Source: Bdellovibrio sp.
GTDB lineage: Bacteria > Bdellovibrionota > Bdellovibrionia > Bdellovibrionales > Bdellovibrionaceae
DNA: 62,934 nt
Assembly (NCBI GenBank): GCA_014376935.1
Contig: JACMQO010000169.1
Coordinates: forward strand, 1 to 62,934
Direction of reading: 5' to 3'
Part shown: positions 1-62,934 of the stretch, one piece after another
How positions within the stretch are numbered: position 1 is the first letter of the stretch
Layout: every line of letters starts with the position of its first letter
Position numbers and translations under genes: made by a program
Notes under the pieces: model-generated
Told to the model about the DNA's origin: nothing
The model's database searches: none
What the model saw: the letters and a program-made list of their open reading frames with translations, nothing else

Positions 1-18
1 ACGTCGTAAAAAAGAAAA

Positions 19-612
19 GTGTCTCAACCTGAAATACTGAACAACTTACTCTGGATCGAAGAACTGCTTCCGACCGACGTCATACAAAAAAGTATGCATG
101 GTGGGGTCGGGTACTATTTAGATGAAAAGCTTGTTTTAATTTTGGTTGAATCTAGTTTTACGTATGAACACAAAGGAATTACGTATCCGTATAAAATATG
201 GAACGGATGTTTATTTCCGATCGTACGTATAAAGCAGAATGCAGTCTTTGCGAAATTTCCATTTCTTGAAAATCATCCGGCGTCGCCCAATTGGCTTTAT
301 TTACCAGCGGATACTGAAAATTTTGATGAAGATGTACGTCTAATTCTGCGTGATATTAAAAAACGAAATCCGCTTTTTGGTATCATGGTTGAAATCGCAA
401 AACCAAAGAAGAAAGCAGATTCTGTCTCAGATGATATACAATTTAACACCAGTCGGCCCAGCCTTTTTGCCGAAAAGCCCATGGCTAGTAAAACAAAATC
501 AAAACCTGTGATTAAGCCTGCACCAAAGTCTTTAAAGAAAGTGAAAGCTAATAAGAAGCAAACGAACAATTTATTACTTTCAGTGCTAAAAAGAAAAAAT
601 ACGCTATCTTAG
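19..612 (+). CDS. Hypothetical protein with basic tail
   Basis: The 197-residue product starts at GTG behind an A-rich, weak ribosome-binding stretch, and the window edge lies only 18 bases upstream. Residues 1-125 look like a compact mixed alpha/beta domain. The segment with GGVGYYLDEKLVLI loosely recalls the TfoX N-terminal or YjbR-type fold, but this is too weak to name a family. Residues 125-197 form a Lys/Ser/Pro-rich disordered tail that could bind nucleic acid. No signal peptide or membrane segment is seen. The function is unknown. The gene stands alone ahead of the alcohol dehydrogenase gene. Confidence 0.6.
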   Translation: MSQPEILNNLLWIEELLPTDVIQKSMHGGVGYYLDEKLVLILVESSFTYEHKGITYPYKIWNGCLFPIVRIKQNAVFAKFPFLENHPASPNWLYLPADTENFDEDVRLILRDIKKRNPLFGIMVEIAKPKKKADSVSDDIQFNTSRPSLFAEKPMASKTKSKPVIKPAPKSLKKVKANKKQTNNLLLSVLKRKNTLS

Positions 613-643
613 GGTTTGGTCTGCTTAATAGCACATGAAGTAA

Positions 644-675
644 TAGGCTATTTCTCTTAAGAGTTTTTTAGCCTA
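644..675. terminator. Nested inverted repeat, possible terminator
   Basis: Seven-base arms TAGGCTA and TAGCCTA enclose an inner CTC-TTAA-GAG palindrome and a run of T. The element lies 31 bases after the first gene, so it is probably its terminator. No long T-run follows the outer arm, so confidence is limited. Confidence 0.35.
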
Positions 676-728
676 GGTTCATAAAGTCGTCAAAGAACTT
701 TTAACTTTATCTATAAGGATAACTCACT

Positions 729-1775
729 ATGATTCAAGCCAAAGGCATCGCCGCATTTTCTGCAAAACAACCACTAGCTCCGTATAGTTTCGAACGCCGT
801 GATCCCAAAGAACATGATGTCGTGATCGATATTCAGTTCTGCGGAATTTGCCATTCAGATATTCACCAAGCGCGTGATGAGTGGGGTGGTTCAATGTTTC
901 CGATGGTTCCGGGTCACGAGATCGCGGGCGTCGTGCGCGCGGTGGGAACGAAAGTTTCTAAATATAAAGTCGGTGATCATGTTGGTATCGGCTGCTTCGT
1001 TGATTCGTGCCGCGAATGTGCTCATTGCAAAGAGCAACTTGATCAATACTGTTTAGAAGGCAACACGCCAACATATAACGGTAAAGAGCGTGATGGGTCT
1101 GCGGTCACTCAAGGTGGTTATTCAAATGTCATCGTCGCAGATGAAAATTATGTTTTAAAAATTCCAAAATCAATTCCTTTGGATAAAGCGGCTCCTTTAC
1201 TATGTGCGGGAGTCACTTTGTATTCTCCGTTAACGCATTGGAAAGCGGGCCCTGGTAAAAAAGTAGCGATCATGGGATTAGGTGGCCTAGGTCATATGGG
1301 AGTTAAAATCGCTAAAGCTTTAGGAGCCGAAGTCAGTGTTCTAAGTCATTCTGAAAAAAAACGTGATGACGCCATGAAGATGGGAGCTGATAAGTTTATT
1401 TCAACTCATGATAAAGAAAATTTTAAAAAATATGCGAATTATTTTGATTTGATTATCAATACGGTTTCGTCGGCTGATATCGAAATGCATAACTATTTTG
1501 GTCTTTTAAAATTAGATGCGACTTTGGTTTCGGTGGGTGCTCCGGATAAGCCGTTATCAATTTCTCCGTTTCCATTAATTATGATGCGCCGAAATTATGC
1601 GGGTTCGGTCATCGGATCGATTAAAGAAACGCAAGAGATGTTAGATTTCTGCGCGAAACACAATATCACTCCTGAAATTGAAGTGATTGCACCCGACCAA
1701 ATCAACATAGCTTACGAACGCGTTTTAAAAAGTGACGTGCGTTACCGCTTCGTCATGGATATGGCTAAGATTTAA
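729..1775 (+). CDS. Zinc-dependent NAD(P) alcohol dehydrogenase, YahK/CAD type
   Basis: This 348-residue medium-chain dehydrogenase should reduce aldehydes to alcohols in the cytoplasm. The expected features are visible. The catalytic zinc ligand region is CGICHSDIH (Cys41) with GHE (His63, Glu64). Four structural-zinc cysteines sit at about 94, 97, 100 and 108. The dinucleotide-binding motif GLGGLGHMG lies near residue 180. Length and motifs match the E. coli YahK and cinnamyl-alcohol-dehydrogenase group. An AAGGATA ribosome-binding site precedes the ATG. A paralogue lies at 21840-22934. The physiological substrate cannot be read from the sequence; broad aldehyde detoxification is usual for the family. 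Confidence 0.92.
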   Translation: MIQAKGIAAFSAKQPLAPYSFERRDPKEHDVVIDIQFCGICHSDIHQARDEWGGSMFPMVPGHEIAGVVRAVGTKVSKYKVGDHVGIGCFVDSCRECAHCKEQLDQYCLEGNTPTYNGKERDGSAVTQGGYSNVIVADENYVLKIPKSIPLDKAAPLLCAGVTLYSPLTHWKAGPGKKVAIMGLGGLGHMGVKIAKALGAEVSVLSHSEKKRDDAMKMGADKFISTHDKENFKKYANYFDLIINTVSSADIEMHNYFGLLKLDATLVSVGAPDKPLSISPFPLIMMRRNYAGSVIGSIKETQEMLDFCAKHNITPEIEVIAPDQINIAYERVLKSDVRYRFVMDMAKI

Positions 1776-1865
1776 TTTTGTAAATGTGGAAAACTCTTTA
1801 GTTTTCTTAATGGGTCTTCATCCCTAAGTTTGCCGTTGGTATAGCGTGTCTTAACGATTGTTGGG

Positions 1866-1886
1866 ACTCGGCTTTAAAGGCCGAGT
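1866..1886. terminator. Inverted repeat after the transporter gene
   Basis: ACTCGGC and GCCGAGT form a 7-bp GC-rich stem three bases beyond the stop codon of the leftward transporter gene. It also sits between two convergent genes. A T-run is absent on both strands, so it is at best a weak bidirectional terminator. Confidence 0.4.
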
Positions 1887-1888
1887 AA

Positions 1889-3355
1889 TTACCAGTAACC
1901 TAAAATCTTCCACCACACGGCACAAGCCGCACCCCAGATCATTAAATTCAGTACGCTTGTGACAAAGCCCCATTTCCACCATTCGCCCATTGTCACGTAA
2001 CCTGAGCCGAATAGGACGGGGGCCGAGCCCGTTCCGTAATGGGTGATCGACGCACAAAGTGACGACGCAAAACCTAAAAATAATCCAAACATCAAAGGCG
2101 GCGCACCGAGTGCGACACCGACGGCAAAAAACGATGCAAACAAGGCCGAGATATGGGCCGTGTTACTGGCAAAGAAGTAATGGATGTAAACGTAAATTAA
2201 AACTAAAAGGGCCGATGCTTGAAGCCATCCTAAACCCATTCCTTTAATCGAAGTTTGAATTTCTCCTGAGAACCAAGTGATGACTCCCAATTTATTTAAG
2301 AACGTCGCCATCATCACCAGTGATGCAAACCACGTGACCGTATCCCACGCGCCTTTTTCTTTTAAAAGATCATCCCAAGTTAAAACTCCTGTGAATAGTA
2401 AAATACCTAAACCAAAAAACGCGGCAGCGGTGGGATCAACAGCAAAAAGTGGGTCGCTTGAAATTAAAGATGGAACTCCGGCCCATAACGCCAATAAAAC
2501 GACGAAGACGCCAACCATGATCCATTCTTCCATTTTCATCGCACCCATTTCGACTAATTTTTTCGCGGCAAAAGCAGCCGCGTTTGGCGTTGATTTAATT
2601 TCGGGTGGGTAAACTAAATAAATGACTGCGGGGATAATTAATAAAGCAAGCACACCCGGAACAAAAGCCGCAATCGCCCAGTCAGCCCAAGTCACGGTGA
2701 TGTTGGTCAAACTTTTTATTCCGCTAACCACCAATGGATTGGGTGCCGTCGCGGTGATAAACATGGCCGAGGTAATAATGTTAGCTTGATACGCTACCAA
2801 AGTTAAGAAGGCTCCTAGTTTACGTCTTGATCCTTCGTCTGGAAATGATCCCATCGATTCTGAGATCGATCGATTGATCGGATACATCACGCCACCACCA
2901 CGCGCGGTATTGCTTGGCATGACGGGTGATAAAATAAGTTCAGCCACTGAAAGTCCGTAACTGATGCCTAAAGTTTTTTTACCAAACACGCGCACAAAGT
3001 AATAAGCGACGCGCGCACCTAATCCAGTTTTGATAAATCCGCGCGAAATGAAAAAAGAAATTCCGATCAACCAAATTAGTGTGTTTGAAAATCCACTGAC
3101 AGCGTCGCCCATCGCTTTAGCCGCGTTTCCGGGGCTGGTGACTTGCGAAATCGCGACTAATAAAATACCGATGACGGCTGCGCCTCCCATCGGTAGGGCT
3201 TTACCGATAATCGCAACGATGGTTCCGACAAAGATGCCTAGTAATCGCCACGCATTGATGTCAACGGCTGCCGGGGGCGGAATTAAAAAATAGAAACTCA
3301 TCGTAACGATAAGAGCAATAATGGCCGGCATTATTTTAACATGAGATAATTTCAT
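1889..3355 (-). CDS. DASS-family (SLC13/CitT-type) anion:Na+ or dicarboxylate transporter
   Basis: The 488-residue inner-membrane protein has about 12 hydrophobic segments and the hallmark PSNTARGGGVMYPI stretch, an SNT signature of the divalent-anion:sodium symporter family. A second substrate-site half is seen near FFASNTAHISALFASF. These proteins move citrate, malate, 2-oxoglutarate, tartrate or sulfate across the inner membrane. The CitT/TtdT/SodiT branch looks closest, so a dicarboxylate or tricarboxylate is the likely substrate. A clear AGGAGA site precedes the ATG. The gene converges on the dehydrogenase gene and has no operon partner. Confidence 0.88.
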   Translation of the reverse strand: MKLSHVKIMPAIIALIVTMSFYFLIPPPAAVDINAWRLLGIFVGTIVAIIGKALPMGGAAVIGILLVAISQVTSPGNAAKAMGDAVSGFSNTLIWLIGISFFISRGFIKTGLGARVAYYFVRVFGKKTLGISYGLSVAELILSPVMPSNTARGGGVMYPINRSISESMGSFPDEGSRRKLGAFLTLVAYQANIITSAMFITATAPNPLVVSGIKSLTNITVTWADWAIAAFVPGVLALLIIPAVIYLVYPPEIKSTPNAAAFAAKKLVEMGAMKMEEWIMVGVFVVLLALWAGVPSLISSDPLFAVDPTAAAFFGLGILLFTGVLTWDDLLKEKGAWDTVTWFASLVMMATFLNKLGVITWFSGEIQTSIKGMGLGWLQASALLVLIYVYIHYFFASNTAHISALFASFFAVGVALGAPPLMFGLFLGFASSLCASITHYGTGSAPVLFGSGYVTMGEWWKWGFVTSVLNLMIWGAACAVWWKILGYW

Positions 3356-3581
3356 CTGTTCTCCTGGGTCAGTCTTTTCAAATGTTGTTTCATTGAATTC
3401 GTAAAGTCAGTCACATTTGGCTGAATGAGACTTATTAACCCACTTGAAACGTGGGCTGTTTTGTTATGAGAATTTCTATTTGTCATTCTTGGACTTGCCT
3501 AAAAATAGTTCAAAAAAACCTCAGAAATAGTGCAAATGCCCTATATAAATTGACAAGGCTATCCGATAACAAGAAGTGATC

Positions 3582-3614
3582 AAAACACTAGACTGTAGAA
3601 AGGTCTAGTGTTTT
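3582..3614. promoter_or_regulatory. 12-bp perfect hairpin ending in TTTT, upstream of the RsbW-like gene
   Basis: The arms AAAACACTAGAC (3582-3593) and GTCTAGTGTTTT (3603-3614) are perfectly complementary around a 9-base loop. The right arm ends in four T, seven bases before the AGGAG ribosome-binding site at 3621-3625. The shape is that of an intrinsic terminator inside a leader, or of a palindromic operator. No convincing sigma-70 promoter could be fixed upstream. Confidence 0.5.
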
Positions 3615-3630
3615 CTCAAAAGGAGTCTGA

Positions 3631-4479
3631 GTGAAAGTGTATCCATCGCATTCAAATTTGTTTCATGGCGTCGATATGGCCGCCGCAGACATCGACTCTA
3701 GAGTTGAAATTTGTGATGCCTCAAGCTTAGTTCAAGATGACTTAAGTGCGAAAGATCCTCAATTAAGTATTTTAGCGTCTGAAGATTTTGAACCATCCCA
3801 AGTTGTCGGAATGATGGCCAAAAATAAATTCAGAAGTTTTGTTCAAAAAAGAGATTCCCATTTTGTTAACGATTTAAATGTATCATCCCAAATTCTGATT
3901 GATCCGAATTTGTATTTTGCGCAAGGTGGGCGTGGTTCTTTACCCGAAGTGCACCGTGAATTTGAATTTAAATTTAGATCTGCATCCGATAAACCTGAAT
4001 TAAAAAAATCGATCGAACAATTCGTCTCACAGATCGGCAGTGATAATGTTTCAGAGTCGGTTGAAGCCATCTTAGAAGAACTTTACATGAACGCGATGTT
4101 TGACGCCCCGAAAGAGGCTGTTAATCGTGGTCAGGTGAATTGTAAATACGAAGATGGCCAATATGCGGTCATTCGAATTTTTCAAAATGAAAGTCGCTTG
4201 GCTGTTGTTTGTGAAGATCCATTTGGATCGCTTAATTTAACTAAACTTATGAACCGCATGGATGAAGTTTATCAAAAAGGTGCGGGTTCTGCGATTCGTT
4301 TAGATGATGATGCCAATGGTGCGGGTCTTGGCTGCGTGATGATGTTTGAGCACTGTGAATCTTTGTTTTTAGGCGTGATGCCTGGGCAAAGAACTTTAGT
4401 CACATGCTTAATTCCGTTAGGAATCAGTAATCGTAAACGCTCGCAAATTAAAAAAAGTCTGCACCTGATTCACATGTAA
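3631..4479 (+). CDS. Protein with C-terminal RsbW/GHKL-type ATP-binding fold
   Basis: The GTG start has an AGGAG site five bases upstream. Residues 1-110 resemble no known domain. From about residue 130 the protein looks like an anti-sigma/RsbW-type HATPase: an N-box-like VEAILEELYMNAMFDAP, then CEDPFGSL and a glycine-rich NGAGLGC before a final beta region. Such proteins bind ATP and act as partner-switching kinases or phosphorelay-like regulators. No histidine phosphoacceptor domain is present, so this is not a classical sensor kinase. The gene is monocistronic and preceded by a strong leader hairpin. The role is inferred from the fold only. Confidence 0.7.
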   Translation: MKVYPSHSNLFHGVDMAAADIDSRVEICDASSLVQDDLSAKDPQLSILASEDFEPSQVVGMMAKNKFRSFVQKRDSHFVNDLNVSSQILIDPNLYFAQGGRGSLPEVHREFEFKFRSASDKPELKKSIEQFVSQIGSDNVSESVEAILEELYMNAMFDAPKEAVNRGQVNCKYEDGQYAVIRIFQNESRLAVVCEDPFGSLNLTKLMNRMDEVYQKGAGSAIRLDDDANGAGLGCVMMFEHCESLFLGVMPGQRTLVTCLIPLGISNRKRSQIKKSLHLIHM

Positions 4480-4521
4480 TTCGGTATTGCCTAATTAAAA
4501 ACAAGCGTTTAAAATTTGGTT

Positions 4522-5283
4522 ATGAAAATAATCAGTTGGAATGTGAATGGAATTCGTGCGTGCGGAAAAGGCGGCTTTTTAAAATGGTTCGAGCAAGAAA
4601 AAGCCGACATCGTTTGCGTTCAAGAAATCAAAGCTAGGCCTGATCAACTCGATCCAGAATATCAAAATCCTTTTAAATACCATGCCTTTTGGAATCCCGC
4701 TGAAAAGCCGGGTTACAGCGGTACGGCCGTTTTTTCTAAAAAAGAACCCCTTGATGTGCAGATGGGTTTGGGTGATCCAGAGTTTGACCGCGAAGGTCGG
4801 GTTATGATTTTAAAATATCCAAAATTTACTTTAATCAATTCATACTTTCCAAATAGTCAGCGTGAGCACACAAGGCTTCCATTTAAATTGGCGTTTTGTC
4901 AGAAATTTTTAAAAAAAGCAGAGTCACTTAGAAAAAAAGGTGAAAATGTCGTGATGTGTGCCGACTGGAATATCGCGCACACCGAACTTGATTTAAAAAA
5001 TCCGAAAGCAAATAAAAAAACAGCGGGATTTCTTCCGGAAGAGCGTGCGTGGATGGACCAATTTTTAGGAAAGGGTTACGTCGATGCCTTTCGTCAGTTT
5101 GAACCTAACGGTGGCCACTACACATGGTGGAGCTATCGTCCCGGTGTACGCGAAAAAAATGTGGGATGGCGAATAGATTCGTTTATCACCAATGAAGAGT
5201 TTAAAGACCGATTGAAAAACAGTTATCATCGAAATGACGTTTTCGGATCTGATCATTGCCCGGTGGTTTTAGAAATCAAATAG
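4522..5283 (+). CDS. xth: Exodeoxyribonuclease III / AP endonuclease
   Basis: The 253-residue product carries the ExoIII (EEP-superfamily) motifs in order: SWNVNGIRA, the metal-binding glutamate in VCVQEIKA, YSGTAVFSK, NSYFPN, CADWNIAH, the WWSYRPG..NVGWRIDSF segment, and the terminal catalytic GSDHCPV. It cuts DNA 5' of abasic sites and degrades 3' ends in base-excision repair, in the cytoplasm. The ATG at 4522 was chosen because it begins directly with the conserved MKIISWN; a TTG two codons upstream is unnecessary. No strong ribosome-binding site is seen. It is a single-gene unit. Confidence 0.95.
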   Translation: MKIISWNVNGIRACGKGGFLKWFEQEKADIVCVQEIKARPDQLDPEYQNPFKYHAFWNPAEKPGYSGTAVFSKKEPLDVQMGLGDPEFDREGRVMILKYPKFTLINSYFPNSQREHTRLPFKLAFCQKFLKKAESLRKKGENVVMCADWNIAHTELDLKNPKANKKTAGFLPEERAWMDQFLGKGYVDAFRQFEPNGGHYTWWSYRPGVREKNVGWRIDSFITNEEFKDRLKNSYHRNDVFGSDHCPVVLEIK

Positions 5284-5348
5284 CAGGGGTTGATCGATGG
5301 TTGTACTCCGTCAATCTTTTGGACACCCCGCTACCAAGAACGCGCTCC

Positions 5349-5395
5349 GGTTCATGGTGTCGATTCTAGGCTGGCTTGAATCGATACCATGAACC
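5349..5395. promoter_or_regulatory. 18-bp inverted repeat in the leader of the secreted deamidase-like gene
   Basis: The arms at 5349-5366 and 5378-5395 pair over 18 bp with one G-U wobble, around an 11-base loop. The element lies between exonuclease III and the next gene and overlaps a possible TTG start at 5376, which argues for the ATG at 5430 instead. No T-run follows, so it is either a strong leader structure or an operator rather than a normal terminator. Confidence 0.5.
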
Positions 5396-5429
5396 CGTTT
5401 ACGGTCTAAGCTTTGCTTTAACTAAAGCC

Positions 5430-6578
5430 ATGGATAAACTGACGTTAAGTACATTTGTAGCGCTCCTATTAGTAACCCTAGCCAATCCGTCTCAGGCGAC
5501 CGAAATGACCTATCCGCGCATCGCTGATACCCCACCAGAATATCGTTTTGATCAGAATCTGAATGAATCCAATAGCATCGATCTTTACGACATTAAAGAT
5601 CGCGAATTAAATTTAATTATGACTGCGGCTCGATTAGAATCTGAAAAAGCCCGCGCTGAAGGCCGTGACCTGAATAAAAATACGTTGATTACAAAAATGG
5701 TTCACGAAAGAAATTTAGCGCGTATTCGACGAATGAATTCTGTTTCGCGACCTGAACCGCGTGAACCCGGAATGGTGACGGCACTGACGGCAGATCAAAT
5801 TAAAGAAACCGCTGCTTCGATCGAGTTTAGCCCGGCCGTAGATAATCGCGCCAGGTTAAATAAAAAGTATAACCCTAAAGGTGATATCGGTTACTGTTTT
5901 CTGCGAGCCCATTACTACGCGGGTGCGGTTCATCAACGTGGTCTTGATATGACTTCGGTCAGGAAAGTTTTTTTAGTCGGCACGATGAAATTATTTGGAG
6001 CGAACTGGGCGCCGATCAGTGGCTGGCGCTATCACGTGGCCACAACCGTTCGTGGCACGGATGGAAAATGGTACGTACTAGATAATCACTTAGGTATCTA
6101 TTTAGGAAAACAGGGTTACGCTAAAAATGTTTACACGGTCGAACAATGGTACTCCTATTACGAACGGTTTATGAACACGACCGAAAATATGACAACGGCC
6201 GGTGGTACTGGCATCAGTCCAGAAACGGCGCGGGCCAAAGCTTTATTTTTATATTTTGCAGAGCCCGACCGAGTTATCCCCGAGCATTTAGCTTACGCTA
6301 AGGAAACTTTCTACGGCGTCGACCGAAACAATGATGGGCAGTTAGACCGAAGCGAAGAAACTTTTTACGGCGCATTTAAAGACGTGGATCAATTTTTACA
6401 GGTGCCAATTCACAAATGCTCAAACGAGCGTTATGCACCCTTAAGTGCGTCAGATGATCAGTGTAAGAATATGACTTTGAACGACCGGCAACAGATGCAT
6501 GACAGACAATTGCTATTAAATAAATGGCGACTTGATGTTTCGTACGAGCAAGAACAAGATATGAATCAAAGTAACTGA
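5430..6578 (+). CDS. Secreted papain-fold (protein-glutaminase-like) protein with an EF-hand
   Basis: The ATG at 5430 starts directly on a signal peptide (MDKLTLSTFVALLLVTLANP, cleavage after SQA). In this numbering the middle domain shows a Cys156-His202-Asp218 triad in GYCFLRAHY, WRYHVAT and WYVLDNHLG. That is the arrangement of bacterial protein-glutamine deamidases and related papain-like enzymes. A textbook EF-hand loop, DRNNDGQLDRSE, lies at about 298-309 and suggests calcium control. The product is probably periplasmic or extracellular and could modify or cleave host or envelope proteins. The triad and fold are seen; deamidation versus proteolysis or transglutamination is not settled. 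Confidence 0.65.
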   Translation: MDKLTLSTFVALLLVTLANPSQATEMTYPRIADTPPEYRFDQNLNESNSIDLYDIKDRELNLIMTAARLESEKARAEGRDLNKNTLITKMVHERNLARIRRMNSVSRPEPREPGMVTALTADQIKETAASIEFSPAVDNRARLNKKYNPKGDIGYCFLRAHYYAGAVHQRGLDMTSVRKVFLVGTMKLFGANWAPISGWRYHVATTVRGTDGKWYVLDNHLGIYLGKQGYAKNVYTVEQWYSYYERFMNTTENMTTAGGTGISPETARAKALFLYFAEPDRVIPEHLAYAKETFYGVDRNNDGQLDRSEETFYGAFKDVDQFLQVPIHKCSNERYAPLSASDDQCKNMTLNDRQQMHDRQLLLNKWRLDVSYEQEQDMNQSN

Positions 6579-6602
6579 TTTTTCTTGTCAACGAGGTTTG
6601 TT

Positions 6603-7715
6603 TTGAATCGTTTTTTAATGATTGCCATTGCGGTTTTACTGGGGCTTTTTGTTTTTCTCGGTTTTCGCCTAACGGGTATCGGATCATCTTCTTGGGTTGT
6701 GTCGGGCGTTATTCTTGGGTCGATTCTTTTGTATCCGCTGGTTTGGAACGCAAAACTTCCAGATCGCATTGATAAAATAATCAGAGGCTGCACCTATTTC
6801 GCGATGGGGCTTTTGGGATTATTACTGGCGCAGCTGCTTGTTCGTGATATTTTATTTATTCCACTTAGTTATTTAAATCCTAATTTAGCTGTAGGGGCAT
6901 TTTCAAACACGGCGACACTCAGCATGATGGGTGTCGCGGTTCTGTTTTTAGTCATTGGCTACTGGAAGGCTTTACAAGGCCCGCAAATTGTTAAGGTCGA
7001 AATTCCGATCCCATCTTTGCCGGCGGGATTAGAAAATTTCTTGATCGCGCAGATTAGTGATTTGCACGCGGGTCCTGGAATCGACCATACTTACGTCGAA
7101 AATATCGTGAACCAAGTTCTTAGTTTAAATGCTGACATTGTCGTGCTAACGGGTGATATCGCTGACGGCGATTTTGATAAATATCACCACCGTGTAGCAC
7201 CTCTGGCCCGACTTTCAGAAAAAACTCCGGCGCTTTACGTGACGGGAAATCATGAATTCATTCATGATAGTGAAAAATGGATCGGTCATTTTAAAAAAAT
7301 AGGAATGAACGTTTTAATGAATCAGCATACGTTAATTTCTAACGAAAAAGGATCTATTCTTTTTGCGGGCGTCACCGATCCTGCCGGTCGAAATATTCAC
7401 CCGCATGGGGGCCCGAACGTTGAACTTTCTTTGAAAGGAAGTCCTACGTCAGATATAAAAATTCTGTTAGCCCATCAGCCGGATATTGCAGATCGGGCTT
7501 CGGCTTTTTTTGACTTACAACTTTCGGGGCATACGCATGCGGGTCAATTTTTTCCGTGGAATTACGCGATTAAATTATTTCAGCGCTACGATAGAGGCTT
7601 AAAAAAATCAGGCCCGATGTGGGTTTATACAAATATCGGAACGGGCTACTGGGGCCCGCCGCTCCGTTTAGGAACAACGTCAGAAATAACTTTGATTCAG
7701 CTTATAAAGGGTTAG
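6603..7715 (+). CDS. Membrane-anchored YaeI-type metallophosphoesterase
   Basis: About 150 N-terminal residues form four membrane segments, followed by a calcineurin-like phosphoesterase domain. Its metal-binding motifs appear in order: ISDLHAGPG, VVLTGDIADG, TGNHE, LLAHQPD and LSGHTHAGQFFPW. E. coli YaeI and relatives hydrolyse phosphodiesters, and related proteins act on lipid substrates at the membrane. The TTG at 6603 is preferred because ACGAGG lies seven bases upstream; a TTG at 6585 is possible. The start is 24 bases after the preceding stop codon, so the two genes may be cotranscribed. Confidence 0.88.
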   Translation: MNRFLMIAIAVLLGLFVFLGFRLTGIGSSSWVVSGVILGSILLYPLVWNAKLPDRIDKIIRGCTYFAMGLLGLLLAQLLVRDILFIPLSYLNPNLAVGAFSNTATLSMMGVAVLFLVIGYWKALQGPQIVKVEIPIPSLPAGLENFLIAQISDLHAGPGIDHTYVENIVNQVLSLNADIVVLTGDIADGDFDKYHHRVAPLARLSEKTPALYVTGNHEFIHDSEKWIGHFKKIGMNVLMNQHTLISNEKGSILFAGVTDPAGRNIHPHGGPNVELSLKGSPTSDIKILLAHQPDIADRASAFFDLQLSGHTHAGQFFPWNYAIKLFQRYDRGLKKSGPMWVYTNIGTGYWGPPLRLGTTSEITLIQLIKG

Positions 7716-7731
7716 ATGTCGCTTGCGAAGT

Positions 7732-8488
7732 TTAAAATGACGTCGGCATTTTAGGTAGCGTGAAAAGAAAGCGGATGTTGGTGCTGGTGGTATCAAGCTG
7801 TAGTAATCCGCCATGGTCTTTAATAATTCCGTGCGAAACACTTAAACCCAAACCCGTACCTTGGCCAATTGTTTTCGTCGTAAAAAAAAGTTGAAAAAGT
7901 TTTTCTTGGGTTTCGTTATCGATACCTTTGCCGTTATCCTCAATAGCGATCTGCACGTGGGTGTTTAAATCTTACATCGCAATGGTAATTTTCGGATTTT
8001 TTGATCTTTCACAGCATCGTAATAATTATTCAGTCATAAAGTTGAATAATCCCTAGCGGAGTATTAATCTGGTGAGCCACTCCGTCGGTCATTTGACCTA
8101 AGGCTTCATTTTTTATTTCTTCTAAAATTGTAAATGTTCGTTCTAAATGTTCTTTTTGTAAAATTAAGGCGTTCTCGGTTTCAAAACGTTTGACCATGCC
8201 TCGGTAAAAGTTCTGCGAATTTCCGAAAACAAAAACGATAAATGAAACCATCATCGCCGGCACAATTTGTAAGGCCAGATCTTAGTTTAGATGCCCGTAA
8301 GACATGACGGTAACTGGGATAGCTACAATGAAAAGCAGAAAGAACATCTGAATACGCGGCACAAAAGCCGACGATGACGCGCAATAAATAACTGGGGTCG
8401 TTCAGTACAAAAAGACGTGATATGGACACTGTTTTGAAAAATGAGCTAAGCCTTTTGCTTCAATCAGTAACGAATGCTTTAGCCGCAT
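7732..8488 (-). pseudogene. Decayed membrane sensor histidine kinase
   Basis: Read leftward, pieces of one kinase occur in several frames. There is a hydrophobic N-terminal part (IQMFFLLFIVAIPVTVMS, then MMVSFIVFVFGN), a coiled linker, a phosphoacceptor-type H-box (GVAHQINTPLG) that ends at an in-frame stop, and a catalytic tail with VQIAIEDNGKGI and GTGLGLS (74 residues, 7732-7956). In-frame stops follow FLY and HLN. The region between the H-box and the ATPase domain is nearly all deleted. This cannot make a working kinase. It lies just after the sigma-factor operon on the same strand and may once have been its last gene. Confidence 0.8.
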
Positions 8489-8495
8489 ATTAAAT

Positions 8496-8852
8496 TTAAT
8501 GTCCGTGCTGTCCCGCAGGCGGTGGAGGCGGTTGCCCATGCAAATCAGGCGGGCGCGTCTCGCCCGATCCTGATGGGCCAGAAGTTGGTGGGAGCGGTGG
8601 GCCGCCGCTAGGCCGGTTGACCGCGGGTGGAATCGGGGCCGCGCCGTGCGAAGCCGCGTTGAACTGGTCGCGTGGATTGGCTTTTCGATCTATTGGGTTA
8701 TTTTTAACATCACCTTTTTTCTGAAGGTCTGAGTTTTTTTCTAATAGTTGGTCAAATTCCTTAATATCATTTGTTGTCGCCATGATAACGTCTTGCGATT
8801 TTGCCATGAACGGTAAACTGATTAAGATTAAAAATACGATTTTATTTTTCAT
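8496..8852 (-). CDS. Secreted Pro/Gly-rich small protein
   Basis: The 118-residue protein has a signal peptide (MKNKIVFLILISLPFMAKS), a short helical part, and a Pro/Gly/Ser-rich tail ending in GQHGH. The start overlaps the stop of the upstream anti-sigma-like gene by four bases, so the two are translationally coupled. A short block around RDQFNAAS is echoed by RDKFNGNS in the secreted protein at 10114-10740, suggesting related roles. It is probably periplasmic or surface-exposed. The function is unknown. Confidence 0.7.
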   Translation of the reverse strand: MKNKIVFLILISLPFMAKSQDVIMATTNDIKEFDQLLEKNSDLQKKGDVKNNPIDRKANPRDQFNAASHGAAPIPPAVNRPSGGPPLPPTSGPSGSGETRPPDLHGQPPPPPAGQHGH

Positions 8853-9415
8853 GTTTTTGGTCCCATAAAATTTAAGTCCATTTGGCGCGTTGTGACCAAT
8901 TCGTGCCGATCATTATAAAATCTAACAGTCACTTGGGCTTTTCCATTTTCCACACCTTCAACGACGACTGGCAAATACTGTTTTTGCGAAAAGCTTTTGG
9001 CCGCGATACGAATTGTTTTATCTCTTTGAATATGCTTAAATTTTTCTGAAGAAAATTGAATATTGTCTCCGCCCAAAGAGATTTCGGCGTAAGCGATTTC
9101 GGCGTGTGATATTTCACGAATATCCATGCGGATTAAATAGGGTTTGCCTAATGCGAACACGGGCTCGTTAGATTTTGTTGGTGGAATGAAGGCGTTTAAT
9201 TGCCAAAATCCTACCACGACTAAAGCCAAAGCCATCAAGCCCGTACCGACTAGAAATGAAGCCTTGTTTTTTTTCTGATCTAATTTGGGCCTAGTCGCAG
9301 ACGATTCAAAATTACGTTGCACCCGCGTTGCTAAAAAAGCTGACGGCTGTAGCGGTACAGACCGTAAAGCTTTTAAACCAGAGGGCGTTTCATTTTGGTT
9401 CTGATCATCGTGCAT
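8849..9415 (-). CDS. Putative membrane-anchored anti-sigma factor
   Basis: The 188-residue protein has a cytoplasmic N-terminus of about 55 residues, one membrane helix (FLVGTGLMALALVVVGFW) and a periplasmic beta-rich domain. This topology, and the position 12 bases after an ECF sigma gene, are typical of anti-sigma factors. No zinc-binding ZAS motif (HxxxCxxC) is visible, so the assignment rests on context and topology. The gene is cotranscribed with the sigma factor and coupled to the next secreted protein. Confidence 0.6.
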   Translation of the reverse strand: MHDDQNQNETPSGLKALRSVPLQPSAFLATRVQRNFESSATRPKLDQKKNKASFLVGTGLMALALVVVGFWQLNAFIPPTKSNEPVFALGKPYLIRMDIREISHAEIAYAEISLGGDNIQFSSEKFKHIQRDKTIRIAAKSFSQKQYLPVVVEGVENGKAQVTVRFYNDRHELVTTRQMDLNFMGPKT

Positions 9416-9426
9416 TTTAGCTATCC

Positions 9427-10029
9427 TTAGTTAGAAATCTTTTTTTTAAGTTCTAGCTCTTGTCGAATAGACGAATCAGCCAGTGATTTTGTTCCATTAT
9501 CATTATAAAGAACCGAAAATTTATCCCGCGCCCTTGATAGTTTCGATTTAATGGTGCCAATGGGGTGATCTAAAGTGACGGCCGCGTCTTCGTAGCTCAT
9601 CTCTTGGATATCAATTAAGATAAGGAGTGTACGATCTTCTTCATCTAAAAGCTGAAGCGTGCGACTGGCATGGATTTGTTCAACCGAAATGGGATCTTGG
9701 GTGAAATCGGCTGATTCGGGAAGTTCATCAAATTGCAAATGCACTTTAGAATTTTCAGACGCTTTTAAATAATCTAGAAAAAGATGGCGTGCAATTTTTT
9801 TGGCCCACGGCAAATAAGACTCTTGATTCTGCAGTTGGCTTAGTGACGACAAACTTTTTAGAAGAGCATCGTGGGTTAAGTCTTCGGCCAGTTGCTTATT
9901 TTTACATAGATGAAAGCAAAATGTGAATAAAGGGGTTTGAGCCGCTTGAATCAATTCGGTCACAGCAGGGCGTTCGTTACGAAGCACTCTTTCAATTACC
10001 GAAATCCAATTTATTTTTTCAACGCTCAT
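9427..10029 (-). CDS. ECF-type RNA polymerase sigma factor
   Basis: The 200-residue product contains sigma region 2 (about residues 20-95, with AEDLTHDALLKSL and the PWAKKIARHLFLDYLK segment) and region 4 (about 125-175, with EEDRTLLILIDIQEMSYEDAA and PIGTIKSKLSRARDKF). Regions 1 and 3 are absent, as in group 4 sigma factors. It should direct RNA polymerase to a small regulon. The next gene looks like its anti-sigma factor, and the flanking secreted proteins are likely targets. Part of its upstream region is occupied by a terminator (10060-10090). Confidence 0.9.
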   Translation of the reverse strand: MSVEKINWISVIERVLRNERPAVTELIQAAQTPLFTFCFHLCKNKQLAEDLTHDALLKSLSSLSQLQNQESYLPWAKKIARHLFLDYLKASENSKVHLQFDELPESADFTQDPISVEQIHASRTLQLLDEEDRTLLILIDIQEMSYEDAAVTLDHPIGTIKSKLSRARDKFSVLYNDNGTKSLADSSIRQELELKKKISN

Positions 10030-10059
10030 CCGTGTCCGTCATTTCCTTTGATTACAAAT

Positions 10060-10090
10060 AAAGATCGGCAGAAATGAACTGCCGATCTTT
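10060..10090 (-). terminator. Intrinsic terminator of the repeat-protein gene
   Basis: A perfect 12-bp stem (AAAGATCGGCAG with CTGCCGATCTTT) closes a 7-base loop. On the minus strand it is followed by TTTATTTG. It lies 24 bases after the stop of the leftward gene at 10114 and just upstream of the sigma gene, so leakage through it could feed the sigma operon. Confidence 0.8.
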
Positions 10091-10113
10091 TACTTACTAA
10101 GTATTTCACTAAT

Positions 10114-10740
10114 TTAGTGGCGTTGACCACTGCCTTGATTTGAAGGTCCGTGTCCTTCTGAAGGTGGCGGTGGAGGTGGGCTGTGTGATCCCGTCGATGA
10201 ACTCGATGATGAAGGTCCTGATGAACTTGAAGATGACCCTGCTGCACCACTAGGACTTCCAGCTGTTGATCCAGATGAATTACCGTTAAATTTATCACGC
10301 GGAGGAGGCGGTTGGCCTGCGCGATCTTTTTTATCATGGTCGCCTTTGCCCGAACCCCCTTGAAGTAACGCGTAATTTCCGTGAGCAACTAAGTACGCTT
10401 GTAAGGCATCACGACCAGCGGCCGTCGTTAAATCAAAATTTTGGGCGGTGGCGATGGCATCGGCCTGACTTTTAACGTATGCACGTAATGCTTTTCGTCC
10501 GGCTTCAGTGGTTAAATCAAATCCTTGCGCCGTCGCTAAAGCATCTTTTTTAGATTTCAAATAATCGCCAAAAGATTTTCGTCCGGCTTCGGTTGAAAGG
10601 TCATAACCTAAACTTGTTGCGGCGGTCGTTAAGGCGGCCTTTACGCTATCAGGAATTTTATTAAAGTCCTGGCGATCAGCTAAGGCCGGTAACGATAAAG
10701 CGATCACACTTATAATTGTAATGGATACGTTCTTGAACAT
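10114..10740 (-). CDS. Secreted protein with three 28-residue repeats and a Ser/Pro-rich tail
   Basis: The 208-residue protein has a signal peptide ending near PALA. Three tandem 28-residue helical repeats follow, of the type A-TAQGFDLTTEAGRKAL-AYVKS-ADA (about residues 40-125). The tail is low in complexity: charged, then Gly/Ser-rich with runs of Ser, then six prolines, ending GQRH. An AAGGAG site precedes the ATG and a clear terminator follows. The tail resembles that of the protein at 8496-8852, on the other side of the sigma operon. It is probably surface-exposed or periplasmic. No enzymatic motif is seen. Confidence 0.75.
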   Translation of the reverse strand: MFKNVSITIISVIALSLPALADRQDFNKIPDSVKAALTTAATSLGYDLSTEAGRKSFGDYLKSKKDALATAQGFDLTTEAGRKALRAYVKSQADAIATAQNFDLTTAAGRDALQAYLVAHGNYALLQGGSGKGDHDKKDRAGQPPPPRDKFNGNSSGSTAGSPSGAAGSSSSSSGPSSSSSSTGSHSPPPPPPSEGHGPSNQGSGQRH

Positions 10741-10885
10741 GAAGACTCCTTCTTGTTAGTTTTTTGATACGTTCATTGCTTTCAAAGTTAAGACGATCCT
10801 GACGATAGACTTGTTCCCGCAGTTTCAACTTTTTTTTAAAGACTAACGTAGTCGCTAACCGGATACTTGGTGGGGGAGTCGCAAT

Positions 10886-12208
10886 TTGAGATGTCTTATT
10901 CTGGTATCAATTTTAATGGCGGGTTTTTTTACTCAAACACTCACGCAGGCTCAGACGACACTGGCACCATCGTCACCCGTTCAAGATATTCACTACTGGA
11001 TCGCACGCACACAAAGGAATCCGAATGATGCGATGGCGTGGTTTAATTTATCGGTCTTAAGGCAACGCGATAAAAAATATGATGAAGCGCATACCGGGTA
11101 TGAGAAAGTGGTTCAGCTGAATAGTCCGCTTTCTCCGGTGGCGCTGTATTATAATTCTTTGGTGTACGTAGCGCAAAATAATCCCGCCGCGGCGAAAGCT
11201 TTATTGGTTAAAATCAATATCGAAAAAGTGCCGATTCATTTAAAAACAAAAGTCTTAGGATTAAAGAATAAATTATTTCTAGCTGATTTCGCCGAGCAAA
11301 AAGATTTAACCGATGTTTTGTCAGATCAAAGTAAGACTGCCGAAAAAGAAAGCGCAGTAAAAAAAGAAAAAAGTTTTTCAGGTTACGCTGAAATTAATTA
11401 CGGTTCGAATTCAAATCCGCAAACGGAAGCCGATCTAACTTCAAATCAAATCAGTAGCGACAACCAAACCCAAGGACGCCTAAATTTAGGTTATCAGTTT
11501 TACGCTAACTCTGACTTTGAAGTGCGTGCTGACTATGCTTTTTCGGCGACCAGCTTTCAAAAAAACACCGGTTCAAATTTTAACTATCACGACCTAGTGA
11601 TTCCACTTTCTTATTATTTTGATGCTTACCGATTCAGGCTTTCGCCTGAATATTATCAAGATACTTACGGAGGACCGGCATTTTCTAATTCGCTAGGCGG
11701 GACGTTAGAATTAACGTTACGTGATGGGAATTCTTTTTACGGCTTGTCGGGATCAAGTCAAAATATAAAGAATGTAACGACAACTTATTCGTATTTAACG
11801 GGCTCGCAATCTAAAGTGGCGCTAAGCGCTTCGTCAGAATGGTCAGCTAATTCATTTTCGTTCGCTCCGTACTTTACGAAACTGCAATACCAAGATACTT
11901 CGACTTTGGGTTCTAGTTACCAGGCTTTTGGTGCCAATGCGAATTACACGCGGTTAGAACTTCCTTGGATCTTTGCGTTATCCTTAGGTTATGAACAGAG
12001 AAATTACGTTAAAGCCACGGCTGATACTTTTGCGAGAACAGACAAAAGAACATTTGCCGAACTTCGAATTGGTTATCTGCTAAATGCAAACTGGAAATTA
12101 AATTTAGATGCCAGTACCACAGATAATAGCTCTAACTTTAACACGACGACCAACAATCGATCTTATAAGCAAACGATTTTGGTGGGCGGTATTTCGGTCG
12201 GGTTTTAA
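10886..12208 (+). CDS. Exported TPR plus outer-membrane beta-barrel protein
   Basis: The TTG start follows a GGGGGAG ribosome-binding site. A signal peptide (to about residue 22) is followed by two TPR-like helical repeats (about 35-130) and a linker of charged residues. From about residue 155 there are alternating aromatic and polar strands, with the last residue Phe, the typical ending of outer-membrane beta-barrels recognised by BamA. The combination resembles TPR-barrel proteins with surface-lipid or adhesion roles, but no specific family was recognised. The next gene starts three bases downstream, so the pair may be cotranscribed. Confidence 0.7.
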   Translation: MRCLILVSILMAGFFTQTLTQAQTTLAPSSPVQDIHYWIARTQRNPNDAMAWFNLSVLRQRDKKYDEAHTGYEKVVQLNSPLSPVALYYNSLVYVAQNNPAAAKALLVKINIEKVPIHLKTKVLGLKNKLFLADFAEQKDLTDVLSDQSKTAEKESAVKKEKSFSGYAEINYGSNSNPQTEADLTSNQISSDNQTQGRLNLGYQFYANSDFEVRADYAFSATSFQKNTGSNFNYHDLVIPLSYYFDAYRFRLSPEYYQDTYGGPAFSNSLGGTLELTLRDGNSFYGLSGSSQNIKNVTTTYSYLTGSQSKVALSASSEWSANSFSFAPYFTKLQYQDTSTLGSSYQAFGANANYTRLELPWIFALSLGYEQRNYVKATADTFARTDKRTFAELRIGYLLNANWKLNLDASTTDNSSNFNTTTNNRSYKQTILVGGISVGF

Positions 12209-12211
12209 TTC

Positions 12212-13381
12212 ATGCAAAACTTAATTGAAGTTTTCTTAGTTTTTTTACGTTTGGGACTAACATCGTTCGGTGGCCCCATGGCCCACATCAGTTATTTTCA
12301 CGAAGAATTTGTAAACCGAAGACGATGGATTAACGATCAATCGTATGCAGATTTGGTCGTGCTTTGTCAGTTTTTACCAGGCCCTGCAAGCAGTCAGGTG
12401 GGTATTGCGATCGGTTTAAGTCGGGCGGGTTATTTAGGGGCCATCGTCGCGTGGATTGGGTTTACCCTTCCGTCGGCGTTGATTTTGATCTTATTTGGAC
12501 TTGGAATTTCTTGGTTTCATGTTGGCGGATCATGGTTACATGGTCTTAAGGTTGTGGCCGTTGCCGTCGTGGCTCAAGCGATCTGGGGCATGGCCATCAA
12601 ACTTTGCCCTGATAAAAAGCGCGCCTCCATCGCCGTTCTTTCGGCCAGTGTTGTTGCGTTTTTGCCGGTCAGCGCAATTCAGTTTTTTATCATTCTTTTA
12701 GGAGGCGTATTCGGGGTTATTTTTCTTCGTCAAAAAGAAGAGCCCGTTCATTTCCCTTTAAATATTTCAGTCAGTCGCACGTCCGGCGCTATTTTTCTTT
12801 CGCTATTTTTTCTACTTCTAATGGTTGTTCCCGTGATCGCAAAATCAAGCGATCAGCAATGGCTTCATCTGTTTGACAGTTTTTACCGTGCGGGGTCTTT
12901 GGTTTTTGGTGGTGGGCATGTCATACTTCCGCTGTTACAAAAAGAAGTTGTACAAACGGGTTGGGTTTCTAAAGAATTATTTATGACTGGTTACGGGGCG
13001 GCGCAGGCCATCCCAGGGCCGCTGTTCGCATTCACGGCGTACCTAGGCGCCGTTTCAAACACATCACCTTCGGGCTGGGTTGGAGCCATCTTGTGCTTAG
13101 CGGCCGCGTTTCTACCGGCGTTCCTTTTAGTGTTGGGCGCGATTCCTTTTTGGGAGTATTTCAGAAAATTTAAAAAAGCGCGTTTGGCCATGCAGGGGAT
13201 TAACGCCGCCGTCGTCGGGCTTCTGATCGCCGCATTTTATGACCCGGTTTGGACAAGTGCTATATTCAATTCGAAAGATTTTGCGTTAGCGGTTTTTTGT
13301 TTTCTACTATTGATGTTTTGGAAGACGCCGGCTTGGTGTGTAGTGCTTATCAGTGCGGCCGCTGGTGGGTTGTTTTTGTAA
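12212..13381 (+). CDS. chrA: Chromate transporter, long-chain CHR family
   Basis: The 389-residue membrane protein has two homologous halves. The N-terminal half shows FLRLGLTSFGGPMAHI and CQFLPGPASSQ. The C-terminal half shows FGGGHVILPLL and AAQAIPGPLFAFTAYLG. These are the paired signatures of the CHR family, whose studied members export chromate by proton antiport. In many genomes such genes lack a chromate link, and the real substrate here is unknown. It follows the barrel protein gene by three bases. Confidence 0.9.
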   Translation: MQNLIEVFLVFLRLGLTSFGGPMAHISYFHEEFVNRRRWINDQSYADLVVLCQFLPGPASSQVGIAIGLSRAGYLGAIVAWIGFTLPSALILILFGLGISWFHVGGSWLHGLKVVAVAVVAQAIWGMAIKLCPDKKRASIAVLSASVVAFLPVSAIQFFIILLGGVFGVIFLRQKEEPVHFPLNISVSRTSGAIFLSLFFLLLMVVPVIAKSSDQQWLHLFDSFYRAGSLVFGGGHVILPLLQKEVVQTGWVSKELFMTGYGAAQAIPGPLFAFTAYLGAVSNTSPSGWVGAILCLAAAFLPAFLLVLGAIPFWEYFRKFKKARLAMQGINAAVVGLLIAAFYDPVWTSAIFNSKDFALAVFCFLLLMFWKTPAWCVVLISAAAGGLFL

Positions 13382-13437
13382 ACCAACGGATAATGCATTC
13401 GTTATCACAAACACATAAATAAAGCGATATACTATTT

Positions 13438-14002
13438 TTGCATTACTCAACTTCATTTTCGCAAGAGTTAAGTCCTAAATTTAAAGACAAACTATCTGTT
13501 TTTAAATTTCCGGATTCAGTTGGTGCCGATGTAAAAGAAAAAAGCACGCTGATAAGTTATTGCCAAGATAAATTAAAACTGGGAAAGCACTTGAAGTCGA
13601 TTTTTCAAAGATTGAGACGATATACGAAAAAATAGATTGGACTTTTGAAAAAAAGAAAACAGATTTTACTGCAAAAATTAATTTTAAAATAACAAAAGTA
13701 AAAAACAGTTAAGTTTAATAAGCAAGAGTCTGACCTTTACACTTACTGGCTTAACGATAGATGGGAACAAGAAGGTCCAAGTTGGGGAAGTGATTTCTTA
13801 GTTGCAATATACCCTGCGAAAAAAGGTTATGTGCAAAAATTGGTAACGGCATACCTTAGAAAAGAGAAGGGGGAATATTTTGAAGGCTTTTTTGCTGGCG
13901 TGAAAAGCGGTTCTAGTTCGGCAGAAAGCCACTGGAATCCTTGTGTTCTAATTTTTGTCTCATTGTTTCGACAGATCCGATTGAAAAAAGGGTTGAAGTA
14001 GA
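13438..14002 (+). pseudogene. Frameshifted gene of unknown function
   Basis: Three adjacent frames read as one degraded protein. The first is 13438 to about 13585 (TTG start, SVFKFPDSVGADVKEKS). It is followed by a frame giving ALEVDFSKIETIYEKIDWTF up to a stop at about 13711. The third runs from about 13700 to 14002 with TYWLNDRWEQEGPSWGSDF and VTAYLRKEKGEYFEGFFAG. The joins imply two small indels. The original product would have been roughly 185 residues and was not recognised. Normal-looking codons in all three frames suggest recent inactivation, or sequence errors. Confidence 0.5.
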
Positions 14003-14042
14003 AAATCTAAGCTTAACTAAATATTGATTAATAAAAATTAAA

Positions 14043-14071
14043 TTAGTTCTAACCAGTTCAGTTAGAACTAA
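14043..14071 (-). terminator. Intrinsic terminator of the leftward stress operon
   Basis: A perfect 11-bp stem (TTAGTTCTAAC with GTTAGAACTAA) and 7-base loop are followed, on the minus strand, by TTTAATTTTTATT. It lies about 90 bases after the stop of the last gene of the operon that runs left from 17267. Confidence 0.75.
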
Positions 14072-14163
14072 GCCACTTGCGTATCAATAAGGGATCGACA
14101 TCGAAAGAAAGTGGTCTTTGATATTTTGTGCGTCGGCAGGCAATCGAATCTTTGGTAAATGAC

Positions 14164-14811
14164 TTAATTGTTAAATTTGCATTTTCGAGCGCTAACATTA
14201 AAATGAAATAAGATATAGAAGCTAATCAGCCCGGCGAAGAAACACCAAATTGAAAACGCGGCGATTTCGCTTACTAGATAGGCCGAAGCGAAACCCAAAA
14301 TGCATAGCCCGCCAAAAATGCGAACATATCGATGGCTTGAAAAAAAACAACTTAGGCATGTTGCCGCCACGTAAAAAACAAGGTTCAAAAAAGGAATTCG
14401 ATGTGACGAACAGTAAACAATATGATGACCGACGACTTCGGCCGAGACACCATCGGTCACTATAAAGTATAAAAGGTATAAACTAGACGCTACCCCCACA
14501 GGCAGAAAAGATAAAATTGCCTTTTTGCGCCATGCTACAGATTCAAGCGCAAGGACCGACAATGGAACATAGATGGGCCATATCACGCGCGAAATACCAG
14601 TGAATAGATAGGCCATCGTAGACTGCACGCCTGCGTATTCACGATAGATACTTAGCCACAAAATACCTTCGATTAATTGTTGGATTCCAAAGAGCAAAGG
14701 AATCGAAGCAAAAAGAATTTCGGATTTCGATTTAACTTTTTTTAACGATACCGCTCCCATAATTGTTAAAGACCCGCCTGCGATTAGGCTGGCTGTCGCT
14801 GAAAAGCACAT
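14164..14811 (-). CDS. DUF6629-type membrane protein
   Basis: The ATG at 14811 is preferred. It has AAAGGA six bases upstream, avoids overlap with the preceding gene, and gives the MCFSATASLIAGG beginning typical of the DUF6629 family. The 215 residues form about seven membrane segments. Several His and Cys residues (VVGHHIVYCSSHRIPF) sit near the fifth helix and could bind metal or heme. No biochemical role is established for the family. It is the last gene of a leftward group including DUF4010, DUF1345 and BON genes. Confidence 0.7.
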   Translation of the reverse strand: MCFSATASLIAGGSLTIMGAVSLKKVKSKSEILFASIPLLFGIQQLIEGILWLSIYREYAGVQSTMAYLFTGISRVIWPIYVPLSVLALESVAWRKKAILSFLPVGVASSLYLLYFIVTDGVSAEVVGHHIVYCSSHRIPFLNLVFYVAATCLSCFFSSHRYVRIFGGLCILGFASAYLVSEIAAFSIWCFFAGLISFYILFHFNVSARKCKFNN

Positions 14812-14821
14812 AAAAAATCCT

Positions 14822-16075
14822 TTAGAAGAAGTTTTGGAAATATTCGAGCTGATAAATGAAATAAGACGCGACAATAACAGCAATCATCGCTAAAAATACA
14901 GCTGTAAGAACTAAAGAAAAGCGGCCACGGTTTAAGCTATAGCTGATAGCAATTTTAGCAATAAGGCTAGCCGCTACCGCTAAAGATAAGCATGTGTTTG
15001 TCATTTGCAGGGTTAATTGATTCTTGCTGAATAAGGTCGCATTGGCAAAAGTGATTCCATGCAGTTCAAATAATCCTGTTAAAAAGGATAAACTATAAGT
15101 CGCTTCGTGCCCTAGCCAATTCTCTGTGACCGTGATTAACACTAAAACCAACGCAAATAAAATAGATAAACGAAGTACGCCTTTCCAATCTAAGGGCGAT
15201 TTAAGGATCAATTCTGAGTTTTGGATTTGATCTTTGCGCCTTAAAATTAATAAGGCGCAAGCACCAATCAGAATGACTATGGCAATCGTGGGCCCCACAC
15301 GCATCAGAAGCGGTCGTGAAATTAAAAAGATGATGATCAGAAGTTCAACCAGTGATGCCAGTTCAGCCGCGATGGTCGCAACGGCAAATGTACGCCACGA
15401 ATCGGGATTTTTCGTCGCTTGCCGGCCTGATGAAAGCACAACCGCAGTGCTAGATACGAAGCCGCCTAAAAAACCGATTAAAAGTGAGCCATTTTTTTCG
15501 CCGACTAATTTTAAGATGACGTAACTTGAAAACTCAAGCGAAGCTAACGTCAAGATAATGTAGCCAAAATTTCTTGGATTAAATAAGCCCCAGCGATCCA
15601 GAACGGTATCTGGCGCTAAATCAATTACGACAACGGCAATTAGCAAAAGCGTGATGGCGGCCTTGATTTCGGATGAATTAATCAGATGGATAAAACGATG
15701 CAAACTTTTTTTAGAAAAAAGAATGGCGGCAACGATGGGCCCTAGTGCGGCTGCCAACACTGGCGATTGATGGGCCAAATAACCGGCGGCAAAGACAAGC
15801 CCGGCGGCCACTTCGGTGGTAAAGCCAATGTTTCGTAATTCTGCTTTTTCAAAAATTTGCATGGCATAAGATAGACTAATCAAACCTAAAGCGAAGACGG
15901 TAATGGCGGTACTCATCCATGAATTTTCAAGTGCGCCAGCTACAGCGCCCAACAGGCTAATTAAAAAGAAAGTTCTTACGCCCAATGCATTTTCGTCACC
16001 TTTCGAATTTTCACGCTCAATCCCAACCAGTAAGCCCACGGCTGTGGCAATAAGATAAGGTTCCCAATCATTCAT
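14822..16075 (-). CDS. MgtC-like/DUF4010 membrane protein
   Basis: The 417-residue protein begins with an MgtC/SapB-like N-terminus (YLIATAVGLLVGIERE, GVRTFFLISLLGA) and continues into a DUF4010 domain, with about 12 membrane helices in total. MgtC-like N-termini occur in proteins linked to magnesium or ion homeostasis, but DUF4010 proteins have no settled function. Spacing in the operon is tight: the next gene starts about 10 bases downstream. Confidence 0.85.
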   Translation of the reverse strand: MNDWEPYLIATAVGLLVGIERENSKGDENALGVRTFFLISLLGAVAGALENSWMSTAITVFALGLISLSYAMQIFEKAELRNIGFTTEVAAGLVFAAGYLAHQSPVLAAALGPIVAAILFSKKSLHRFIHLINSSEIKAAITLLLIAVVVIDLAPDTVLDRWGLFNPRNFGYIILTLASLEFSSYVILKLVGEKNGSLLIGFLGGFVSSTAVVLSSGRQATKNPDSWRTFAVATIAAELASLVELLIIIFLISRPLLMRVGPTIAIVILIGACALLILRRKDQIQNSELILKSPLDWKGVLRLSILFALVLVLITVTENWLGHEATYSLSFLTGLFELHGITFANATLFSKNQLTLQMTNTCLSLAVAASLIAKIAISYSLNRGRFSLVLTAVFLAMIAVIVASYFIYQLEYFQNFF

Positions 16076-16114
16076 TTTTCACCGCCGTTACTCGCTGTAC
16101 ATCGCCTCCTAAGA

Positions 16115-16273
16115 TCAATTTTCAATTGATCTGTTGGTATTGATCATTTCACTATTTTTGACAAGTGGTGAAATGTGGTACCATGTTGCAAGTAAGCTTA
16201 AAATAAGTACGATGCTGGCAAACATAATAATGCGCCCCCAACCATAGAACCACAAACCCAAATGGTGTCGCAT
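16115..16273 (-). CDS. Small single-span membrane protein (52 aa)
   Basis: The ORF starts at ATG 16273 with AAAAGGGG six bases upstream and ends in TGA at 16115. It has one hydrophobic helix (RIIMFASIVLILSLLATWY) preceded by an aromatic N-terminus (LGLWFYGWG). The start lies 13 bases after the DUF1345 gene and the stop 39 bases before the DUF4010 gene, so it fits the operon. The N-terminus loosely recalls the aromatic start of the SHOCT protein at 21067. Function unknown. Confidence 0.65.
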   Translation of the reverse strand: MRHHLGLWFYGWGRIIMFASIVLILSLLATWYHISPLVKNSEMINTNRSIEN

Positions 16274-16286
16274 TATAACCCCTTTT

Positions 16287-16937
16287 TTATAGTATACCCG
16301 AAGCCATGTTAATCGTAATGGCCAATAAAGTTGTGTTGAAAAAAAACGCGATCATCGAATGAAACAGGCACGTTCGACGCATATTTTTCGAAGATAAAGT
16401 CACATCAGCTGTTTGTGCCGTCGCCCCTAGAACGATCGAGAAATACAAAAAGTCGAAATAATCCGGAGATTCATTTGCTGGTAAAAAAATAAGTCCGCCC
16501 GCACGTCGATGCTGAGTTTCATAGAAATAGTCGTGCGCATAATGAAGCGAAAAGGCGACTTGCAAAAAACACCACGAAAGCACAATCGTGATGACCGACA
16601 TTATTAAGCGTTCATATTTTTCGCGGCCGATTAAGTTTTTTACTGAAGACAGATCGACAAAGATCGCGATCATCGAAAAAAGCAAAGCCATAAAAACTAA
16701 TATTAACACCGCAAATTTGCCGTCATTTTGCGTCAGGGCTCTTTGTTGAATTTCTTCTTTGCCAGATTTAGCCATCAGCGACAAAGCCCAGACCATATAG
16801 ATTAAAATCGCCGTGTCGTAGCCGATGATCGCTTGCGATATCTTATTCGTGATACCAAAATAGGGTAAAGCCAACAGCATTGCAAATCCAAGCACGAATG
16901 AAATAAAAAAGCGGGGATGGGCTCGTAGAATCTTCAT
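16287..16937 (-). CDS. DUF1345 membrane protein
   Basis: The 216-residue protein has about six membrane helices and the DUF1345 features: an N-terminal HPRFFISFVLGF, FLQVAFSLHYAHDYF in the middle, and a DYFDFLYFSIVLGATAQTAD segment that resembles an ion-channel selectivity stretch. The family is widespread and uncharacterised. It follows the BON gene by 12 bases and belongs to the same leftward operon. Confidence 0.85.
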   Translation of the reverse strand: MKILRAHPRFFISFVLGFAMLLALPYFGITNKISQAIIGYDTAILIYMVWALSLMAKSGKEEIQQRALTQNDGKFAVLILVFMALLFSMIAIFVDLSSVKNLIGREKYERLIMSVITIVLSWCFLQVAFSLHYAHDYFYETQHRRAGGLIFLPANESPDYFDFLYFSIVLGATAQTADVTLSSKNMRRTCLFHSMIAFFFNTTLLAITINMASGIL

Positions 16938-16949
16938 CTGTAAGCGGAC

Positions 16950-17267
16950 TTAATTTGAAATCTTTAAATTATTCACGACGGTTGAAACTCCCGGAGCCAT
17001 CCATGCCGCTAGTTGAGCCTCAGAACTTTCTGTTAAAGAGTGAACGGTTCCGTTCAAAGTGACCTGTTCACCCTGAACATCGACCGTGATTGAATGGCTA
17101 TCGCTTGCAGCCGCTCTTTTTAAAGCGTCTTCTATTTTTAATTTGATCTGGCTGGGTAGTACTTTGGAAGCGTTGACTGCGGGAGTCGTTGTGCAGCGAC
17201 TAATATCCAGTTCTTCAACGTTTTCTTTTGGATTTTGCGCATCTGATTTTTCAAAAAATTTAAACAT
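16950..17267 (-). CDS. Single BON-domain protein
   Basis: The 105-residue protein has an N-terminal MFKFFEKSDA, similar to MFNLFGKSDA of the paralogue at 19011. One BON domain fills about residues 38-104 (IKLKIEDALKRAA, ITVDVQGEQVTLNGTV, APGVSTVVNNLKI). BON domains bind phospholipid or other ligands and occur in osmotic-stress proteins. It lacks a signal peptide, unlike OsmY. It opens the leftward operon. Confidence 0.85.
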   Translation of the reverse strand: MFKFFEKSDAQNPKENVEELDISRCTTTPAVNASKVLPSQIKLKIEDALKRAAASDSHSITVDVQGEQVTLNGTVHSLTESSEAQLAAWMAPGVSTVVNNLKISN

Positions 17268-17526
17268 GCTCGTCTCCGTTCATTTTTAATTAGTTAATGA
17301 CAACGATAAACTCTGCAATGGTCTGTCCATGATGGAATTCATCTGAAACGATCTGCGCCGATTTTTGAAAAAAAAAGAGACTTATTTATTTGATTTGAGA
17401 CATTTAATCACAAAGCCTATTTATCAATTCACTGGCCCCTGGTCCGTCGACGATTTGAAACTTGGACCTACTTTTGCTTCAGACATTATATAGATAGTTT
17501 ATTCGCTTTCGAAAAAGAGGGATGTC

Positions 17527-18144
17527 GTGCGTTGCAAATATTTTATTCTGACTTTACTTTGTTTTTCTTACGCGGGCGCTGAAATGATAGAGCCTCTGGT
17601 CGATGTAAATACAAAACAAGAAGAGTTTAACAGGGTGACGATTCACCGAGGCCTAGCTGTATTTCTAGCAACTAATATCGGGTCTATTTTTGGAAGCTCC
17701 TACGTCAATTTTGATGGAACTCCTTCTACCGTAAGCTTATTAGGTTCTTACGTTTCAAAGGATCTATCGATAGCTTTTGATCTGGGCTTCGGGATGCAGT
17801 CACAAGTTTTTGCGACTAACTACGCCACAAATAAATTACCTGCGAACGGATTATTCGAAGCGGCAGCCCGGTTTCAATTTCGAAATCGATTGCAAGCGGG
17901 TGTCGTATTTGATCAATTCTTTAATGCGGCAGAAAAATTCAATTCGAATCAAGCCGACGCGCAGTTCGCAGGCGTTCAGGCTTTGCATGAATTTGGCTTC
18001 GGCAATAAATTCATTGGTCGCGTCGGTGCGCGAATGATGACGGGTCTTAACATTGATCAAGACCGAATTAATATTGTCGCTTTAGAATTTCAAGTGGGTT
18101 GGGGCCAATCTTTAAATTCGACATCATTAGATACGTATTATTAG
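17527..18144 (+). CDS. Exported beta-rich (outer-membrane-like) protein
   Basis: GTG start with AAGAGGG five bases upstream. A signal peptide (MRCKYFILTLLCFSYAGA) precedes about 185 residues rich in alternating beta strands (IAFDLGFGMQSQ, FEAAARFQFRNRLQAGVVF, NIVALEFQVGWGQS). The pattern suggests a small outer-membrane barrel, though the last residue is Tyr rather than Phe. It opposes the BON/DUF1345 operon across a 259-base divergent intergenic region. No family was recognised. Confidence 0.6.
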   Translation: MRCKYFILTLLCFSYAGAEMIEPLVDVNTKQEEFNRVTIHRGLAVFLATNIGSIFGSSYVNFDGTPSTVSLLGSYVSKDLSIAFDLGFGMQSQVFATNYATNKLPANGLFEAAARFQFRNRLQAGVVFDQFFNAAEKFNSNQADAQFAGVQALHEFGFGNKFIGRVGARMMTGLNIDQDRINIVALEFQVGWGQSLNSTSLDTYY

Positions 18145-18294
18145 GTTCATATTTTCGTGTGACATATTGTCACGGCGAACGGAATAAATCCTTTTTTTAG
18201 AGCCTCGACTCTTAACAGCTCGTTGCAGTTCTATTTGACCGTGGGTTTAAGTTTGCAGTTGATAAACTTTGTGATTAACAAAAGGAATCAACTG

Positions 18295-18960
18295 ATGGAA
18301 AGTTTTTCAACTAAAACAGACGCACAAATTCAACAAGATGTGATCAATGAATTAAATTGGGATCAAAGTTTGATTTCTAGCGATGTCAGCGTCACGGCAG
18401 ATGATGGCGTCATTACGCTACGTGGTACTGTTCCGCATTATTCAGATAAACAAATCGCTGAAGTGGCTGCAAAACGCGTTAGTGGCGTGCGTGCTGTGGC
18501 CGAAGAAATCGAAGTGAAACTTTTAGAACCTAACGAGCGCACGGATGAAGAAATTGCTCGAATGGCCTTAAACGCTTTTGATTGGAATTATTCTGTTCCG
18601 AAAGGAATCCAAGTCACCGTCGAAAAAGGTTGGGTTACCTTAACCGGCGAAGCTGAATGGGAATACCAAAGAAACGCAGCAAAAAATTCAGTCATGCAAT
18701 TATTAGGTGTCGTGGCCGTAAGTAATCGCATCACGATCAAACAAAAAGCCCAACCCTCAGATATTAAATTAAGAATTGAAGAGGCTTTGGCTAGGTCAGC
18801 CGTTGTTGAAAGTAAAAATATCACCGTGGCCGTTCTTGGCAACACGGTCACATTGAGCGGAGATTTAGACTCAAGTGCAGAAATCGAAGATGCACGAAGT
18901 GCGGCTTGGAATGCCCCGGGCGTTATGCATGTGACGAATTTATTAAGAGTCGTTCAGTAA
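18295..18960 (+). CDS. Triple BON-domain protein A
   Basis: The ATG at 18295 is chosen for its AAGGA site, giving 221 residues without a signal peptide. Three BON domains follow one another (about 8-76, 84-150, 153-221), each with the VTLxGxV core and a GVxxVxNxI end. The protein is close in layout to the next gene and to the single-BON protein at 16950, so the set arose by duplication. A role in envelope or osmotic stress is inferred from the family. Confidence 0.88.
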   Translation: MESFSTKTDAQIQQDVINELNWDQSLISSDVSVTADDGVITLRGTVPHYSDKQIAEVAAKRVSGVRAVAEEIEVKLLEPNERTDEEIARMALNAFDWNYSVPKGIQVTVEKGWVTLTGEAEWEYQRNAAKNSVMQLLGVVAVSNRITIKQKAQPSDIKLRIEEALARSAVVESKNITVAVLGNTVTLSGDLDSSAEIEDARSAAWNAPGVMHVTNLLRVVQ

Positions 18961-19010
18961 TCAACCGGATTGTTCAGAAGTTGAATAATTCTAATAGAAG
19001 GAAAATTTGT

Positions 19011-19670
19011 ATGTTTAATTTATTCGGAAAATCAGATGCTGAAGTCAAACAAGACGTTATCAACGAATTGATGTGGGACCCGAGCGTGAATTCTTCAGAG
19101 GTCAAAGTGATTGCCAGCAAGGGGATCGTCACATTAAGCGGTAGCGTGCCCCATTACATCGAAAAACGCGCAGCCGAACAAGCCACGCAAAGAGTTGGCG
19201 GTGTTCGCGCCGTTGCCGATGAACTTCAAGTCAAAAGTATTTTCGATAAAACAGATGAAGATATTGCCGTTGCCGCGTTAGAAGCATTAGCAAACAGTCA
19301 TATGGTTCCTGAGCATCTTCGTGTCGCGGTCGAAAAAGGGTGGATTACTTTAAGTGGTGAAGCCGATTGGCATTACCAACGAGCAGCTGCCATGGATGCG
19401 GTCAGTAAACTTTTAGGAGTATCGGGCGTCACAAATGGCATAACGATCAAAGAAAGAATCCAGTCCGCCGATGTTAAAACGCTGATTGAGCAAGCGCTAA
19501 AACGAACGGCTGAAGAAGAAGGAAAAAATATTTTAGTCTCTGTTCAGGGTAATAAAATAACTTTATCTGGAACAGTTCATTCCTTTGCTGAAAGTGACGT
19601 GGCCCGCCATGCCGCTTGGAATGCTCCAGGTGTCATGAATGTCGAAAATAATCTTAAAATTTTTCAGTAA
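19011..19670 (+). CDS. Triple BON-domain protein B
   Basis: The ATG at 19011 has AGAAGGA upstream. The 219-residue product repeats the three-BON layout of the previous gene and is similar through all three domains (for example ITLSGEADWHYQRAAA versus VTLTGEAEWEYQRNAA). Tandem paralogy is therefore visible in the sequence. It lacks a signal peptide. It is probably cotranscribed with the genes around it. Confidence 0.88.
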   Translation: MFNLFGKSDAEVKQDVINELMWDPSVNSSEVKVIASKGIVTLSGSVPHYIEKRAAEQATQRVGGVRAVADELQVKSIFDKTDEDIAVAALEALANSHMVPEHLRVAVEKGWITLSGEADWHYQRAAAMDAVSKLLGVSGVTNGITIKERIQSADVKTLIEQALKRTAEEEGKNILVSVQGNKITLSGTVHSFAESDVARHAAWNAPGVMNVENNLKIFQ

Positions 19671-19685
19671 CCCCAAGGATATTCT

Positions 19686-20204
19686 ATGAAAAAAAATAAT
19701 GACTTAGCTATTATTAATAAAAAGCCACGTAAAGAATCATTCTTACGAAAAGTAGCCCGAGCTTTGATGGCCGTCACACCGAAGTCTGTCATATTAGAAG
19801 TGCTCGAGATCGCAAAAATTCCAAAAATTTCGAAGCATCAGCAGCAACGTCAAGATCAAACACCCAAACCGTGGACGAATTTTCGATCTAGAATGCATTC
19901 TTATGATGGTGTTGTGTTCGTTTCGCCAGATCATGGTCAGCCCGAATTTGATTCCGAAGATGGGGTTGTGATTAGTATTTCTGTGGGACTTGCTGAGTCA
20001 ATAAATCCAATGAATAGAGCGGTTCAATCTTTAGTCTTTTTAAATGTGCCGACAATGCAGAAGCCAGAAACATATTTGGGCCAATCAGCCCAACTTTTTG
20101 AAACCAACGATAATCTATCAAACGAGCGTTCGGCTAACTTCTTAAAAGACTTTATGACTAATTTTTTAAAGCAAGAAATGAAAACGAAAGCCGTGGTTAT
20201 TTAA
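19686..20204 (+). CDS. Hypothetical protein
   Basis: The 172-residue protein starts with a basic, unstructured stretch (KKNNDLAIINKKPRKES). A possible compact domain lies at about 75-145, with SYDGVVFVSPDHGQPEFDSEDG. No signal peptide, membrane span or known motif was recognised. Its stop is directly followed by the CHAD gene ATG and it lies 15 bases after the BON gene, so it belongs to the stress-island operon. Confidence 0.6.
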   Translation: MKKNNDLAIINKKPRKESFLRKVARALMAVTPKSVILEVLEIAKIPKISKHQQQRQDQTPKPWTNFRSRMHSYDGVVFVSPDHGQPEFDSEDGVVISISVGLAESINPMNRAVQSLVFLNVPTMQKPETYLGQSAQLFETNDNLSNERSANFLKDFMTNFLKQEMKTKAVVI

Positions 20205-21041
20205 ATGGAAAGAAGTCACGCTTTAAGCAAATCATTGAAAACAACTTGGAAACAGTATGAAGATAAAGTTCATTTAGCCAAGGACAGTCAGTCGTCAAAA
20301 AATATTCACCAACTACGTATTTCGACTCAAAAATTAGAAGCCATTTTAACGTTAATTAATAGCATTAATCTAACTCATGGCTCAAACAGTATCGTTTACC
20401 TGATAAAAAAAGTACGTAAAAGTTTAGGACCGCTGCGTGACTTACAGGTTGAGGCGACGGCTTTTAGTCGGCTGAACGAACAAAAACTCAAAGGTGAAAA
20501 GCTAAATCTATTTTCAAAATTCTTTAATTTGCAAAAAGTGAAAGCGCAGAAAAAAGCGGCTCATTCATTGGAAGACATCTCATTAAAGCATGATAAAATA
20601 AGAGTTCTTAAGCTGGCTCAAAAACTATCGCTGATAGAAAGCAAAAAAAATAAGTACAAAATACAAGATCAAATGGATCATCAATTAAAAAAAACTGTCA
20701 TTAAAATTAACAAAGATTTAAAAAAAATAAATCCATGTGAAGTAAAGCAAATACATAAATTTCGAATTAAAGTTAAAAAACTACGTTACCAGCAAGAGTG
20801 TTTAAATTCTTTGCCAGATCGTCTTTTGATCGATTTTGAAAATATCAAAGACGTACAAGATATCGCCGGACGAATTCAAAATGAGACCGTCTTGATAAAA
20901 ACACTTGATAAATTTTTATCCAAAAAGAAAAACTGCGAAGATCAAAAAATTATTAAGTTTCGTGAAGACCTTGTGATTAGTCAGGCCAAGCACATCAAAA
21001 AAGATTTCTCGAAAATAACCCCATTTGAATGGGCTACTTAA
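20205..21041 (+). CDS. CHAD-domain protein
   Basis: The 278-residue, Lys-rich all-helical protein has the paired CHAD signatures: IHQLRISTQKLEAI and RKSLGPLRDLQ in the first half, KQIHKFRIKVKKLRYQ and IKDVQDIAGRIQNE in the second. CHAD domains bind polyphosphate through conserved basic and histidine residues. No adjacent CYTH domain or polyphosphate kinase is present. The ATG follows the preceding stop with no gap, indicating coupling. Confidence 0.85.
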   Translation: MERSHALSKSLKTTWKQYEDKVHLAKDSQSSKNIHQLRISTQKLEAILTLINSINLTHGSNSIVYLIKKVRKSLGPLRDLQVEATAFSRLNEQKLKGEKLNLFSKFFNLQKVKAQKKAAHSLEDISLKHDKIRVLKLAQKLSLIESKKNKYKIQDQMDHQLKKTVIKINKDLKKINPCEVKQIHKFRIKVKKLRYQQECLNSLPDRLLIDFENIKDVQDIAGRIQNETVLIKTLDKFLSKKKNCEDQKIIKFREDLVISQAKHIKKDFSKITPFEWAT

Positions 21042-21066
21042 AACGATCAAAGAAAGAAGGTTCTTC

Positions 21067-21456
21067 ATGGTAAATTATTATTGGACAGATTGGTACGCAG
21101 GATGGGGTTGGATGCTTTGGCTTGGAATGGTGCTTTTAGTTTTCTCTTCATTCGGAAACTGGGGCTATTCGTATACCTCACATCGTCGATTTAGAGACAC
21201 GCTTCTAGGTAAAGACGCACTTGAAATTTTAACAGCTAGGTACGCATCTGGTTTAGTTAATCAGCAAGAGTTTTTCCGGATGAAAGAAGAGATTCTTTTG
21301 ACCGTCAAAGAACGCGCCCAACTTTTTAAAACAAAAGATCAAAGCACGTCTTCAAAACAGTTTCAAAGCGACCGCGAACAGCACTATGACATGGATGGCG
21401 TCACGCGAAGAAACGGCAAAGTCGTCGTTAAATCCGATGCCCAGTTTATAAAGTAG
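21067..21456 (+). CDS. Membrane protein with SHOCT domain
   Basis: The ATG at 21067 is supported by AGAAGG seven bases upstream. The 129-residue protein has a Trp-rich N-terminus and one membrane helix (WMLWLGMVLLVFSSFGNWGY). A short SHOCT-type helix pair follows (DALEILTARYASGLVNQQEF at about 60-80). SHOCT domains are thought to mediate oligomerisation. It sits in the BON/CHAD/DUF883 run. Confidence 0.75.
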   Translation: MVNYYWTDWYAGWGWMLWLGMVLLVFSSFGNWGYSYTSHRRFRDTLLGKDALEILTARYASGLVNQQEFFRMKEEILLTVKERAQLFKTKDQSTSSKQFQSDREQHYDMDGVTRRNGKVVVKSDAQFIK

Positions 21457-21539
21457 AAAATACAAATTTGCTTTTGCATTTTATTTAATAGAAAACAAAT
21501 GCATTTCAATTATGAAATGCTAAAAAAAAGGAAAATACC

Positions 21540-21818
21540 ATGTCAAACATGACAAAAGAAAGTTTAGATCACGCAGGACCGGCTCACTCTGATTTTAAAG
21601 GAAAGTTTAATTCATTCGAGTCCAAAGTTGAATCTTTAGCTCATGACGGCGAAAAAAGAATTGCCGACAGCGCAAAAAAATTGATGAAAGAGTCTTCAAG
21701 CTACGTTGAATCAAGCAGACAGTTCGTCAAAGAAAATCCAGTGAAATGCTTAGCGATTGCGGCCGCAATCGGAGCCACAGCGGGTAGTCTTGGCGCAATT
21801 CTTTTACGTAAAAAATAA
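21540..21818 (+). CDS. DUF883/ElaB-YqjD-like membrane-anchored protein
   Basis: The 92-residue protein has a long amphipathic helix (about 20-70) and a C-terminal anchor: NPVKCLAIAAAIGATAGSLG followed by AILLRKK. This is the standard layout of DUF883 proteins such as YqjD and ElaB, which tether to the inner membrane and have been linked to ribosome hibernation. AAGGA precedes the ATG. Its presence supports a stationary-phase or stress role for the island. Confidence 0.82.
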   Translation: MSNMTKESLDHAGPAHSDFKGKFNSFESKVESLAHDGEKRIADSAKKLMKESSSYVESSRQFVKENPVKCLAIAAAIGATAGSLGAILLRKK

Positions 21819-21839
21819 CAATCAAGCCGAGGTGGCGCC

Positions 21840-22934
21840 ATGCTTAAAAATGAAAAAGATCACGATGTTGTAAAAAAAATAGAACTGGGTCCGTTTCCCT
21901 ATGAAGGCATGGCGGCGACCAATGCGACAGGTGATCACACGCTGATGAAGTTAGAAAGACGGGCTTTGCAGCCGAAAGATGTCGCGATTAAGGTTTTATA
22001 TTGCGGAATATGTCACTCTGATATTCACACGATTCGTCAGGACTGGGGCCCGATCAAGTATCCTCAGATCACCGGGCATGAACTTGCGGGCGAAGTGGTT
22101 GCCGTCGGTTCAAGTGTTAGTAAATTTAAAGTCGGTTCAAAAGTTGGAGTCGGTTGCATGGTAAATTCGTGCCGGCACTGTGATCCGTGCACAAATGGTT
22201 TTGAGCAGTATTGCGAAAATGGCAGTGTTTCAACTTACGCCGCCGAAGACCGTGATGGATCAATCACGCAGGGCGGATATTCTACACTGAACGTCGTCGA
22301 CGAAGATTTTGTGATACGTATTCCGGATCAAATTGATTTGGCCGAGGCAGGGCCAATGATGTGCGCGGGGATTACGGTGTATTCTCCGCTACGGCATTGG
22401 AGTGTTGGGCCAGGGCAAAAGATTGCGATCGTCGGCATGGGCGGTTTGGGTCACATGGGCGTTAAGATCGCAACGGCAATGGGTGCTGAAGTTACGGTGA
22501 TCACAACGACAAAAGATAAAACAGAAGATGCGATCCGTTTTGGTGCAAAAAACGTTATTCTCAACGAAGACGCGACTGATTTTTCGAAATACAAAAGATC
22601 TTTTGATTTTATGCTTGATACCATCCCTTACCAGCACGATATCGAGAAGTTACTTCCGATGCTGAAAATGAATTCCACACTTTGTATCGTGGGAATCGGA
22701 AAAGTGACCGAGCCACACCAGGTGGGTCCGTTTTCACTTTTAAAATCACGTAGTTCGCTTTCAAGTTCTGGAATCGGTGGAATACGAGAAACCCAAGAAC
22801 TTATCGATTTTTGTGCACTTCACAAAATAAAACCAGAGATTAAAAAAATTCCAATGACCCAGATTGATGCGGCTTGGAAAAATATTTTTGATAAAAAGGC
22901 ACGCTATCGGTTTGTGATAGATATGAAAATGTAA
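21840..22934 (+). CDS. Zinc-dependent NAD(P) alcohol dehydrogenase, YahK type (second copy)
   Basis: The 364-residue paralogue of the enzyme at 729-1775 keeps the catalytic-zinc CGICHSDIH and GHELAGEV, the structural-zinc cysteines (SCRHCDPC plus a later YC) and the nucleotide motif GMGGLGHMG. It has about 20 extra N-terminal residues. Aldehyde reduction is the likely activity. It follows the DUF883 gene by 21 bases, so here the dehydrogenase is embedded in the stress island, unlike the isolated first copy. Confidence 0.92.
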   Translation: MLKNEKDHDVVKKIELGPFPYEGMAATNATGDHTLMKLERRALQPKDVAIKVLYCGICHSDIHTIRQDWGPIKYPQITGHELAGEVVAVGSSVSKFKVGSKVGVGCMVNSCRHCDPCTNGFEQYCENGSVSTYAAEDRDGSITQGGYSTLNVVDEDFVIRIPDQIDLAEAGPMMCAGITVYSPLRHWSVGPGQKIAIVGMGGLGHMGVKIATAMGAEVTVITTTKDKTEDAIRFGAKNVILNEDATDFSKYKRSFDFMLDTIPYQHDIEKLLPMLKMNSTLCIVGIGKVTEPHQVGPFSLLKSRSSLSSSGIGGIRETQELIDFCALHKIKPEIKKIPMTQIDAAWKNIFDKKARYRFVIDMKM

Positions 22935-23066
22935 GTGAATAACGTAAGATCCAATTCGGATAAATTTTTAAAATTAATCGAGAATATGACTAAGCCGCCA
23001 GTGTCGAAAACGGCCACGGCTTAAAACATTAAATGAACCATGTTAAATAAGTAAAGAGGGAAAACC

Positions 23067-23360
23067 GTGGGTAAAGATAAAAGTTTAGAAGATACAATAT
23101 CTGAAAGCGAATACACGATGCGAATGAAGTCGGCTTCATCAAATCCAGAAGATGACAGCCCCGGCGATTCTGAATCGGATGCGGGCGCCGAGTTTGAAAT
23201 GGGGTTAGAGTACTTACCAGATGAAAGCAATGACTACGAAGTGCCAAAAGAAGAAGTTCTTGACCATCCCATAAAAAAAGTTTCAGATCAATCCAGTGTT
23301 ATTTCATCCGAACAGCCGGCACCGTGGATGGATCGCAGTAAATCTTCAAGCACCAATTAG
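23067..23360 (+). CDS. Acidic disordered protein
   Basis: GTG start with AAAGAGGG upstream. The 97 residues are rich in Glu, Asp, Ser and Pro (SSNPEDDSPGDSESDAG) with no hydrophobic core, so the protein is probably intrinsically disordered and cytoplasmic. The next gene, a histidine kinase, starts 27 bases downstream and may be cotranscribed. No family recognised. Confidence 0.65.
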   Translation: MGKDKSLEDTISESEYTMRMKSASSNPEDDSPGDSESDAGAEFEMGLEYLPDESNDYEVPKEEVLDHPIKKVSDQSSVISSEQPAPWMDRSKSSSTN

Positions 23361-23387
23361 ACAGATCAAGCTAGAAAGGGTTCAAGC

Positions 23388-24578
23388 GTGTTGTTGGATT
23401 TCTTAAAAGAGCATAAGAATGAAATTCTTGAAATTGCAAAAACAGAATCGCTATCGATTGCAGGGGTACGCCCAACTTCAGATCAACTGCAGGCGGGGCT
23501 TCCTATTTTCTTTCAACAAATTGTAGGTATACTAGATACCGAAAATAACAAATCGCCCTACTCAGCGGTGAATATAGATACTCAAGCCCGAGTAAAAGCC
23601 GCGAATGACTCTGACGAGGTCGCTATGGCCACAGAATCGGGTCACCCCGGTGACGTTGTGATTGCAAAATCAGGCGGAGCCCTTGGCGTTGAACTATTTC
23701 GACTGGGTTACACGTTGTCGCATGTTGTTCATACATATGGATCTTTGTGTCAGGCCATTACCGGGCTTGCGGTTAAGAAATTGTTTGATATCGATTCTTT
23801 AGAATTTCGCAGTTTGAATCGATGTCTAGACGTTGCGATCGCCGGCGCCGTCACGGAATACGAAAAGCTTCGCGAATTGCAAGATAGAAATGACGAAATA
23901 AAGCGGTGTGGTTTTTTCGCGCATGAACTTCGAAATTCACTTGGAACTGCGATGATCTCATTCCAACTAATGAAAAGTGGCGAAGTCGGTTTATCCGGAA
24001 ACGTCGGTCAAGTGATGGAGCGAAGTTTAAAACGAATGGAAGAACTGATCGCACGATCGCTGGCCGAAGTTAAGCTTTTAGCGGGGAAACCCGTACTCGA
24101 TATTCAGAACATCAACTTATTATTGCTTCTTGATCAATTGATCGTGACGGCCAATGTCGAAGCCAAAGCGCGACGACAAATATTAGAAGTTCATATTAAT
24201 CCGGATTTAAATGTTAAGGCCGATGCCCAGTATTTTGATTCGGCCGTTTCAAATTTAATTCAAAATGCGATGAAATACACGCGTGACGGCGGTCAAATTC
24301 AAATCCGCGCTTATTCGATGGGTGATGACGTGATCGTCGAAGTCGAAGACGAATGCGGAGGTCTTTTGGTCAATGAACCCGAAGATCTTTTTAAACCCTT
24401 TGTCCAAAATAATGAAAACCGAAAAGGACTTGGCTTAGGTTTATCGTTAGCTCGAAAAGCCATTGAGCTTCATCACGGAACGATTCGGGCTCGAAATTTA
24501 CCAGGAAAGGGTTGCGTGTTTACGATTCAGTTGCCGAAGGTTTTCAACCCTCAATTTGTGGCAAACACTCACATTTAA
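23388..24578 (+). CDS. Soluble sensor histidine kinase
   Basis: The 396-residue kinase has a GTG start with GAAAGGG upstream and no membrane span. Residues 1-165 form a helical input domain of the RsbR-N-like kind. The phosphoacceptor is His179 in FFAHELRNSLG. The ATPase domain shows the N-box NLIQNAMKYT, a G1-like VEDECGG and the G2 box GLGLGLSLARKA. It should autophosphorylate and signal to a response regulator, but none is adjacent. The protein with the RsbW-like fold at 3631 is a possible functional relative. Confidence 0.85.
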   Translation: MLLDFLKEHKNEILEIAKTESLSIAGVRPTSDQLQAGLPIFFQQIVGILDTENNKSPYSAVNIDTQARVKAANDSDEVAMATESGHPGDVVIAKSGGALGVELFRLGYTLSHVVHTYGSLCQAITGLAVKKLFDIDSLEFRSLNRCLDVAIAGAVTEYEKLRELQDRNDEIKRCGFFAHELRNSLGTAMISFQLMKSGEVGLSGNVGQVMERSLKRMEELIARSLAEVKLLAGKPVLDIQNINLLLLLDQLIVTANVEAKARRQILEVHINPDLNVKADAQYFDSAVSNLIQNAMKYTRDGGQIQIRAYSMGDDVIVEVEDECGGLLVNEPEDLFKPFVQNNENRKGLGLGLSLARKAIELHHGTIRARNLPGKGCVFTIQLPKVFNPQFVANTHI

Positions 24579-24613
24579 AATCAACCCAACAGAATGTGCT
24601 TGCGCGATGAGGC

Positions 24614-24961
24614 TTAAGCGAATTTTAGTTTAACGTCAGGGTGAATCTTAGCTAACAGATCAAGTAGTTTGTCGATTGTGAAGCGTTCGTGATTGTAATG
24701 TAAGATTTCGCTAACCCTAGAATCGGTTACTCCTAATCGATGCGCCAGTTCACGTTGGCTTATGTCGGCGTTAGCTCGGTACTTAATGAAGTGAGCGCAT
24801 AATTCATGTTTTGTGCGTTCAACAGCACCTGCACTAGCAGGCAACATTTTTGATACTGGTTTGTTGCTAAGCTTTTTATCGATTTGTTTAAATTGTTTTT
24901 CCGATGGCCAGCCAGGTGGAGGAGTTTTACTTATTTTATTAGGACGTTTTACTTTTTTCAT
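24614..24961 (-). CDS. XRE/HigA-like helix-turn-helix antitoxin
   Basis: The 115-residue protein ends in an HTH domain (ISQRELAHRLGVTDSRVSEI) followed by a helix ending in PDVKLKFA. It matches the HTH antitoxins of RelE/HigB-type modules. Its ATG overlaps the TGA of a short upstream frame (ATGA), and AGGAGG lies seven bases before it. That coupling is the usual toxin-first order. The partner looks degraded, so the antitoxin may be orphaned. Confidence 0.75.
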   Translation of the reverse strand: MKKVKRPNKISKTPPPGWPSEKQFKQIDKKLSNKPVSKMLPASAGAVERTKHELCAHFIKYRANADISQRELAHRLGVTDSRVSEILHYNHERFTIDKLLDLLAKIHPDVKLKFA

Positions 24962-25145
24962 TTTGACCTCCTAGAGGCGTTGCGTACTCCGATATAGCTA
25001 TTATCACTAGGAATGACCAAGATAAGTCGGTAGTACTTCTTTCGCCGTTCCATATCAATTTCGTAATAACAAAAACTATTCGTTTAAGTTGTTGATTTTT
25101 CACAGGTACCTTCAATTTAATGAGCTTTGTACACTGCTTATTCAA
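24958..25145 (-). pseudogene. Degraded gene coupled to the antitoxin, probable toxin remnant
   Basis: The frame ending at 24958 overlaps the antitoxin start and encodes 31 residues from ATG 25053 (MERRKKYYRLILVIPSDN, then SYIGVRNA). Upstream, the same frame is closed by TAA. The neighbouring frame carries KLIKLKVPVKNQQLKR, which joins naturally to NSFCYYEID, implying one frameshift. No toxin family could be confirmed. The toxin assignment rests on position and coupling only. Confidence 0.4.
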
Positions 25146-25220
25146 AAATGGTACTAGGTTGGGCCTTATTAGATGTGATTTTTAGCTGACTGCTGTTCCG
25201 AACATCGGGCTTATAAGTCG

Positions 25221-25252
25221 AATATCCGCCACTATAAAAAAAGGCGGATATT
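25221..25252. terminator. 10-bp hairpin after the hypothetical gene
   Basis: AATATCCGCC and GGCGGATATT pair perfectly around a 12-base A/T-rich loop, two bases beyond the leftward stop at 25255. The GC-rich stem suits a terminator, but the T-run is in the loop rather than after the stem. Confidence 0.4.
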
Positions 25253-25254
25253 TG

Positions 25255-25566
25255 CTAAGCGTCGACCGACATGTCTAGCTTCAGCGGCACACGCAGAAAA
25301 TCAGCGAACTCTTTTATTTGCGTGGTGGCGTTGATGTATTTCTGATCGTCACGACTGTTACTTATAGCCTCAGAAAAAACAGGGAGTAGTGATCGCTTTG
25401 CGTCCTTCATCAAAAGATGGCATTCGATATAGCCCGAACCGCGACCCGGGGTTAACATCGTAAAATCTGTGCCTTTTAAAATATCGTCAATAAATAGAAA
25501 GGTATCTTTTTGTAAAATTATGTAGACGGGTTTGTTTTCTTTTTTAAGAAAATGAAGTGGTACCAC
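25255..25566 (-). CDS. Hypothetical protein
   Basis: The 103-residue product has a GTG start. Its sequence (PVYIILQKDTFLFIDDILKG, GSGYIECHLLM, VFSEAISNSRDDQK) looks like a small soluble alpha/beta protein without known motifs. It ends next to a hairpin (25221-25252). Function unknown. Confidence 0.5.
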   Translation of the reverse strand: MVPLHFLKKENKPVYIILQKDTFLFIDDILKGTDFTMLTPGRGSGYIECHLLMKDAKRSLLPVFSEAISNSRDDQKYINATTQIKEFADFLRVPLKLDMSVDA

Positions 25567-25776
25567 AGAGCCTGGGTCATCTTAAAACGGAGCATATATT
25601 TCTTGATAGAACGCGTGAAACGAAGAAAGTTCTGGTACCTCGGCGGCGGCCTTTGGTTTAAAAATATTTTTAAGTCATTAAAAAGTTCTTGGCCCTGCCA
25701 AAGGCCGGACTTAACCAATTATTCGCTTTTGAAGAAAATGATGTTAAGCTATGCTAACTTCAGAAAGAGTCTAAAA

Positions 25777-26166
25777 ATGAAATCGATTTCGCAATCAAAT
25801 AAAGAAAAAATTTGTGAATTATGCGGTCGTTCTTTCGAATACCGCAAAAAATGGGAAAAGAACTGGGATCAAGTCAAATTTTGCAGCGATCGCTGCCGGG
25901 CTCAAAGTAAAGGGGCCAGTCAAAAAAGAATCACCGAATTTAAAATAAAAATTGTAGACTTGCTTCAGCTCAGATCAACAGGTAAGACCATTTGCCCATC
26001 AGAAATTTTACAAGACGATGAAAAGCAAGATGTTAAAGTGATGGAGATGGTTCGCCAAGCGGCTCGGTTATTGGTTTCAGAAGGAGTCATAGAGATTCTT
26101 CAAAAATCAAAAGTCGTAGACCCAAGCGACTTTCGGGGACCCATACGTTTGCGTCTAAAAAGCTAA
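25777..26166 (+). CDS. DUF2256-DUF3253 fusion protein
   Basis: Starting at ATG 25777, residues 8-45 form a zinc-ribbon-like DUF2256 (ICELCGRSFEYRKKW and VKFCSDRCR, with four Cys). Residues 55-129 form a DUF3253 winged-helix-like domain (ICPSEILQDDEKQ, VRQAARLLVSEGVIEI, DFRGPIRLRL). Both families often neighbour photolyase/cryptochrome genes, and here CRY-DASH follows 75 bases downstream. Longer upstream starts overlap the hypothetical gene on the other strand and add nothing recognisable. Confidence 0.82.
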   Translation: MKSISQSNKEKICELCGRSFEYRKKWEKNWDQVKFCSDRCRAQSKGASQKRITEFKIKIVDLLQLRSTGKTICPSEILQDDEKQDVKVMEMVRQAARLLVSEGVIEILQKSKVVDPSDFRGPIRLRLKS

Positions 26167-26241
26167 GATTTATTGTCGATTAGCAAAAATAAACGTTAGT
26201 CGATGTAAAATTAAGATGGAAGCAGTTATTGTTTTCAAACC

Positions 26242-27516
26242 GTGCGATCTCTATTTTGTTTTACGCGAAATTTAAGACTAAGTGACTTTCCGCTATTGAG
26301 TCAGGCCTGTGAAGAGTCTGATGAAATTTTATTTGTCGTCAGCTGGAGAGACTTAGTCAGACGGACCGGACATTTTCGTCAGCAGTTTCTGATTGAATCT
26401 TTAGTCGACCTTAATTTGCAGTTAAAGGCATTTAGCCAAAAGCTTTATATTACAAACATCACTTTACCTGAATTTATTCTGAATGAAGTTAATAACAATA
26501 TTCAAAAAGTTTACATCGAAGAAGATGTAAACTTTGAAGAACAGATTCAGTTCCAGGCTATTCAAAAAATGGCACGATCTTCAGCTATTCATTTAATTTC
26601 AACTAAAGATTCTACGTTAACAGAGTTTGAAGCTACTTTTAAATTATTTGAAAATAGAAACATGATTTTTACCGATTTTAGAAAGAAAGTTGAAAAAAAG
26701 CTTACTCTCAGGGTTTTAAAAAATAAAATTGAAAAAATACCAAAATATTTTGAACCTGTTCAAAAAGAATTTTTTTTAGATTTAAAAGAGCTTCAATCAA
26801 GAAATAGTCCGCACTGGACCTGTTTCCAAGGCGGAGAAAATCAGGGATTGAAACATTTAAACGAATATTTCAGCCATCCTGAAAACGCATTAAATTATAA
26901 AAACACGCGAAATGGAATGGTCCGATTTGCCGATTCGACAAAGTTTTCACCTTGGTTGTCGTTGGGTTGCATCAGTCCGCAGAAAATCTACGAAACGCTG
27001 AAAGATTTTGAAAAAGTGCACGGCGAAAACGAATCAACCTATTGGATTTTTTTTGAACTATTATGGAGAGATTATTTTAAATACTATTCATTTTTAAATA
27101 AAAACAAAATCTTTACTCGAAGTGGGATTCAAAATAAGGCTAAAAATAATTTGCCTAAAAATATTGAATTTAAATTACTCAAGCAATGGAAAACAGGGAC
27201 GACGGGTATCGATTTTATCGATGCGAATATGATCGAGCTAAGTCAAACGGGTTGGATGTCAAATCGGGGACGACAAAATGTGGCCAGTTTTCTTGTTCAT
27301 CAATTAAAAGTTGATTGGCGATTAGGAGCTGCTTATTTTGAAGAAATGCTGATCGACTACGATTGCGCCAGTAACTGGGGAAACTGGAGCTATTTAGCTG
27401 GCGTCGGCACAGACCGACGCGACCGAATTTTTAACGTTGAAAAACAAGCTCAGGATTATGACCCCAAAAAAGAATATGTTAAGAAATGGCTTCGGCAATC
27501 AAGCGGCCCGATTTAA
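26242..27516 (+). CDS. Cryptochrome/photolyase, CRY-DASH type
   Basis: The 424-residue flavoprotein begins at GTG with SLFCFTRNLRLSDFPLL, the photolyase N-terminal Rossmann domain. The C-terminal FAD domain includes YKNTRNGMVRFADSTKFSPWLSLG, ELLWRDYFKYY, GWMSNRGRQNVASFL and DYDCASNWGNWSYLAGVGTD. The wording of these motifs matches CRY-DASH, which repairs cyclobutane dimers in single-stranded DNA or senses blue light. Its 3' end overlaps the convergent oxidoreductase gene by 38 bp. Confidence 0.92.
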   Translation: MRSLFCFTRNLRLSDFPLLSQACEESDEILFVVSWRDLVRRTGHFRQQFLIESLVDLNLQLKAFSQKLYITNITLPEFILNEVNNNIQKVYIEEDVNFEEQIQFQAIQKMARSSAIHLISTKDSTLTEFEATFKLFENRNMIFTDFRKKVEKKLTLRVLKNKIEKIPKYFEPVQKEFFLDLKELQSRNSPHWTCFQGGENQGLKHLNEYFSHPENALNYKNTRNGMVRFADSTKFSPWLSLGCISPQKIYETLKDFEKVHGENESTYWIFFELLWRDYFKYYSFLNKNKIFTRSGIQNKAKNNLPKNIEFKLLKQWKTGTTGIDFIDANMIELSQTGWMSNRGRQNVASFLVHQLKVDWRLGAAYFEEMLIDYDCASNWGNWSYLAGVGTDRRDRIFNVEKQAQDYDPKKEYVKKWLRQSSGPI

Positions 27517-28690
27517 GGGCGCCGTTAATGGATGGACTGACCGCCCAGTCGCCACAGAAGTAAATTCCTTCGTTGAATTTAAAACCTAATTCTTCAAAAC
27601 CGCTCATTTTTGGAAGTGCTTTTAAGATTTCAAATTTTTCAATGAATTTTAAATCAAGAAGCGGAAGACCTGAAATAAGCCTTAACTCTGCTGCTAGTTT
27701 TTCCAATTGAATCGGTTTATCGCTAACAACGCTGGTCGACAAAAGATGCTCGGTCGGTTTAATTCCATAATCAGCTGATACATGGTTCATGACGGCGATT
27801 GTAGAAATAGTGAAATCACTATTTTGTGGAACAAGCAGTAACCAAGAACCCCAATCTATTTTTTCAGACGTTGTAAAATAAAAATTTTGAACCGAAAAAT
27901 AGTCGCGACCATCGGGGTTTGGATTAAACGCCACAACCACATTTCTTGCTTTAATTTTTTCACCATTATCTAGAAAAACATGATCTGAAGCTAAGGTTTG
28001 TACTAATGTATTTAAACGAATATTTTTAAAATCGATACCATTAGCCATTTGTAAAGGGATCTGCTGCATTCCTAACGCAGGAACCGCCACGCGGCCTTGG
28101 CTGAAGCCCTTGATTAGAAAAACAAAGAAATCAGCGCCGATACTTAAGTTAGGGTCTAAAAAAACACCTTTTAAAAATGGACGCCAAAAAATATTTATAA
28201 AGTTTTGACTGAAGCCAAAGCCATTCAGAAATTGAATTGTTGATATTTGTTTTAATTTTTTATGACTTGAAGGCAACCAAGACAGTAAAACTAACTTAAG
28301 AACCAATAATTTATCTTTAAATGAAATTAAATCAGAAAAAAGTTCTGTAAAAAATCGGGATGGATGCAACAACGGATTAGCCAGTAATCTTGTTTTCTTT
28401 AGAAAAATAAGACTGCCTGAATTGAAGAGTTTTAAATTTAATTTTTTTAGATCTATAAAATTTTTCAATTCAGGATACGACGTCAAAAGAACTTGAAAAC
28501 CGTGATCTAATCGATAGCCTTCATTTGTGACAGATGTTTGAACTCGACCACCGACTTGGTTCGACTTTTCAATAATTAAATAAGGGATATCATTTTTTTT
28601 AAGTGTAGCTGCACAAGCAAGCCCCGAAAGACCTGCGCCGATAATAATAACTGGATCTACGTTACGCTCTTTGCTCAACATGGCGGTCAT
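27479..28690 (-). CDS. FAD-dependent amine-oxidase-like oxidoreductase
   Basis: The 403-residue protein has a dinucleotide-binding IIIGAGLSGLACAATL motif, then EKSNQVGGRVQTSVTNEG, RLDHGFQVLLTSYPEL, and a C-terminal FAD-closing GIYFCGDWAVSPSINGALKSG. It belongs to the amine oxidase/phytoene-desaturase superfamily, in a branch of unknown substrate that often lies near photolyase genes. It is not a clear CrtD or CrtI. Either of two ATG codons nine bases apart could be the start; AGGGG precedes the first. It converges on CRY-DASH. Confidence 0.82.
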   Translation of the reverse strand: MTAMLSKERNVDPVIIIGAGLSGLACAATLKKNDIPYLIIEKSNQVGGRVQTSVTNEGYRLDHGFQVLLTSYPELKNFIDLKKLNLKLFNSGSLIFLKKTRLLANPLLHPSRFFTELFSDLISFKDKLLVLKLVLLSWLPSSHKKLKQISTIQFLNGFGFSQNFINIFWRPFLKGVFLDPNLSIGADFFVFLIKGFSQGRVAVPALGMQQIPLQMANGIDFKNIRLNTLVQTLASDHVFLDNGEKIKARNVVVAFNPNPDGRDYFSVQNFYFTTSEKIDWGSWLLLVPQNSDFTISTIAVMNHVSADYGIKPTEHLLSTSVVSDKPIQLEKLAAELRLISGLPLLDLKFIEKFEILKALPKMSGFEELGFKFNEGIYFCGDWAVSPSINGALKSGRLIAEAIS

Positions 28691-28807
28691 GGTACCCCTG
28701 AATTAGATAACGTATAAAAAATAAAAGCCAAAACCAATGGTATATTCATATTTTAGACTCAGTCAAAAAAATTAGTTATAATTTGTTTTCAGAACGAATT
28801 TATCTCA

Positions 28808-28950
28808 GACCTTGTTCGACAAGAAATGAAGTTGAAAACAAAAGGTGCTAATTAAAATCGAACGTGTTTTAAATAACTGGCAAGGAGTTTAGCAAAGGTT
28901 GAGTGTGGCATAAAATTGAAACCCAGTCCGAAAGGAACCGTTGTTGGGTT
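28808..28950 (+). pseudogene. Remnant of a Fic-tail plus lipoprotein locus
   Basis: Two short pieces match the locus at 47.2-47.45 kb. 28808-28875 reads LVRQEMKLKTKGAN, stop, NRTCFK, stop, against LVAEKKLKIKGANKNRTYFK there. 28902-28950 reads ECGIKLKPSPKGTVVGF against ECDAELKPSPKGTVIGF. The middle of the lipoprotein gene is missing. A short hydrophobic frame follows (AGAFAYWFKEQILWFFKW, to about 29090) and may be a further remnant or a small peptide. The 28691-29097 stretch holds no intact gene. Confidence 0.65.
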
Positions 28951-29097
28951 TATGTCAGAGATTAATATTCATATTGGCAGGCGCTGGTGCGTTTGCCTAT
29001 TGGTTTAAAGAACAAATTCTGTGGTTCTTCAAGTGGTCCAGCGCTCAAGCTTTTTTTAAATTTTTGAAATTAATAGTATTGAGAATAGCCTGAATAC

Positions 29098-29331
29098 TTA
29101 TGTCAGTTTTTCACAAGCTGCATAGGTTAATTTTGTTACTTGAGACATCAAAACTTTGATTTGAGCTTGATCTTGAGCTTTTCCTGCAGCTTGGATTTGT
29201 TCTTTATTACGAATCATAATCGCCTGCTGAACTGTATTCGAGCAATCCAAGTAGCTTTGCATATCATCGGACATTTGAGCAAATGTGCTTACAGGAACAA
29301 ACATAGATGCGAATATGATTATTTTTTTCAT
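29098..29331 (-). CDS. Small exported protein with two cysteines
   Basis: The 77-residue protein has a signal peptide (MKKIIIFASMFVPVSTFA) and a mature helical part (CSNTVQQAIMIRNKEQIQAA, ending AACEKLT) with one Cys at each end that could form a disulfide. A purine-rich GGA precedes the ATG. The role is unknown; it borders the copper region. Confidence 0.6.
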   Translation of the reverse strand: MKKIIIFASMFVPVSTFAQMSDDMQSYLDCSNTVQQAIMIRNKEQIQAAGKAQDQAQIKVLMSQVTKLTYAACEKLT

Positions 29332-29543
29332 AGAAAATCCAATCTGTTAATTTGTTCGAATACTCATGTTTTTATTGTGCAAGGTGATGCCAACTGTTTT
29401 TGATCCGATTTTGAATAAATAGAATACAGATTAAATGATTTAATTTAATTTGAATTAAATTTTAAACTTAAAAAAAAATGCTTACATGATTGTGTAGAAC
29501 AAATATTCATAGTGCCTTAAAATGGTCTCGAAAAGCTTACGGC

Positions 29544-29765
29544 TCAAATGGACGATTTCACGTGTTCTTTAGTCGAAGGATGGGTCTTCGCCGCCAGGGC
29601 GGCAGAACGCGCAGACCTTTTGCCGCACAGGCAGCCGCGCTTGTTGGTGTTCGTCAGGCATAGGCAGGGGCCAGCCAAGGCGTCTAGGGTGAAGATCAGT
29701 ATTAGTAAGAATACTGATTTGATAAATCCTTTTTTAATAACGAAATCGCTTTTTTTAAAGTTCAG
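29544..29765 (-). CDS. Probable Cys-rich exported peptide downstream of copA
   Basis: An open frame directly after the copper ATPase encodes a convincing signal peptide ([20 protein letters not shown], then A), followed by [20 protein letters not shown], with four Cys in two CxC pairs, and a basic tail. No ATG, GTG or TTG is available. CTG at 29765, overlapping the copA stop, or ATT at 29738 are the only candidates. The signal peptide and paired Cys suggest a real periplasmic metal-binding peptide, with translation perhaps coupled to copA. The opposite-strand ORF is an artefact. Confidence 0.4.
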
Positions 29766-32106
29766 TCTTATTTAGTCTTAAAGCATTTGCGATTACAGAA
29801 ACAGAACTTAATGCCATCGCCGCACTTGCGAACATGGGACTTAGCAATACTCCGAACAGTGGAAATAGTATTCCAGCCGCGATCGGTACTCCTGCCAAAT
29901 TGTAGATGAATGCAAAAAATAAATTCTGTTTGATGTTACTCATTGTAGCTACGCTTAAGGCACGCGCTTTCACTAAAGCTTTCAAATCTCCGTTAAGTAA
30001 CGTGATACCAGCGCTTTCAATGGCAACATCGGTTCCGTGTCCCATGGCTATACCGACATGAGCTTGCGCTAATGCGGGTGCATCGTTAACACCATCACCA
30101 GCCATTGCAACAATGCGTCCTTCTTTTTGAAGATTTTGAACAACTTCTTTTTTACGTTCAGGTAAAACATCTGAAATAATCGTGGTGATACCTAGCTCTT
30201 TTGCAACTGCCTGCGCGGTCGTTTTGTTATCGCCTGTTAACATGATGACGTCTAGGCCCTTTGCTTTAAGTGCAGTAACTGATTCCTTAGCTGAAGATTT
30301 TATTTTATCGGCAACGGCTAGTAAACCTAATAGCTTTTTGTCAGTCGCTAAAAACATAACTGTTTGCCCTTGTGCGCGCAAACTTTCGACCAAAATTAAA
30401 TGCTCTGTTAAATCGACACCTTTGTCAGATAAGAATGTCGAATTACCAATAAAATAATTCAGGCCGTCGACCGTGCCTTGAATTCCCTTGCCGGTGACTG
30501 AATTAAATTTTTCAACTTTTGGTAGTAACACAATGCCACGATCAGTTGATCCTTTGACGATGGCCTGCGCCAAAGGGTGTTCGCTTGATTTTTCTAAAGC
30601 CGCCGCGATGGTTAGCACTTCATTTTCGGAAACTGTAGATGTTGCTTTCACTGAAATTAAACTGGGTTTTCCTTCAGTTAGCGTCCCTGTTTTATCAACA
30701 ACAAGTGTATTTACTTTGGATAATATTTCTAAAGCTTCGGCATTTTTTATCAGAATACCGTTTTGTGCGCCTTTACCTGTGCCAACCATAATCGACATCG
30801 GAGTCGCAAGACCCAAAGCACAGGGGCATGCAATAATAAGCACGGCGATGGCATTGACTAAGGCATAGGTTAGTCTTGGCTCTGGTCCGATAAAAAACCA
30901 TATCAAAAATGTAATAATAGAAATTAAAATAACGGCGGGAACAAAGTAGCCCGCAACTAGGTCAGCCAGTTTTTGAATCGGCGCGCGGCTGCGCTGCGCT
31001 TCTGAAACCATTTTTACAATTTGCGCTAACAAAGTGTCTGAACCGACTTTTTCGGCCTTCATTAAAAAAGATCCGGTGGCGTTAATCGTTCCGCCTGTGA
31101 CCTTATCGTCCTTATTTTTTTCGACTGGAATCGGTTCTCCGGTAACCATCGATTCATCAACAGAGCTTTGTCCTTCAAAAACGATTCCATCGACAGGTAT
31201 TTTTTGTCCTGGTTTTACTTTAAGAATGTCACCAATCACCACTTGAGAAAGTTCGACTTCTTCTTCGATACCATTTTTTACACGCAGTGCTTTTTTTGGA
31301 GCTAGCCCAAGTAAGGCCTTGATCGCCCCCGATGTTTGGCTTCGGGCCTTGAGTTCTAAAACCTGTCCTAATAAAACTAAGGTTATGATGGCGGCGGCGG
31401 CTTCAAAGTAAACCCCCACTTCGCCCGAATGAGAATTTCGAAAGCCTTCTGGAAATAAATGCGGAAATAAAGTTGCGAAGATACTGTAAACATATGCTAT
31501 GGCAGTGCCTAACGCGATCAAGGTGAACATATTTAAATGCCGGGATTTAATAGAAGCGTAACCTTTTTGAAATAAAGGAAATCCGGCCCAAAGGACCACG
31601 GGCGAAGCCAGAATAAGCTGCACCCAATTCATAGAGAAAGAAGTAAATAGCGCATGTAAGTTAAATCCAGGAAACATTTCGAGCATAGCTAATAAAACTA
31701 AAGGAACCGTAAAAATCAATGACGACCAAAACCTTTTTGTCATGTCGGTCAGCTCGTGATTAGGTCCGTCATCCAAGGTGACTTCAAGTGGCTCTAAAGC
31801 CATTCCGCAGATGGGGCAAGACCCTGGTCCTTTTTGTTTTATTTCAGGATGCATCGGGCAAGTATAGATCGCGTCGCTTGACGTCGATTTTACGGTCGTA
31901 CCTTTCAAAAAAGACTCGGGATCGGACGAGAATTTTTGCAAACACTTGTCGCTACAAAAGTAATAGTTTTTGTCGTGATACGACCACTTGCGTTTTGTCG
32001 TGATATCAACCTGCATTCCGCAGACCGGATCAATTTCAGTTTTTTTTGTGTTGTCTGAGTGATTGCAATGAGAGTGATCGTGCGCAGTCGTTTGGTCGTG
32101 TTTCAT
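29755..32106 (-). CDS. copA: Cu(I)-exporting P1B-type ATPase
   Basis: The 783-residue pump has a His-rich start, a YHS domain ([14 protein letters not shown], about 25-65) and a second metal-binding segment ([20 protein letters not shown], 81-100, continuing GMALEP). Eight membrane helices, CPC at 427-429, the phosphorylated Asp471 in [25 protein letters not shown] and [11 protein letters not shown] follow. It lacks the usual N-terminal GMxCxxC domain. It should export Cu(I), or Ag(I), from the cytoplasm. It lies 9 bases after the TolC gene in a leftward copper operon probably controlled by CsoR. Confidence 0.93.
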
Positions 32107-32114
32107 GGGTAGTC

Positions 32115-33347
32115 CTATCTGATTAAGTTTTCAATTTTTACTTTTAGCAATTCCAGTTCTTTTAATAATTCGAATTTTTTCTTTTTTGAAGAAAAAAGTC
32201 TTTCGGTTGCGCTGACCAAATCGGGCGAATTTTTTATGCCCCGCTTGTATTCAGATAAAGTTAAGTCGAAGTATTTTTGTGAAAGGACTAATTTGTTTTC
32301 GTTAATTTGAAAAAGCTCAGTTAACTCGTTAGCTTTCGTTTTGGCAATCGCAAAATCAGCGCTAACGTCGTTACGCTTTTGCAATGTTAATTTTTCGGCT
32401 GAATTCGAAATGAAGTTGGCCGATTTTATTTTATAGTAAGATTCAAACCCCGTAAAAAGCGGAATAGTTACCAGAAGTGCGTATCTTGATTCATTGAATT
32501 TCATCGGGCTTTCATCTGATGGGGTGATTCGTCCGGCACTGTAAGTGAAATCAACCGAAGGTAAAAAGTCAGCGTTAGCGGCTTTACGGTCTAATTCAGA
32601 CTTTCTTTGCTGAATTTCTGCTTTTTGATAGTCCAAGGTGGTTTCGATTTTAAGCTGAGTAGTTAAATTTGAAAGTTTACCCGCATTGCTAAAATCTAAT
32701 TTTTCTAAATCAATGTCAGTGATGTCTTCGCCGAATAGTTTATTGAATATTTGATGGGTTTCTTGATGTTGCTGATGGATCTGTTTTTGTTCGATTTGTA
32801 TTTCGCTTTCGCGTAGATCAAATTCTAAGTTATCAACCGATCCTGTTAATCCTGCGGCTACTTTTCTGGCGGCCATTTGTCTTTGGGTTTGTGTGACTTT
32901 AAGTTCTTCTTCTAAAATATCTTCAAACTTATGTAGTAGAATCATATTGCTAACGGCTTCTGTTAGTTGCAAACGAAGCTCACGTTTTTTGGATTCCAAT
33001 TCTAATTTAATAAAGTCTACTTCTATCGAAGCTTGATCGGAATTGGTTTGGTCTTTAAAGCCGCGAAATATGTTAAGTCGTCCTTCAATGTAACCTAAAT
33101 ACCCTTTTTCTGTGGCGGTAATATCATCTGTTCTGTTTTGTCCCCAGCCGCCGACTGCGTTTAGCGTTGGGTAAAATGCCGACCTAGAAGCCTCACTTAA
33201 GGCCATTTTTGATTCGACTTTTTTTTGTAAAGAAATAAACTCTTGGTTTTTTTCTAAAAGGGTTTTTTCTAAAATATCTGAACCTTCAAGTGCATAAACA
33301 CTTAAAGATGAAAACAAAATCACGAAAACAAAAAGGCCCTGAGCCAT
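32115..33347 (-). CDS. TolC-family outer-membrane efflux protein (CusC/CzcC-like)
   Basis: The 410-residue protein has a signal peptide ([18 protein letters not shown]). Long periodic coiled-coil helices come in two halves, with the typical [14 protein letters not shown] and [20 protein letters not shown] segments of outer-membrane efflux proteins. It should form the outer-membrane exit duct for the RND pump encoded upstream in the same operon. No lipobox is present. Confidence 0.85.
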
Positions 33348-33368
33348 GAAATTACCTCTTTAAAAAAT

Positions 33369-33761
33369 TTATTTTTCAACCTGAAATTTGAATTCGCTTT
33401 TTTTACCTTTAAAGTCGGCCGTTACAGCCATTTCTAGGCGATAAGCTCCTTTGAAATCGACTTGGGTCACGTAGACTCCATCCTTCGATTCAATTTTGGC
33501 TGCTTCTAATTTACCTTTGGGTGCCTTGGTTGTCGCTGTGACCTTAACGTCAGATGCCGGAACATCTTTTCCATCGTGTGAAACTGGAAATAACTTAACT
33601 TCAGAACCTGTTACAACGTATTCAAGATTGAGTTCTTTACCGGCCTTCACCGTTCCGCCGTGATTGGCTTTAAGTGCACCCGGAGCATCGTCATGACCTT
33701 CGTGTGCAAAGGCGGTTAATGAACTTACGATGGCGATTGTTAGAATTATTTTGTTAAACAT
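33369..33761 (-). CDS. Periplasmic metal-efflux accessory protein
   Basis: The 130-residue protein has a signal peptide cleaved before HEGHDDAPG, an N-terminal His-rich stretch, then a beta-sandwich-like domain (KANHGGTVKAGKELNLEYVV, VKLFPVSHDGKDV). Similar HGG-type domains occur at the N-termini of CzcB/CusB adaptors and as small separate proteins in metal operons. It may pass metal to, or partly substitute for, the missing adaptor. It lies between TolC and a lipoprotein gene. Confidence 0.7.
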   Translation of the reverse strand: MFNKIILTIAIVSSLTAFAHEGHDDAPGALKANHGGTVKAGKELNLEYVVTGSEVKLFPVSHDGKDVPASDVKVTATTKAPKGKLEAAKIESKDGVYVTQVDFKGAYRLEMAVTADFKGKKSEFKFQVEK

Positions 33762-33787
33762 TATTTCTCCTTTATTGTGTTTAATAA

Positions 33788-34120
33788 TTAGTGTGAATGC
33801 TTTTCAATGAAGTCGCCTTCTTGAAATGTAACCCCAGAATCAAACTTGATCGCAGAGTAGTTGTCATTTAATACTTCAGTGACAACACCATGGCCTTTTT
33901 CGACTCTTTCGCAGGTTTTGGCTCTGGTCCCAGCTAAAGGAACGCATTTGTTACCGAAAAGTTCAACATGATCACCGACGGCAACTTCATTTTTATTTAA
34001 AGTGACATGCGCATTTCTGTCGTCAATTTTCATAGCGACAACTCCTCGATGAAGTTGATTCGTTGCACATGACGACACAACTAGTGCGCCAGCTAATAAT
34101 ACAATTGTTTTTTTAAACAT
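33788..34120 (-). CDS. Small lipoprotein in the metal-efflux operon
   Basis: The 110-residue protein has a lipobox (ALVVSSC) and a beta-rich body with three further Cys/His-rich places (GNKCVPLAGTRAKTCERVEK, GVVTEVL, EKHSH). Its ATG overlaps the end of the RND gene by 8 bp, so it is translationally coupled. Membrane anchoring and the metal operon suggest an accessory role in periplasmic metal handling. No named family was recognised. Confidence 0.65.
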   Translation of the reverse strand: MFKKTIVLLAGALVVSSCATNQLHRGVVAMKIDDRNAHVTLNKNEVAVGDHVELFGNKCVPLAGTRAKTCERVEKGHGVVTEVLNDNYSAIKFDSGVTFQEGDFIEKHSH

Positions 34121-37100
34121 TATTTTCTCCTTCGAAAATATTTTTTTGATTCATTCTTTGCACACTTTCTTCTGCTGATTTTTTGCCGAAATGATAAAAC
34201 ACTGCAGGGGTTACAAACATATCTAGTAGGGTCGAACTGATAAGTCCGCCCACAATAACGACTGCAACCGGATGAAGAATTTCTTTTCCTGGTGTTCCTC
34301 CGGCTAAGGCTAAGGGAATTAGTCCTAAGATGGCGGTCAGGGCCGTCATTAACACGGGAACTAATCTTTCAAGTGATCCGCGAATCACCATGTGTTCGGT
34401 GAATTGTTCGCCTTCGTGTTTCATTAAATGTAAGTAATGTGAAATCATCATGATTCCATTTCTTGAAGCGATCCCGCATAACGTTACGAAAGCAACTAGG
34501 CTTGCGACCGAAATTGTTTTGTCTGTTAAATAGATACCGATGATGCCGCCGATAAAGGCCATCGGAATATTGAGCATAACTTGAATCGAAATAAACGTGG
34601 ATTTGAAATGCATGTAAAGAACCGTGAAAACACCAATGATGGCGATGATGGCAAGCAAGTTCATTAATTTTGCAGCTTGTTGCTGGCTTTCGAACTGTCC
34701 GCCATAAGAAATAAAATAGCCCTGCGGTAACTGAACTTTATTATTTATTTTCGATTGAATTTCTTTAACTAAGCCGTCTAAGTCGCGGCCCGACGAATTG
34801 GCTAGAACAACGATTCGTCTTTGCGCATTTTCACGATTAACGATGTTTGGACCAGTCGATTCGAAGACGTCAGCTACTTTTTCGACGGTCACTTTTGTGC
34901 CGTCGGGTAAAAGTTTGATCGGAGTTTTCTTAATCAGTTCAAGATCTGATCTGGATTTTTCGTCAAAGCGCATGAGGACATCTATGCTTTTTTGACCTTC
35001 TAGAATTTGTCCTACAACTTCGCCCTGTAGCGCCTTTTCCATAAGTTGAGATAAGTCGCCGACCACGATTCCGTATTTAGCGGCTTCGTCTCTCATCAAT
35101 TGAATTTTTACCTGCGGGATTAGTGTTTGTTGTTCGACCTGAAGGTCGACCAAGCCAGGTGTGCCTTCAATTGATTTTTTTATCTCGGCCGCTTTAGCTC
35201 TTAGCGTGGCTAGGTCTGCACCGAATACTTTGATGGCAATTTGCGCCCGGACTCCTGAAAGTAAGTGATCGAGACGGTGAGAAATAGGTTGGCCCACGTT
35301 TATAAAAACATTTTCGATTGTAGACAGATTTTTACGAATTTCTGTCAAAACAATTTCACGTGGTCTTCCGTCATCCTTAAAGTCGACGTCGATTTCGGAA
35401 GAATGAACTCCTTCGGCATGTTCATCTTGCTCGGCGCGCCCCGTTCGACGCGAAACAGATTTTACTTCAGCCGATTTTAAAATCAGCGTTTCGGCTTGCG
35501 CACCCAGTTTATTAGACTCATCTAAAGAAATTCCTGGTTGGGCCATCATCGAAATGGTGGCTGTTCCTTCGTTGAATTTAGGCAAAAAATCGCGGCCCAT
35601 CGTCAACGAAAGGCCTAGCGCACCCAGAAACAACGTTACGGTTACACCGATGACAATATAAGGATGCTTAATTGATTTATGCAGTATTTTTGTATCCATC
35701 TTTTTAAGAAACCGAACAAGCGCGCCGTCTTTATGTTCTAAAAGTTTTCCTTTGGTTAAAAGGTATGAACATAAGGCTGGTGTAACAGTTAACGATACAA
35801 CCATAGAAGCTAATAACGAAACGATGTAAGCGATGCCTAACGGAACAAAAAGCTTTCCCTCAATTCCGCCCATACTAAATAAAGGCAGGAACACTAAGCA
35901 AACGATGACCGTAGCGATGACAATTGAATTTCTAACTTCGCTAGAGGCTTGGTAAATAACTAGCAACGTATTTTTTGGATCAGCACTTTGTTTATTTTCA
36001 CGAAGCCTGCGCAATACGTTTTCTACGTCGACGATGGCGTCATCCACAAGTTCGCCAATGGCGATGGCAAGACCCCCCAAGGTCATCGTATTGACAGAAA
36101 GACCAAAAAATTTAAAAACGATCGCTGTTAAAACAAAAGAAAGCGGTATCGCCGTGATTGTGATCATTGTCGTTCTAAAATTAAGAAGAAATAAAAACAG
36201 AACGATAAGTACTAATATGACTCCATCCCGTAAAGCTTCCTGAACATTAGCAATAGATGTTTCAATAAAATTAGCTTGTTTAAATAGATCAGGATTTAGC
36301 TGAACGTACTTAGGTAATGTTTTCTCAAATTCCTTCAATGCCTTTTCAATTTCACGAGTTAATTCTATGGTACTGGCACCGGGTTGCTTTTGAACGCTCA
36401 TTATTACGCCGGGGGTCGCGTTTACGCTGGCGTCACCACGCATGGTTTGCGGCGCTTCAACGACCTCGGCCACGTCTTTAACTAAAACAGGACGACCTAA
36501 ATGCATGCCCACAACTGAATTCAATATTTCATTTTTATCGCGAATCGCGCCAAGCACTCGAATCAAAGATTCATTTTTATCAATATTTATAAATCCACCA
36601 GTCGAATTAAGACTGATTTCTGAAAGATTGTGTTCGATATCCGCAATAGGCAGTTGCAGCCGCTGGATCTTTTCAGCCGAAAGAAGAATTTGGTACTGCT
36701 TAACGCCGCCGCCAATCGATGTCACTTGCGCTACTCCCGGAATACTTAACAGTCGCGGACGTATCGTCCAGTCGGCGATTGTTCTTAAATCCATCGGACT
36801 TATTTTCGGATCTTTAGACGTCAAACCAACTAACTGTATTTCGCCCATGATCGAAGCGATTGGCCCCATGATAGGAGTAATATTTTTAGGAATCTTTTCT
36901 TTAGCTAACGTTAATTTCTCTTGAACAAGTTGACGGTTTAAAAAAATATCCGTTCCCCAAGAAAATTCCACATAGACAATACTTAGGCCGACACCCGAGC
37001 TTGAGCGAACTCTTTCAACGCCGGGTAGGCCATTTAAAGATGTTTCTAGAGGGAAGGTAACTAGCGTCTCAACTTCTTCAGGTGCTAGTCCAGAAGCTTC

Positions 37101-37253
37101 AGTCATAATAGTTACTGTAGGACGATTTAAATCTGGGAAAACATCAATTGGTAAATTCGCCGCGATCCAACCACCATAGACAAGTAATAGCGCTGCCGAA
37201 GCAATCACTAAAAGCCTATGTGACAACGAAAATTTGATAATACGATCAAGCAT
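34113..37253 (-). CDS. CusA/CzcA-type heavy-metal RND transporter
   Basis: The 1046-residue inner-membrane protein is a full-length HME-RND pump with 12 membrane helices and two large periplasmic loops. Visible signatures are FPDLNRPTVTIMTEASGLAP, GLPGVERVRSSSGVG, the acidic helix-4 motif GELVDDAIVDVENVLRRL near residue 400, and GRDFLPKFNEGTATISMM. It would drive metal from the periplasm out through the TolC partner. The GELVDDAIVDVEN form differs from the Cu-type DAAIVMIEN and the Zn/Co-type DGAVVMVEN motifs, so the metal is not certain. AGGAGAAG precedes the ATG. No CusB-type adaptor gene is found in the operon. Confidence 0.9.
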   Translation of the reverse strand: MLDRIIKFSLSHRLLVIASAALLLVYGGWIAANLPIDVFPDLNRPTVTIMTEASGLAPEEVETLVTFPLETSLNGLPGVERVRSSSGVGLSIVYVEFSWGTDIFLNRQLVQEKLTLAKEKIPKNITPIMGPIASIMGEIQLVGLTSKDPKISPMDLRTIADWTIRPRLLSIPGVAQVTSIGGGVKQYQILLSAEKIQRLQLPIADIEHNLSEISLNSTGGFINIDKNESLIRVLGAIRDKNEILNSVVGMHLGRPVLVKDVAEVVEAPQTMRGDASVNATPGVIMSVQKQPGASTIELTREIEKALKEFEKTLPKYVQLNPDLFKQANFIETSIANVQEALRDGVILVLIVLFLFLLNFRTTMITITAIPLSFVLTAIVFKFFGLSVNTMTLGGLAIAIGELVDDAIVDVENVLRRLRENKQSADPKNTLLVIYQASSEVRNSIVIATVIVCLVFLPLFSMGGIEGKLFVPLGIAYIVSLLASMVVSLTVTPALCSYLLTKGKLLEHKDGALVRFLKKMDTKILHKSIKHPYIVIGVTVTLFLGALGLSLTMGRDFLPKFNEGTATISMMAQPGISLDESNKLGAQAETLILKSAEVKSVSRRTGRAEQDEHAEGVHSSEIDVDFKDDGRPREIVLTEIRKNLSTIENVFINVGQPISHRLDHLLSGVRAQIAIKVFGADLATLRAKAAEIKKSIEGTPGLVDLQVEQQTLIPQVKIQLMRDEAAKYGIVVGDLSQLMEKALQGEVVGQILEGQKSIDVLMRFDEKSRSDLELIKKTPIKLLPDGTKVTVEKVADVFESTGPNIVNRENAQRRIVVLANSSGRDLDGLVKEIQSKINNKVQLPQGYFISYGGQFESQQQAAKLMNLLAIIAIIGVFTVLYMHFKSTFISIQVMLNIPMAFIGGIIGIYLTDKTISVASLVAFVTLCGIASRNGIMMISHYLHLMKHEGEQFTEHMVIRGSLERLVPVLMTALTAILGLIPLALAGGTPGKEILHPVAVVIVGGLISSTLLDMFVTPAVFYHFGKKSAEESVQRMNQKNIFEGENNV

Positions 37254-37296
37254 GACTTCTCCTGAAAAATTTAAATCTTAAAATACGTGTCATGAT

Positions 37297-37710
37297 TTAC
37301 TTTTGTTTACCATGCCCATCATCGACAACTTCCAACTTAAATGGCAAGGGGTACAAGACTTCTATACCTTTTTGATCTTCTCTTTGCGCTAAAACCTTTA
37401 ATTCGCCCTTTTTAGATAAGTCGACTGATGCTGGAAATGCGCACAAATAATAATTTTCTTTAATTTCACATTTTGCTTTTGCTTTGTTATTTAAAGTTAC
37501 GTTCAGATCCGATTTTACAACAGATGGGTTTTTCCATTGGATATCTAAAAGAAATACTTTTAATTTATTTTTGCCAAAGGGAGTTATTTCTGTATGAAAG
37601 GCGCCAGGCATCCTAACGTATCCTCCATTGGGTCCAAATTTGTCTTCGCCATGTGCGCACGCGAAACTTGAAATTAAAAAAAAGATAGAGGCGCAGGCTG
37701 ATAAATTCAT
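37297..37710 (-). CDS. Small exported protein of the metal operon
   Basis: The 137-residue protein has a signal peptide ending near SSFACA and begins the mature part with HGEDKFGPNGGYVRMPGAFH, followed by beta-rich sequence with two Cys (KCEIKENYYLCAF). It recalls the His/Gly-rich accessory domains found beside metal RND pumps, like the protein at 33369. It lies directly upstream of the RND gene. Function inferred from context only. Confidence 0.65.
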   Translation of the reverse strand: MNLSACASIFFLISSFACAHGEDKFGPNGGYVRMPGAFHTEITPFGKNKLKVFLLDIQWKNPSVVKSDLNVTLNNKAKAKCEIKENYYLCAFPASVDLSKKGELKVLAQREDQKGIEVLYPLPFKLEVVDDGHGKQK

Positions 37711-37806
37711 AATATCTCCATTTGCATTAAAAAGACGGATAAGATTCTACTTACCCTTTCGTACAACTTAATCTGTATTACGAGCGACAAAGACTTTTGT
37801 GACATC

Positions 37807-38562
37807 TTATTTTGAAACATTCACTGAAAGTGCCATTGTTTTTAAAACATTATGATCAAGAAGCTGTACCCAAACGCGGTAATCACCTTCGGTCGGGAAA
37901 ATAGCATGAATCATTCCGGTATTTTGCGTAGCTCCTTCCATTGGGTGAACGTGTATTAGTTCGTCACCATCAGGGGATACTGCAATGACATGAGCCGGCG
38001 CCCCTAAGTAAGGTGTGATCTCTGGCTGCTGTCCGTCTTCGCGTGTAACTGTGTAGGTGATCATCGCCATTTTGCCAGCTTGAAGTTTGGTATTATCTAA
38101 TTCAACAGAAGTTGCCTGGTCAGTTGCTTTTCTATTTTCAGGTAAAGCAACAATAGGAATAGAAGGTTTGCCATTTACAACTTGAGCTTTTGTGAAAGTT
38201 GTAAACTCTGTCCCATCTAGTAATTCGCCTTGCACCCATACAAAATAATTGCCGTTTGTTGTTAGGTTTAGATTTGCGAACCACATTTTTCCAGCAAAGG
38301 TAGGATGGACATGATTAAATTCATTACGTGATGGATCGTAAACGATTAAATGAAGAATTTTGGTATGAGTTTCAAGCAAATCCGCTTCGGCAATTGTTTT
38401 TTGAGACTTATCATCAAACAACTGAAACATGTAACTAATGGCACCTGCATTATATGAACTTTGTAATTCGGCCTCAATTGACACTCTACTTTCATCTGCA
38501 TCATGAGCTATCGATAAAGAAGCTGTTAAGTAAATGATGATCGCAAAAAACACTTTTTTCAT
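37807..38562 (-). CDS. Exported two-domain protein with HVHP motifs
   Basis: The ATG at 38562 has GGAGA five bases upstream and a signal peptide (MKKVFFAIIIYLTASLSIAH), giving 251 residues. Two related beta domains each carry a His-Val-His-Pro element: ILHLIVYDPSRNEFNHVHP and APAHVIAVSPDGDELIHVHP. This implies an internal duplication and probable metal binding. It is the first gene of the leftward copper operon, directly downstream of a CsoR-type box. Family not named. Confidence 0.7.
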   Translation of the reverse strand: MKKVFFAIIIYLTASLSIAHDADESRVSIEAELQSSYNAGAISYMFQLFDDKSQKTIAEADLLETHTKILHLIVYDPSRNEFNHVHPTFAGKMWFANLNLTTNGNYFVWVQGELLDGTEFTTFTKAQVVNGKPSIPIVALPENRKATDQATSVELDNTKLQAGKMAMITYTVTREDGQQPEITPYLGAPAHVIAVSPDGDELIHVHPMEGATQNTGMIHAIFPTEGDYRVWVQLLDHNVLKTMALSVNVSK

Positions 38563-38593
38563 ATTGTCTCCATTAAGTTGGTGAGCTTTCAAG

Positions 38594-38610
38594 ATACCCG
38601 TACGGGGTAT
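38594..38610. promoter_or_regulatory. CsoR-type operator box 1 (leftward operon)
   Basis: ATACCC-GTACG-GGGTAT: 6-base arms with a 5-base spacer, the same design as box 2 and as known CsoR operators rich in TACCC/GGGTA. It lies 32 bases upstream of the first gene of the leftward operon, so it probably represses it in the absence of Cu(I). Confidence 0.75.
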
Positions 38611-38695
38611 AATCTGGTTAGCGAAATGGCATTGCGTCAAAATATAACTTATTTTCTGACTCAATTTTACCAATTAAAGCTTACTGAGAACACTA

Positions 38696-38725
38696 TTGAC
38701 ATATACCCCATATGGGTATTACTAA
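38696..38725 (+). promoter_or_regulatory. csoR promoter with CsoR-type operator box 2
   Basis: A perfect TTGACA (-35, 38696-38701) is followed 18 bases later by TACTAA (38720-38725) as a possible -10. ATACCC-CATAT-GGGTAT (38703-38719) fills the spacer. An operator placed between -35 and -10 would block polymerase, so csoR should repress itself until copper releases it. Confidence 0.75.
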
Positions 38726-38748
38726 TATTGAGCAACAGGAGAAGTATT

Positions 38749-39075
38749 TTGCCTCATATAAAAAAAGCCGTAGCAAAAAATAGAAAAGATGCGATTGTGC
38801 CTAAGCCGCCACATGATCATAGTGCAGAACTTAGAAGATTAAGTCGTATCAAAGGGCAAGTCGAAGGTATTGAACGCATGATTATCGAAAAAAGATACTG
38901 TCCTGAAATTGTTATTCAGATTAAAGCAGTTCGATCTGCACTTAGAATGTTAGAAGCAAACATTGTTGAAGGCCACATGAGGCACTGTGTATCGGCCGCT
39001 ATAAAAAGTCGTGATCCACTTGTCGCACAAGAAAAGCTTGAGGAAATACTTCTTTTAATGAAGGGCCAGGGGTAG
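38749..39075 (+). CDS. csoR: CsoR-family copper-sensing repressor
   Basis: The TTG at 38749, just after ACAGGAGAAG, gives 108 residues of the CsoR/RcnR all-helical fold (RRLSRIKGQVEGIERMI, IKAVRSALRML). The Cu(I) ligands of CsoR are present as Cys51, His76 and Cys80 (YC, EGH, RHC). That favours Cu(I) sensing over the nickel or formaldehyde branches. It is divergent from the copper operon, with two matching operator boxes in the shared intergenic region. Cu(I) binding should release DNA. Confidence 0.9.
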   Translation: MPHIKKAVAKNRKDAIVPKPPHDHSAELRRLSRIKGQVEGIERMIIEKRYCPEIVIQIKAVRSALRMLEANIVEGHMRHCVSAAIKSRDPLVAQEKLEEILLLMKGQG

Positions 39076-39150
39076 AGCACGGTCAAAAAATTGTTGTATT
39101 ATTTCTAGTTTACAAAATATTTAACGCTATAATAAAAAAAGAGGAACTCT

Positions 39151-39735
39151 ATGAAAAAAATGATATTGATTGCAGGTGCTTTTTTAACTTCCACTTTGGT
39201 ATGGGCTCATCCGGCGGGTCCGGGTGTTACCAATGCAAAGGCCGTTGAACTATCTGCTCATAGAATTGATCGTTTGGTCGCATTAGGAAAAATTGATGCT
39301 TCATTTTTGAAAAATTTAGCGAAGATTGAAGTCAGCATAACTCCTGATCAGGCGCCGGTTTTTTACAAGGTAAAAGTATCACAGACGCAACCTTTGCAAG
39401 GGATGCCGATGCAGGTTGATATTTCTTTTGACGACGATGGTAAGCCACTGGCGTTTCAAATCATTGCTGGCGGGGTCGCTGGACCTGACCCAGGTTGGAT
39501 CGATAAAAATGCTGATACCTTAGCAGAAAACTGTTTGCACTATATTCTAGAAAATAACGCTGATGCCAAGATTGCTCTTTTCGATAAAGGACTTTCGACG
39601 TTTAGTTTATCGAAAGGAATTTTAAACGGAGAGACGGTATCTCGTGGGCAAGCCATTTCGATGCTAACTACCGAAAGATTAAATATTTATTTGAAGCTTG
39701 ATGGCACATTTATTTCTGCCGAAGTTATTCCGTAA
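39151..39735 (+). CDS. Exported DUF6488-like protein
   Basis: The 194-residue protein has a signal peptide ending at VWA and begins HPAGPGV. The mature part has an alpha/beta pattern with a helix AVELSAHRIDRLVALGKIDA and a PepSY-like segment (VFYKVKVSQTQPLQG, DISFDDDGKPLAFQ). It resembles DUF6488-type proteins found in copper-resistance regions, at modest certainty. GAGGAAC precedes the ATG. It is downstream of csoR, probably cotranscribed. Confidence 0.6.
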   Translation: MKKMILIAGAFLTSTLVWAHPAGPGVTNAKAVELSAHRIDRLVALGKIDASFLKNLAKIEVSITPDQAPVFYKVKVSQTQPLQGMPMQVDISFDDDGKPLAFQIIAGGVAGPDPGWIDKNADTLAENCLHYILENNADAKIALFDKGLSTFSLSKGILNGETVSRGQAISMLTTERLNIYLKLDGTFISAEVIP

Positions 39736-39747
39736 TCAATTTTTAAT

Positions 39748-40425
39748 ATGAAAAAAATAGCGTCGACCTATATATTTTTAAGCTTGTTTCTAACGGGGTG
39801 TAATTATTCAATGCTCAAGGAAAGCTCGGACGAAAGAGCCGCAAAGTTCGGTCTTCCGGGTGATAAAATATCAGAGCTATCTTATTCAATGATTAACCAT
39901 AGAATTTTTTTTCCAAGGTGTGTCGCATGCCATGGGGCTGGGACCAATGTTAATCTTGAGACTTATGCCGGAGTCGTAAGTAATTTAGCCTTAATTAAGA
40001 AAGCCATTTTTCAAGATATGAGTATGCCAAAGCAAGGGTCATTGTCGGTCGAAGAACTTTCTTATCTTTGGAATTGGATTAATCTTGGGGCGCCCGAACA
40101 GGCACAAAATGGCAATTTAAGTCCGGCACCAGAATCTATTTTGCCAACTTATGATTCCATTAACACGCATGTTTTTATGTCGTCCTGTAAAGATTGTCAT
40201 AATCCAAATGGATCTGGAAAGCGTATTCTTTTTGATAAAGAGTCGCTGTTGAATTCGCCACTCGAACTGATCATTCCCGGAAATCCTGATGAGTCAGGAT
40301 TAGTTATTGCGATCGAAAGAATGGATGATAAAAGAATGCCTCCTGGTAAAGAGGGTTATTCGCAATTAAAAGATGAAGATAAGTTAGCTATTCGAAAATG
40401 GATTGAAAATGGAGCGAAAGATTAA
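39748..40425 (+). CDS. Di-heme cytochrome c-like lipoprotein
   Basis: A lipobox (FLTGC, Cys18) anchors a 225-residue protein with two c-type heme motifs, CVACH (58-62) and CKDCH (147-151). Each is followed by a cytochrome-like helix and a later Met-Pro (SMPKQG, RMPPGK) that could give the axial ligand. The layout resembles planctomycete-type cytochrome C domains in exported redox proteins. A role in periplasmic electron transfer, perhaps copper oxidation, is inferred from the copper context. Confidence 0.8.
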   Translation: MKKIASTYIFLSLFLTGCNYSMLKESSDERAAKFGLPGDKISELSYSMINHRIFFPRCVACHGAGTNVNLETYAGVVSNLALIKKAIFQDMSMPKQGSLSVEELSYLWNWINLGAPEQAQNGNLSPAPESILPTYDSINTHVFMSSCKDCHNPNGSGKRILFDKESLLNSPLELIIPGNPDESGLVIAIERMDDKRMPPGKEGYSQLKDEDKLAIRKWIENGAKD

Positions 40426-40445
40426 AATTCTGCATTAAGGACGTT

Positions 40446-41660
40446 ATGGAAAATATTATTACAAAAGTTATCGCGCTTATACTGTTTGCAAATATTTCTT
40501 ATGCAGAAACGATCTCCTGTGCGGGAATTACTAATAGCCCAAATACAACAGAAATGAAATTTGTGGTCTTGATTCGAAGTAAGATTGATAAGTTTAGTCG
40601 TCAATCCTATTACACTTCAAGTGTTACTTATCAATCGCCAGATGGGTCCAAATTAATTCAAGGAATTGATTTGAATGCCAAAGTTCGAACTCTTTTGACT
40701 AAGGTTGTGTACGTAGGAAGTAATCAGGAAAACTCTTTAGAGTTAACCTTTAACGCCGATAATGTATTATCAAATGCCGTACTAAATAATCCTTTAAGCT
40801 GTTTTAAAAATGTTCAAGTGGCTTGTGACATTGTAGGGAATTTGCCTGTAAGGCCTATTTGCAGCGAAGATATTGATAAGACAAGTGTATTAATCAGTGC
40901 CATAAAAATTTCAGACAATATTGATCCGGTACAGACAGCTATAGATTGCGGTGCGAATGTAAATAAGGTTGATAAAAATGGTTGTACACCATTGATGTTC
41001 GCCGTTGATTCAACCTGCGGGACTGACAATGCGATTCGGTATAGTTCGTCATTCGGAATCACGGACCAAATTATTGATTTATTAACCAGTAACGGTGCTT
41101 TTGTAAATGTGGCAGACAAGCGTGGTGAAACCCCATTAATAAAGGCAGTGAAAGCAAACCTACCTGATGTTTATAATACCTTTATTGCTTCAGAAGCAGA
41201 CTTTGATACACAAGACGATCTTGGCAACACTGCTTTGATGTACGCCGTTTTGGGCGGAGACTCATCTATTGTTCAGCAAATCATTGAGGGTAATCCGGAT
41301 CGCAGAATTAAAAACCACGATGGCAAGACAGCTTTTGATATCGCGAATCAATGGCAAAAATCGGAGCTGATCGACTTGGTTAGGATTCCTGACATTTCGA
41401 TTGTTATTCAGGGAAACGAAGATGGAACTTGTTCCCCATTGCAAATTAATTTGAAACAAGGGCAGGTTGTCGACTTAACTTTAAAAGCCACTACTAAAAT
41501 GTTCACGCTGGACTCCAAAAGACTTGGAATTTCAATAATGGCTGACACAAATAGTTCGAAACATTTAACATTTAAGGCAGATACTAAGGGTGCATTTACT
41601 TTTAATTGTGGTTTTCACGGTGCAAATCAATTTTCTGAAGGAAGTTTTATAGTTCAGTAA
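40446..41660 (+). CDS. Exported ankyrin-repeat protein with C-terminal cupredoxin-like domain
   Basis: A signal peptide ending near ISYA is followed by an N-terminal beta domain (about 20-150). Ankyrin repeats follow (about 160-310, with NGCTPLMFAV, RGETPLIKAV, LGNTALMYAV, DGKTAFDIA). A roughly 90-residue cupredoxin-like domain ends in CGFHG (Cys388, His391). The His expected earlier in such domains is replaced by Met352 (TTKMFTLDS), and the final Met ligand position is SEGSF. Copper binding is therefore plausible but altered. The gene follows the di-heme lipoprotein by 20 bases. Confidence 0.75.
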   Translation: MENIITKVIALILFANISYAETISCAGITNSPNTTEMKFVVLIRSKIDKFSRQSYYTSSVTYQSPDGSKLIQGIDLNAKVRTLLTKVVYVGSNQENSLELTFNADNVLSNAVLNNPLSCFKNVQVACDIVGNLPVRPICSEDIDKTSVLISAIKISDNIDPVQTAIDCGANVNKVDKNGCTPLMFAVDSTCGTDNAIRYSSSFGITDQIIDLLTSNGAFVNVADKRGETPLIKAVKANLPDVYNTFIASEADFDTQDDLGNTALMYAVLGGDSSIVQQIIEGNPDRRIKNHDGKTAFDIANQWQKSELIDLVRIPDISIVIQGNEDGTCSPLQINLKQGQVVDLTLKATTKMFTLDSKRLGISIMADTNSSKHLTFKADTKGAFTFNCGFHGANQFSEGSFIVQ

Positions 41661-41688
41661 CTTGAAATTCGGATGCAGGCGCCATTTA

Positions 41689-41713
41689 TCCGCTCACTTT
41701 ATAAATGAGCGGA
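41689..41713. terminator. Convergent-gene terminator
   Basis: TCCGCTCA and TGAGCGGA pair around a 9-base loop, midway between the rightward copper operon and the leftward Met-rich gene, followed by CTTTAAT on the plus strand. It can serve both strands. Confidence 0.65.
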
Positions 41714-41724
41714 CTTTAATCCAA

Positions 41725-41991
41725 TTATTTTTTTGAAGCCGGATGTTTTTTCATTTTGTGCTTCATCACTTTACTACATTCGTCATGGCTTTTTTCTTTT
41801 TGGCATTCAGCCATCATTTTATCCATATCCATATCCATATTACCCATATTTTTATGATCCATTTTCATCTGTTCTGAAGTTGTTGCTGGCGTTTGTGCAT
41901 CCGTTTTAGTTTCTTCGGCATGGGCAGTGCCATAAATAAATAGACTGGTGAAGGTCACGGCCGCTAGTTTGATTAATTTTTTTGTATTCAT
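41725..41991 (-). CDS. Met/His-rich exported copper-binding protein
   Basis: The 88-residue protein has a signal peptide ending at AHA. The mature part is short, acidic then Met-rich (MKMDHKNMGNMDMDMDKMM), followed by Cys-containing ECQKEKSHDECSKVM and a basic end. Clustered Met, His and Cys are typical of periplasmic Cu(I) chaperones or buffers. The context, next to the csoR-linked genes, agrees. No known fold is seen. Confidence 0.7.
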   Translation of the reverse strand: MNTKKLIKLAAVTFTSLFIYGTAHAEETKTDAQTPATTSEQMKMDHKNMGNMDMDMDKMMAECQKEKSHDECSKVMKHKMKKHPASKK

Positions 41992-42324
41992 AAATTCTCC
42001 TATTGTGTTTGGTTTATGATAGTTACTGTTCTTATTTTTAACTTCTATCTGTCATCTGTATACACATCTTTGCTTATTAGAAGATTAATTAAACTTAACA
42101 TTACGGAGCTCGGCCTGTGCTGGCATCATCGCCAAAATCTTTTTACTTAAGTTAACGATTCAGTAAAAAATCAGTAAAAAATCCAGGGCGGTGACAATTA
42201 CCGGCCTGGTTCAACTTCTTAAACAATTTCGTCTTATCAATAGACATGTATTCGTTTTGGGACGGCCTACATCTAGCAATTCGTAGTCTGGTCGTAAAAC
42301 GGATACTTTGTTTCGGAGGACGTC
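41992..42324. other. Non-coding intergenic stretch
   Basis: These 333 bases separate the copper region from the exported operon. They are AT-rich on the left and contain a short direct repeat (TCAGTAAAAAA twice near 42160-42180). A GGAGG ribosome-binding site lies near the right end for the next gene. The stretch should hold the divergent promoters; no ORF, RNA gene or strong hairpin was seen. Confidence 0.6.
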
Positions 42325-43482
42325 ATGGCAAACTATTTAAATCGTAAAGCATTGTGTGCACTATTATTAAGTAGTGCTCAGTTTATTTCAGGATTAGCCC
42401 ATTCACAGCAGCAGCAGACCGAAGCGATCAATACGGTTCGCACATTACAAGTCAACACCACGGCCCAGCCCCGCAGTAAGGGAGAGCTATCTTGTTTTGA
42501 CATTGATCTAGTGCCTAAGAAAACAATTTGTCGTTATCTACCCATCAACGAGACCGCCTCTAGTTTACAATCAAGCATTTTACGCGACTTTTTCGGCGGG
42601 CGCCAACCCGGAAACCCTGATGAATCATTTGTCCGAGTTTTAAATAACGGTCAATTAGAATTTGCCGATGTGAATAAGCAAGTCATCGATCAAATTATTA
42701 AAATACTACCGACGTTAGATACATTAGACATCTACGTTGAACGTAGAAAAGTAAATATCGTTGTGCAGATACTGCAGTTAAAAGACGGCGCTGATGATTC
42801 AGCCGGTTTTTTACTGGGCGCGCAGTATTCAGGTAAAGACCGTCAATCGGTCAAAGAGCAAGACCGGGTCACCACGACCGCTGCGGGCGGGCTGATAAAT
42901 TTTAACTTTGCGTTCGGTAATTTAATTAACAGCGTCTTAAATTTAACTTTGAATAATTACAAATCAACCAATGACGTTAAAGTTATTTCTAGCGTGCCGA
43001 TCGTCCTGACTCACGGTTACCAATTATCTAACGTGGCTCCGTACAGTAAGCCCGTTTACATTCAAACAACATCGGTCAGTAGCGTCCCCGAGCAAGAGGG
43101 CATTCAGTTTCAAGGGCAGTCGCGCTTTCATGAAAATGCGAACAGTAAAATCGTTATTAAAGATTTCAGCATCAGCGTTTCGCAATTTGAACCGAACACG
43201 GTTAAAACGGAAGGCTCGGTCGAGGGGCTTGAAACTTTTAAATCACCGATGCGTGATTTAGAATTAGAAGTCGGGTGTTCGACCGCAATTCGCGTGATCA
43301 ATGTCTCTAGAAAAGTACAGAAAAAACAACACAATATGATTTTTAGCGCGAAGAATGAAGTCTCTGATTCGAAAAAAGTATTTTTGTTTGTGATTCAGGC
43401 GTTAAGCGATTCTAAGGGCAGTACGCCATCGACAAATTGTGCTGAAACAAGCGTGGTTCCGGAATTAGGTCAGGCGAAATAA
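42325..43482 (+). CDS. Exported secretin-like protein
   Basis: The 385-residue protein follows a GGAGG site and has a signal peptide ending near AHS. An N-terminal domain with two Cys leads to TLDTLDIYVERRKVNIVVQI, which resembles the last N-domain and entry to a secretin barrel. Later VKVISSVPIVLTHGYQLSNV resembles the secretin strand that usually reads S.P.ltt.n...a. The protein is shorter than true secretins and no partner ATPase is near. This likeness is an inference from a few segments. It heads a three-gene exported operon. Confidence 0.5.
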   Translation: MANYLNRKALCALLLSSAQFISGLAHSQQQQTEAINTVRTLQVNTTAQPRSKGELSCFDIDLVPKKTICRYLPINETASSLQSSILRDFFGGRQPGNPDESFVRVLNNGQLEFADVNKQVIDQIIKILPTLDTLDIYVERRKVNIVVQILQLKDGADDSAGFLLGAQYSGKDRQSVKEQDRVTTTAAGGLINFNFAFGNLINSVLNLTLNNYKSTNDVKVISSVPIVLTHGYQLSNVAPYSKPVYIQTTSVSSVPEQEGIQFQGQSRFHENANSKIVIKDFSISVSQFEPNTVKTEGSVEGLETFKSPMRDLELEVGCSTAIRVINVSRKVQKKQHNMIFSAKNEVSDSKKVFLFVIQALSDSKGSTPSTNCAETSVVPELGQAK

Positions 43483-43489
43483 CGACACG

Positions 43490-44518
43490 ATGAAAAACTT
43501 TTGGCTTGTTCCATTACTACTAGTTTTAGCCACAAGCGGGCCAGTCTTGGCCGCTAAGATGCCGATATTAACGGATTCAACCGTAACGACCACGGCCGAA
43601 GTTTTAAATCGCATTCAGTCCGATGCCATGGCTTTAATAAAAGTAAAGTACAACGACTTACAAAAAAACTTCACGCCGAATTACTTAACGACGGGGCTTG
43701 ATCTGGATTGTCGTACCGGAGTCACGTCCTTACCCGGAAATCCCCAGTACGCGGGAGTTCGCATTAGCAATAGCTCAAATATTTTAGCCGATGGCTTAGT
43801 GAAATCCTTTTCAAGCGTCAGTCACTTTGATTGTTACGGCCAACTGATCTTCACGGAACGTATTTCGGTCGTGGGTCTTAGTCCCGTCGCGATTAATGTA
43901 GCCGATGCGGTTAAGTTCGTAAGGCTATTTGAAGTGCAGGCGGGCGAGACGGCCAGACAATATCAAATTGAAAATGCGCGTGCGGAAACTGTTTTTTCAA
44001 TTCATTCTAGACGGGCCAATACGGGAACTGAAGAACGTATTTACTCAGGTGTCGAAGTGGTCGGTATTAATTGGTTAGAGTTAAATCAAATAGATCCTTC
44101 ACCGAACGAACGTCGCATTTATTCACAATTAAATTCCGGCATCTTTAATATCAATGGCAGTAAATACCGCATGACATTTAAAAATAATGGGTCGATGATT
44201 TTTAAAACATTATGGACCGATCGTTTGATCGAACAAACCAAAGACGATGTCGTCTTAAGTCAGGCTAATTACGATTCGTACCTTGTTAGCTCGATCGAAG
44301 GATTAACAAGTAGCATGTTGTCGCAGATTTTGGCGGGATTTATTTTAAAAATGCCCGAAACTAAAAAAGTCCAAGTGGGCGTTAGCGATTCCCCATTTTT
44401 ACGACAGTTGCAACTTAACTACAACCGCATGCAAACCAATACCGAGCCCGATCAAGTAAAGCTATTTTTTCAAAAAGCGATCGAGGATATAAAATCCGGT
44501 CGCCTTAAGGTCGATTGA
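43490..44518 (+). CDS. Exported protein of unknown function
   Basis: The 342-residue protein has a signal peptide ending near VLAA and a soluble body with mixed strands and helices (VKYNDLQKNF, LDLDCRTGVTSL, VEVVGINWLELNQI). A few Cys and no membrane span are seen. It lies 7 bases after the secretin-like gene and its stop overlaps the start of the next gene, so the three are one operon. No family recognised. Confidence 0.6.
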   Translation: MKNFWLVPLLLVLATSGPVLAAKMPILTDSTVTTTAEVLNRIQSDAMALIKVKYNDLQKNFTPNYLTTGLDLDCRTGVTSLPGNPQYAGVRISNSSNILADGLVKSFSSVSHFDCYGQLIFTERISVVGLSPVAINVADAVKFVRLFEVQAGETARQYQIENARAETVFSIHSRRANTGTEERIYSGVEVVGINWLELNQIDPSPNERRIYSQLNSGIFNINGSKYRMTFKNNGSMIFKTLWTDRLIEQTKDDVVLSQANYDSYLVSSIEGLTSSMLSQILAGFILKMPETKKVQVGVSDSPFLRQLQLNYNRMQTNTEPDQVKLFFQKAIEDIKSGRLKVD

Positions 44519-45318
44519 TGCGCTCTTTAATTCTGACTTTTTCTTTATGCGCTTCGGTTGCATTTGGTCAGTACGATCAAGTGGTTAAACCCGTGCGCAT
44601 TAATGATCTTGTCAGTTTTACGCAGTTTCAATTGCGGCAATCGCTCATTCAGCTTTTCAAAAATTCGAGCGCGCCGGTCATGATTTCAGCGAACGCTTTA
44701 AGTTTTGTGAATTTAAATCTTTGCAAAGACGCAAGTGTACTATCAATCGCTAGGTCCGCGGTGACGAATGGCGCAAATGGTTTACAAATTCGTGAAGCGT
44801 TAAATTTAAGTTACTGCGGAAATAAGCTAGAAGTATTTTCGTTAGAACGGCAAGGCGAAAATATAACTCCGCTTCTAGATGATGATTTAATTCGCGGCGT
44901 GATCGCAAATAGTGATGAATTAAAAATGTATCGATTGTCACTGATGAACAAGGAAATTAATTTTGAAATCATGAATAGCGGTGATGCTCAAAAGATGAAT
45001 TTTTCGATTGTGTTTGATAAGTCCGACTCGGTCCTGCAGTTATCTTTTCTTGAAAACAGCGTGGGCCAGGCGCTAGCCCGGCAGACGCTGACGGGTACCG
45101 TAGAGTCGCGTGGGGTCACCGTAGATGAATTTAGCGGTGACTATATTTGGACGGTCGACACCCGGACGCAAGTGCCCCGGCAGTATTTGTACGTTCAGTC
45201 AAAAGAGGTCGCGCCATCGGTGTATTTGAAACTGAAGGATTCCATTTTTAACAAATCAATTTATCCGACGCTATCATCTCTATTAAATATTTCGCTTATA
45301 CCCATGACAAAAAATTGA
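44515..45318 (+). CDS. Exported protein of unknown function, operon-coupled
   Basis: The 267-residue protein starts at ATG within the stop of the preceding gene (ATGA-type overlap). A signal peptide ends near VAFG. The body has segments similar in style to the preceding product (NLCKDASVLS, LNLSYCGNKLEV, DYIWTVDTRTQVPRQYLYVQ), hinting that the two are distant relatives. The function is unknown, probably in the periplasm or envelope. Confidence 0.6.
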   Translation: MMRSLILTFSLCASVAFGQYDQVVKPVRINDLVSFTQFQLRQSLIQLFKNSSAPVMISANALSFVNLNLCKDASVLSIARSAVTNGANGLQIREALNLSYCGNKLEVFSLERQGENITPLLDDDLIRGVIANSDELKMYRLSLMNKEINFEIMNSGDAQKMNFSIVFDKSDSVLQLSFLENSVGQALARQTLTGTVESRGVTVDEFSGDYIWTVDTRTQVPRQYLYVQSKEVAPSVYLKLKDSIFNKSIYPTLSSLLNISLIPMTKN

Positions 45319-45392
45319 TACTGATCTATACGTTACCCTAAGATTGTTAAATGATTCAACTTGGCCTCAATCATAGAAATAGTGAGCGAATT

Positions 45393-46931
45393 ATGACAGA
45401 CTCTTCAGTTCAGACCAAAGCGACTAAAAAAGAATGGCTAGGTCTTTTAGTCTTGGCACTGCCTTGCATGATTTATTCAATGGATCTGACGGTTCTTAAT
45501 TTAGCACTGCCGCAGATCAGTGCTGACTTAAAGCCCAGCGGGGCACAACTTCTTTGGATTGTTGATATTTACGGATTTTTCGTCGCGGGCTCGCTCATAA
45601 CCATGGGAACTCTTGGGGATAGCATCGGCCGAAGAAAGATTCTAATCAGTGGCGCCATTTTTTTTGGCTTGGCCTCGTCTGTGGCGGCGTTTTCAAAATC
45701 GGCTGAAACTTTAATAATTGCCAGAGCCCTTCAGGGAATCGCCGGAGCCACTCTTGCGCCATCTACGTTATCTTTGATTCGGGTTTTATTTAAAGATGCG
45801 CAGCAAAGAGTGATGGCCATTGGGTTGTGGGGAACAAGTTTTTCTTTAGGAGCTTTAATCGGACCTATCCTTGGCGGCGCGCTGATTGAAAAATTTTGGT
45901 GGGGATCTGTGTTTTTAATTAATATTCCGGTGATGATTTTATTAGTGATTATCGGCCCCAGGATTTTGCCCGAATATAAAAATCCAAACGCTGAAAAAAC
46001 TGATTTAATCAGCGCGGGCCTTTCACTGATGGCCTTGCTTTCAATAGTTTTCGGAATTAAAAAATTAGCAGAGCACGGATTTAGTTGGCTTTCAGGTTTA
46101 ACTATTGGTTTTGGATTAGTCATCGGAGTTCTGTTCGTACGGCGGCAAAAAAAGCTAACAACGCCATTGATTGATTTGAAATTATTTAATAATTTTACGT
46201 TCAATGCGCTTCTTGTGACCAATGCATTGACGATGTTTGTCTTATTCGGCACTTTCATTTTTTCTGCCCAGTACATCCAGCTGGTGATGGGGTTGTCGCC
46301 GTTGGTGGCTGGGGTGTGGTCGTTGTCGTCGCCGATTGGTTTTTTAGTCAGTTCGTTGGTCGCCCCGCAATTAGCTAAAAGAATAAGGCCCGCATTTATC
46401 ATGGCGGCTGGTTTGGTGTTTGGAGCGATCGGATTTTTTCTAGCGTCGCAAGTTCACGGATCGGCTGATTTATATTTATTAGTCGTCAGTAACATTATTT
46501 TTTCTTTTGGTTGTTCGCCGGTTTTATTATTTACGACAAATATGATTGTCAACAGCGCTCCGTCAGAAAAAGCGGGCACGGCCGCGGCCCTGTCAGAAAC
46601 CGGCAACGAACTGGGTGGTGCACTGGGCATTGCGCTGCTAGGAAGTTTCGGAACGTTTATGTTTAAGAAGTCTGTTTTAGCTGCGCTACCAAGCCCCCTG
46701 TTCGCTGAATATCAGCAGACCGCGAAGGCTACTTTAGAAAATGCTTTGCAGATCGCAAAAGCCGCGCCGGGTGAATCCAGTCGTATCCTAACCGAACTGA
46801 TTCAACAGGCCTATACGAAGTCCTTTGATTCTGTGATGTTGTTGTCGTCAGCGGTTCTGGTTGGGCTTACGATTTTGGTTTTGGTAAAAATGAGACGTTT
46901 AACTTTAGAAGCTGAACATGGTGATGACTGA
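45393..46931 (+). CDS. MFS drug:H+ antiporter, DHA2 (14-helix) family
   Basis: Fourteen membrane helices and the MFS motifs SMDLTVLNLALPQIS (motif D1), GTLGDSIGRRKIL (motif A) and GLWGTSFSLGALIGPILGGA (motif C) place it with QacA/EmrB-type multidrug exporters. The ATG at 45393 gives a typical length of 512 residues; an upstream ATG at 45351 is possible. No adaptor or regulator gene is adjacent. Substrates cannot be predicted. Confidence 0.9.
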   Translation: MTDSSVQTKATKKEWLGLLVLALPCMIYSMDLTVLNLALPQISADLKPSGAQLLWIVDIYGFFVAGSLITMGTLGDSIGRRKILISGAIFFGLASSVAAFSKSAETLIIARALQGIAGATLAPSTLSLIRVLFKDAQQRVMAIGLWGTSFSLGALIGPILGGALIEKFWWGSVFLINIPVMILLVIIGPRILPEYKNPNAEKTDLISAGLSLMALLSIVFGIKKLAEHGFSWLSGLTIGFGLVIGVLFVRRQKKLTTPLIDLKLFNNFTFNALLVTNALTMFVLFGTFIFSAQYIQLVMGLSPLVAGVWSLSSPIGFLVSSLVAPQLAKRIRPAFIMAAGLVFGAIGFFLASQVHGSADLYLLVVSNIIFSFGCSPVLLFTTNMIVNSAPSEKAGTAAALSETGNELGGALGIALLGSFGTFMFKKSVLAALPSPLFAEYQQTAKATLENALQIAKAAPGESSRILTELIQQAYTKSFDSVMLLSSAVLVGLTILVLVKMRRLTLEAEHGDD

Positions 46932-47003
46932 GGTAAACTGTTTTTAAACGGATCGCGTATCGGCAACAGGTCGGATGGCCGATAAATGACCGATAAATAG
47001 AGT

Positions 47004-47254
47004 ATGACTCCTTTCGTAAAAGCTTTTGCCTTTCACTACCTGGCCGTAGCCATTCACCCGTTCGTGGATGGCAATGGACGAACCGTTCGACTTAGGCAGC
47101 ATTTATTACTTTTGAAAAGTGGCGAACAGATCGCACGGTTTGTTCCAATCGAAATGTACCTATTCGTACTTTAAGACGCGATTTAGACTCTTTGGTTGCC
47201 GAAAAGAAGTTGAAGATAAAAGGTGCGAATAAAAATCGAACGTATTTTAAATAA
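47004..47254 (+). pseudogene. Fic-domain gene fragment
   Basis: 47004-47174 encodes 56 residues with the Fic catalytic core HPFVDGNGRTVRL, including its His and Asn-Gly-Arg, then a stop. A second frame (about 47168-47254) encodes a winged-helix tail, TLRRDLDSLVAEKKLKIKGA, ending NKNRTYFK. The N-terminal helices and the middle of the protein are missing, so it cannot be a working AMP-transferase. A more decayed copy of the tail lies at 28808-28875. Confidence 0.7.
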
Positions 47255-47270
47255 AATGTAGGGGGTTATA

Positions 47271-47453
47271 ATGCGAAAAATAATTCTAACAGTGGCATTA
47301 CTTTTAAACAGCTGCGCCAGCATCTCGGGTAAAAGTTTAGCGCAGGCGTTTGATTGGTTGACTGACTTGAATACCGGGCTGGTGTGCGCGAAGGCGGAGT
47401 GTGATGCGGAGTTGAAGCCCAGTCCTAAGGGAACCGTAATCGGTTTTTGGTAA
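47271..47453 (+). CDS. Small lipoprotein
   Basis: The ATG follows a GGGGG site. A signal sequence with lipobox LLNSC anchors a 60-residue product (ASISGKSLAQAFDWLTDLNT, and GLVCAKAECDAELKPSPKG). Two further Cys are present. The C-terminal part is duplicated in decayed form at 28902-28950. It sits directly after the Fic fragment in both places, so the pair moved together. Function unknown. Confidence 0.55.
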   Translation: MRKIILTVALLLNSCASISGKSLAQAFDWLTDLNTGLVCAKAECDAELKPSPKGTVIGFW

Positions 47454-47458
47454 GTGAT

Positions 47459-47640
47459 ATGTCGAACGAAAAAATAGAAACATTTGATTCTAGCGGCGAC
47501 TTTCTTGAAATAAGAAATCGAAAAGATGTTCGCCAGTTGGGTTTATGGTGCCGCGGGGTGCATGCGTTCTTGTTCAATAATCAAGGTCGTTTGCTGATTC
47601 AAAAAAGGGGAGCCCATTGCGACACCTTTGCGGGTGCTAT
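47459..47640 (+). pseudogene. Truncated Nudix hydrolase
   Basis: From ATG 47459 the sequence reads as the N-terminal Nudix fold (GLWCRGVHAFLFNNQGRLLI, QKRGAHCDTFAGA), as in isopentenyl-diphosphate-isomerase-like Nudix proteins. It stops being homologous at about 47640, just before the Nudix box. Beyond this point the open frame is only the reverse of the VF530-like gene. The 3' part has been lost at a junction with that gene. Confidence 0.7.
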
Positions 47641-47951
47641 TCATCCCCATAACCATCATCATCACGCGGGCGTGGTGCAGGGCCAACCCAATTTGCAGGT
47701 CGTCCGCCGAAACGCCAGTAATATAAATCCTCGACCGTCAGTCTTGCCCATTCGGTTTGTTTTAAAAAGATCATACTTGATTTCAAGCTTGGGTTTTCGT
47801 TGAAACAACGAATATAAATCTTTTGACCAAGTTCGGCCCAGCCATACTCTTCAACCAAAGCACGCACCATTATCTCAAGCGTAATTCCGGCTGGAGGATA
47901 TTTATTAGAACGTTTTTTTGGTAATTTACGGTCTGAATCAGAGTGTGACAT
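47637..47951 (-). CDS. VF530-type (DUF2132) DNA-binding protein
   Basis: From ATG 47951 the 104-residue protein has a basic N-terminus, then the VF530 signature: GITLEIMVRALVEEYGWAEL, GQKIYIRCFNENPSLKSS, and FLKQTEWARLTVEDLYYW. It continues into a Gly/Pro/Asp-rich tail (about 22 residues) not typical of the family, which ends at the truncated Nudix junction. A double-stranded DNA-binding fold has been reported for the family, but no function is settled. A longer upstream start is possible. Confidence 0.8.
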   Translation of the reverse strand: MSHSDSDRKLPKKRSNKYPPAGITLEIMVRALVEEYGWAELGQKIYIRCFNENPSLKSSMIFLKQTEWARLTVEDLYYWRFGGRPANWVGPAPRPRDDDGYGDE

Positions 47952-47971
47952 TTTGTTATCGCAGTTTTTAA

Positions 47972-48253
47972 GTGAAGAAAAAAAATGGATGGGCGACACC
48001 CTCAATAGGCGTTTTGCTTCCACCCGTTGATTTTATTGAGTTTTCCACAAAAAGATCAACATCTATTTATGCAATTGTGAACCCATTATACGCTAAAGGG
48101 CTCTCAATAACTGATATTGCCGAACAAACCGGTCTAACGCGAAACTCGATTTGGCGCTGCTTAAAAAATAATAAGCAGACACTTCGTAAGCAGAGCGCCG
48201 TTCCATACAAACGGAGGCGACAGGGTCACGGTCGACCAACTAATTTCAAATAA
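47972..48253 (+). CDS. Small HTH protein
   Basis: The 93-residue basic protein (GTG start) contains a resolvase-like helix-turn-helix (AKGLSITDIAEQTGLTRNSI, then WRCLKNN) followed by a Lys/Arg-rich tail. It may be a regulator or the tail of a recombinase. No catalytic domain is present. The region around it is patchy (Nudix fragment, VF530 gene), so it may be a mobile-element remnant. Confidence 0.5.
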   Translation: MKKKNGWATPSIGVLLPPVDFIEFSTKRSTSIYAIVNPLYAKGLSITDIAEQTGLTRNSIWRCLKNNKQTLRKQSAVPYKRRRQGHGRPTNFK

Positions 48254-48295
48254 AAATTGCAAAACTAAATAGTAAAATTCAACAAGGGATGGAAA

Positions 48296-48478
48296 ATGAA
48301 CTTCGACAAATTAACTGATTTTGCAATTGCGGTAGTTATTGCAGCGGCTCTAGCCGGAAACTTAGATTCTTTCACTAAGTGGGTTTATGTCGCTAGAGCT
48401 ACACTAATCTATGAATTGCGGACTGAAAGTTGGGGAAGTTCTAATTTTTTTGAAAAGAAAGCGGATAAGAAAAATTGA
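48296..48478 (+). CDS. Small hypothetical protein
   Basis: The 60-residue product has GGGAT six bases upstream of ATG. One short hydrophobic stretch (FAIAVVIAAALAGN) is followed by a polar tail (TESWGSSNFFEKKADKKN). It follows the HTH gene by 42 bases and could be cotranscribed. Function unknown. Confidence 0.45.
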   Translation: MNFDKLTDFAIAVVIAAALAGNLDSFTKWVYVARATLIYELRTESWGSSNFFEKKADKKN

Positions 48479-48581
48479 TGACGGGTTTGGATATTTCCGG
48501 CGATCAATTATTGCCAAGTCTTAAATGAATTCTTAACTCTAAAAAGAGTGAAGTCGGGAAGGTTCTTGTGGATCAAAAAAT

Positions 48582-48800
48582 TCATACAAAATTAATAAGT
48601 TTTGCGGTAACCCATATATCGACGTTTTGTGATTCATTATTGAAAAAAATAATATCCAATTCTCCGACAACACCATCACAGATGACGCCAGTGGATTGAA
48701 AATCTCGGCCGCTATTTTTAATATTATTAAAATCTTCGGTCAGTCCTGCAAACGCGTTATACGAAATAGACATTAAGAACAAAGGTAAAATGAATTTCAC
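48582..48800 (-). CDS. Small exported protein
   Basis: GTG start with GAGGGGG four bases upstream. A signal peptide (MKFILPLFLMSISYNAFA) leads to a 54-residue mature part with one Cys and a beta-rich end (DIIFFNNESQNVDIWVTAKL). Function unknown. Confidence 0.6.
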   Translation of the reverse strand: MKFILPLFLMSISYNAFAGLTEDFNNIKNSGRDFQSTGVICDGVVGELDIIFFNNESQNVDIWVTAKLINFV

Positions 48801-48917
48801 ATATCCCCCTCGGATAATCTTAAATATTTCAAAGATTTTTTGAAGGCAATACCAATCTTGGGTAGGGCCGAATTATACGAATTTTGATAAATATTTGAAC
48901 ATAATATACGTAAAGAA

Positions 48918-48940
48918 CTGGGCCTATTTACTAGACCCAG
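48918..48940 (-). terminator. Possible terminator after the small membrane gene
   Basis: CTGGGCCT and AGACCCAG pair over 8 bp with one G-U wobble and a 7-base loop. On the minus strand the stem is followed by TTCTTTA. It lies about 20 bases after the stop at 48962. Confidence 0.45.
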
Positions 48941-48961
48941 AGCGTTTTACAAAGGTTGATA

Positions 48962-49129
48962 TTACTTCTTCTTTTTCAGAGCAAAATTCAAAACAACACC
49001 AATGACAACTAATGCTACTAGCACTCCGATGATCGTTGCGAAGTTTTCCCCTTCATTGTGAGAATGCCTGGTGCCTCCGCCGGCGTAAGCTAAGGTCGAG
49101 TAAAAAAGCTTTGATAAGGTCATGACCAT
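48962..49129 (-). CDS. Small membrane protein with His-rich segment (55 aa)
   Basis: The ORF starts at ATG 49129 (a second ATG is two codons later) with AAGAGA upstream, directly after the hupE stop. It has a hydrophobic start ending at AYA, a Gly/His segment (GGGTRHSHNEGEN) and a C-terminal membrane helix (TIIGVLVALVVIGVVLNFAL) followed by four Lys. It is in the same operon as the HupE-like transporter. The His residues hint at metal contact. Confidence 0.6.
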   Translation of the reverse strand: MVMTLSKLFYSTLAYAGGGTRHSHNEGENFATIIGVLVALVVIGVVLNFALKKKK

Positions 49130-49130
49130 A

Positions 49131-50040
49131 TTATTCTCTTGTGAAATTGGCGCCGTTTAAGAAACCTTTAGTCGTAATGAAAAGATAAAGGCGTTTCTTT
49201 TTTTCGACCTTTGCTGACGTCCAGCTGGTGCCTAGTTTGTCTTTTTTTGTTAATAGCTCAAGCGCCACTGGAACTGCGGCTTCAACTTGTTCTTGTTCCA
49301 TGTCTTTATGAACATGGGAGTGATCATCTTGATTCATTGGGAACGCATCTGGATCTGAAGTGTGCCAATATCCGTGAAACTGCATGAAGAATAGAAAAAT
49401 TCCCCCCCGCAATTAATCCGACGTTCGCTGCATAAGCAAACTTGGCGAATGATTCTGCTTTTTTCCATCCACTTAAGAAAATAAGCATGACAGATAAAGC
49501 TACGATCTGTCCCACTTCGACGCCAACATTGAATGATAATATCCGAAGCAGCATAGACATTTTATCATCGCCCAATGGTAACTGTTGCAGTCGAGTTGAA
49601 AGACCAAAGCCATGGATAAGTCCGAAAATAAAAACCATCTTTAGTAGCGTAGGAGGTTCCCATTTAAAGCACTTTTTAAAACCATCGATATTTTCGAAAC
49701 CCTTGTACATAACGCTTACCGCGATGACCGCATCAATTAGATAATAGTTGGCCGTAATCTTAAAAAAGGTCGCAAAGATCAACGTAATACAATGTGCAAA
49801 AGTGAAAACACTAATGAATTTTACGATGTCTTTAAAAGTCGTTAAGAAAAAGATAACACCAAAGATAAATAAAAGGTGATCATAGCCTGTCAGCATATGT
49901 GTTGTACCTAGCCAGATATATTTTAAATATCCACCATTAAGCATTGCCGCCTTATCCGCCTCGGAAATACTGTGGGCGAAAGTTAGTAGCGGCGTAAAAA
50001 ATGACAGCAGAAAGCCTAAGTATAGGCTAATTCGCTTCAT
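49131..50040 (-). pseudogene. hupE: HupE/UreJ-type metal permease, frameshifted at G7
   Basis: From ATG 50040 (GGAGGT five bases upstream) the protein has a signal-like N-terminus, the HupE motif YIWLGTTHMLTGYDHLLFIFG, FTFAHCITL and FIFGLIHGFGLST, with about six helices. At 49402-49408 a run of seven G on the coding strand shifts the frame. The correct continuation, IFLFFMQFHGYWHTSDPDAF with a His-rich tail, lies in the next frame down to 49131. HupE proteins are nickel, cobalt or copper permeases. Whether this is a true mutation, phase variation or a sequence error is open. Confidence 0.75.
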
Positions 50041-50087
50041 AGAAACCTCCATAAAAGTTAATTAATTAAAACTATAATGTTAGATAA

Positions 50088-50360
50088 TTAACTGACTTGG
50101 ATTGGAGGTCTTAGAATTTCGAATTGGTAGGATTGAACAACAAACCGACTCGTTGATGACGGCCAAGTTTGTTTTAAGGGGGGAGAACGAAAATAAAAAA
50201 AAGCCGATATAAAATCAGAAATGGAAAAACTACTGGTCGCGTTATGCTGATGCGGATGAGTGTGAGTCGATCCTTCGGCTGCTCCAACAGCGGCGATTAA
50301 CGTTTTGAATATGCCGGCAGCGACTGCTGTATCGACGATGTCGTGCATTTGATTTGCCAT
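50088..50360 (-). CDS. Chimeric small protein: fasciclin start plus metal-operon tail
   Basis: Residues 1-30 (MANQMHDIVDTAVAAGIFKT, then LIAAVGAAEG) match the start of a fasciclin/FAS1 domain. Residues 31-90 are unrelated: a His-rich HTHPHQHN segment, a hydrophobic stretch and SPPLKQTWPSS...LRPPIQVS. That last part recalls the short tail of small proteins encoded in metal-efflux operons. The ORF is intact but looks like a recombination product. It lies 48 bases upstream of hupE on the same strand. Confidence 0.5.
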   Translation of the reverse strand: MANQMHDIVDTAVAAGIFKTLIAAVGAAEGSTHTHPHQHNATSSFSISDFISAFFYFRSPPLKQTWPSSTSRFVVQSYQFEILRPPIQVS

Positions 50361-50517
50361 GAAATTCTCGTTGGTATAATTTTTAAATTATTTCAAAAAT
50401 TATGAAACCAATAACTAGCAGACGTGTAAATACATACAGTTTGTACCTTGAAGCTAATTTTCTAAAGAAATATTATTATGCTGAATTCAGTTAACTAGAA
50501 AATTTTCGCTCTAAAAA

Positions 50518-51438
50518 CTAAGAACTTATTCCTAATTGGTCGTAGCGCTTTTGAATGGCAAGAATAGTCACACCAAATAAGACGGCTACGATAACCAACA
50601 CATTTGTTAGGAGACCTTCAGTTCCAAATGAAATCTTAATGAGGATCGTAGAAACAACAAAGCCAGAATTTCTAATGACCATGCTAAAGCGGTCCGTTCG
50701 TAAAAAAGAAATTAAAAGAAGTAAAACATCTGCAAGAATCAAAATCGTGAAAAATTGATCGAAAAATATAGCATCAATTCGATAGACTTTATCAAGTGGT
50801 ATAACTGTCTGATAAAAGCTGCGATCGATCCATTCAATAAGGCTGTAGGCCGCGATTCCAACTAATACAGGTACTAACAAAGTGGCCATCCAATTTTTCA
50901 TCCGAATGAATAAAGAAGTTCCTTCAGATAATTCCAATTTTTGTGGACCTTTATAATCTTTTTGTGGATTTAAGTTGTAAAAAACAGAAATCAGAAAAAA
51001 TAGAATCAACGTCGCAATTAAATCATAAGTAAACACGAGGTCACCCTTGACAGAAAACCAATCTGAAGTCAGCTGCAGATTGCCAAGGTCCTTAAATAGT
51101 CGACGAATTAAAATCAAAGTGACGATCTCATACTGTTTACCGATATAGACAGTGATCGATTTCGGCAAATAATAAACAAGCAAATAAACTTCATAAACTA
51201 AAATAAATGAAAAAGGAGTGTATATAGCTGAGATCGGATTTTTGAATAAATGGATGCTATCGCCTAAATTGATAAGCCCAAAATCGACAAATAAAATGAT
51301 GAGCAGATGAATGATGAAACTTGCAATGGCAATGATCAAGATGGTGGCTTCGATCCGATTTTTGCTTTGTTCAGATAGAAATTTGACAAACAAAGATTCA
51401 AATATTTTTTCACTGAAAAATTTTAATTTAACAATCAC
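50518..51438 (-). CDS. Multi-span membrane protein of unknown function
   Basis: The 306-residue protein (GTG start) has about seven hydrophobic helices, with a charged loop around NPQKDYKGPQKLELSEG. No transporter or sensor motif was recognised. Ribosome-binding sequence near the start is weak (GGAGG is 17 bases away). It stands alone between the metal region and the carotenoid cluster. Confidence 0.6.
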   Translation of the reverse strand: MIVKLKFFSEKIFESLFVKFLSEQSKNRIEATILIIAIASFIIHLLIILFVDFGLINLGDSIHLFKNPISAIYTPFSFILVYEVYLLVYYLPKSITVYIGKQYEIVTLILIRRLFKDLGNLQLTSDWFSVKGDLVFTYDLIATLILFFLISVFYNLNPQKDYKGPQKLELSEGTSLFIRMKNWMATLLVPVLVGIAAYSLIEWIDRSFYQTVIPLDKVYRIDAIFFDQFFTILILADVLLLLISFLRTDRFSMVIRNSGFVVSTILIKISFGTEGLLTNVLVIVAVLFGVTILAIQKRYDQLGISS

Positions 51439-51545
51439 TTTTCGATGCTGGCCTCCGTAATAAAGGCAGTCAAGACATAAAAGAAAGCGGGCTTGGCTTT
51501 GCGGGTATTGACAAAAAATATGAACCTAAGAACAATCTGAAAATT

Positions 51546-51746
51546 ATGAAAACATCAAAAATTAAAAATATTATTTTTTGGACGCTTATTGGTGCCTTCT
51601 TTGGCATTACTTTTGGCGCTACGGCTGCATTTTTTGAAAATGGTCCGTCCGTGATTGTAGGAATAGAACAATCATGGTGGTGGTTCGCCATCGCTGGATT
51701 TTTAAAAGGGGCAACAGACCCAGAATTACAAAAGCAAAAGTTGTAA
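51546..51746 (+). CDS. Small two-helix membrane protein
   Basis: The 66-residue protein has two membrane segments (IFWTLIGAFFGITFGATAAF and WWWFAIAGFLKG) with GPSVIVGIEQS between. It converges on crtB with only two bases between the stop codons. No family known. Confidence 0.5.
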   Translation: MKTSKIKNIIFWTLIGAFFGITFGATAAFFENGPSVIVGIEQSWWWFAIAGFLKGATDPELQKQKL

Positions 51747-51748
51747 GG

Positions 51749-52561
51749 CTAGATAAACCGCGACCTAATCACGGCACAAAGACCTAAAAATAAACATCTT
51801 AACTTGACAGGAAAGCCTACGACGACCCTTTCGTTTAAACTTTGCGGCATGTTTCGAATAATTTTTTTCCCAATCGCACGATATAAAAAAGAAGCGCAGC
51901 CAACTGCTATAGCCACTCTGAATGGCAGAAAGCGAAGACCTTGATTGCCTTTTTCATACATTTCTTCTGCCCTGGCCAATAAATATTTTACGGTTACTAG
52001 ACTTCGACTTGGTGATTCTGTCATTTCTTGAGCCGTGCACTGATACTCCATTAATTTACGAGGCAAATAAATTCGCTTATTTTGTGCATCTTCTAATACA
52101 TCTCGGCTTATGTTTGTCAGTTGCATCCCAATCCCTAAAGCAGAAGCACATTTAAGAGCTTGTTCATTCGTAACTCCTGATAAAGAACAAAAAATAAGTC
52201 CAACGACTCCTGCAACACGATAACAATAAACTTCAAGCTCTGAAAATGTATCATACCCCTTATTTTCAATATCCGAGCGAAGCCCTTCGAAAAATTCTTC
52301 GAAATAAACAAAAGGTATATTTTTATCCTTGATCAGTGTTTTAAGCCCTGCAGCAATGGGCTCGTGAGTGCCATCGACTAACTGAAGCTTTAAATTTTGA
52401 AGGTCCGTAAGACTTGAATTAGAAGAATCGATCACGTCATCGCAGTGTCTAAGCCACGCGTACAAAGTGTATATGTTTGAACGCATTTCTCTTGGCAAAA
52501 AAACGGAAGCTAAAGCAAAAGTTTTTGATCCTTTGGCGATCACCTCACGGGGAGATGTCAA
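51749..52561 (-). CDS. crtB: Phytoene synthase
   Basis: The 270-residue enzyme condenses two geranylgeranyl diphosphates to phytoene. Both aspartate-rich motifs are present: LRHCDDVIDSS and GMQLTNISRDVLED. The KTFALASVFLP and YCYRVAGVVGL segments also match the squalene/phytoene synthase family. Its start overlaps the end of crtI by 17 bp. It is the last gene of the leftward crtE-crtI-crtB operon. Confidence 0.95.
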   Translation of the reverse strand: MTSPREVIAKGSKTFALASVFLPREMRSNIYTLYAWLRHCDDVIDSSNSSLTDLQNLKLQLVDGTHEPIAAGLKTLIKDKNIPFVYFEEFFEGLRSDIENKGYDTFSELEVYCYRVAGVVGLIFCSLSGVTNEQALKCASALGIGMQLTNISRDVLEDAQNKRIYLPRKLMEYQCTAQEMTESPSRSLVTVKYLLARAEEMYEKGNQGLRFLPFRVAIAVGCASFLYRAIGKKIIRNMPQSLNERVVVGFPVKLRCLFLGLCAVIRSRFI

Positions 52562-54077
52562 CGGTGTGTCCCTTAAAATATCCTGACTGAATATCAGAAA
52601 GAATAAGCTCAGCGGTGGCTTTTGCCGAATTCACAACTCCTGGCACACCAGCTCCTGGATGAGTACCCGCTCCCACAAAATAAAGTCCCGAAAGTTGAGG
52701 ATCTCTGTTATGAGTTCGAAAATATGCACTTTGGGTCAAGATCGGTTCAGTCGAAAAAGCTGAACCCAAGTGTGAATTCAAAGTTTCTTTGAAGTCGTCA
52801 GGTGTAAAAATCTTTTGCGTGACGATATGCTTCGTTAAATCAGGTAAATAACGATCTTCAATGTATTTTAAAATTTTAGCAGCGTATTTTGGGCCTTCGA
52901 CTTTCCAATCAATTTTTAAATTCCCTAGGTGTGGAACCGGTGAAAGCACATAAAAAGCTTCGCAGCCTGGCGGAGCCATTTTTTCATCTGTTCGTGTCGG
53001 CGCATGCAAGTATAACGAAAAATCATCAGGAATCTTATTTCCGGCTCCGAAAATCTCGGACAATAATTCTTTGTACCTAGCACCAAATAAAATATTATGG
53101 TGGGCCATTTCAGGATATTGCCTGTTTGTTCCAAAGTAAATTAAGAACAAAGACATACTTTGAGTTTGTGATAATACTTTTTTACGACCTTTGTCCGCTT
53201 TTTTTTCATTTTTTAATAATTGTGTGTAAGTGTGAACTACGTCTGCATTACTAATGATCAAATCGAAACTGAAAGTCCGACCCTCCTTAGTTTGCAAACC
53301 TTTAACTCTGTGTCCGTCAGTTAAAATTTTATCAATTTCAGAATTCAGAAAAAGAACGCCCCCTTTTTCTTTGAAAAGTTTGACCATTCCGTTCACGAGA
53401 GCACCTGTTCCACCGCGGGGAAACGAAACTCCCCATTTTCTTTCCAGAAAGTGAATGAGAGTGTAGATCGAAGACGTTTTAAAAGGATTTCCCCCGACAA
53501 GAAGCGAATGAAAACTAAATGCTTGTCTGAGCTCGGGGTCTTGAATGAATTTAGCTACTGACTTATAGACAGACCTGTAGGCCGCAAGCCTCACAAGCTG
53601 GGGAGCTGCTTTTAACATGCTCGACCAGTTGATGAAAGGAACATGGGCTAATTTTGTATAACCCTCATGAAAGACATCGGCCGTGTAATCTAAAAATTTT
53701 TGATAACCTTCAACATCTTGAGGATTTTTATCTTTGATTTGCTGAACAGTTTGTTCGAGATCATTTGAGTAATCGAATTTAAAGCCGCTTTCCCAAAATA
53801 ATCGATAAAAGGGAAATACCGGCATCAGCTCGACGTAATCAGAAAGTTTTGCACAGGCCGAACCAAAAATTTCTTCGAGCGCTTGCGGAGCCGTGATCAC
53901 AGTCGGGCCCGCATCAAAAATAAAGCCTTTGTCTTTGTAGACGTAGGCTCGCCCGCCTGGTTGATCGCGTTTTTCGAACAAAGAAACTTGATGCCCAGCC
54001 GCTTGCATTCGAATAGCTGCAGCTAAACCACCGAACCCACTGCCAATCACGGCCACTTTTAAAGAATTTTTAACCAT
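52545..54077 (-). CDS. crtI: Phytoene desaturase
   Basis: The ATG at 54077 overlaps the crtE stop by 8 bp and gives 510 residues, the usual CrtI size. The FAD/NAD-binding N-terminus reads VAVIGSGFGGLAAAIRM, followed by PGGRAYVYKDKGFIFDAGPT. The C-terminal signature is LSGLYFVGAGTHPGAGVPGV. It introduces four double bonds to make lycopene at the membrane. A longer in-frame start at 54149 lies inside crtE and is unlikely. Confidence 0.95.
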   Translation of the reverse strand: MVKNSLKVAVIGSGFGGLAAAIRMQAAGHQVSLFEKRDQPGGRAYVYKDKGFIFDAGPTVITAPQALEEIFGSACAKLSDYVELMPVFPFYRLFWESGFKFDYSNDLEQTVQQIKDKNPQDVEGYQKFLDYTADVFHEGYTKLAHVPFINWSSMLKAAPQLVRLAAYRSVYKSVAKFIQDPELRQAFSFHSLLVGGNPFKTSSIYTLIHFLERKWGVSFPRGGTGALVNGMVKLFKEKGGVLFLNSEIDKILTDGHRVKGLQTKEGRTFSFDLIISNADVVHTYTQLLKNEKKADKGRKKVLSQTQSMSLFLIYFGTNRQYPEMAHHNILFGARYKELLSEIFGAGNKIPDDFSLYLHAPTRTDEKMAPPGCEAFYVLSPVPHLGNLKIDWKVEGPKYAAKILKYIEDRYLPDLTKHIVTQKIFTPDDFKETLNSHLGSAFSTEPILTQSAYFRTHNRDPQLSGLYFVGAGTHPGAGVPGVVNSAKATAELILSDIQSGYFKGHTVDISP

Positions 54078-55149
54078 AGGCACCCATGACTTTTTGAGCG
54101 AGCTGTTGAAGCTCTTTCCAATCAGTTCTTTGATTGAGTTCATAATCAAATTTCAATAAATGACTGCTCAGCTGATCAAAAGTTTCTGACATTAATTTTT
54201 TTGCTTGAGCCTTAGAAAATTCGATCAGCGGATGATTTTTTAAATCCAACATCAATTCTTTTTGAACATTCGTTTTTGCTTTAACGAGAACACTCACTTG
54301 TTTTTGAAATTTTAAATACTCAGATGCGGAAAAATATTCGCCTGCACAAATCCAAATCCAAGTGGGTCTGCCAAGAAGAAGATCTTGACTGATTTGATCA
54401 TTCTTTAAAGAGTACTCACCAAGATCGTTGAAACTTTGCAAAGCATAACCAAAGTTCAGTCCAAAGTTTTTAAGAGCTTCACGAACTTCGGGATGAACTC
54501 CACAAGCGACGGCACCAAGTTCGGTAGCAAGCGACATCAAAGCTCCTGTTTTAAGTTTCAATGCAGATATCGAAAGCTCACGCGCTCTGTCTTGAGACAA
54601 TTCATCGACTCGAACACCAAGATCGAGAGCTTGTCCGAAATGCCCCTTGATCATGGCTTGATGGCAAAGACGATTCACAGCCAGTTCAATCCGAGGCTCA
54701 AGTTCCATTTTTTCTATCAGTGAAAGGGCCCAAAAATAAAGCCAATTCCCTGAATTTATTGCTAACGGAACACCAATTTCGGTATGCAAAGATGGTTTCC
54801 CGCGTCGGGTTAAGGCGCCGTCTTGAATATCGTCTATAATCAAAGATCCGCCATGTAATGCTTCAAGCAGGTTTGAAAATCTGACGCTCATTTCTTTTTG
54901 ATATTGCTTGGTGAATACAAGAGTTTTGTCAGAGCACAAAGAAATAGAGAGCGCAACTAACCGCGCTCGGAATAAATTTGAGCTTTTATTCGAAAATTTT
55001 TGAATCGGTTTAAAAATAACTTCATTCAATTCTTCGCTGCAAAATTTGCTGATTTCGCTTCCTAATAAAGACGAAAGTTCATCTAGACCAATTAGAGAAT
55101 CATCGACCTTTGTCAGTTTTTTTTTGAAATCCAAATCTATATTGTTCAC
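54070..55149 (-). CDS. crtE: Polyprenyl (geranylgeranyl) diphosphate synthase
   Basis: The 359-residue prenyltransferase supplies C20 diphosphate for phytoene. The first Asp-rich motif DDIQD (106-110) is intact and followed by GALTRRGKPSLHTE. The second, normally DDxxD, reads NDLGE (241-245). GSLIIDDIQ and KTGALMSLATELG are family-typical. It leads the leftward operon and its start faces the rhodopsin promoter across 124 bases. Chain length is inferred from pathway context. Confidence 0.9.
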   Translation of the reverse strand: MNNIDLDFKKKLTKVDDSLIGLDELSSLLGSEISKFCSEELNEVIFKPIQKFSNKSSNLFRARLVALSISLCSDKTLVFTKQYQKEMSVRFSNLLEALHGGSLIIDDIQDGALTRRGKPSLHTEIGVPLAINSGNWLYFWALSLIEKMELEPRIELAVNRLCHQAMIKGHFGQALDLGVRVDELSQDRARELSISALKLKTGALMSLATELGAVACGVHPEVREALKNFGLNFGYALQSFNDLGEYSLKNDQISQDLLLGRPTWIWICAGEYFSASEYLKFQKQVSVLVKAKTNVQKELMLDLKNHPLIEFSKAQAKKLMSETFDQLSSHLLKFDYELNQRTDWKELQQLAQKVMGAYG

Positions 55150-55192
55150 ATCGAAAACTTAAGTGACCCAAAATTGAATAGCAAGAAAATCT

Positions 55193-55262
55193 TTGCATCT
55201 GTGAACTTATTAAATATAGAGTAATTAACATTAGTAACTGTACTCAACCCATCACAAAAGGA
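55193..55262 (+). promoter_or_regulatory. Candidate rhodopsin promoter and ribosome-binding site
   Basis: TTGCAT (55193-55198) and TATAGA (55215-55220) with a 16-base gap give a plausible sigma-70 promoter. AAAAGGA (55256-55262) lies 11 bases before the rhodopsin ATG. The 124-base region is shared with the divergent crtE operon, so both could respond to one signal. No specific light-regulator motif was recognised. Confidence 0.4.
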
Positions 55263-55273
55263 TTTTTAAATCT

Positions 55274-56035
55274 ATGACAACACTTAGTTCTGTCCAGTAT
55301 ATGCTGGTCTACAACACGTTCTCCTTCACGATAGCAGCGATGTTTGCCTCCTTCATTTTCTTCATCGTAGGAAGATCACAAGTTGGTGAAAAATATCGTC
55401 CAGCCCTTTTGGTTTCAGGTCTTGTTGTAGCTATTGCCTGCTATCACTATTTTAGAATATTCAATAGTTGGGAATCTGCTTTCAACCTGATAAACGGAGA
55501 ATACGTTCCATCTGGAAAGCCATTTAACGATGCTTACAGATATGTTGACTGGTTGTTAACAGTTCCGTTGTTGTTAGTTGAGTTGATTGCTGTACTTGCA
55601 CTGCCAAAAAAAGACAGAGAAGGTCTTTTTGGTAAATTAGCAATTGCTGCTTTCTTGATGATCGCTTTGGGATATCCAGGTGAACTTTCAAGTGACACAG
55701 CTACGCGCGCTGTTTGGGGAACTCTAAGCTCGATCCCATTCGCGTACATTTTGTACGTCCTTTGGAGCAAATTGGGAGCTTCTCTATCAAGCCAACCTGC
55801 TTATGTGCAAGTGTTAATGAAAAACATTCGTTTGTTATTGTTATTCACTTGGGGTTTTTACCCAATCACTTACATGCTTCCAATGTTTGGAATTCAAGCT
55901 CAATCATCACTCGTTGGAGTACAAATTGGTTACGCAATAGCAGACGTTCTTGCGAAAGCTTTTTATGGCATTATGATTTACTGGATTGCTTATGCTAAAT
56001 CTGAAGCCGATGGATCACTACCAGCTAAACACTAA
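55274..56035 (+). CDS. Xanthorhodopsin-like light-driven proton pump
   Basis: The 253-residue protein has seven membrane helices. The retinal lysine is K228 in YAIADVLAKAFYG, with counter-ion D224. Helix 3 (YRYVDWLLTVPLLLVEL) gives D92, T96 and E103, the DTE set of outward proton pumps. L100, at the PR105 position, predicts green absorption. H58 (CYHYFR) matches the His partner of the proton acceptor. W148-G149 (AVWGTLSS) matches xanthorhodopsin W155-G156, where Gly in place of the Trp of bacteriorhodopsin leaves room for the carotenoid antenna. The sequence follows xanthorhodopsin closely throughout. Retinal can come from the Blh domain encoded next door. Confidence 0.95.
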   Translation: MTTLSSVQYMLVYNTFSFTIAAMFASFIFFIVGRSQVGEKYRPALLVSGLVVAIACYHYFRIFNSWESAFNLINGEYVPSGKPFNDAYRYVDWLLTVPLLLVELIAVLALPKKDREGLFGKLAIAAFLMIALGYPGELSSDTATRAVWGTLSSIPFAYILYVLWSKLGASLSSQPAYVQVLMKNIRLLLLFTWGFYPITYMLPMFGIQAQSSLVGVQIGYAIADVLAKAFYGIMIYWIAYAKSEADGSLPAKH

Positions 56036-56086
56036 AAGCAAGTTGAAGAAATATTTTAGCGCTTGGCATATGCAAGTGCTAAAAAG

Positions 56087-56123
56087 AAAAAAAGACAGCA
56101 AACGAAAGTGGCTGTCTTTTTTT
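56087..56123. terminator. Bidirectional terminator between rhodopsin and crtY-blh
   Basis: A 13-bp stem (AAAAAAAGACAGC with GCTGTCTTTTTTT) and 11-base loop carry T-runs on both strands, between convergent genes. A second hairpin (TAGCGCTTG with CAAGTGCTA, 56057-56081) precedes it on the rhodopsin side. Confidence 0.85.
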
Positions 56124-56127
56124 TTAG

Positions 56128-58140
56128 TTAAACCTTTGATTTAAAGTAAAATTTAAACTTGTAAAAGCGTTTCAACATGATCGAATGAGACACCGTCAAA
56201 GCACCAAGAAATAAAAATAAATAGGGCCAAAAGTTTATTAAACTATCCGAGTAAAAAACAACTCCAACAAGTGAAAGACTGGCTAAAATAGTAAAAGGTG
56301 CCGCCTCTTTCAAATAATGACTTGCAGACCAGTTTAGAAATTTTCTTTGTTGAGCTATCGTATTCCAAGAATGCCAAAAGCAAAAAAAACTCAAAAACCC
56401 AGGAATCAATGGCAATTTCCAAAAAACAAAACAAAGAAAAAAAGTTGAAAGAACAACCGGAACTCTTCGGCCCAGAGCTTTGAATTCATACCTAGCTAGC
56501 AATTTTGCCGAAACTAAAGCAAAGAATGCAAGTGTGAGCCCTCCGATTCGAGCTTGGTCAATTGAAAGAAAATTTCCAAATTCCGAATCTCTTAGTAAGG
56601 TTTGAAGAATAACTTTTGCAGCCTCCCAATGAAATAAAGGAGCCATCAGAGAAACTGCCAATCCCCAAACAATTGTCAAAATTCTGACTCTAAATTGATC
56701 ATTAGAAATTTTCAAAGCGCGCAAAAATTCATTTTCGCCAAAATGATCTGCAGATAAGAAGATGAAAAAAACAAGTGAAGCCAGCGGACTTATCAACCAA
56801 AGAATAAAAAAACTAATGAATCCAGCCAAGTAGACGCTATAAAATTTTAATTTCGATAGTTTTACTTCAATTTTATGATCTATAGACCCGTGCGAAATAC
56901 CTAAACTAAAAAGTCCAATGACCGGAACAAGCCATAGAAAAATAGCGCCAACTTGATGGCCTGCGTAAACGAATGAAGTCGAATTTGCTAAAAGTAAAAT
57001 ACCTGCGACAAATGGAAAAGGGTAATTTAAAATCAGTTGCTGCAAAAAATTTTTCCACGGAAGCTTGTAGAAAATTTGAATTTCTTCGATGAAACTTGTT
57101 TTTTCGTCTAGAAAACGAAAAAGAACATCGCTAGAATTCTGAGAAAAAAGTTGAGGAAATATTTCTGAAATCACAGAACCATTGGACTTCATAATACTAA
57201 TCAACAAAACATCATAAACCCTGTATCGCCAATGAAATAGACTTGGTGACTTATTAAAACGCTGCTCATCTTGATTTCTGATAAAAGAGTAACCAGTGCT
57301 GGCTTTAATTTGTCCTGCAGCCCCACCAATTGAGGTAATATGACTGTTTTCAAGTGAACTTGAAAACAGAGGCCATGGATCCAGGGTCATCGGAATAGCC
57401 CCTTTTTCAATTTGTCGGATTTTAAAATCAGAAAGATTTAATTTCTTTAATAAATAAAGACGCAATTCCTTTTCATATTCATCAGCTGATAAAAGAGTTT
57501 GTGAGAACAAAGTGAATTCGACCAAACCGATACGTTTTGAAAAAGGCAGAATATAAATAAATCGAACTTCATTTTTCTGCTCGACTCTAAAGTCCATCAA
57601 ATCAACAACAGATTCATCGAAAAAATCAAAATCAGTCTCAATCTCAAGACCAAAAAAATGCTGTATCAGGTCCGGCGAGCCCTGCGTGAGCGAACTCCAA
57701 ACTTTTTGAGCATAAATTTTTTGGTTATCCTGGGTCTTAATGACAACGTGATCTTTAGCCTCGGTGACTTCTTTGGCCGCTGTGATTAAGATTTCAAATC
57801 TTGGATCACTGAATATTTTTTTATGCATTTCGCGATAAAAAACGTCTCCGGGAATACGTTCGTAAACAAATTCATCGAAACTTTTAATCAGTCCTTTTTC
57901 TTGATCTTGAGAAGTGATTCGAAATTGATTATACCGATGAGATACCAAATGCTGGTGAGGATGATTTAAGTCTGTTTTTTTTCTCCATGTACAAAATGTT
58001 CTATGACAAAGATTTTGAGGATCTGGGTCTAAAATTAAAACCCTGGCGTCGTTCGCAATCGTCGAAAGCAGCTTTTCGGCTTTGGGCAAACCTGAAAGGC
58101 CTGCACCTAAAATGACATGATCGTAAATCATCATTAGCAT
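56128..58140 (-). CDS. crtY-blh: Lycopene cyclase - beta-carotene 15,15'-dioxygenase fusion
   Basis: The 670-residue protein joins two enzymes. Residues 1-345 are a CrtY-type FAD-dependent lycopene cyclase, with HVILGAGLSGL at the start, LCHRTFCTWR near 45 and GGAAGQIKASTGYSF near 275. Residues 365-670 are a Brp/Blh membrane dioxygenase that cleaves beta-carotene to retinal, with its iron-ligand histidines visible in SHGSIDHK (417-422), SADHFGE (466) and FWHSWN (590). The fusion couples beta-ring formation to retinal release. The ATG overlaps the stop of the preceding glycosyltransferase gene; the third or fourth codon (ATG) could also be the start. Confidence 0.9.
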   Translation of the reverse strand: MLMMIYDHVILGAGLSGLPKAEKLLSTIANDARVLILDPDPQNLCHRTFCTWRKKTDLNHPHQHLVSHRYNQFRITSQDQEKGLIKSFDEFVYERIPGDVFYREMHKKIFSDPRFEILITAAKEVTEAKDHVVIKTQDNQKIYAQKVWSSLTQGSPDLIQHFFGLEIETDFDFFDESVVDLMDFRVEQKNEVRFIYILPFSKRIGLVEFTLFSQTLLSADEYEKELRLYLLKKLNLSDFKIRQIEKGAIPMTLDPWPLFSSSLENSHITSIGGAAGQIKASTGYSFIRNQDEQRFNKSPSLFHWRYRVYDVLLISIMKSNGSVISEIFPQLFSQNSSDVLFRFLDEKTSFIEEIQIFYKLPWKNFLQQLILNYPFPFVAGILLLANSTSFVYAGHQVGAIFLWLVPVIGLFSLGISHGSIDHKIEVKLSKLKFYSVYLAGFISFFILWLISPLASLVFFIFLSADHFGENEFLRALKISNDQFRVRILTIVWGLAVSLMAPLFHWEAAKVILQTLLRDSEFGNFLSIDQARIGGLTLAFFALVSAKLLARYEFKALGRRVPVVLSTFFLCFVFWKLPLIPGFLSFFCFWHSWNTIAQQRKFLNWSASHYLKEAAPFTILASLSLVGVVFYSDSLINFWPYLFLFLGALTVSHSIMLKRFYKFKFYFKSKV

Positions 58141-59270
58141 TTAGGGTCATTGATTTTGCGACCCTTCCAGTAGATATTTTGATAAAAATGATTTTTCAAA
58201 ACTAAAATAGAAAAAATATTCAGCACCAAAAGCGAAGGCCAAATTAGAAAAAATTGTAGAATCGACTGAAAGATCGATTGACCAAAAAGCCGAGCCGCGC
58301 TGAATCGAAGTAAAAAAATAAAACTAACTCCCATCCATAAATGAAGCGTAACCCCTTCGTTAACCCAGAAAGGAAAGAAAAAAATAAAATCTAAGCATGC
58401 CAATAAAAAGATAAAATTAAAAGGATTTCCGCCATAAATTTGAATCAAATTTTTTGAGAAACCTGTCACCATTGAATCCCAATTTGAATACATGCAAACT
58501 TGAATATCTTGAGTGGCTATGACTGGAATCATTCCGCCTGTTGATTTTCTAACAAGCTCTTTAGCTAATTGAATATCTTCTAAGGTATTCCGACCTAACG
58601 CTTGATGGCCCCCTAAAGTTTCATAAGCTGACTTCTTGATTGCAAGCCACTGACCATTTGCCATTTGCATCGATTCAATTTTCCAGTTCCAAGCAAAACC
58701 AAGCGGAAGACTCATCGTCAGCGGTATTTGCATGATCCAAGGAATGACAAGCTTCTCTAAAAATCCAGATGAAATAATTGTAGGGAGCCCACTCAAACCT
58801 GAGGCTTGGGGATAGTGCTGAAGAAGAACTAAAGTTCTTTCAACCGCTTCTGATGAAATGATGACATCTGCATCACAGAAAATCAGAACTTCGCCTTTCG
58901 CCATTTGGGCCAGCTGGTGGCAAGCCCAATTTTTTCCGCGGAATTCTGAATGAACGGGCAAAGGTTTACCTTTTAAAACTTGATAACTGATCGAACCATC
59001 GGCTAGTAATTTTTGAGCGATTAAATCTGTCTGATCATCAGATTCATCATCTAACAAAAGAATCTCAAATTTTTTGTAATTTGAAGAAATTAAGCTGGGT
59101 ATTAGGCGAACCAAATTATGAGCTTCGTTACGGGCCGGAATTAACACGCTTGCTGTTGGTAATTCCGGCGCTGATCCCACTTTGACTTGCTGAAGTCTAA
59201 ACGCTGTGAAGTAATTCACGATCGCTAAAGTAGAAAGAATAAATAAAAAAACAAGTGCCACTATTTCCAT
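58134..59270 (-). CDS. cruC: Family 2 glycosyltransferase, CruC-like
   Basis: The ATG at 59270 overlaps the acyltransferase stop and begins with a membrane helix (MEIVALVFLFILSTLAIVNY). The GT2 domain follows: SVLIPARNEAHNLVRLIPSL, LLLDDESDD, the DxD-type LIFCDADVII, and NTLEDIQLA. Three C-terminal helices anchor it. Beside cruF and an acyltransferase gene it fits CruC, which attaches a sugar to the tertiary hydroxyl of monocyclic carotenoids. Without the context a general GT2 would be the safe call. Confidence 0.8.
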   Translation of the reverse strand: MEIVALVFLFILSTLAIVNYFTAFRLQQVKVGSAPELPTASVLIPARNEAHNLVRLIPSLISSNYKKFEILLLDDESDDQTDLIAQKLLADGSISYQVLKGKPLPVHSEFRGKNWACHQLAQMAKGEVLIFCDADVIISSEAVERTLVLLQHYPQASGLSGLPTIISSGFLEKLVIPWIMQIPLTMSLPLGFAWNWKIESMQMANGQWLAIKKSAYETLGGHQALGRNTLEDIQLAKELVRKSTGGMIPVIATQDIQVCMYSNWDSMVTGFSKNLIQIYGGNPFNFIFLLACLDFIFFFPFWVNEGVTLHLWMGVSFIFLLRFSAARLFGQSIFQSILQFFLIWPSLLVLNIFSILVLKNHFYQNIYWKGRKINDPKC

Positions 59271-59905
59271 TCGGAATCTTTCATAGAATAAAGCTGTTGG
59301 GTCCAATCTAAACTGGCTGCAAGCAGATTTTTTTCGGTTAATGCTGCAAGACTGTTCTTACTTACTGCTTCACTTCCACTTTTGATCAATGACCCCACTT
59401 TAATTAAGGCTGTAGGCTTCATGAATTGAAACGGCTCAATATGGATGGCCGCCGATAAAATTTGAACGGGGTGTAATATTAGCATTAATTCTTCAATACC
59501 CTTTTTAAAAATCAAGGGTCGAAGATTTTGCGGCCTAAGCTCGCCCTGTGGAAAAAAACAAACGAAATGATCTTTGAGTTGATTGAACACACGTTGATTG
59601 TGCTCTTTGTCTTGAGGGATAAGACCAACTGCCCCGCAAAGCCGAAAAAAAGGAAACTTATTAAGCTCACTTTCAAGCATCACGACTTTAAAATCTGTTT
59701 TTGCTTTAAGCTTTTTAAAAACTTCATAAACAAAAAATCCATCCCACCAACTGCTGTGGTTCGCGATCAGCAGAATGGGTTGATTGCGATTGATTTCGTG
59801 TTCGACTTCGGAAATATCGATAATGATTTTATGAAAAGAAAATCGAAATCTGATTCCTAAGTAAAAGTCTAACAATTTCAGAGCGCATACTTTGATCAGG
59901 CTCAT
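59261..59905 (-). CDS. cruD: Glycerol-phosphate-type acyltransferase, CruD-like
   Basis: The 214-residue protein has the PlsC motifs ANHSSWWDGFFV (HxxxxD) and FFPQGELRP, and a hydrophobic tail. The family acylates phospholipid precursors. In carotenoid clusters with CruC and CruF, such a protein (CruD) acylates the carotenoid glycoside, as in salinixanthin. It overlaps cruF at its start and cruC at its stop, so the three genes are coupled. The substrate is inferred from context. Confidence 0.75.
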   Translation of the reverse strand: MSLIKVCALKLLDFYLGIRFRFSFHKIIIDISEVEHEINRNQPILLIANHSSWWDGFFVYEVFKKLKAKTDFKVVMLESELNKFPFFRLCGAVGLIPQDKEHNQRVFNQLKDHFVCFFPQGELRPQNLRPLIFKKGIEELMLILHPVQILSAAIHIEPFQFMKPTALIKVGSLIKSGSEAVSKNSLAALTEKNLLAASLDWTQQLYSMKDSEWK

Positions 59906-60765
59906 TCTACGTTGATTCTTCTAAAATTTCGGATTCCGCCTGTTTGAGTGCTGATCCAAAAACAAAAAGTAAAAGCAAGCCCTGTTGCCGCCACTGAAAT
60001 CCAAAGCTGGGACGCAATTGATAAACTTAAAGGAAGCATCAGATTTACAGCATAAAATTTAAGTGGAAACTGGCTCGTTTGCCATTTTTGAGGTATTTTA
60101 ATTCGACTGAGTTCAAAGCAACCGATGATTAAAATTCCGGTCACGAACCAACCAAATAAATTCGAAAGAGGAATTTTCAAGAACGAATCAACAGGTTTTT
60201 CCCAATACCAGTAAGAAGTTAAGTGGCTCATGGCAGGGTCTAAGGTAAGGTCCCAAGAAACCAGCAAGAACGAACCCAGAATCGTTTTTGCAAACGGCCA
60301 TTGGCGATCCCCTAAAACCTGCTCCGCTAGAAAATAACTAGAAAATGCCATAAAAAACCAACTCAAAGGCACAAAAAAAGGAACTTGTCCGGCCAGTTTC
60401 CAGCCTAACATATCAGAGTAAGTGTACTTACCAAATGGAATTCCATATGTGGTACCTCCGTATTCCATTATAAAACTAATGGTAAAAGCTGCTAATAAGC
60501 AGAAATACCATTTTTTATTCAGATCTTTTTTGCAATGTAAAACCATCACCACAAAACCTAGAAAAATTTGTAATTGAGCAAAAAGTTTAAACGAAACCGC
60601 AAAGATTGCGGGAGCCCATGAAAAATAACTTAAGAGCTGAGGGTTTAAAACAAAAGTGACATAACCAAAGATAGAAATAGCATTAACTAAAATGAGTAAA
60701 ATCATTTCTGATTCATAACTTGTAAGCCTTGCCTCATCAACTCTTATGTTGATATCTTGGTTCAC
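59902..60765 (-). CDS. cruF: Carotenoid 1',2'-hydratase, CruF/DUF422 family
   Basis: The 287-residue membrane protein has about eight helices and the family core EYGGTTYGIPFGKYTYSDML, followed by LAGQVPFFVPLSWFFM and LLVSWDLTLDPAMS. CruF adds water to the psi end of gamma-carotene-like or acyclic carotenoids, creating the hydroxyl that CruC glycosylates. The GTG at 60765 overlaps the start of the divergent ketolase gene; ATG 60705 is an alternative that would free the intergenic space. It heads the leftward carotenoid-tailoring operon. Confidence 0.9.
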   Translation of the reverse strand: MNQDINIRVDEARLTSYESEMILLILVNAISIFGYVTFVLNPQLLSYFSWAPAIFAVSFKLFAQLQIFLGFVVMVLHCKKDLNKKWYFCLLAAFTISFIMEYGGTTYGIPFGKYTYSDMLGWKLAGQVPFFVPLSWFFMAFSSYFLAEQVLGDRQWPFAKTILGSFLLVSWDLTLDPAMSHLTSYWYWEKPVDSFLKIPLSNLFGWFVTGILIIGCFELSRIKIPQKWQTSQFPLKFYAVNLMLPLSLSIASQLWISVAATGLAFTFCFWISTQTGGIRNFRRINVE

Positions 60766-61461
60766 GTGATCGGAATATTCATCGCTTTTTCAATTTTTTT
60801 TTCTTGGCTGATCGCTTTAACTCTGGCGCTCACTCAAGTCCAATTAACCGGCCTATACAGTATTCTTCATTACGCATGGTTGGTTTTTTTCATTCAATTT
60901 TTATTTGTTGGGATTTTTATAACTGTCCACGACGCGTGCCATGGCTCTGTTTCACCGCGGTACCCTTCTATCAATCTGTGGATAGGTCGTACCTTTGCAT
61001 TTATCTATGCGGGTTTAATTTTTGATACACTTCAGAAAAAACATGCAAAACATCATCTTCACTCAGGAACACATTTAGATCCCGACTTTCATCAGGAAGG
61101 ACGAAGTTCTTTGATCTTTTGGCTTTTGCGATTTTCAAAGCAATATGTCAGTGTTAGACAAATTCTTACGATGTGTGTTTTCGCTCAAATCTTGATGCAC
61201 GGATTTCACTTGGCCGAGATCAATGTTTTTGCTTTTTGGGTGGCACCATCGCTGCTCAGCAGTCTTCAGCTTTTTTATTTCGGCACTTATCTACCCCACC
61301 GAAAACTAAAGAATTTAACTTTTACAGATCGCCATCATACCCGAAATTTTAAGATTCCTTTTTTCGCATCATGGATTAGCTGTTATCATTTTGGAGCTTT
61401 TCATCACAGGCATCATCTGAAACCCAGATTGGCATGGTTTCAACTCTCTAAAAATGAATAA
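60757..61461 (+). CDS. crtW: Beta-carotene ketolase, CrtW type
   Basis: The 234-residue di-iron membrane enzyme has the His boxes of CrtW in order: HDACHG, KKHAKHHLHSGTH, TDRHHTR and FHHRHHLKP, plus LPHRK before the third box. CrtW adds a 4-keto group to beta-ionone rings. Its length and boxes separate it from CrtZ hydroxylases, which are shorter. The start is TTG 60757 or GTG 60766; no good ribosome-binding site is seen. It is transcribed away from cruF. Confidence 0.88.
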   Translation: MVHVIGIFIAFSIFFSWLIALTLALTQVQLTGLYSILHYAWLVFFIQFLFVGIFITVHDACHGSVSPRYPSINLWIGRTFAFIYAGLIFDTLQKKHAKHHLHSGTHLDPDFHQEGRSSLIFWLLRFSKQYVSVRQILTMCVFAQILMHGFHLAEINVFAFWVAPSLLSSLQLFYFGTYLPHRKLKNLTFTDRHHTRNFKIPFFASWISCYHFGAFHHRHHLKPRLAWFQLSKNE

Positions 61462-61483
61462 ATGAAGTCTGCTTTAACAAAGA

Positions 61484-61594
61484 CTATTTAAATGGATTTT
61501 TTGAGTTAAAGTTGATTCTTAAGAAAATATAAGCCCCAATAAAGAAAATTCCTATAATAATTAAACCGAATGATAAAATAATTTCGTTACTCAT
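61484..61594 (-). CDS. 36-residue membrane peptide
   Basis: ATG 61594 lies inside the end of the upstream small gene (stop-start overlap at 61587-61594). The ORF encodes SNEIILSFGLIIIGIFFIGA, followed by YIFLRINFN and a short tail, a single membrane helix. The overlap with an upstream reading frame on the same strand suggests translational coupling and argues for a real gene. Confidence 0.45.
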   Translation of the reverse strand: MSNEIILSFGLIIIGIFFIGAYIFLRINFNSKNPFK

Positions 61595-61799
61595 GGTAAC
61601 CTACCATTAACAGCGAACCTGCTGATAAAATAGAGGGAACCCAAATTCCTACATAAATTGCATTTTGTGTATTACCTGTGTAGTAAAGAAAAATAGAAAA
61701 TAACATAGATAGTGTGGCAGCTATGAAAATAAGTGCTTTTGCCAACCAGAATTTTTTAGATTTAACAATCGGATCGATACTGACGTTATTAGAATCCAT
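61587..61799 (-). CDS. Small two-helix membrane protein A
   Basis: The 70-residue protein has two membrane segments (LAKALIFIAATLSMLFSIFL and NAIYVGIWVPSILSAGSLLM). The second matches the corresponding part of the neighbouring gene (FGIFVGLWAPTFFIL), so the two are paralogues. It is coupled to the 36-residue peptide gene. Function unknown. Confidence 0.55.
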   Translation of the reverse strand: MDSNNVSIDPIVKSKKFWLAKALIFIAATLSMLFSIFLYYTGNTQNAIYVGIWVPSILSAGSLLMVGYHE

Positions 61800-61841
61800 T
61801 TTGAATCCCTTTCTTTAGAAATTAAATTAGTATTTAAAAAG

Positions 61842-62030
61842 TTAAGCCGTTTTGATACTGAACCGGTCTGATAAAATAAAAAATGTTGGCGCCCATAAAC
61901 CAACGAAAATACCAAAACGTTCGCCGTGTGCTAAATCAGGCTCTTTTGCTATATACCAAATTGCTATAGAAGCAATGATAGATACAAAACCCAAGACAAA
62001 CAGAAGAAAGGACAGTTTATTATTTTTCAT
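61842..62030 (-). CDS. Small two-helix membrane protein B
   Basis: The 62-residue protein has two helices (LSFLLFVLGFVSIIASIAIW and FGIFVGLWAPTFFILS) joined by a short polar turn (AKEPDLAHGER). It resembles the next gene in its second helix. The two genes and the 36-residue peptide form a small leftward operon converging on the ketolase gene. Confidence 0.55.
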   Translation of the reverse strand: MKNNKLSFLLFVLGFVSIIASIAIWYIAKEPDLAHGERFGIFVGLWAPTFFILSDRFSIKTA

Positions 62031-62343
62031 ATTTATATTCTAGGGTGATTAAAATTTAACTCAAGCTTATAAATTAGAAAAAAATAATAATTCTTTGAAT
62101 TGATTTTCACACGCCAAATTGAATAGCTCCACTTTTTATTTTATTATTCGACTAGAGAAAGCAATATGTGAAAGTTGTCACTTGGCAAAAACTTATCGTG
62201 GAACAGAATTTTACATAATGAGATGTCACTCTCCTTATTTTAATGTGCCGTCGATACGGCACATTAACTTGCGCGAACAATAAAAATATAAAAAACTGCC
62301 AAAGCATACTGAGCCGAGAGTAGAACCGTAGAACCCTGATTCC
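62031..62343. other. AT-rich intergenic stretch with an 11-bp hairpin
   Basis: No gene is visible here. At 62241-62266 there is a perfect inverted repeat, TAATGTGCCGT and ACGGCACATTA, around CGAT. No T-run follows it, so an operator or structured site is more likely than a terminator. The first recombinase-flanking repeat lies at 62320-62341. Confidence 0.55.
62320..62341 (+). repeat. Direct repeat, left copy
   Basis: A 22-base element built from GTAGAACC twice (GTAGAACC-GTAGAACC-CTGATT). It recurs at 62656-62676 as GTAGAACC-GTAGAACC-TGATT with one base missing. The two copies bound the recombinase fragment. Confidence 0.7.
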
Positions 62344-62667
62344 TTGAATCCTTGGGCAGGATACCAGATGGTTAAAGCTTCTTGGACTGCGATTATCAGT
62401 GAAAAATTATTTCACGAAGTTCAGGATATTCTAGAAGAAAATTACAAATTGGAACGACGCCGGATTAATGATGTCGAAAAAAGAATATTTTTACTTTCAG
62501 GAATTTTATCGTGCGGGGAATGTGGTAGACCACTTTGCGGTCGATCAGCCCATGGCAAAGGCCAAGTCCATAGATATTATGCGCACGCTTTTAAGCGAAA
62601 TGATGGAACAAAGTGTTCGGTAAAAAGAATTCGTGCTGATGATGTTGAACAGGTTGTAGAACCGTAG
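62344..62667 (+). pseudogene. Serine recombinase C-terminal fragment
   Basis: About 107 codons match the C-terminal part of large serine recombinases: TAIISEKLFHEVQDILEEN, then a zinc ribbon (ILSCGECGRPLCGRSAHG, YYAH, KCSVKRIRA). The N-terminal catalytic resolvase domain, and most of the recombinase domain, are absent. An in-frame TAG lies 13 bases upstream of the apparent start. It is therefore a remnant, bounded by direct repeats and close to a tRNA gene. Confidence 0.75.
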
Positions 62668-62676
62668 AACCTGATT
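62656..62676 (+). repeat. Direct repeat, right copy
   Basis: Second copy of the GTAGAACC-GTAGAACC-TGATT element, overlapping the last codons of the recombinase fragment (VVEP, stop). It starts 336 bases after the left copy. Confidence 0.7.
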
Positions 62677-62722
62677 AATTTGATTTGATATTTTTTGAAA
62701 ATTTATTTTGTTGAAAAGTAAA

Positions 62723-62798
62723 TGGATGGGGTAGAAGGACTTGAACCTTCGAATGATAGAATCAAAATCTATTGCCTTACCAACTTGGCGATACCCCA
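62723..62798 (-). tRNA. tRNA-Gln (TTG)
   Basis: On the minus strand a full cloverleaf can be drawn: acceptor TGGGGTA/TACCCCA, D arm GCC-AAGTTGGTAA-GGC, anticodon stem ATAGA/TCTAT with loop TTTTGAT (anticodon TTG, Gln), and T arm GAAGG-TTCAAGT-CCTTC. CCA is encoded. It is the only tRNA gene in the window. Confidence 0.93.
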
Positions 62799-62934
62799 GC
62801 AAAGTGACTGAGCTAAAAACTAAATAATATTCGCCAAAAGGGCAAGAAAAATTAACCGTAGACTTGAAATTGATGAATGATCAGGCGTATTTGAAAGAAA
62901 ACTTAGAACCTCACCCAGTCAGAAAATAATTTAA

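Follow-up and report, generated by a model that had tools for sequence, protein, structure and literature searches.

Which carotenoid a given rhodopsin uses has been described as poorly understood (PMC12308411), and the locus analyzed here raises that question for a xanthorhodopsin (XR) of the Bdellovibrio group. The stretch under study (hereinafter the window) comprises 62,934 nucleotides of one contig from a metagenome-assembled genome (MAG), which was searched in full (3,270,856 bases in 192 contigs, 99.5% complete) and contains XR as its only rhodopsin gene. We infer that the MAG is LF-bin-439, which Zeng et al. 2020 (PMC7701988, Table 1) label Bdellovibrio and list with other phototrophy-gene MAGs of Greenland's Lille Firn glacier.

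The first-pass annotation of this DNA had pointed to an antenna-carrying XR in this group, which is not a novelty: Kin4B8, a proton-pumping XR of a freshwater Bdellovibrio, draws energy efficiently from bound zeaxanthin and lutein and has been solved by cryo-EM (PMC13093654, PMC12308411), and the MAG, if correctly matched, has stood in a published phototrophy-gene table since 2020. What appears unreported is the agreement between the carotenoid pocket and a linked pigment cassette, a crtY-blh fusion, and a small XR-linked protein. The surrounding cassette, absent from the first-pass annotation, is more telling evidence than XR alone.

Xanthorhodopsin and its predicted carotenoid pocket

The XR open reading frame encodes 253 residues, starts with ATG preceded by AAAGGA, and closes with an in-frame stop codon. 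The protein matches Pfam Bac_rhodopsin (E = 8.7e-40), and its top solved-structure matches are psXR (9wfa), Gloeobacter rhodopsin (GR, 6nwd), Kin4B8 (8i2z/7ytb) and Salinibacter XR (SrXR, 3ddl), with E values of 1.9e-95 to 9e-86 and identities of 58–61%, bearing out the XR-family likeness claimed in the first-pass annotation. An AlphaFold2 model with 31 homologues as input (mean pLDDT 91.4) superimposes without gaps on GR (model residues 2–247 on 31–276, 246 aligned, 1.6 Å) and on psXR (3–247 on 26–270, 245 aligned, 1.1 Å), with structural Z scores of 32.5–35.0 to psXR, Kin4B8, SrXR and GR. The window protein has the seven-helix microbial rhodopsin fold with the Schiff-base lysine and is nearest to XR and GR. 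The pump set D92/T96/E103, the counterion H58 and the Schiff-base K228, all read in the first-pass annotation, are present and invariant across all aligned sequences. A dN/dS of ~0.05 against an 89% identical homologue indicates that XR is under purifying selection.

Sequence alignment places G149 on Kin4B8 Gly153, GR Gly178 and SrXR Gly156, the last as previously proposed, and in the gap-free superpositions of the model G149 falls on GR Gly178 and psXR residue 172, which is also Gly. A bulky residue at this position, named in the first-pass annotation as the observation that would count against an antenna site, is not found, and the carotenoid fenestration is open in the model. Gly is kept in 11 of 11 members with >70% identity to the window XR. 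The carotenoid-lock and alignment motifs of GR (T179/T182/F185/P226/I227; PMC9151804) correspond to T150/S153/F156/P197/I198 here, with a single Thr-to-Ser replacement.

The positions that distinguish antenna types lie at Kin4B8 residues 205/208/209, compared in Table 2 of PMC12308411, which read M/M/F in the window XR (M201, M204 and F205), M/M/A in SrXR, L/M/L in GR and A/S/Y in Kin4B8. In Kin4B8, Ser208 is required for zeaxanthin binding (S208A binds 2%) and good energy transfer depends on Tyr209; at 208/209, SrXR and GR, which bind keto carotenoids, carry Met/Ala and Met/Leu (PMC12308411). The window XR has the hydrophobic pair M204/F205 there, as in the keto-carotenoid SrXR/GR subtype, and none of the polar pairs of the hydroxy-carotenoid subtype (Ser/Tyr, Thr/Asp or Thr/Glu). 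Judged from these residues, Y200, M201, M204 and F205 form a predicted hydrophobic keto-carotenoid pocket of the XR/GR type, unlike the Ser/Tyr pocket of Kin4B8. Met followed by Phe or Met occupies 208/209 in every member of the window clade, and the nine other MAGs with the cassette read M/M/F or M/M/M. The first-pass annotation had left the choice between a hydroxylated and a ketolated carotenoid open; pocket residues and linked genes together make a ketolated antenna plausible, and Met/Phe at 208/209 speaks against the hydroxylated one.

Whether ketolase presence tracks pocket polarity was also considered over all XR hosts. Polar pockets occur in 0 of 13 hosts with CrtW and 10 of 21 without it (p 0.005); the direction is as expected, but significance is lost once relatedness is considered, and CrtO-like sub-cut-off matches blur the association. 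Two loci, L010 and L012, combine a keto-type pocket with no detected CrtW. In two close relatives of Kin4B8 (L040:10001-10756 and L043:10001-10759, 91% identical to it), which likewise have no CrtW, Ala replaces the fenestration Gly, and carotenoid binding may differ.

The linked pigment cassette

XR is surrounded by predicted genes for retinal and carotenoid synthesis (Table 1). crtE, crtI and crtB lie upstream of XR on the minus strand; crtY-blh, the glycosyltransferase, the acyltransferase and cruF converge on XR from the other side, and a divergent crtW follows. The four genes from crtY-blh to cruF overlap end to end, which suggests that they form one operon.

Table 1 Predicted features of the XR locus, with window coordinates and basis of assignment
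Feature	Coordinates	Strand	Basis
306-aa multi-helix membrane protein, often beside the cassette	50518..51438	-	No Pfam or NCBIfam family
66-aa protein, two predicted membrane helices, XR-linked family	51546..51746	+	Homologues near XR; no Pfam or NCBIfam match
crtB, phytoene synthase	51749..52561	-	Pfam SQS_PSY 1.1e-56; CrtB equivalog 1.7e-48, under cut-off
crtI, phytoene desaturase	52545..54149	-	TIGR02734 1.8e-199, over cut-off
crtE-like polyprenyl (geranylgeranyl) diphosphate synthase, divergent from XR	54070..55149	-	Pfam polyprenyl_synt 1.1e-35; under cut-offs of all GGPP synthase equivalogs
XR, predicted proton pump with keto-type carotenoid fenestration G149/Y200/M201/M204/F205	55274..56035	+	Pfam, alignment, structure model
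crtY-blh fusion, lycopene cyclase (~residues 1-385) and Brp/Blh beta-carotene 15,15'-dioxygenase (~405-656)	56128..58140	-	Lycopene_cycl 1.8e-44, BCD 1.7e-30; blh_monoox over cut-off
Family 2 glycosyltransferase, candidate carotenoid glycosyltransferase	58134..59306	-	Glycos_transf_2 3e-19; HpnB/CruG-like, under cut-offs
PlsC-like acyltransferase, candidate carotenoid-glycoside acyltransferase	59261..59905	-	Pfam Acyltransferase 3.3e-8; position in cassette conserved
cruF, carotenoid 1',2'-hydratase	59902..60765	-	Caroten_synth 8e-47; CruF equivalog 3.6e-39, under cut-off
crtW, beta-carotene 4-ketolase	60757..61461	+	CrtW equivalog 5.2e-61, under cut-off
Large serine recombinase fragment (zinc beta ribbon)	62344..62667	+	PF13408 6.5e-13
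tRNA-Gln, right flank of cassette	62723..62798	-	

The linked candidates cover 4-ketolation (crtW), hydration of the acyclic end (cruF), glycosylation and acylation, all of them scoring below NCBIfam equivalog cut-offs, as does CrtB; the glycosyltransferase and acyltransferase are assigned by family and position alone. Whole-genome searches return one CrtW gene, one lycopene cyclase and one CrtI-family gene above cut-off, the cassette crtI, with no second CrtI or CrtD above cut-off and, at an E threshold of 1e-50, nothing CrtO-like. With no CrtD found, no step accounts for the salinixanthin 3',4' double bond, and CrtI might perform both desaturations. The genome, at 99.5% completeness, also contains no member of the FA_hydroxylase (CrtZ) family, which leaves the host without an obvious route to the 3-hydroxy carotenoids preferred by Kin4B8. 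Read with the pathway logic of PMC5822342 and general knowledge, the gene content predicts retinal together with a monocyclic carotenoid bearing a 4-keto group and an acylated 1'-glycosyl group, similar to salinixanthin or myxobacton.

The crtY-blh fusion carries the only BCD-family gene of the genome. Brp/Blh dioxygenases presumably share four conserved histidines, the putative iron ligands. H417, H466 and H590 are present in the cassette Blh; the second histidine of HxxxH, present in most other aligned rhodopsin-linked Blh, is Thr594 (motif WHSWNT), and H422 is invariant in the cassette subfamily without this histidine. Given the missing residue, the retinal-forming activity of the cassette Blh is putative. 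A model of the fusion (8 sequences, mean pLDDT 78) matches geranylgeranyl-reductase-type flavoproteins over its CrtY half, and none of the 50 matches listed covers the Blh half.

Full-length crtY-blh reading frames occur in six of the ten cassette loci, the window counted (with L009, L013, L015, L016 and L017); L159, L160 and L161, from other genomes of the phylum, add three more. Blh stands alone, with no fused CrtY, in L010, L011 and L014. We found no paper on bacterial CrtY-Blh fusions in the literature searched, whose coverage is incomplete. The four-domain CrtIBY-Blh protein of the protist Thecamonas trahens likewise joins a lycopene cyclase to a C-terminal Blh in one polypeptide; its cyclase is of the CrtYc/d type and CrtI and CrtB are fused to it as well (PMC10016063), whereas the window protein combines only a bacterial CrtY-type cyclase with Blh. 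In one cassette genome the fusion has lost most of its CrtY part and retains Blh (L008:7206-8534, minus strand), with a separate lycopene cyclase on another contig (L142). Two genomes of the Kin4B8 type carry a CrtI-CrtB fusion as one reading frame of ~820 aa (L115:1474-3930 and L117:1465-3969, both plus strand).

The cassette recurs, whole or in part and in several gene orders, in nine other Bdellovibrionota MAGs (L008-L011 and L013-L017), whose XR proteins are 73–89% identical to that of the window; the homologues of LF-bin-57 and LF-bin-124, MAGs from the same study (PMC7701988), reach 89% and 87% identity. Scanning the remaining 70 XR loci with the cassette profiles gave no linked cruF or acyltransferase, CrtW at one locus, and a weak glycosyltransferase match at one. 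The window XR falls within a clade of ten sequences exclusively from Bdellovibrionota (SH-aLRT 97), and among named genomes its closest relatives are MAGs titled Pseudobdellovibrionaceae and Bdellovibrio sp., in line with the Bdellovibrionota-type genome suspected in the first-pass annotation; Kin4B8 groups separately with L040, L043, L067 and L005. A rhodopsin-like match was found in 6 of 100 relatives searched, and Blh in exactly the same six; both are absent from most members of the genus.

A proposed keto-carotenoid antenna and its alternatives

We consider it probable that XR uses light to pump protons outward, with a keto-carotenoid bound beside retinal as an additional light-harvesting chromophore and both pigments supplied by the cassette. 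CrtE, CrtB and CrtI would produce lycopene, which CrtY would convert to gamma- and beta-carotene, and the fused Blh domain would cleave beta-carotene into retinal for K228. CrtW would place a 4-keto group on the ring of the monocyclic carotene, CruF would hydrate C1'-C2' at the open end, and the glycosyltransferase and acyltransferase would add a sugar and esterify it, giving a pigment like salinixanthin or myxobacton. The keto ring would enter the G149 fenestration beside the retinal ring and hand on its excitation, D92 would take the Schiff-base proton, and E103 would reprotonate the Schiff base. From the sequence we infer that XR pumps, that it binds a carotenoid and receives energy from it, which pigment this is, and what the enzymes do. 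This proposal draws on the pump residues and fold, the fenestration Gly with the GR motifs, the keto-type pocket, the linked pigment genes, the conservation of the cassette and purifying selection, and is favoured by the matching occurrence of XR and Blh among the relatives and by the missing CrtZ. Against it stand the Blh without its second histidine, the lack of a CrtD, the sub-cut-off scores of CrtB, CruF and CrtW, the loss of the CrtW/pocket association with relatedness, and the two loci with a keto-type pocket and no CrtW.

The pump could instead use retinal alone in vivo; the keto-carotenoid glycoside would then serve as a membrane pigment or a photoprotectant where ice and strong light prevail, and the fenestration would be open by ancestry. 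Gly is indeed kept in most aligned XR-family proteins regardless of nearby pigment genes, and salinixanthin is also made by Rhodothermus marinus, in which no rhodopsin gene is detectable (PMC5822342). We nevertheless regard this account as unlikely: at the specificity-determining positions the pocket fits a keto pigment, XR repeatedly occurs alongside the pigment-finishing genes across diverse Bdellovibrionota, and an unused antenna site is often bulky (Trp in 24% of GR homologues; PMC9151804), yet Gly persists in all the closest relatives of the window XR. Still less should one expect XR to use a hydroxylated carotenoid in the manner of Kin4B8, with zeaxanthin or lutein scavenged from glacier algae or cyanobacteria. 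Kin4B8, likewise a Bdellovibrio protein, has a preference for 3-hydroxy carotenoids (PMC12308411), and its C-terminal end is almost identical to that of the window XR (AKSEADGSLPA); however, Met here replaces Ser208, essential for zeaxanthin, and Phe replaces Tyr209, identity to Kin4B8 is only 60% and the two fall in separate clades, and the host has its own ketolase gene. The most improbable account is that the contig was mis-binned and the cassette stems from another glacier organism, since MAGs whose isolate and site codes differ, each titled as a Bdellovibrionota group, contain this XR clade and cassette as well, even if the source is a MAG and the two closest homologues come from the same metagenome.

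A keto-carotenoid antenna, which we prefer, would bring the window XR close to SrXR with its salinixanthin, a 4-keto acyl-glycoside carotenoid. The two share 58% identity, the D/T/E set, the fenestration Gly and a hydrophobic pocket; SrXR belongs to another phylum, and in the window the rhodopsin lies in a cluster with predicted pigment genes, crtD was not found and the antenna is a prediction. GR and psXR, at 60–61% identity, share the lock and alignment motifs, a Met/Leu keto-type pocket and the close superposition; they are cyanobacterial, and GR binds echinenone or canthaxanthin, not an acyl-glycoside. Kin4B8 shares the bacterial group, the fenestration Gly and the C-terminus, and differs in its pocket for 3-hydroxy carotenoids and its poor energy transfer from keto carotenoids. 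The salinixanthin clusters of R. marinus likewise combine crtB, crtI, crtY and a ketolase with an acyltransferase (of the CruD type there), with CrtO, no CruF and no rhodopsin (PMC5822342), as against CrtW, CruF, XR and a CrtY fused to Blh in the window.

Pocket chemistry and linked pigment genes agree within one bacterial group, beside a sister type of opposite preference, and the window XR and Kin4B8 form a natural pair for testing what makes an antenna keto or hydroxy. As a self-contained candidate unit of pump, retinal and antenna, the cassette could be moved into Escherichia coli.

A small XR-linked protein and the flanks of the cassette

The least expected result of the analysis is the 66-aa protein encoded beside crtB, whose family has homologues in 15 XR loci, the window counted. 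In eight of these (L012, L038, L045, L050, L055, L060, L062 and L065) the homologue lies directly 3' of XR on the same strand, in loci titled Bdellovibrionota, Chloroflexota, Planctomycetota, Ignavibacteria, Bacteroidetes and Tanganyikabacteria. Thirteen residues are invariant in the family (G..FG..FG..A..F..GP....G......WF...G). Among 769 genomes of two phyla there are six strong matches, all in XR-bearing genomes: four are located ~1 kb or less from XR and two (the window and L009) within the cassette. We tentatively propose a dedicated XR partner, a two-helix subunit that might dock on the pump and help to hold or load the carotenoid antenna or set the oligomeric state, a role we think possible although short of probable. 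To our knowledge, a small auxiliary subunit is undescribed for the XR pump family, and no paper on a small protein beside XR was found in the literature searched, which was incompletely covered; the linkage suggests a possible overlooked subunit of XR pumps.

The neighbouring 306-aa membrane protein adjoins or sits inside the cassette in L008, L009 and L014 and is also encoded on the L067 contig. Its candidacy as an XR partner is weakened by its presence in two genomes without XR (G034 and G076).

On the right flank, 16-bp direct repeats (62320-62335 and 62656-62671) bracket the recombinase fragment next to tRNA-Gln, a possible scar of mobility or integration spanning 62320-62798. Together with the patchy distribution, this arrangement suggests that the cassette may have been horizontally transferred. 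In Tardiphaga, Zeng et al. reported XR operons in the vicinity of tRNA genes and of mobile elements (PMC7701988). Elsewhere on the contig lie a DNA photolyase/cryptochrome family gene (26242-27516, plus strand) and a heavy-metal efflux set comprising an RND pump, an outer membrane efflux protein and a P-type ATPase (29755-37253, minus strand).
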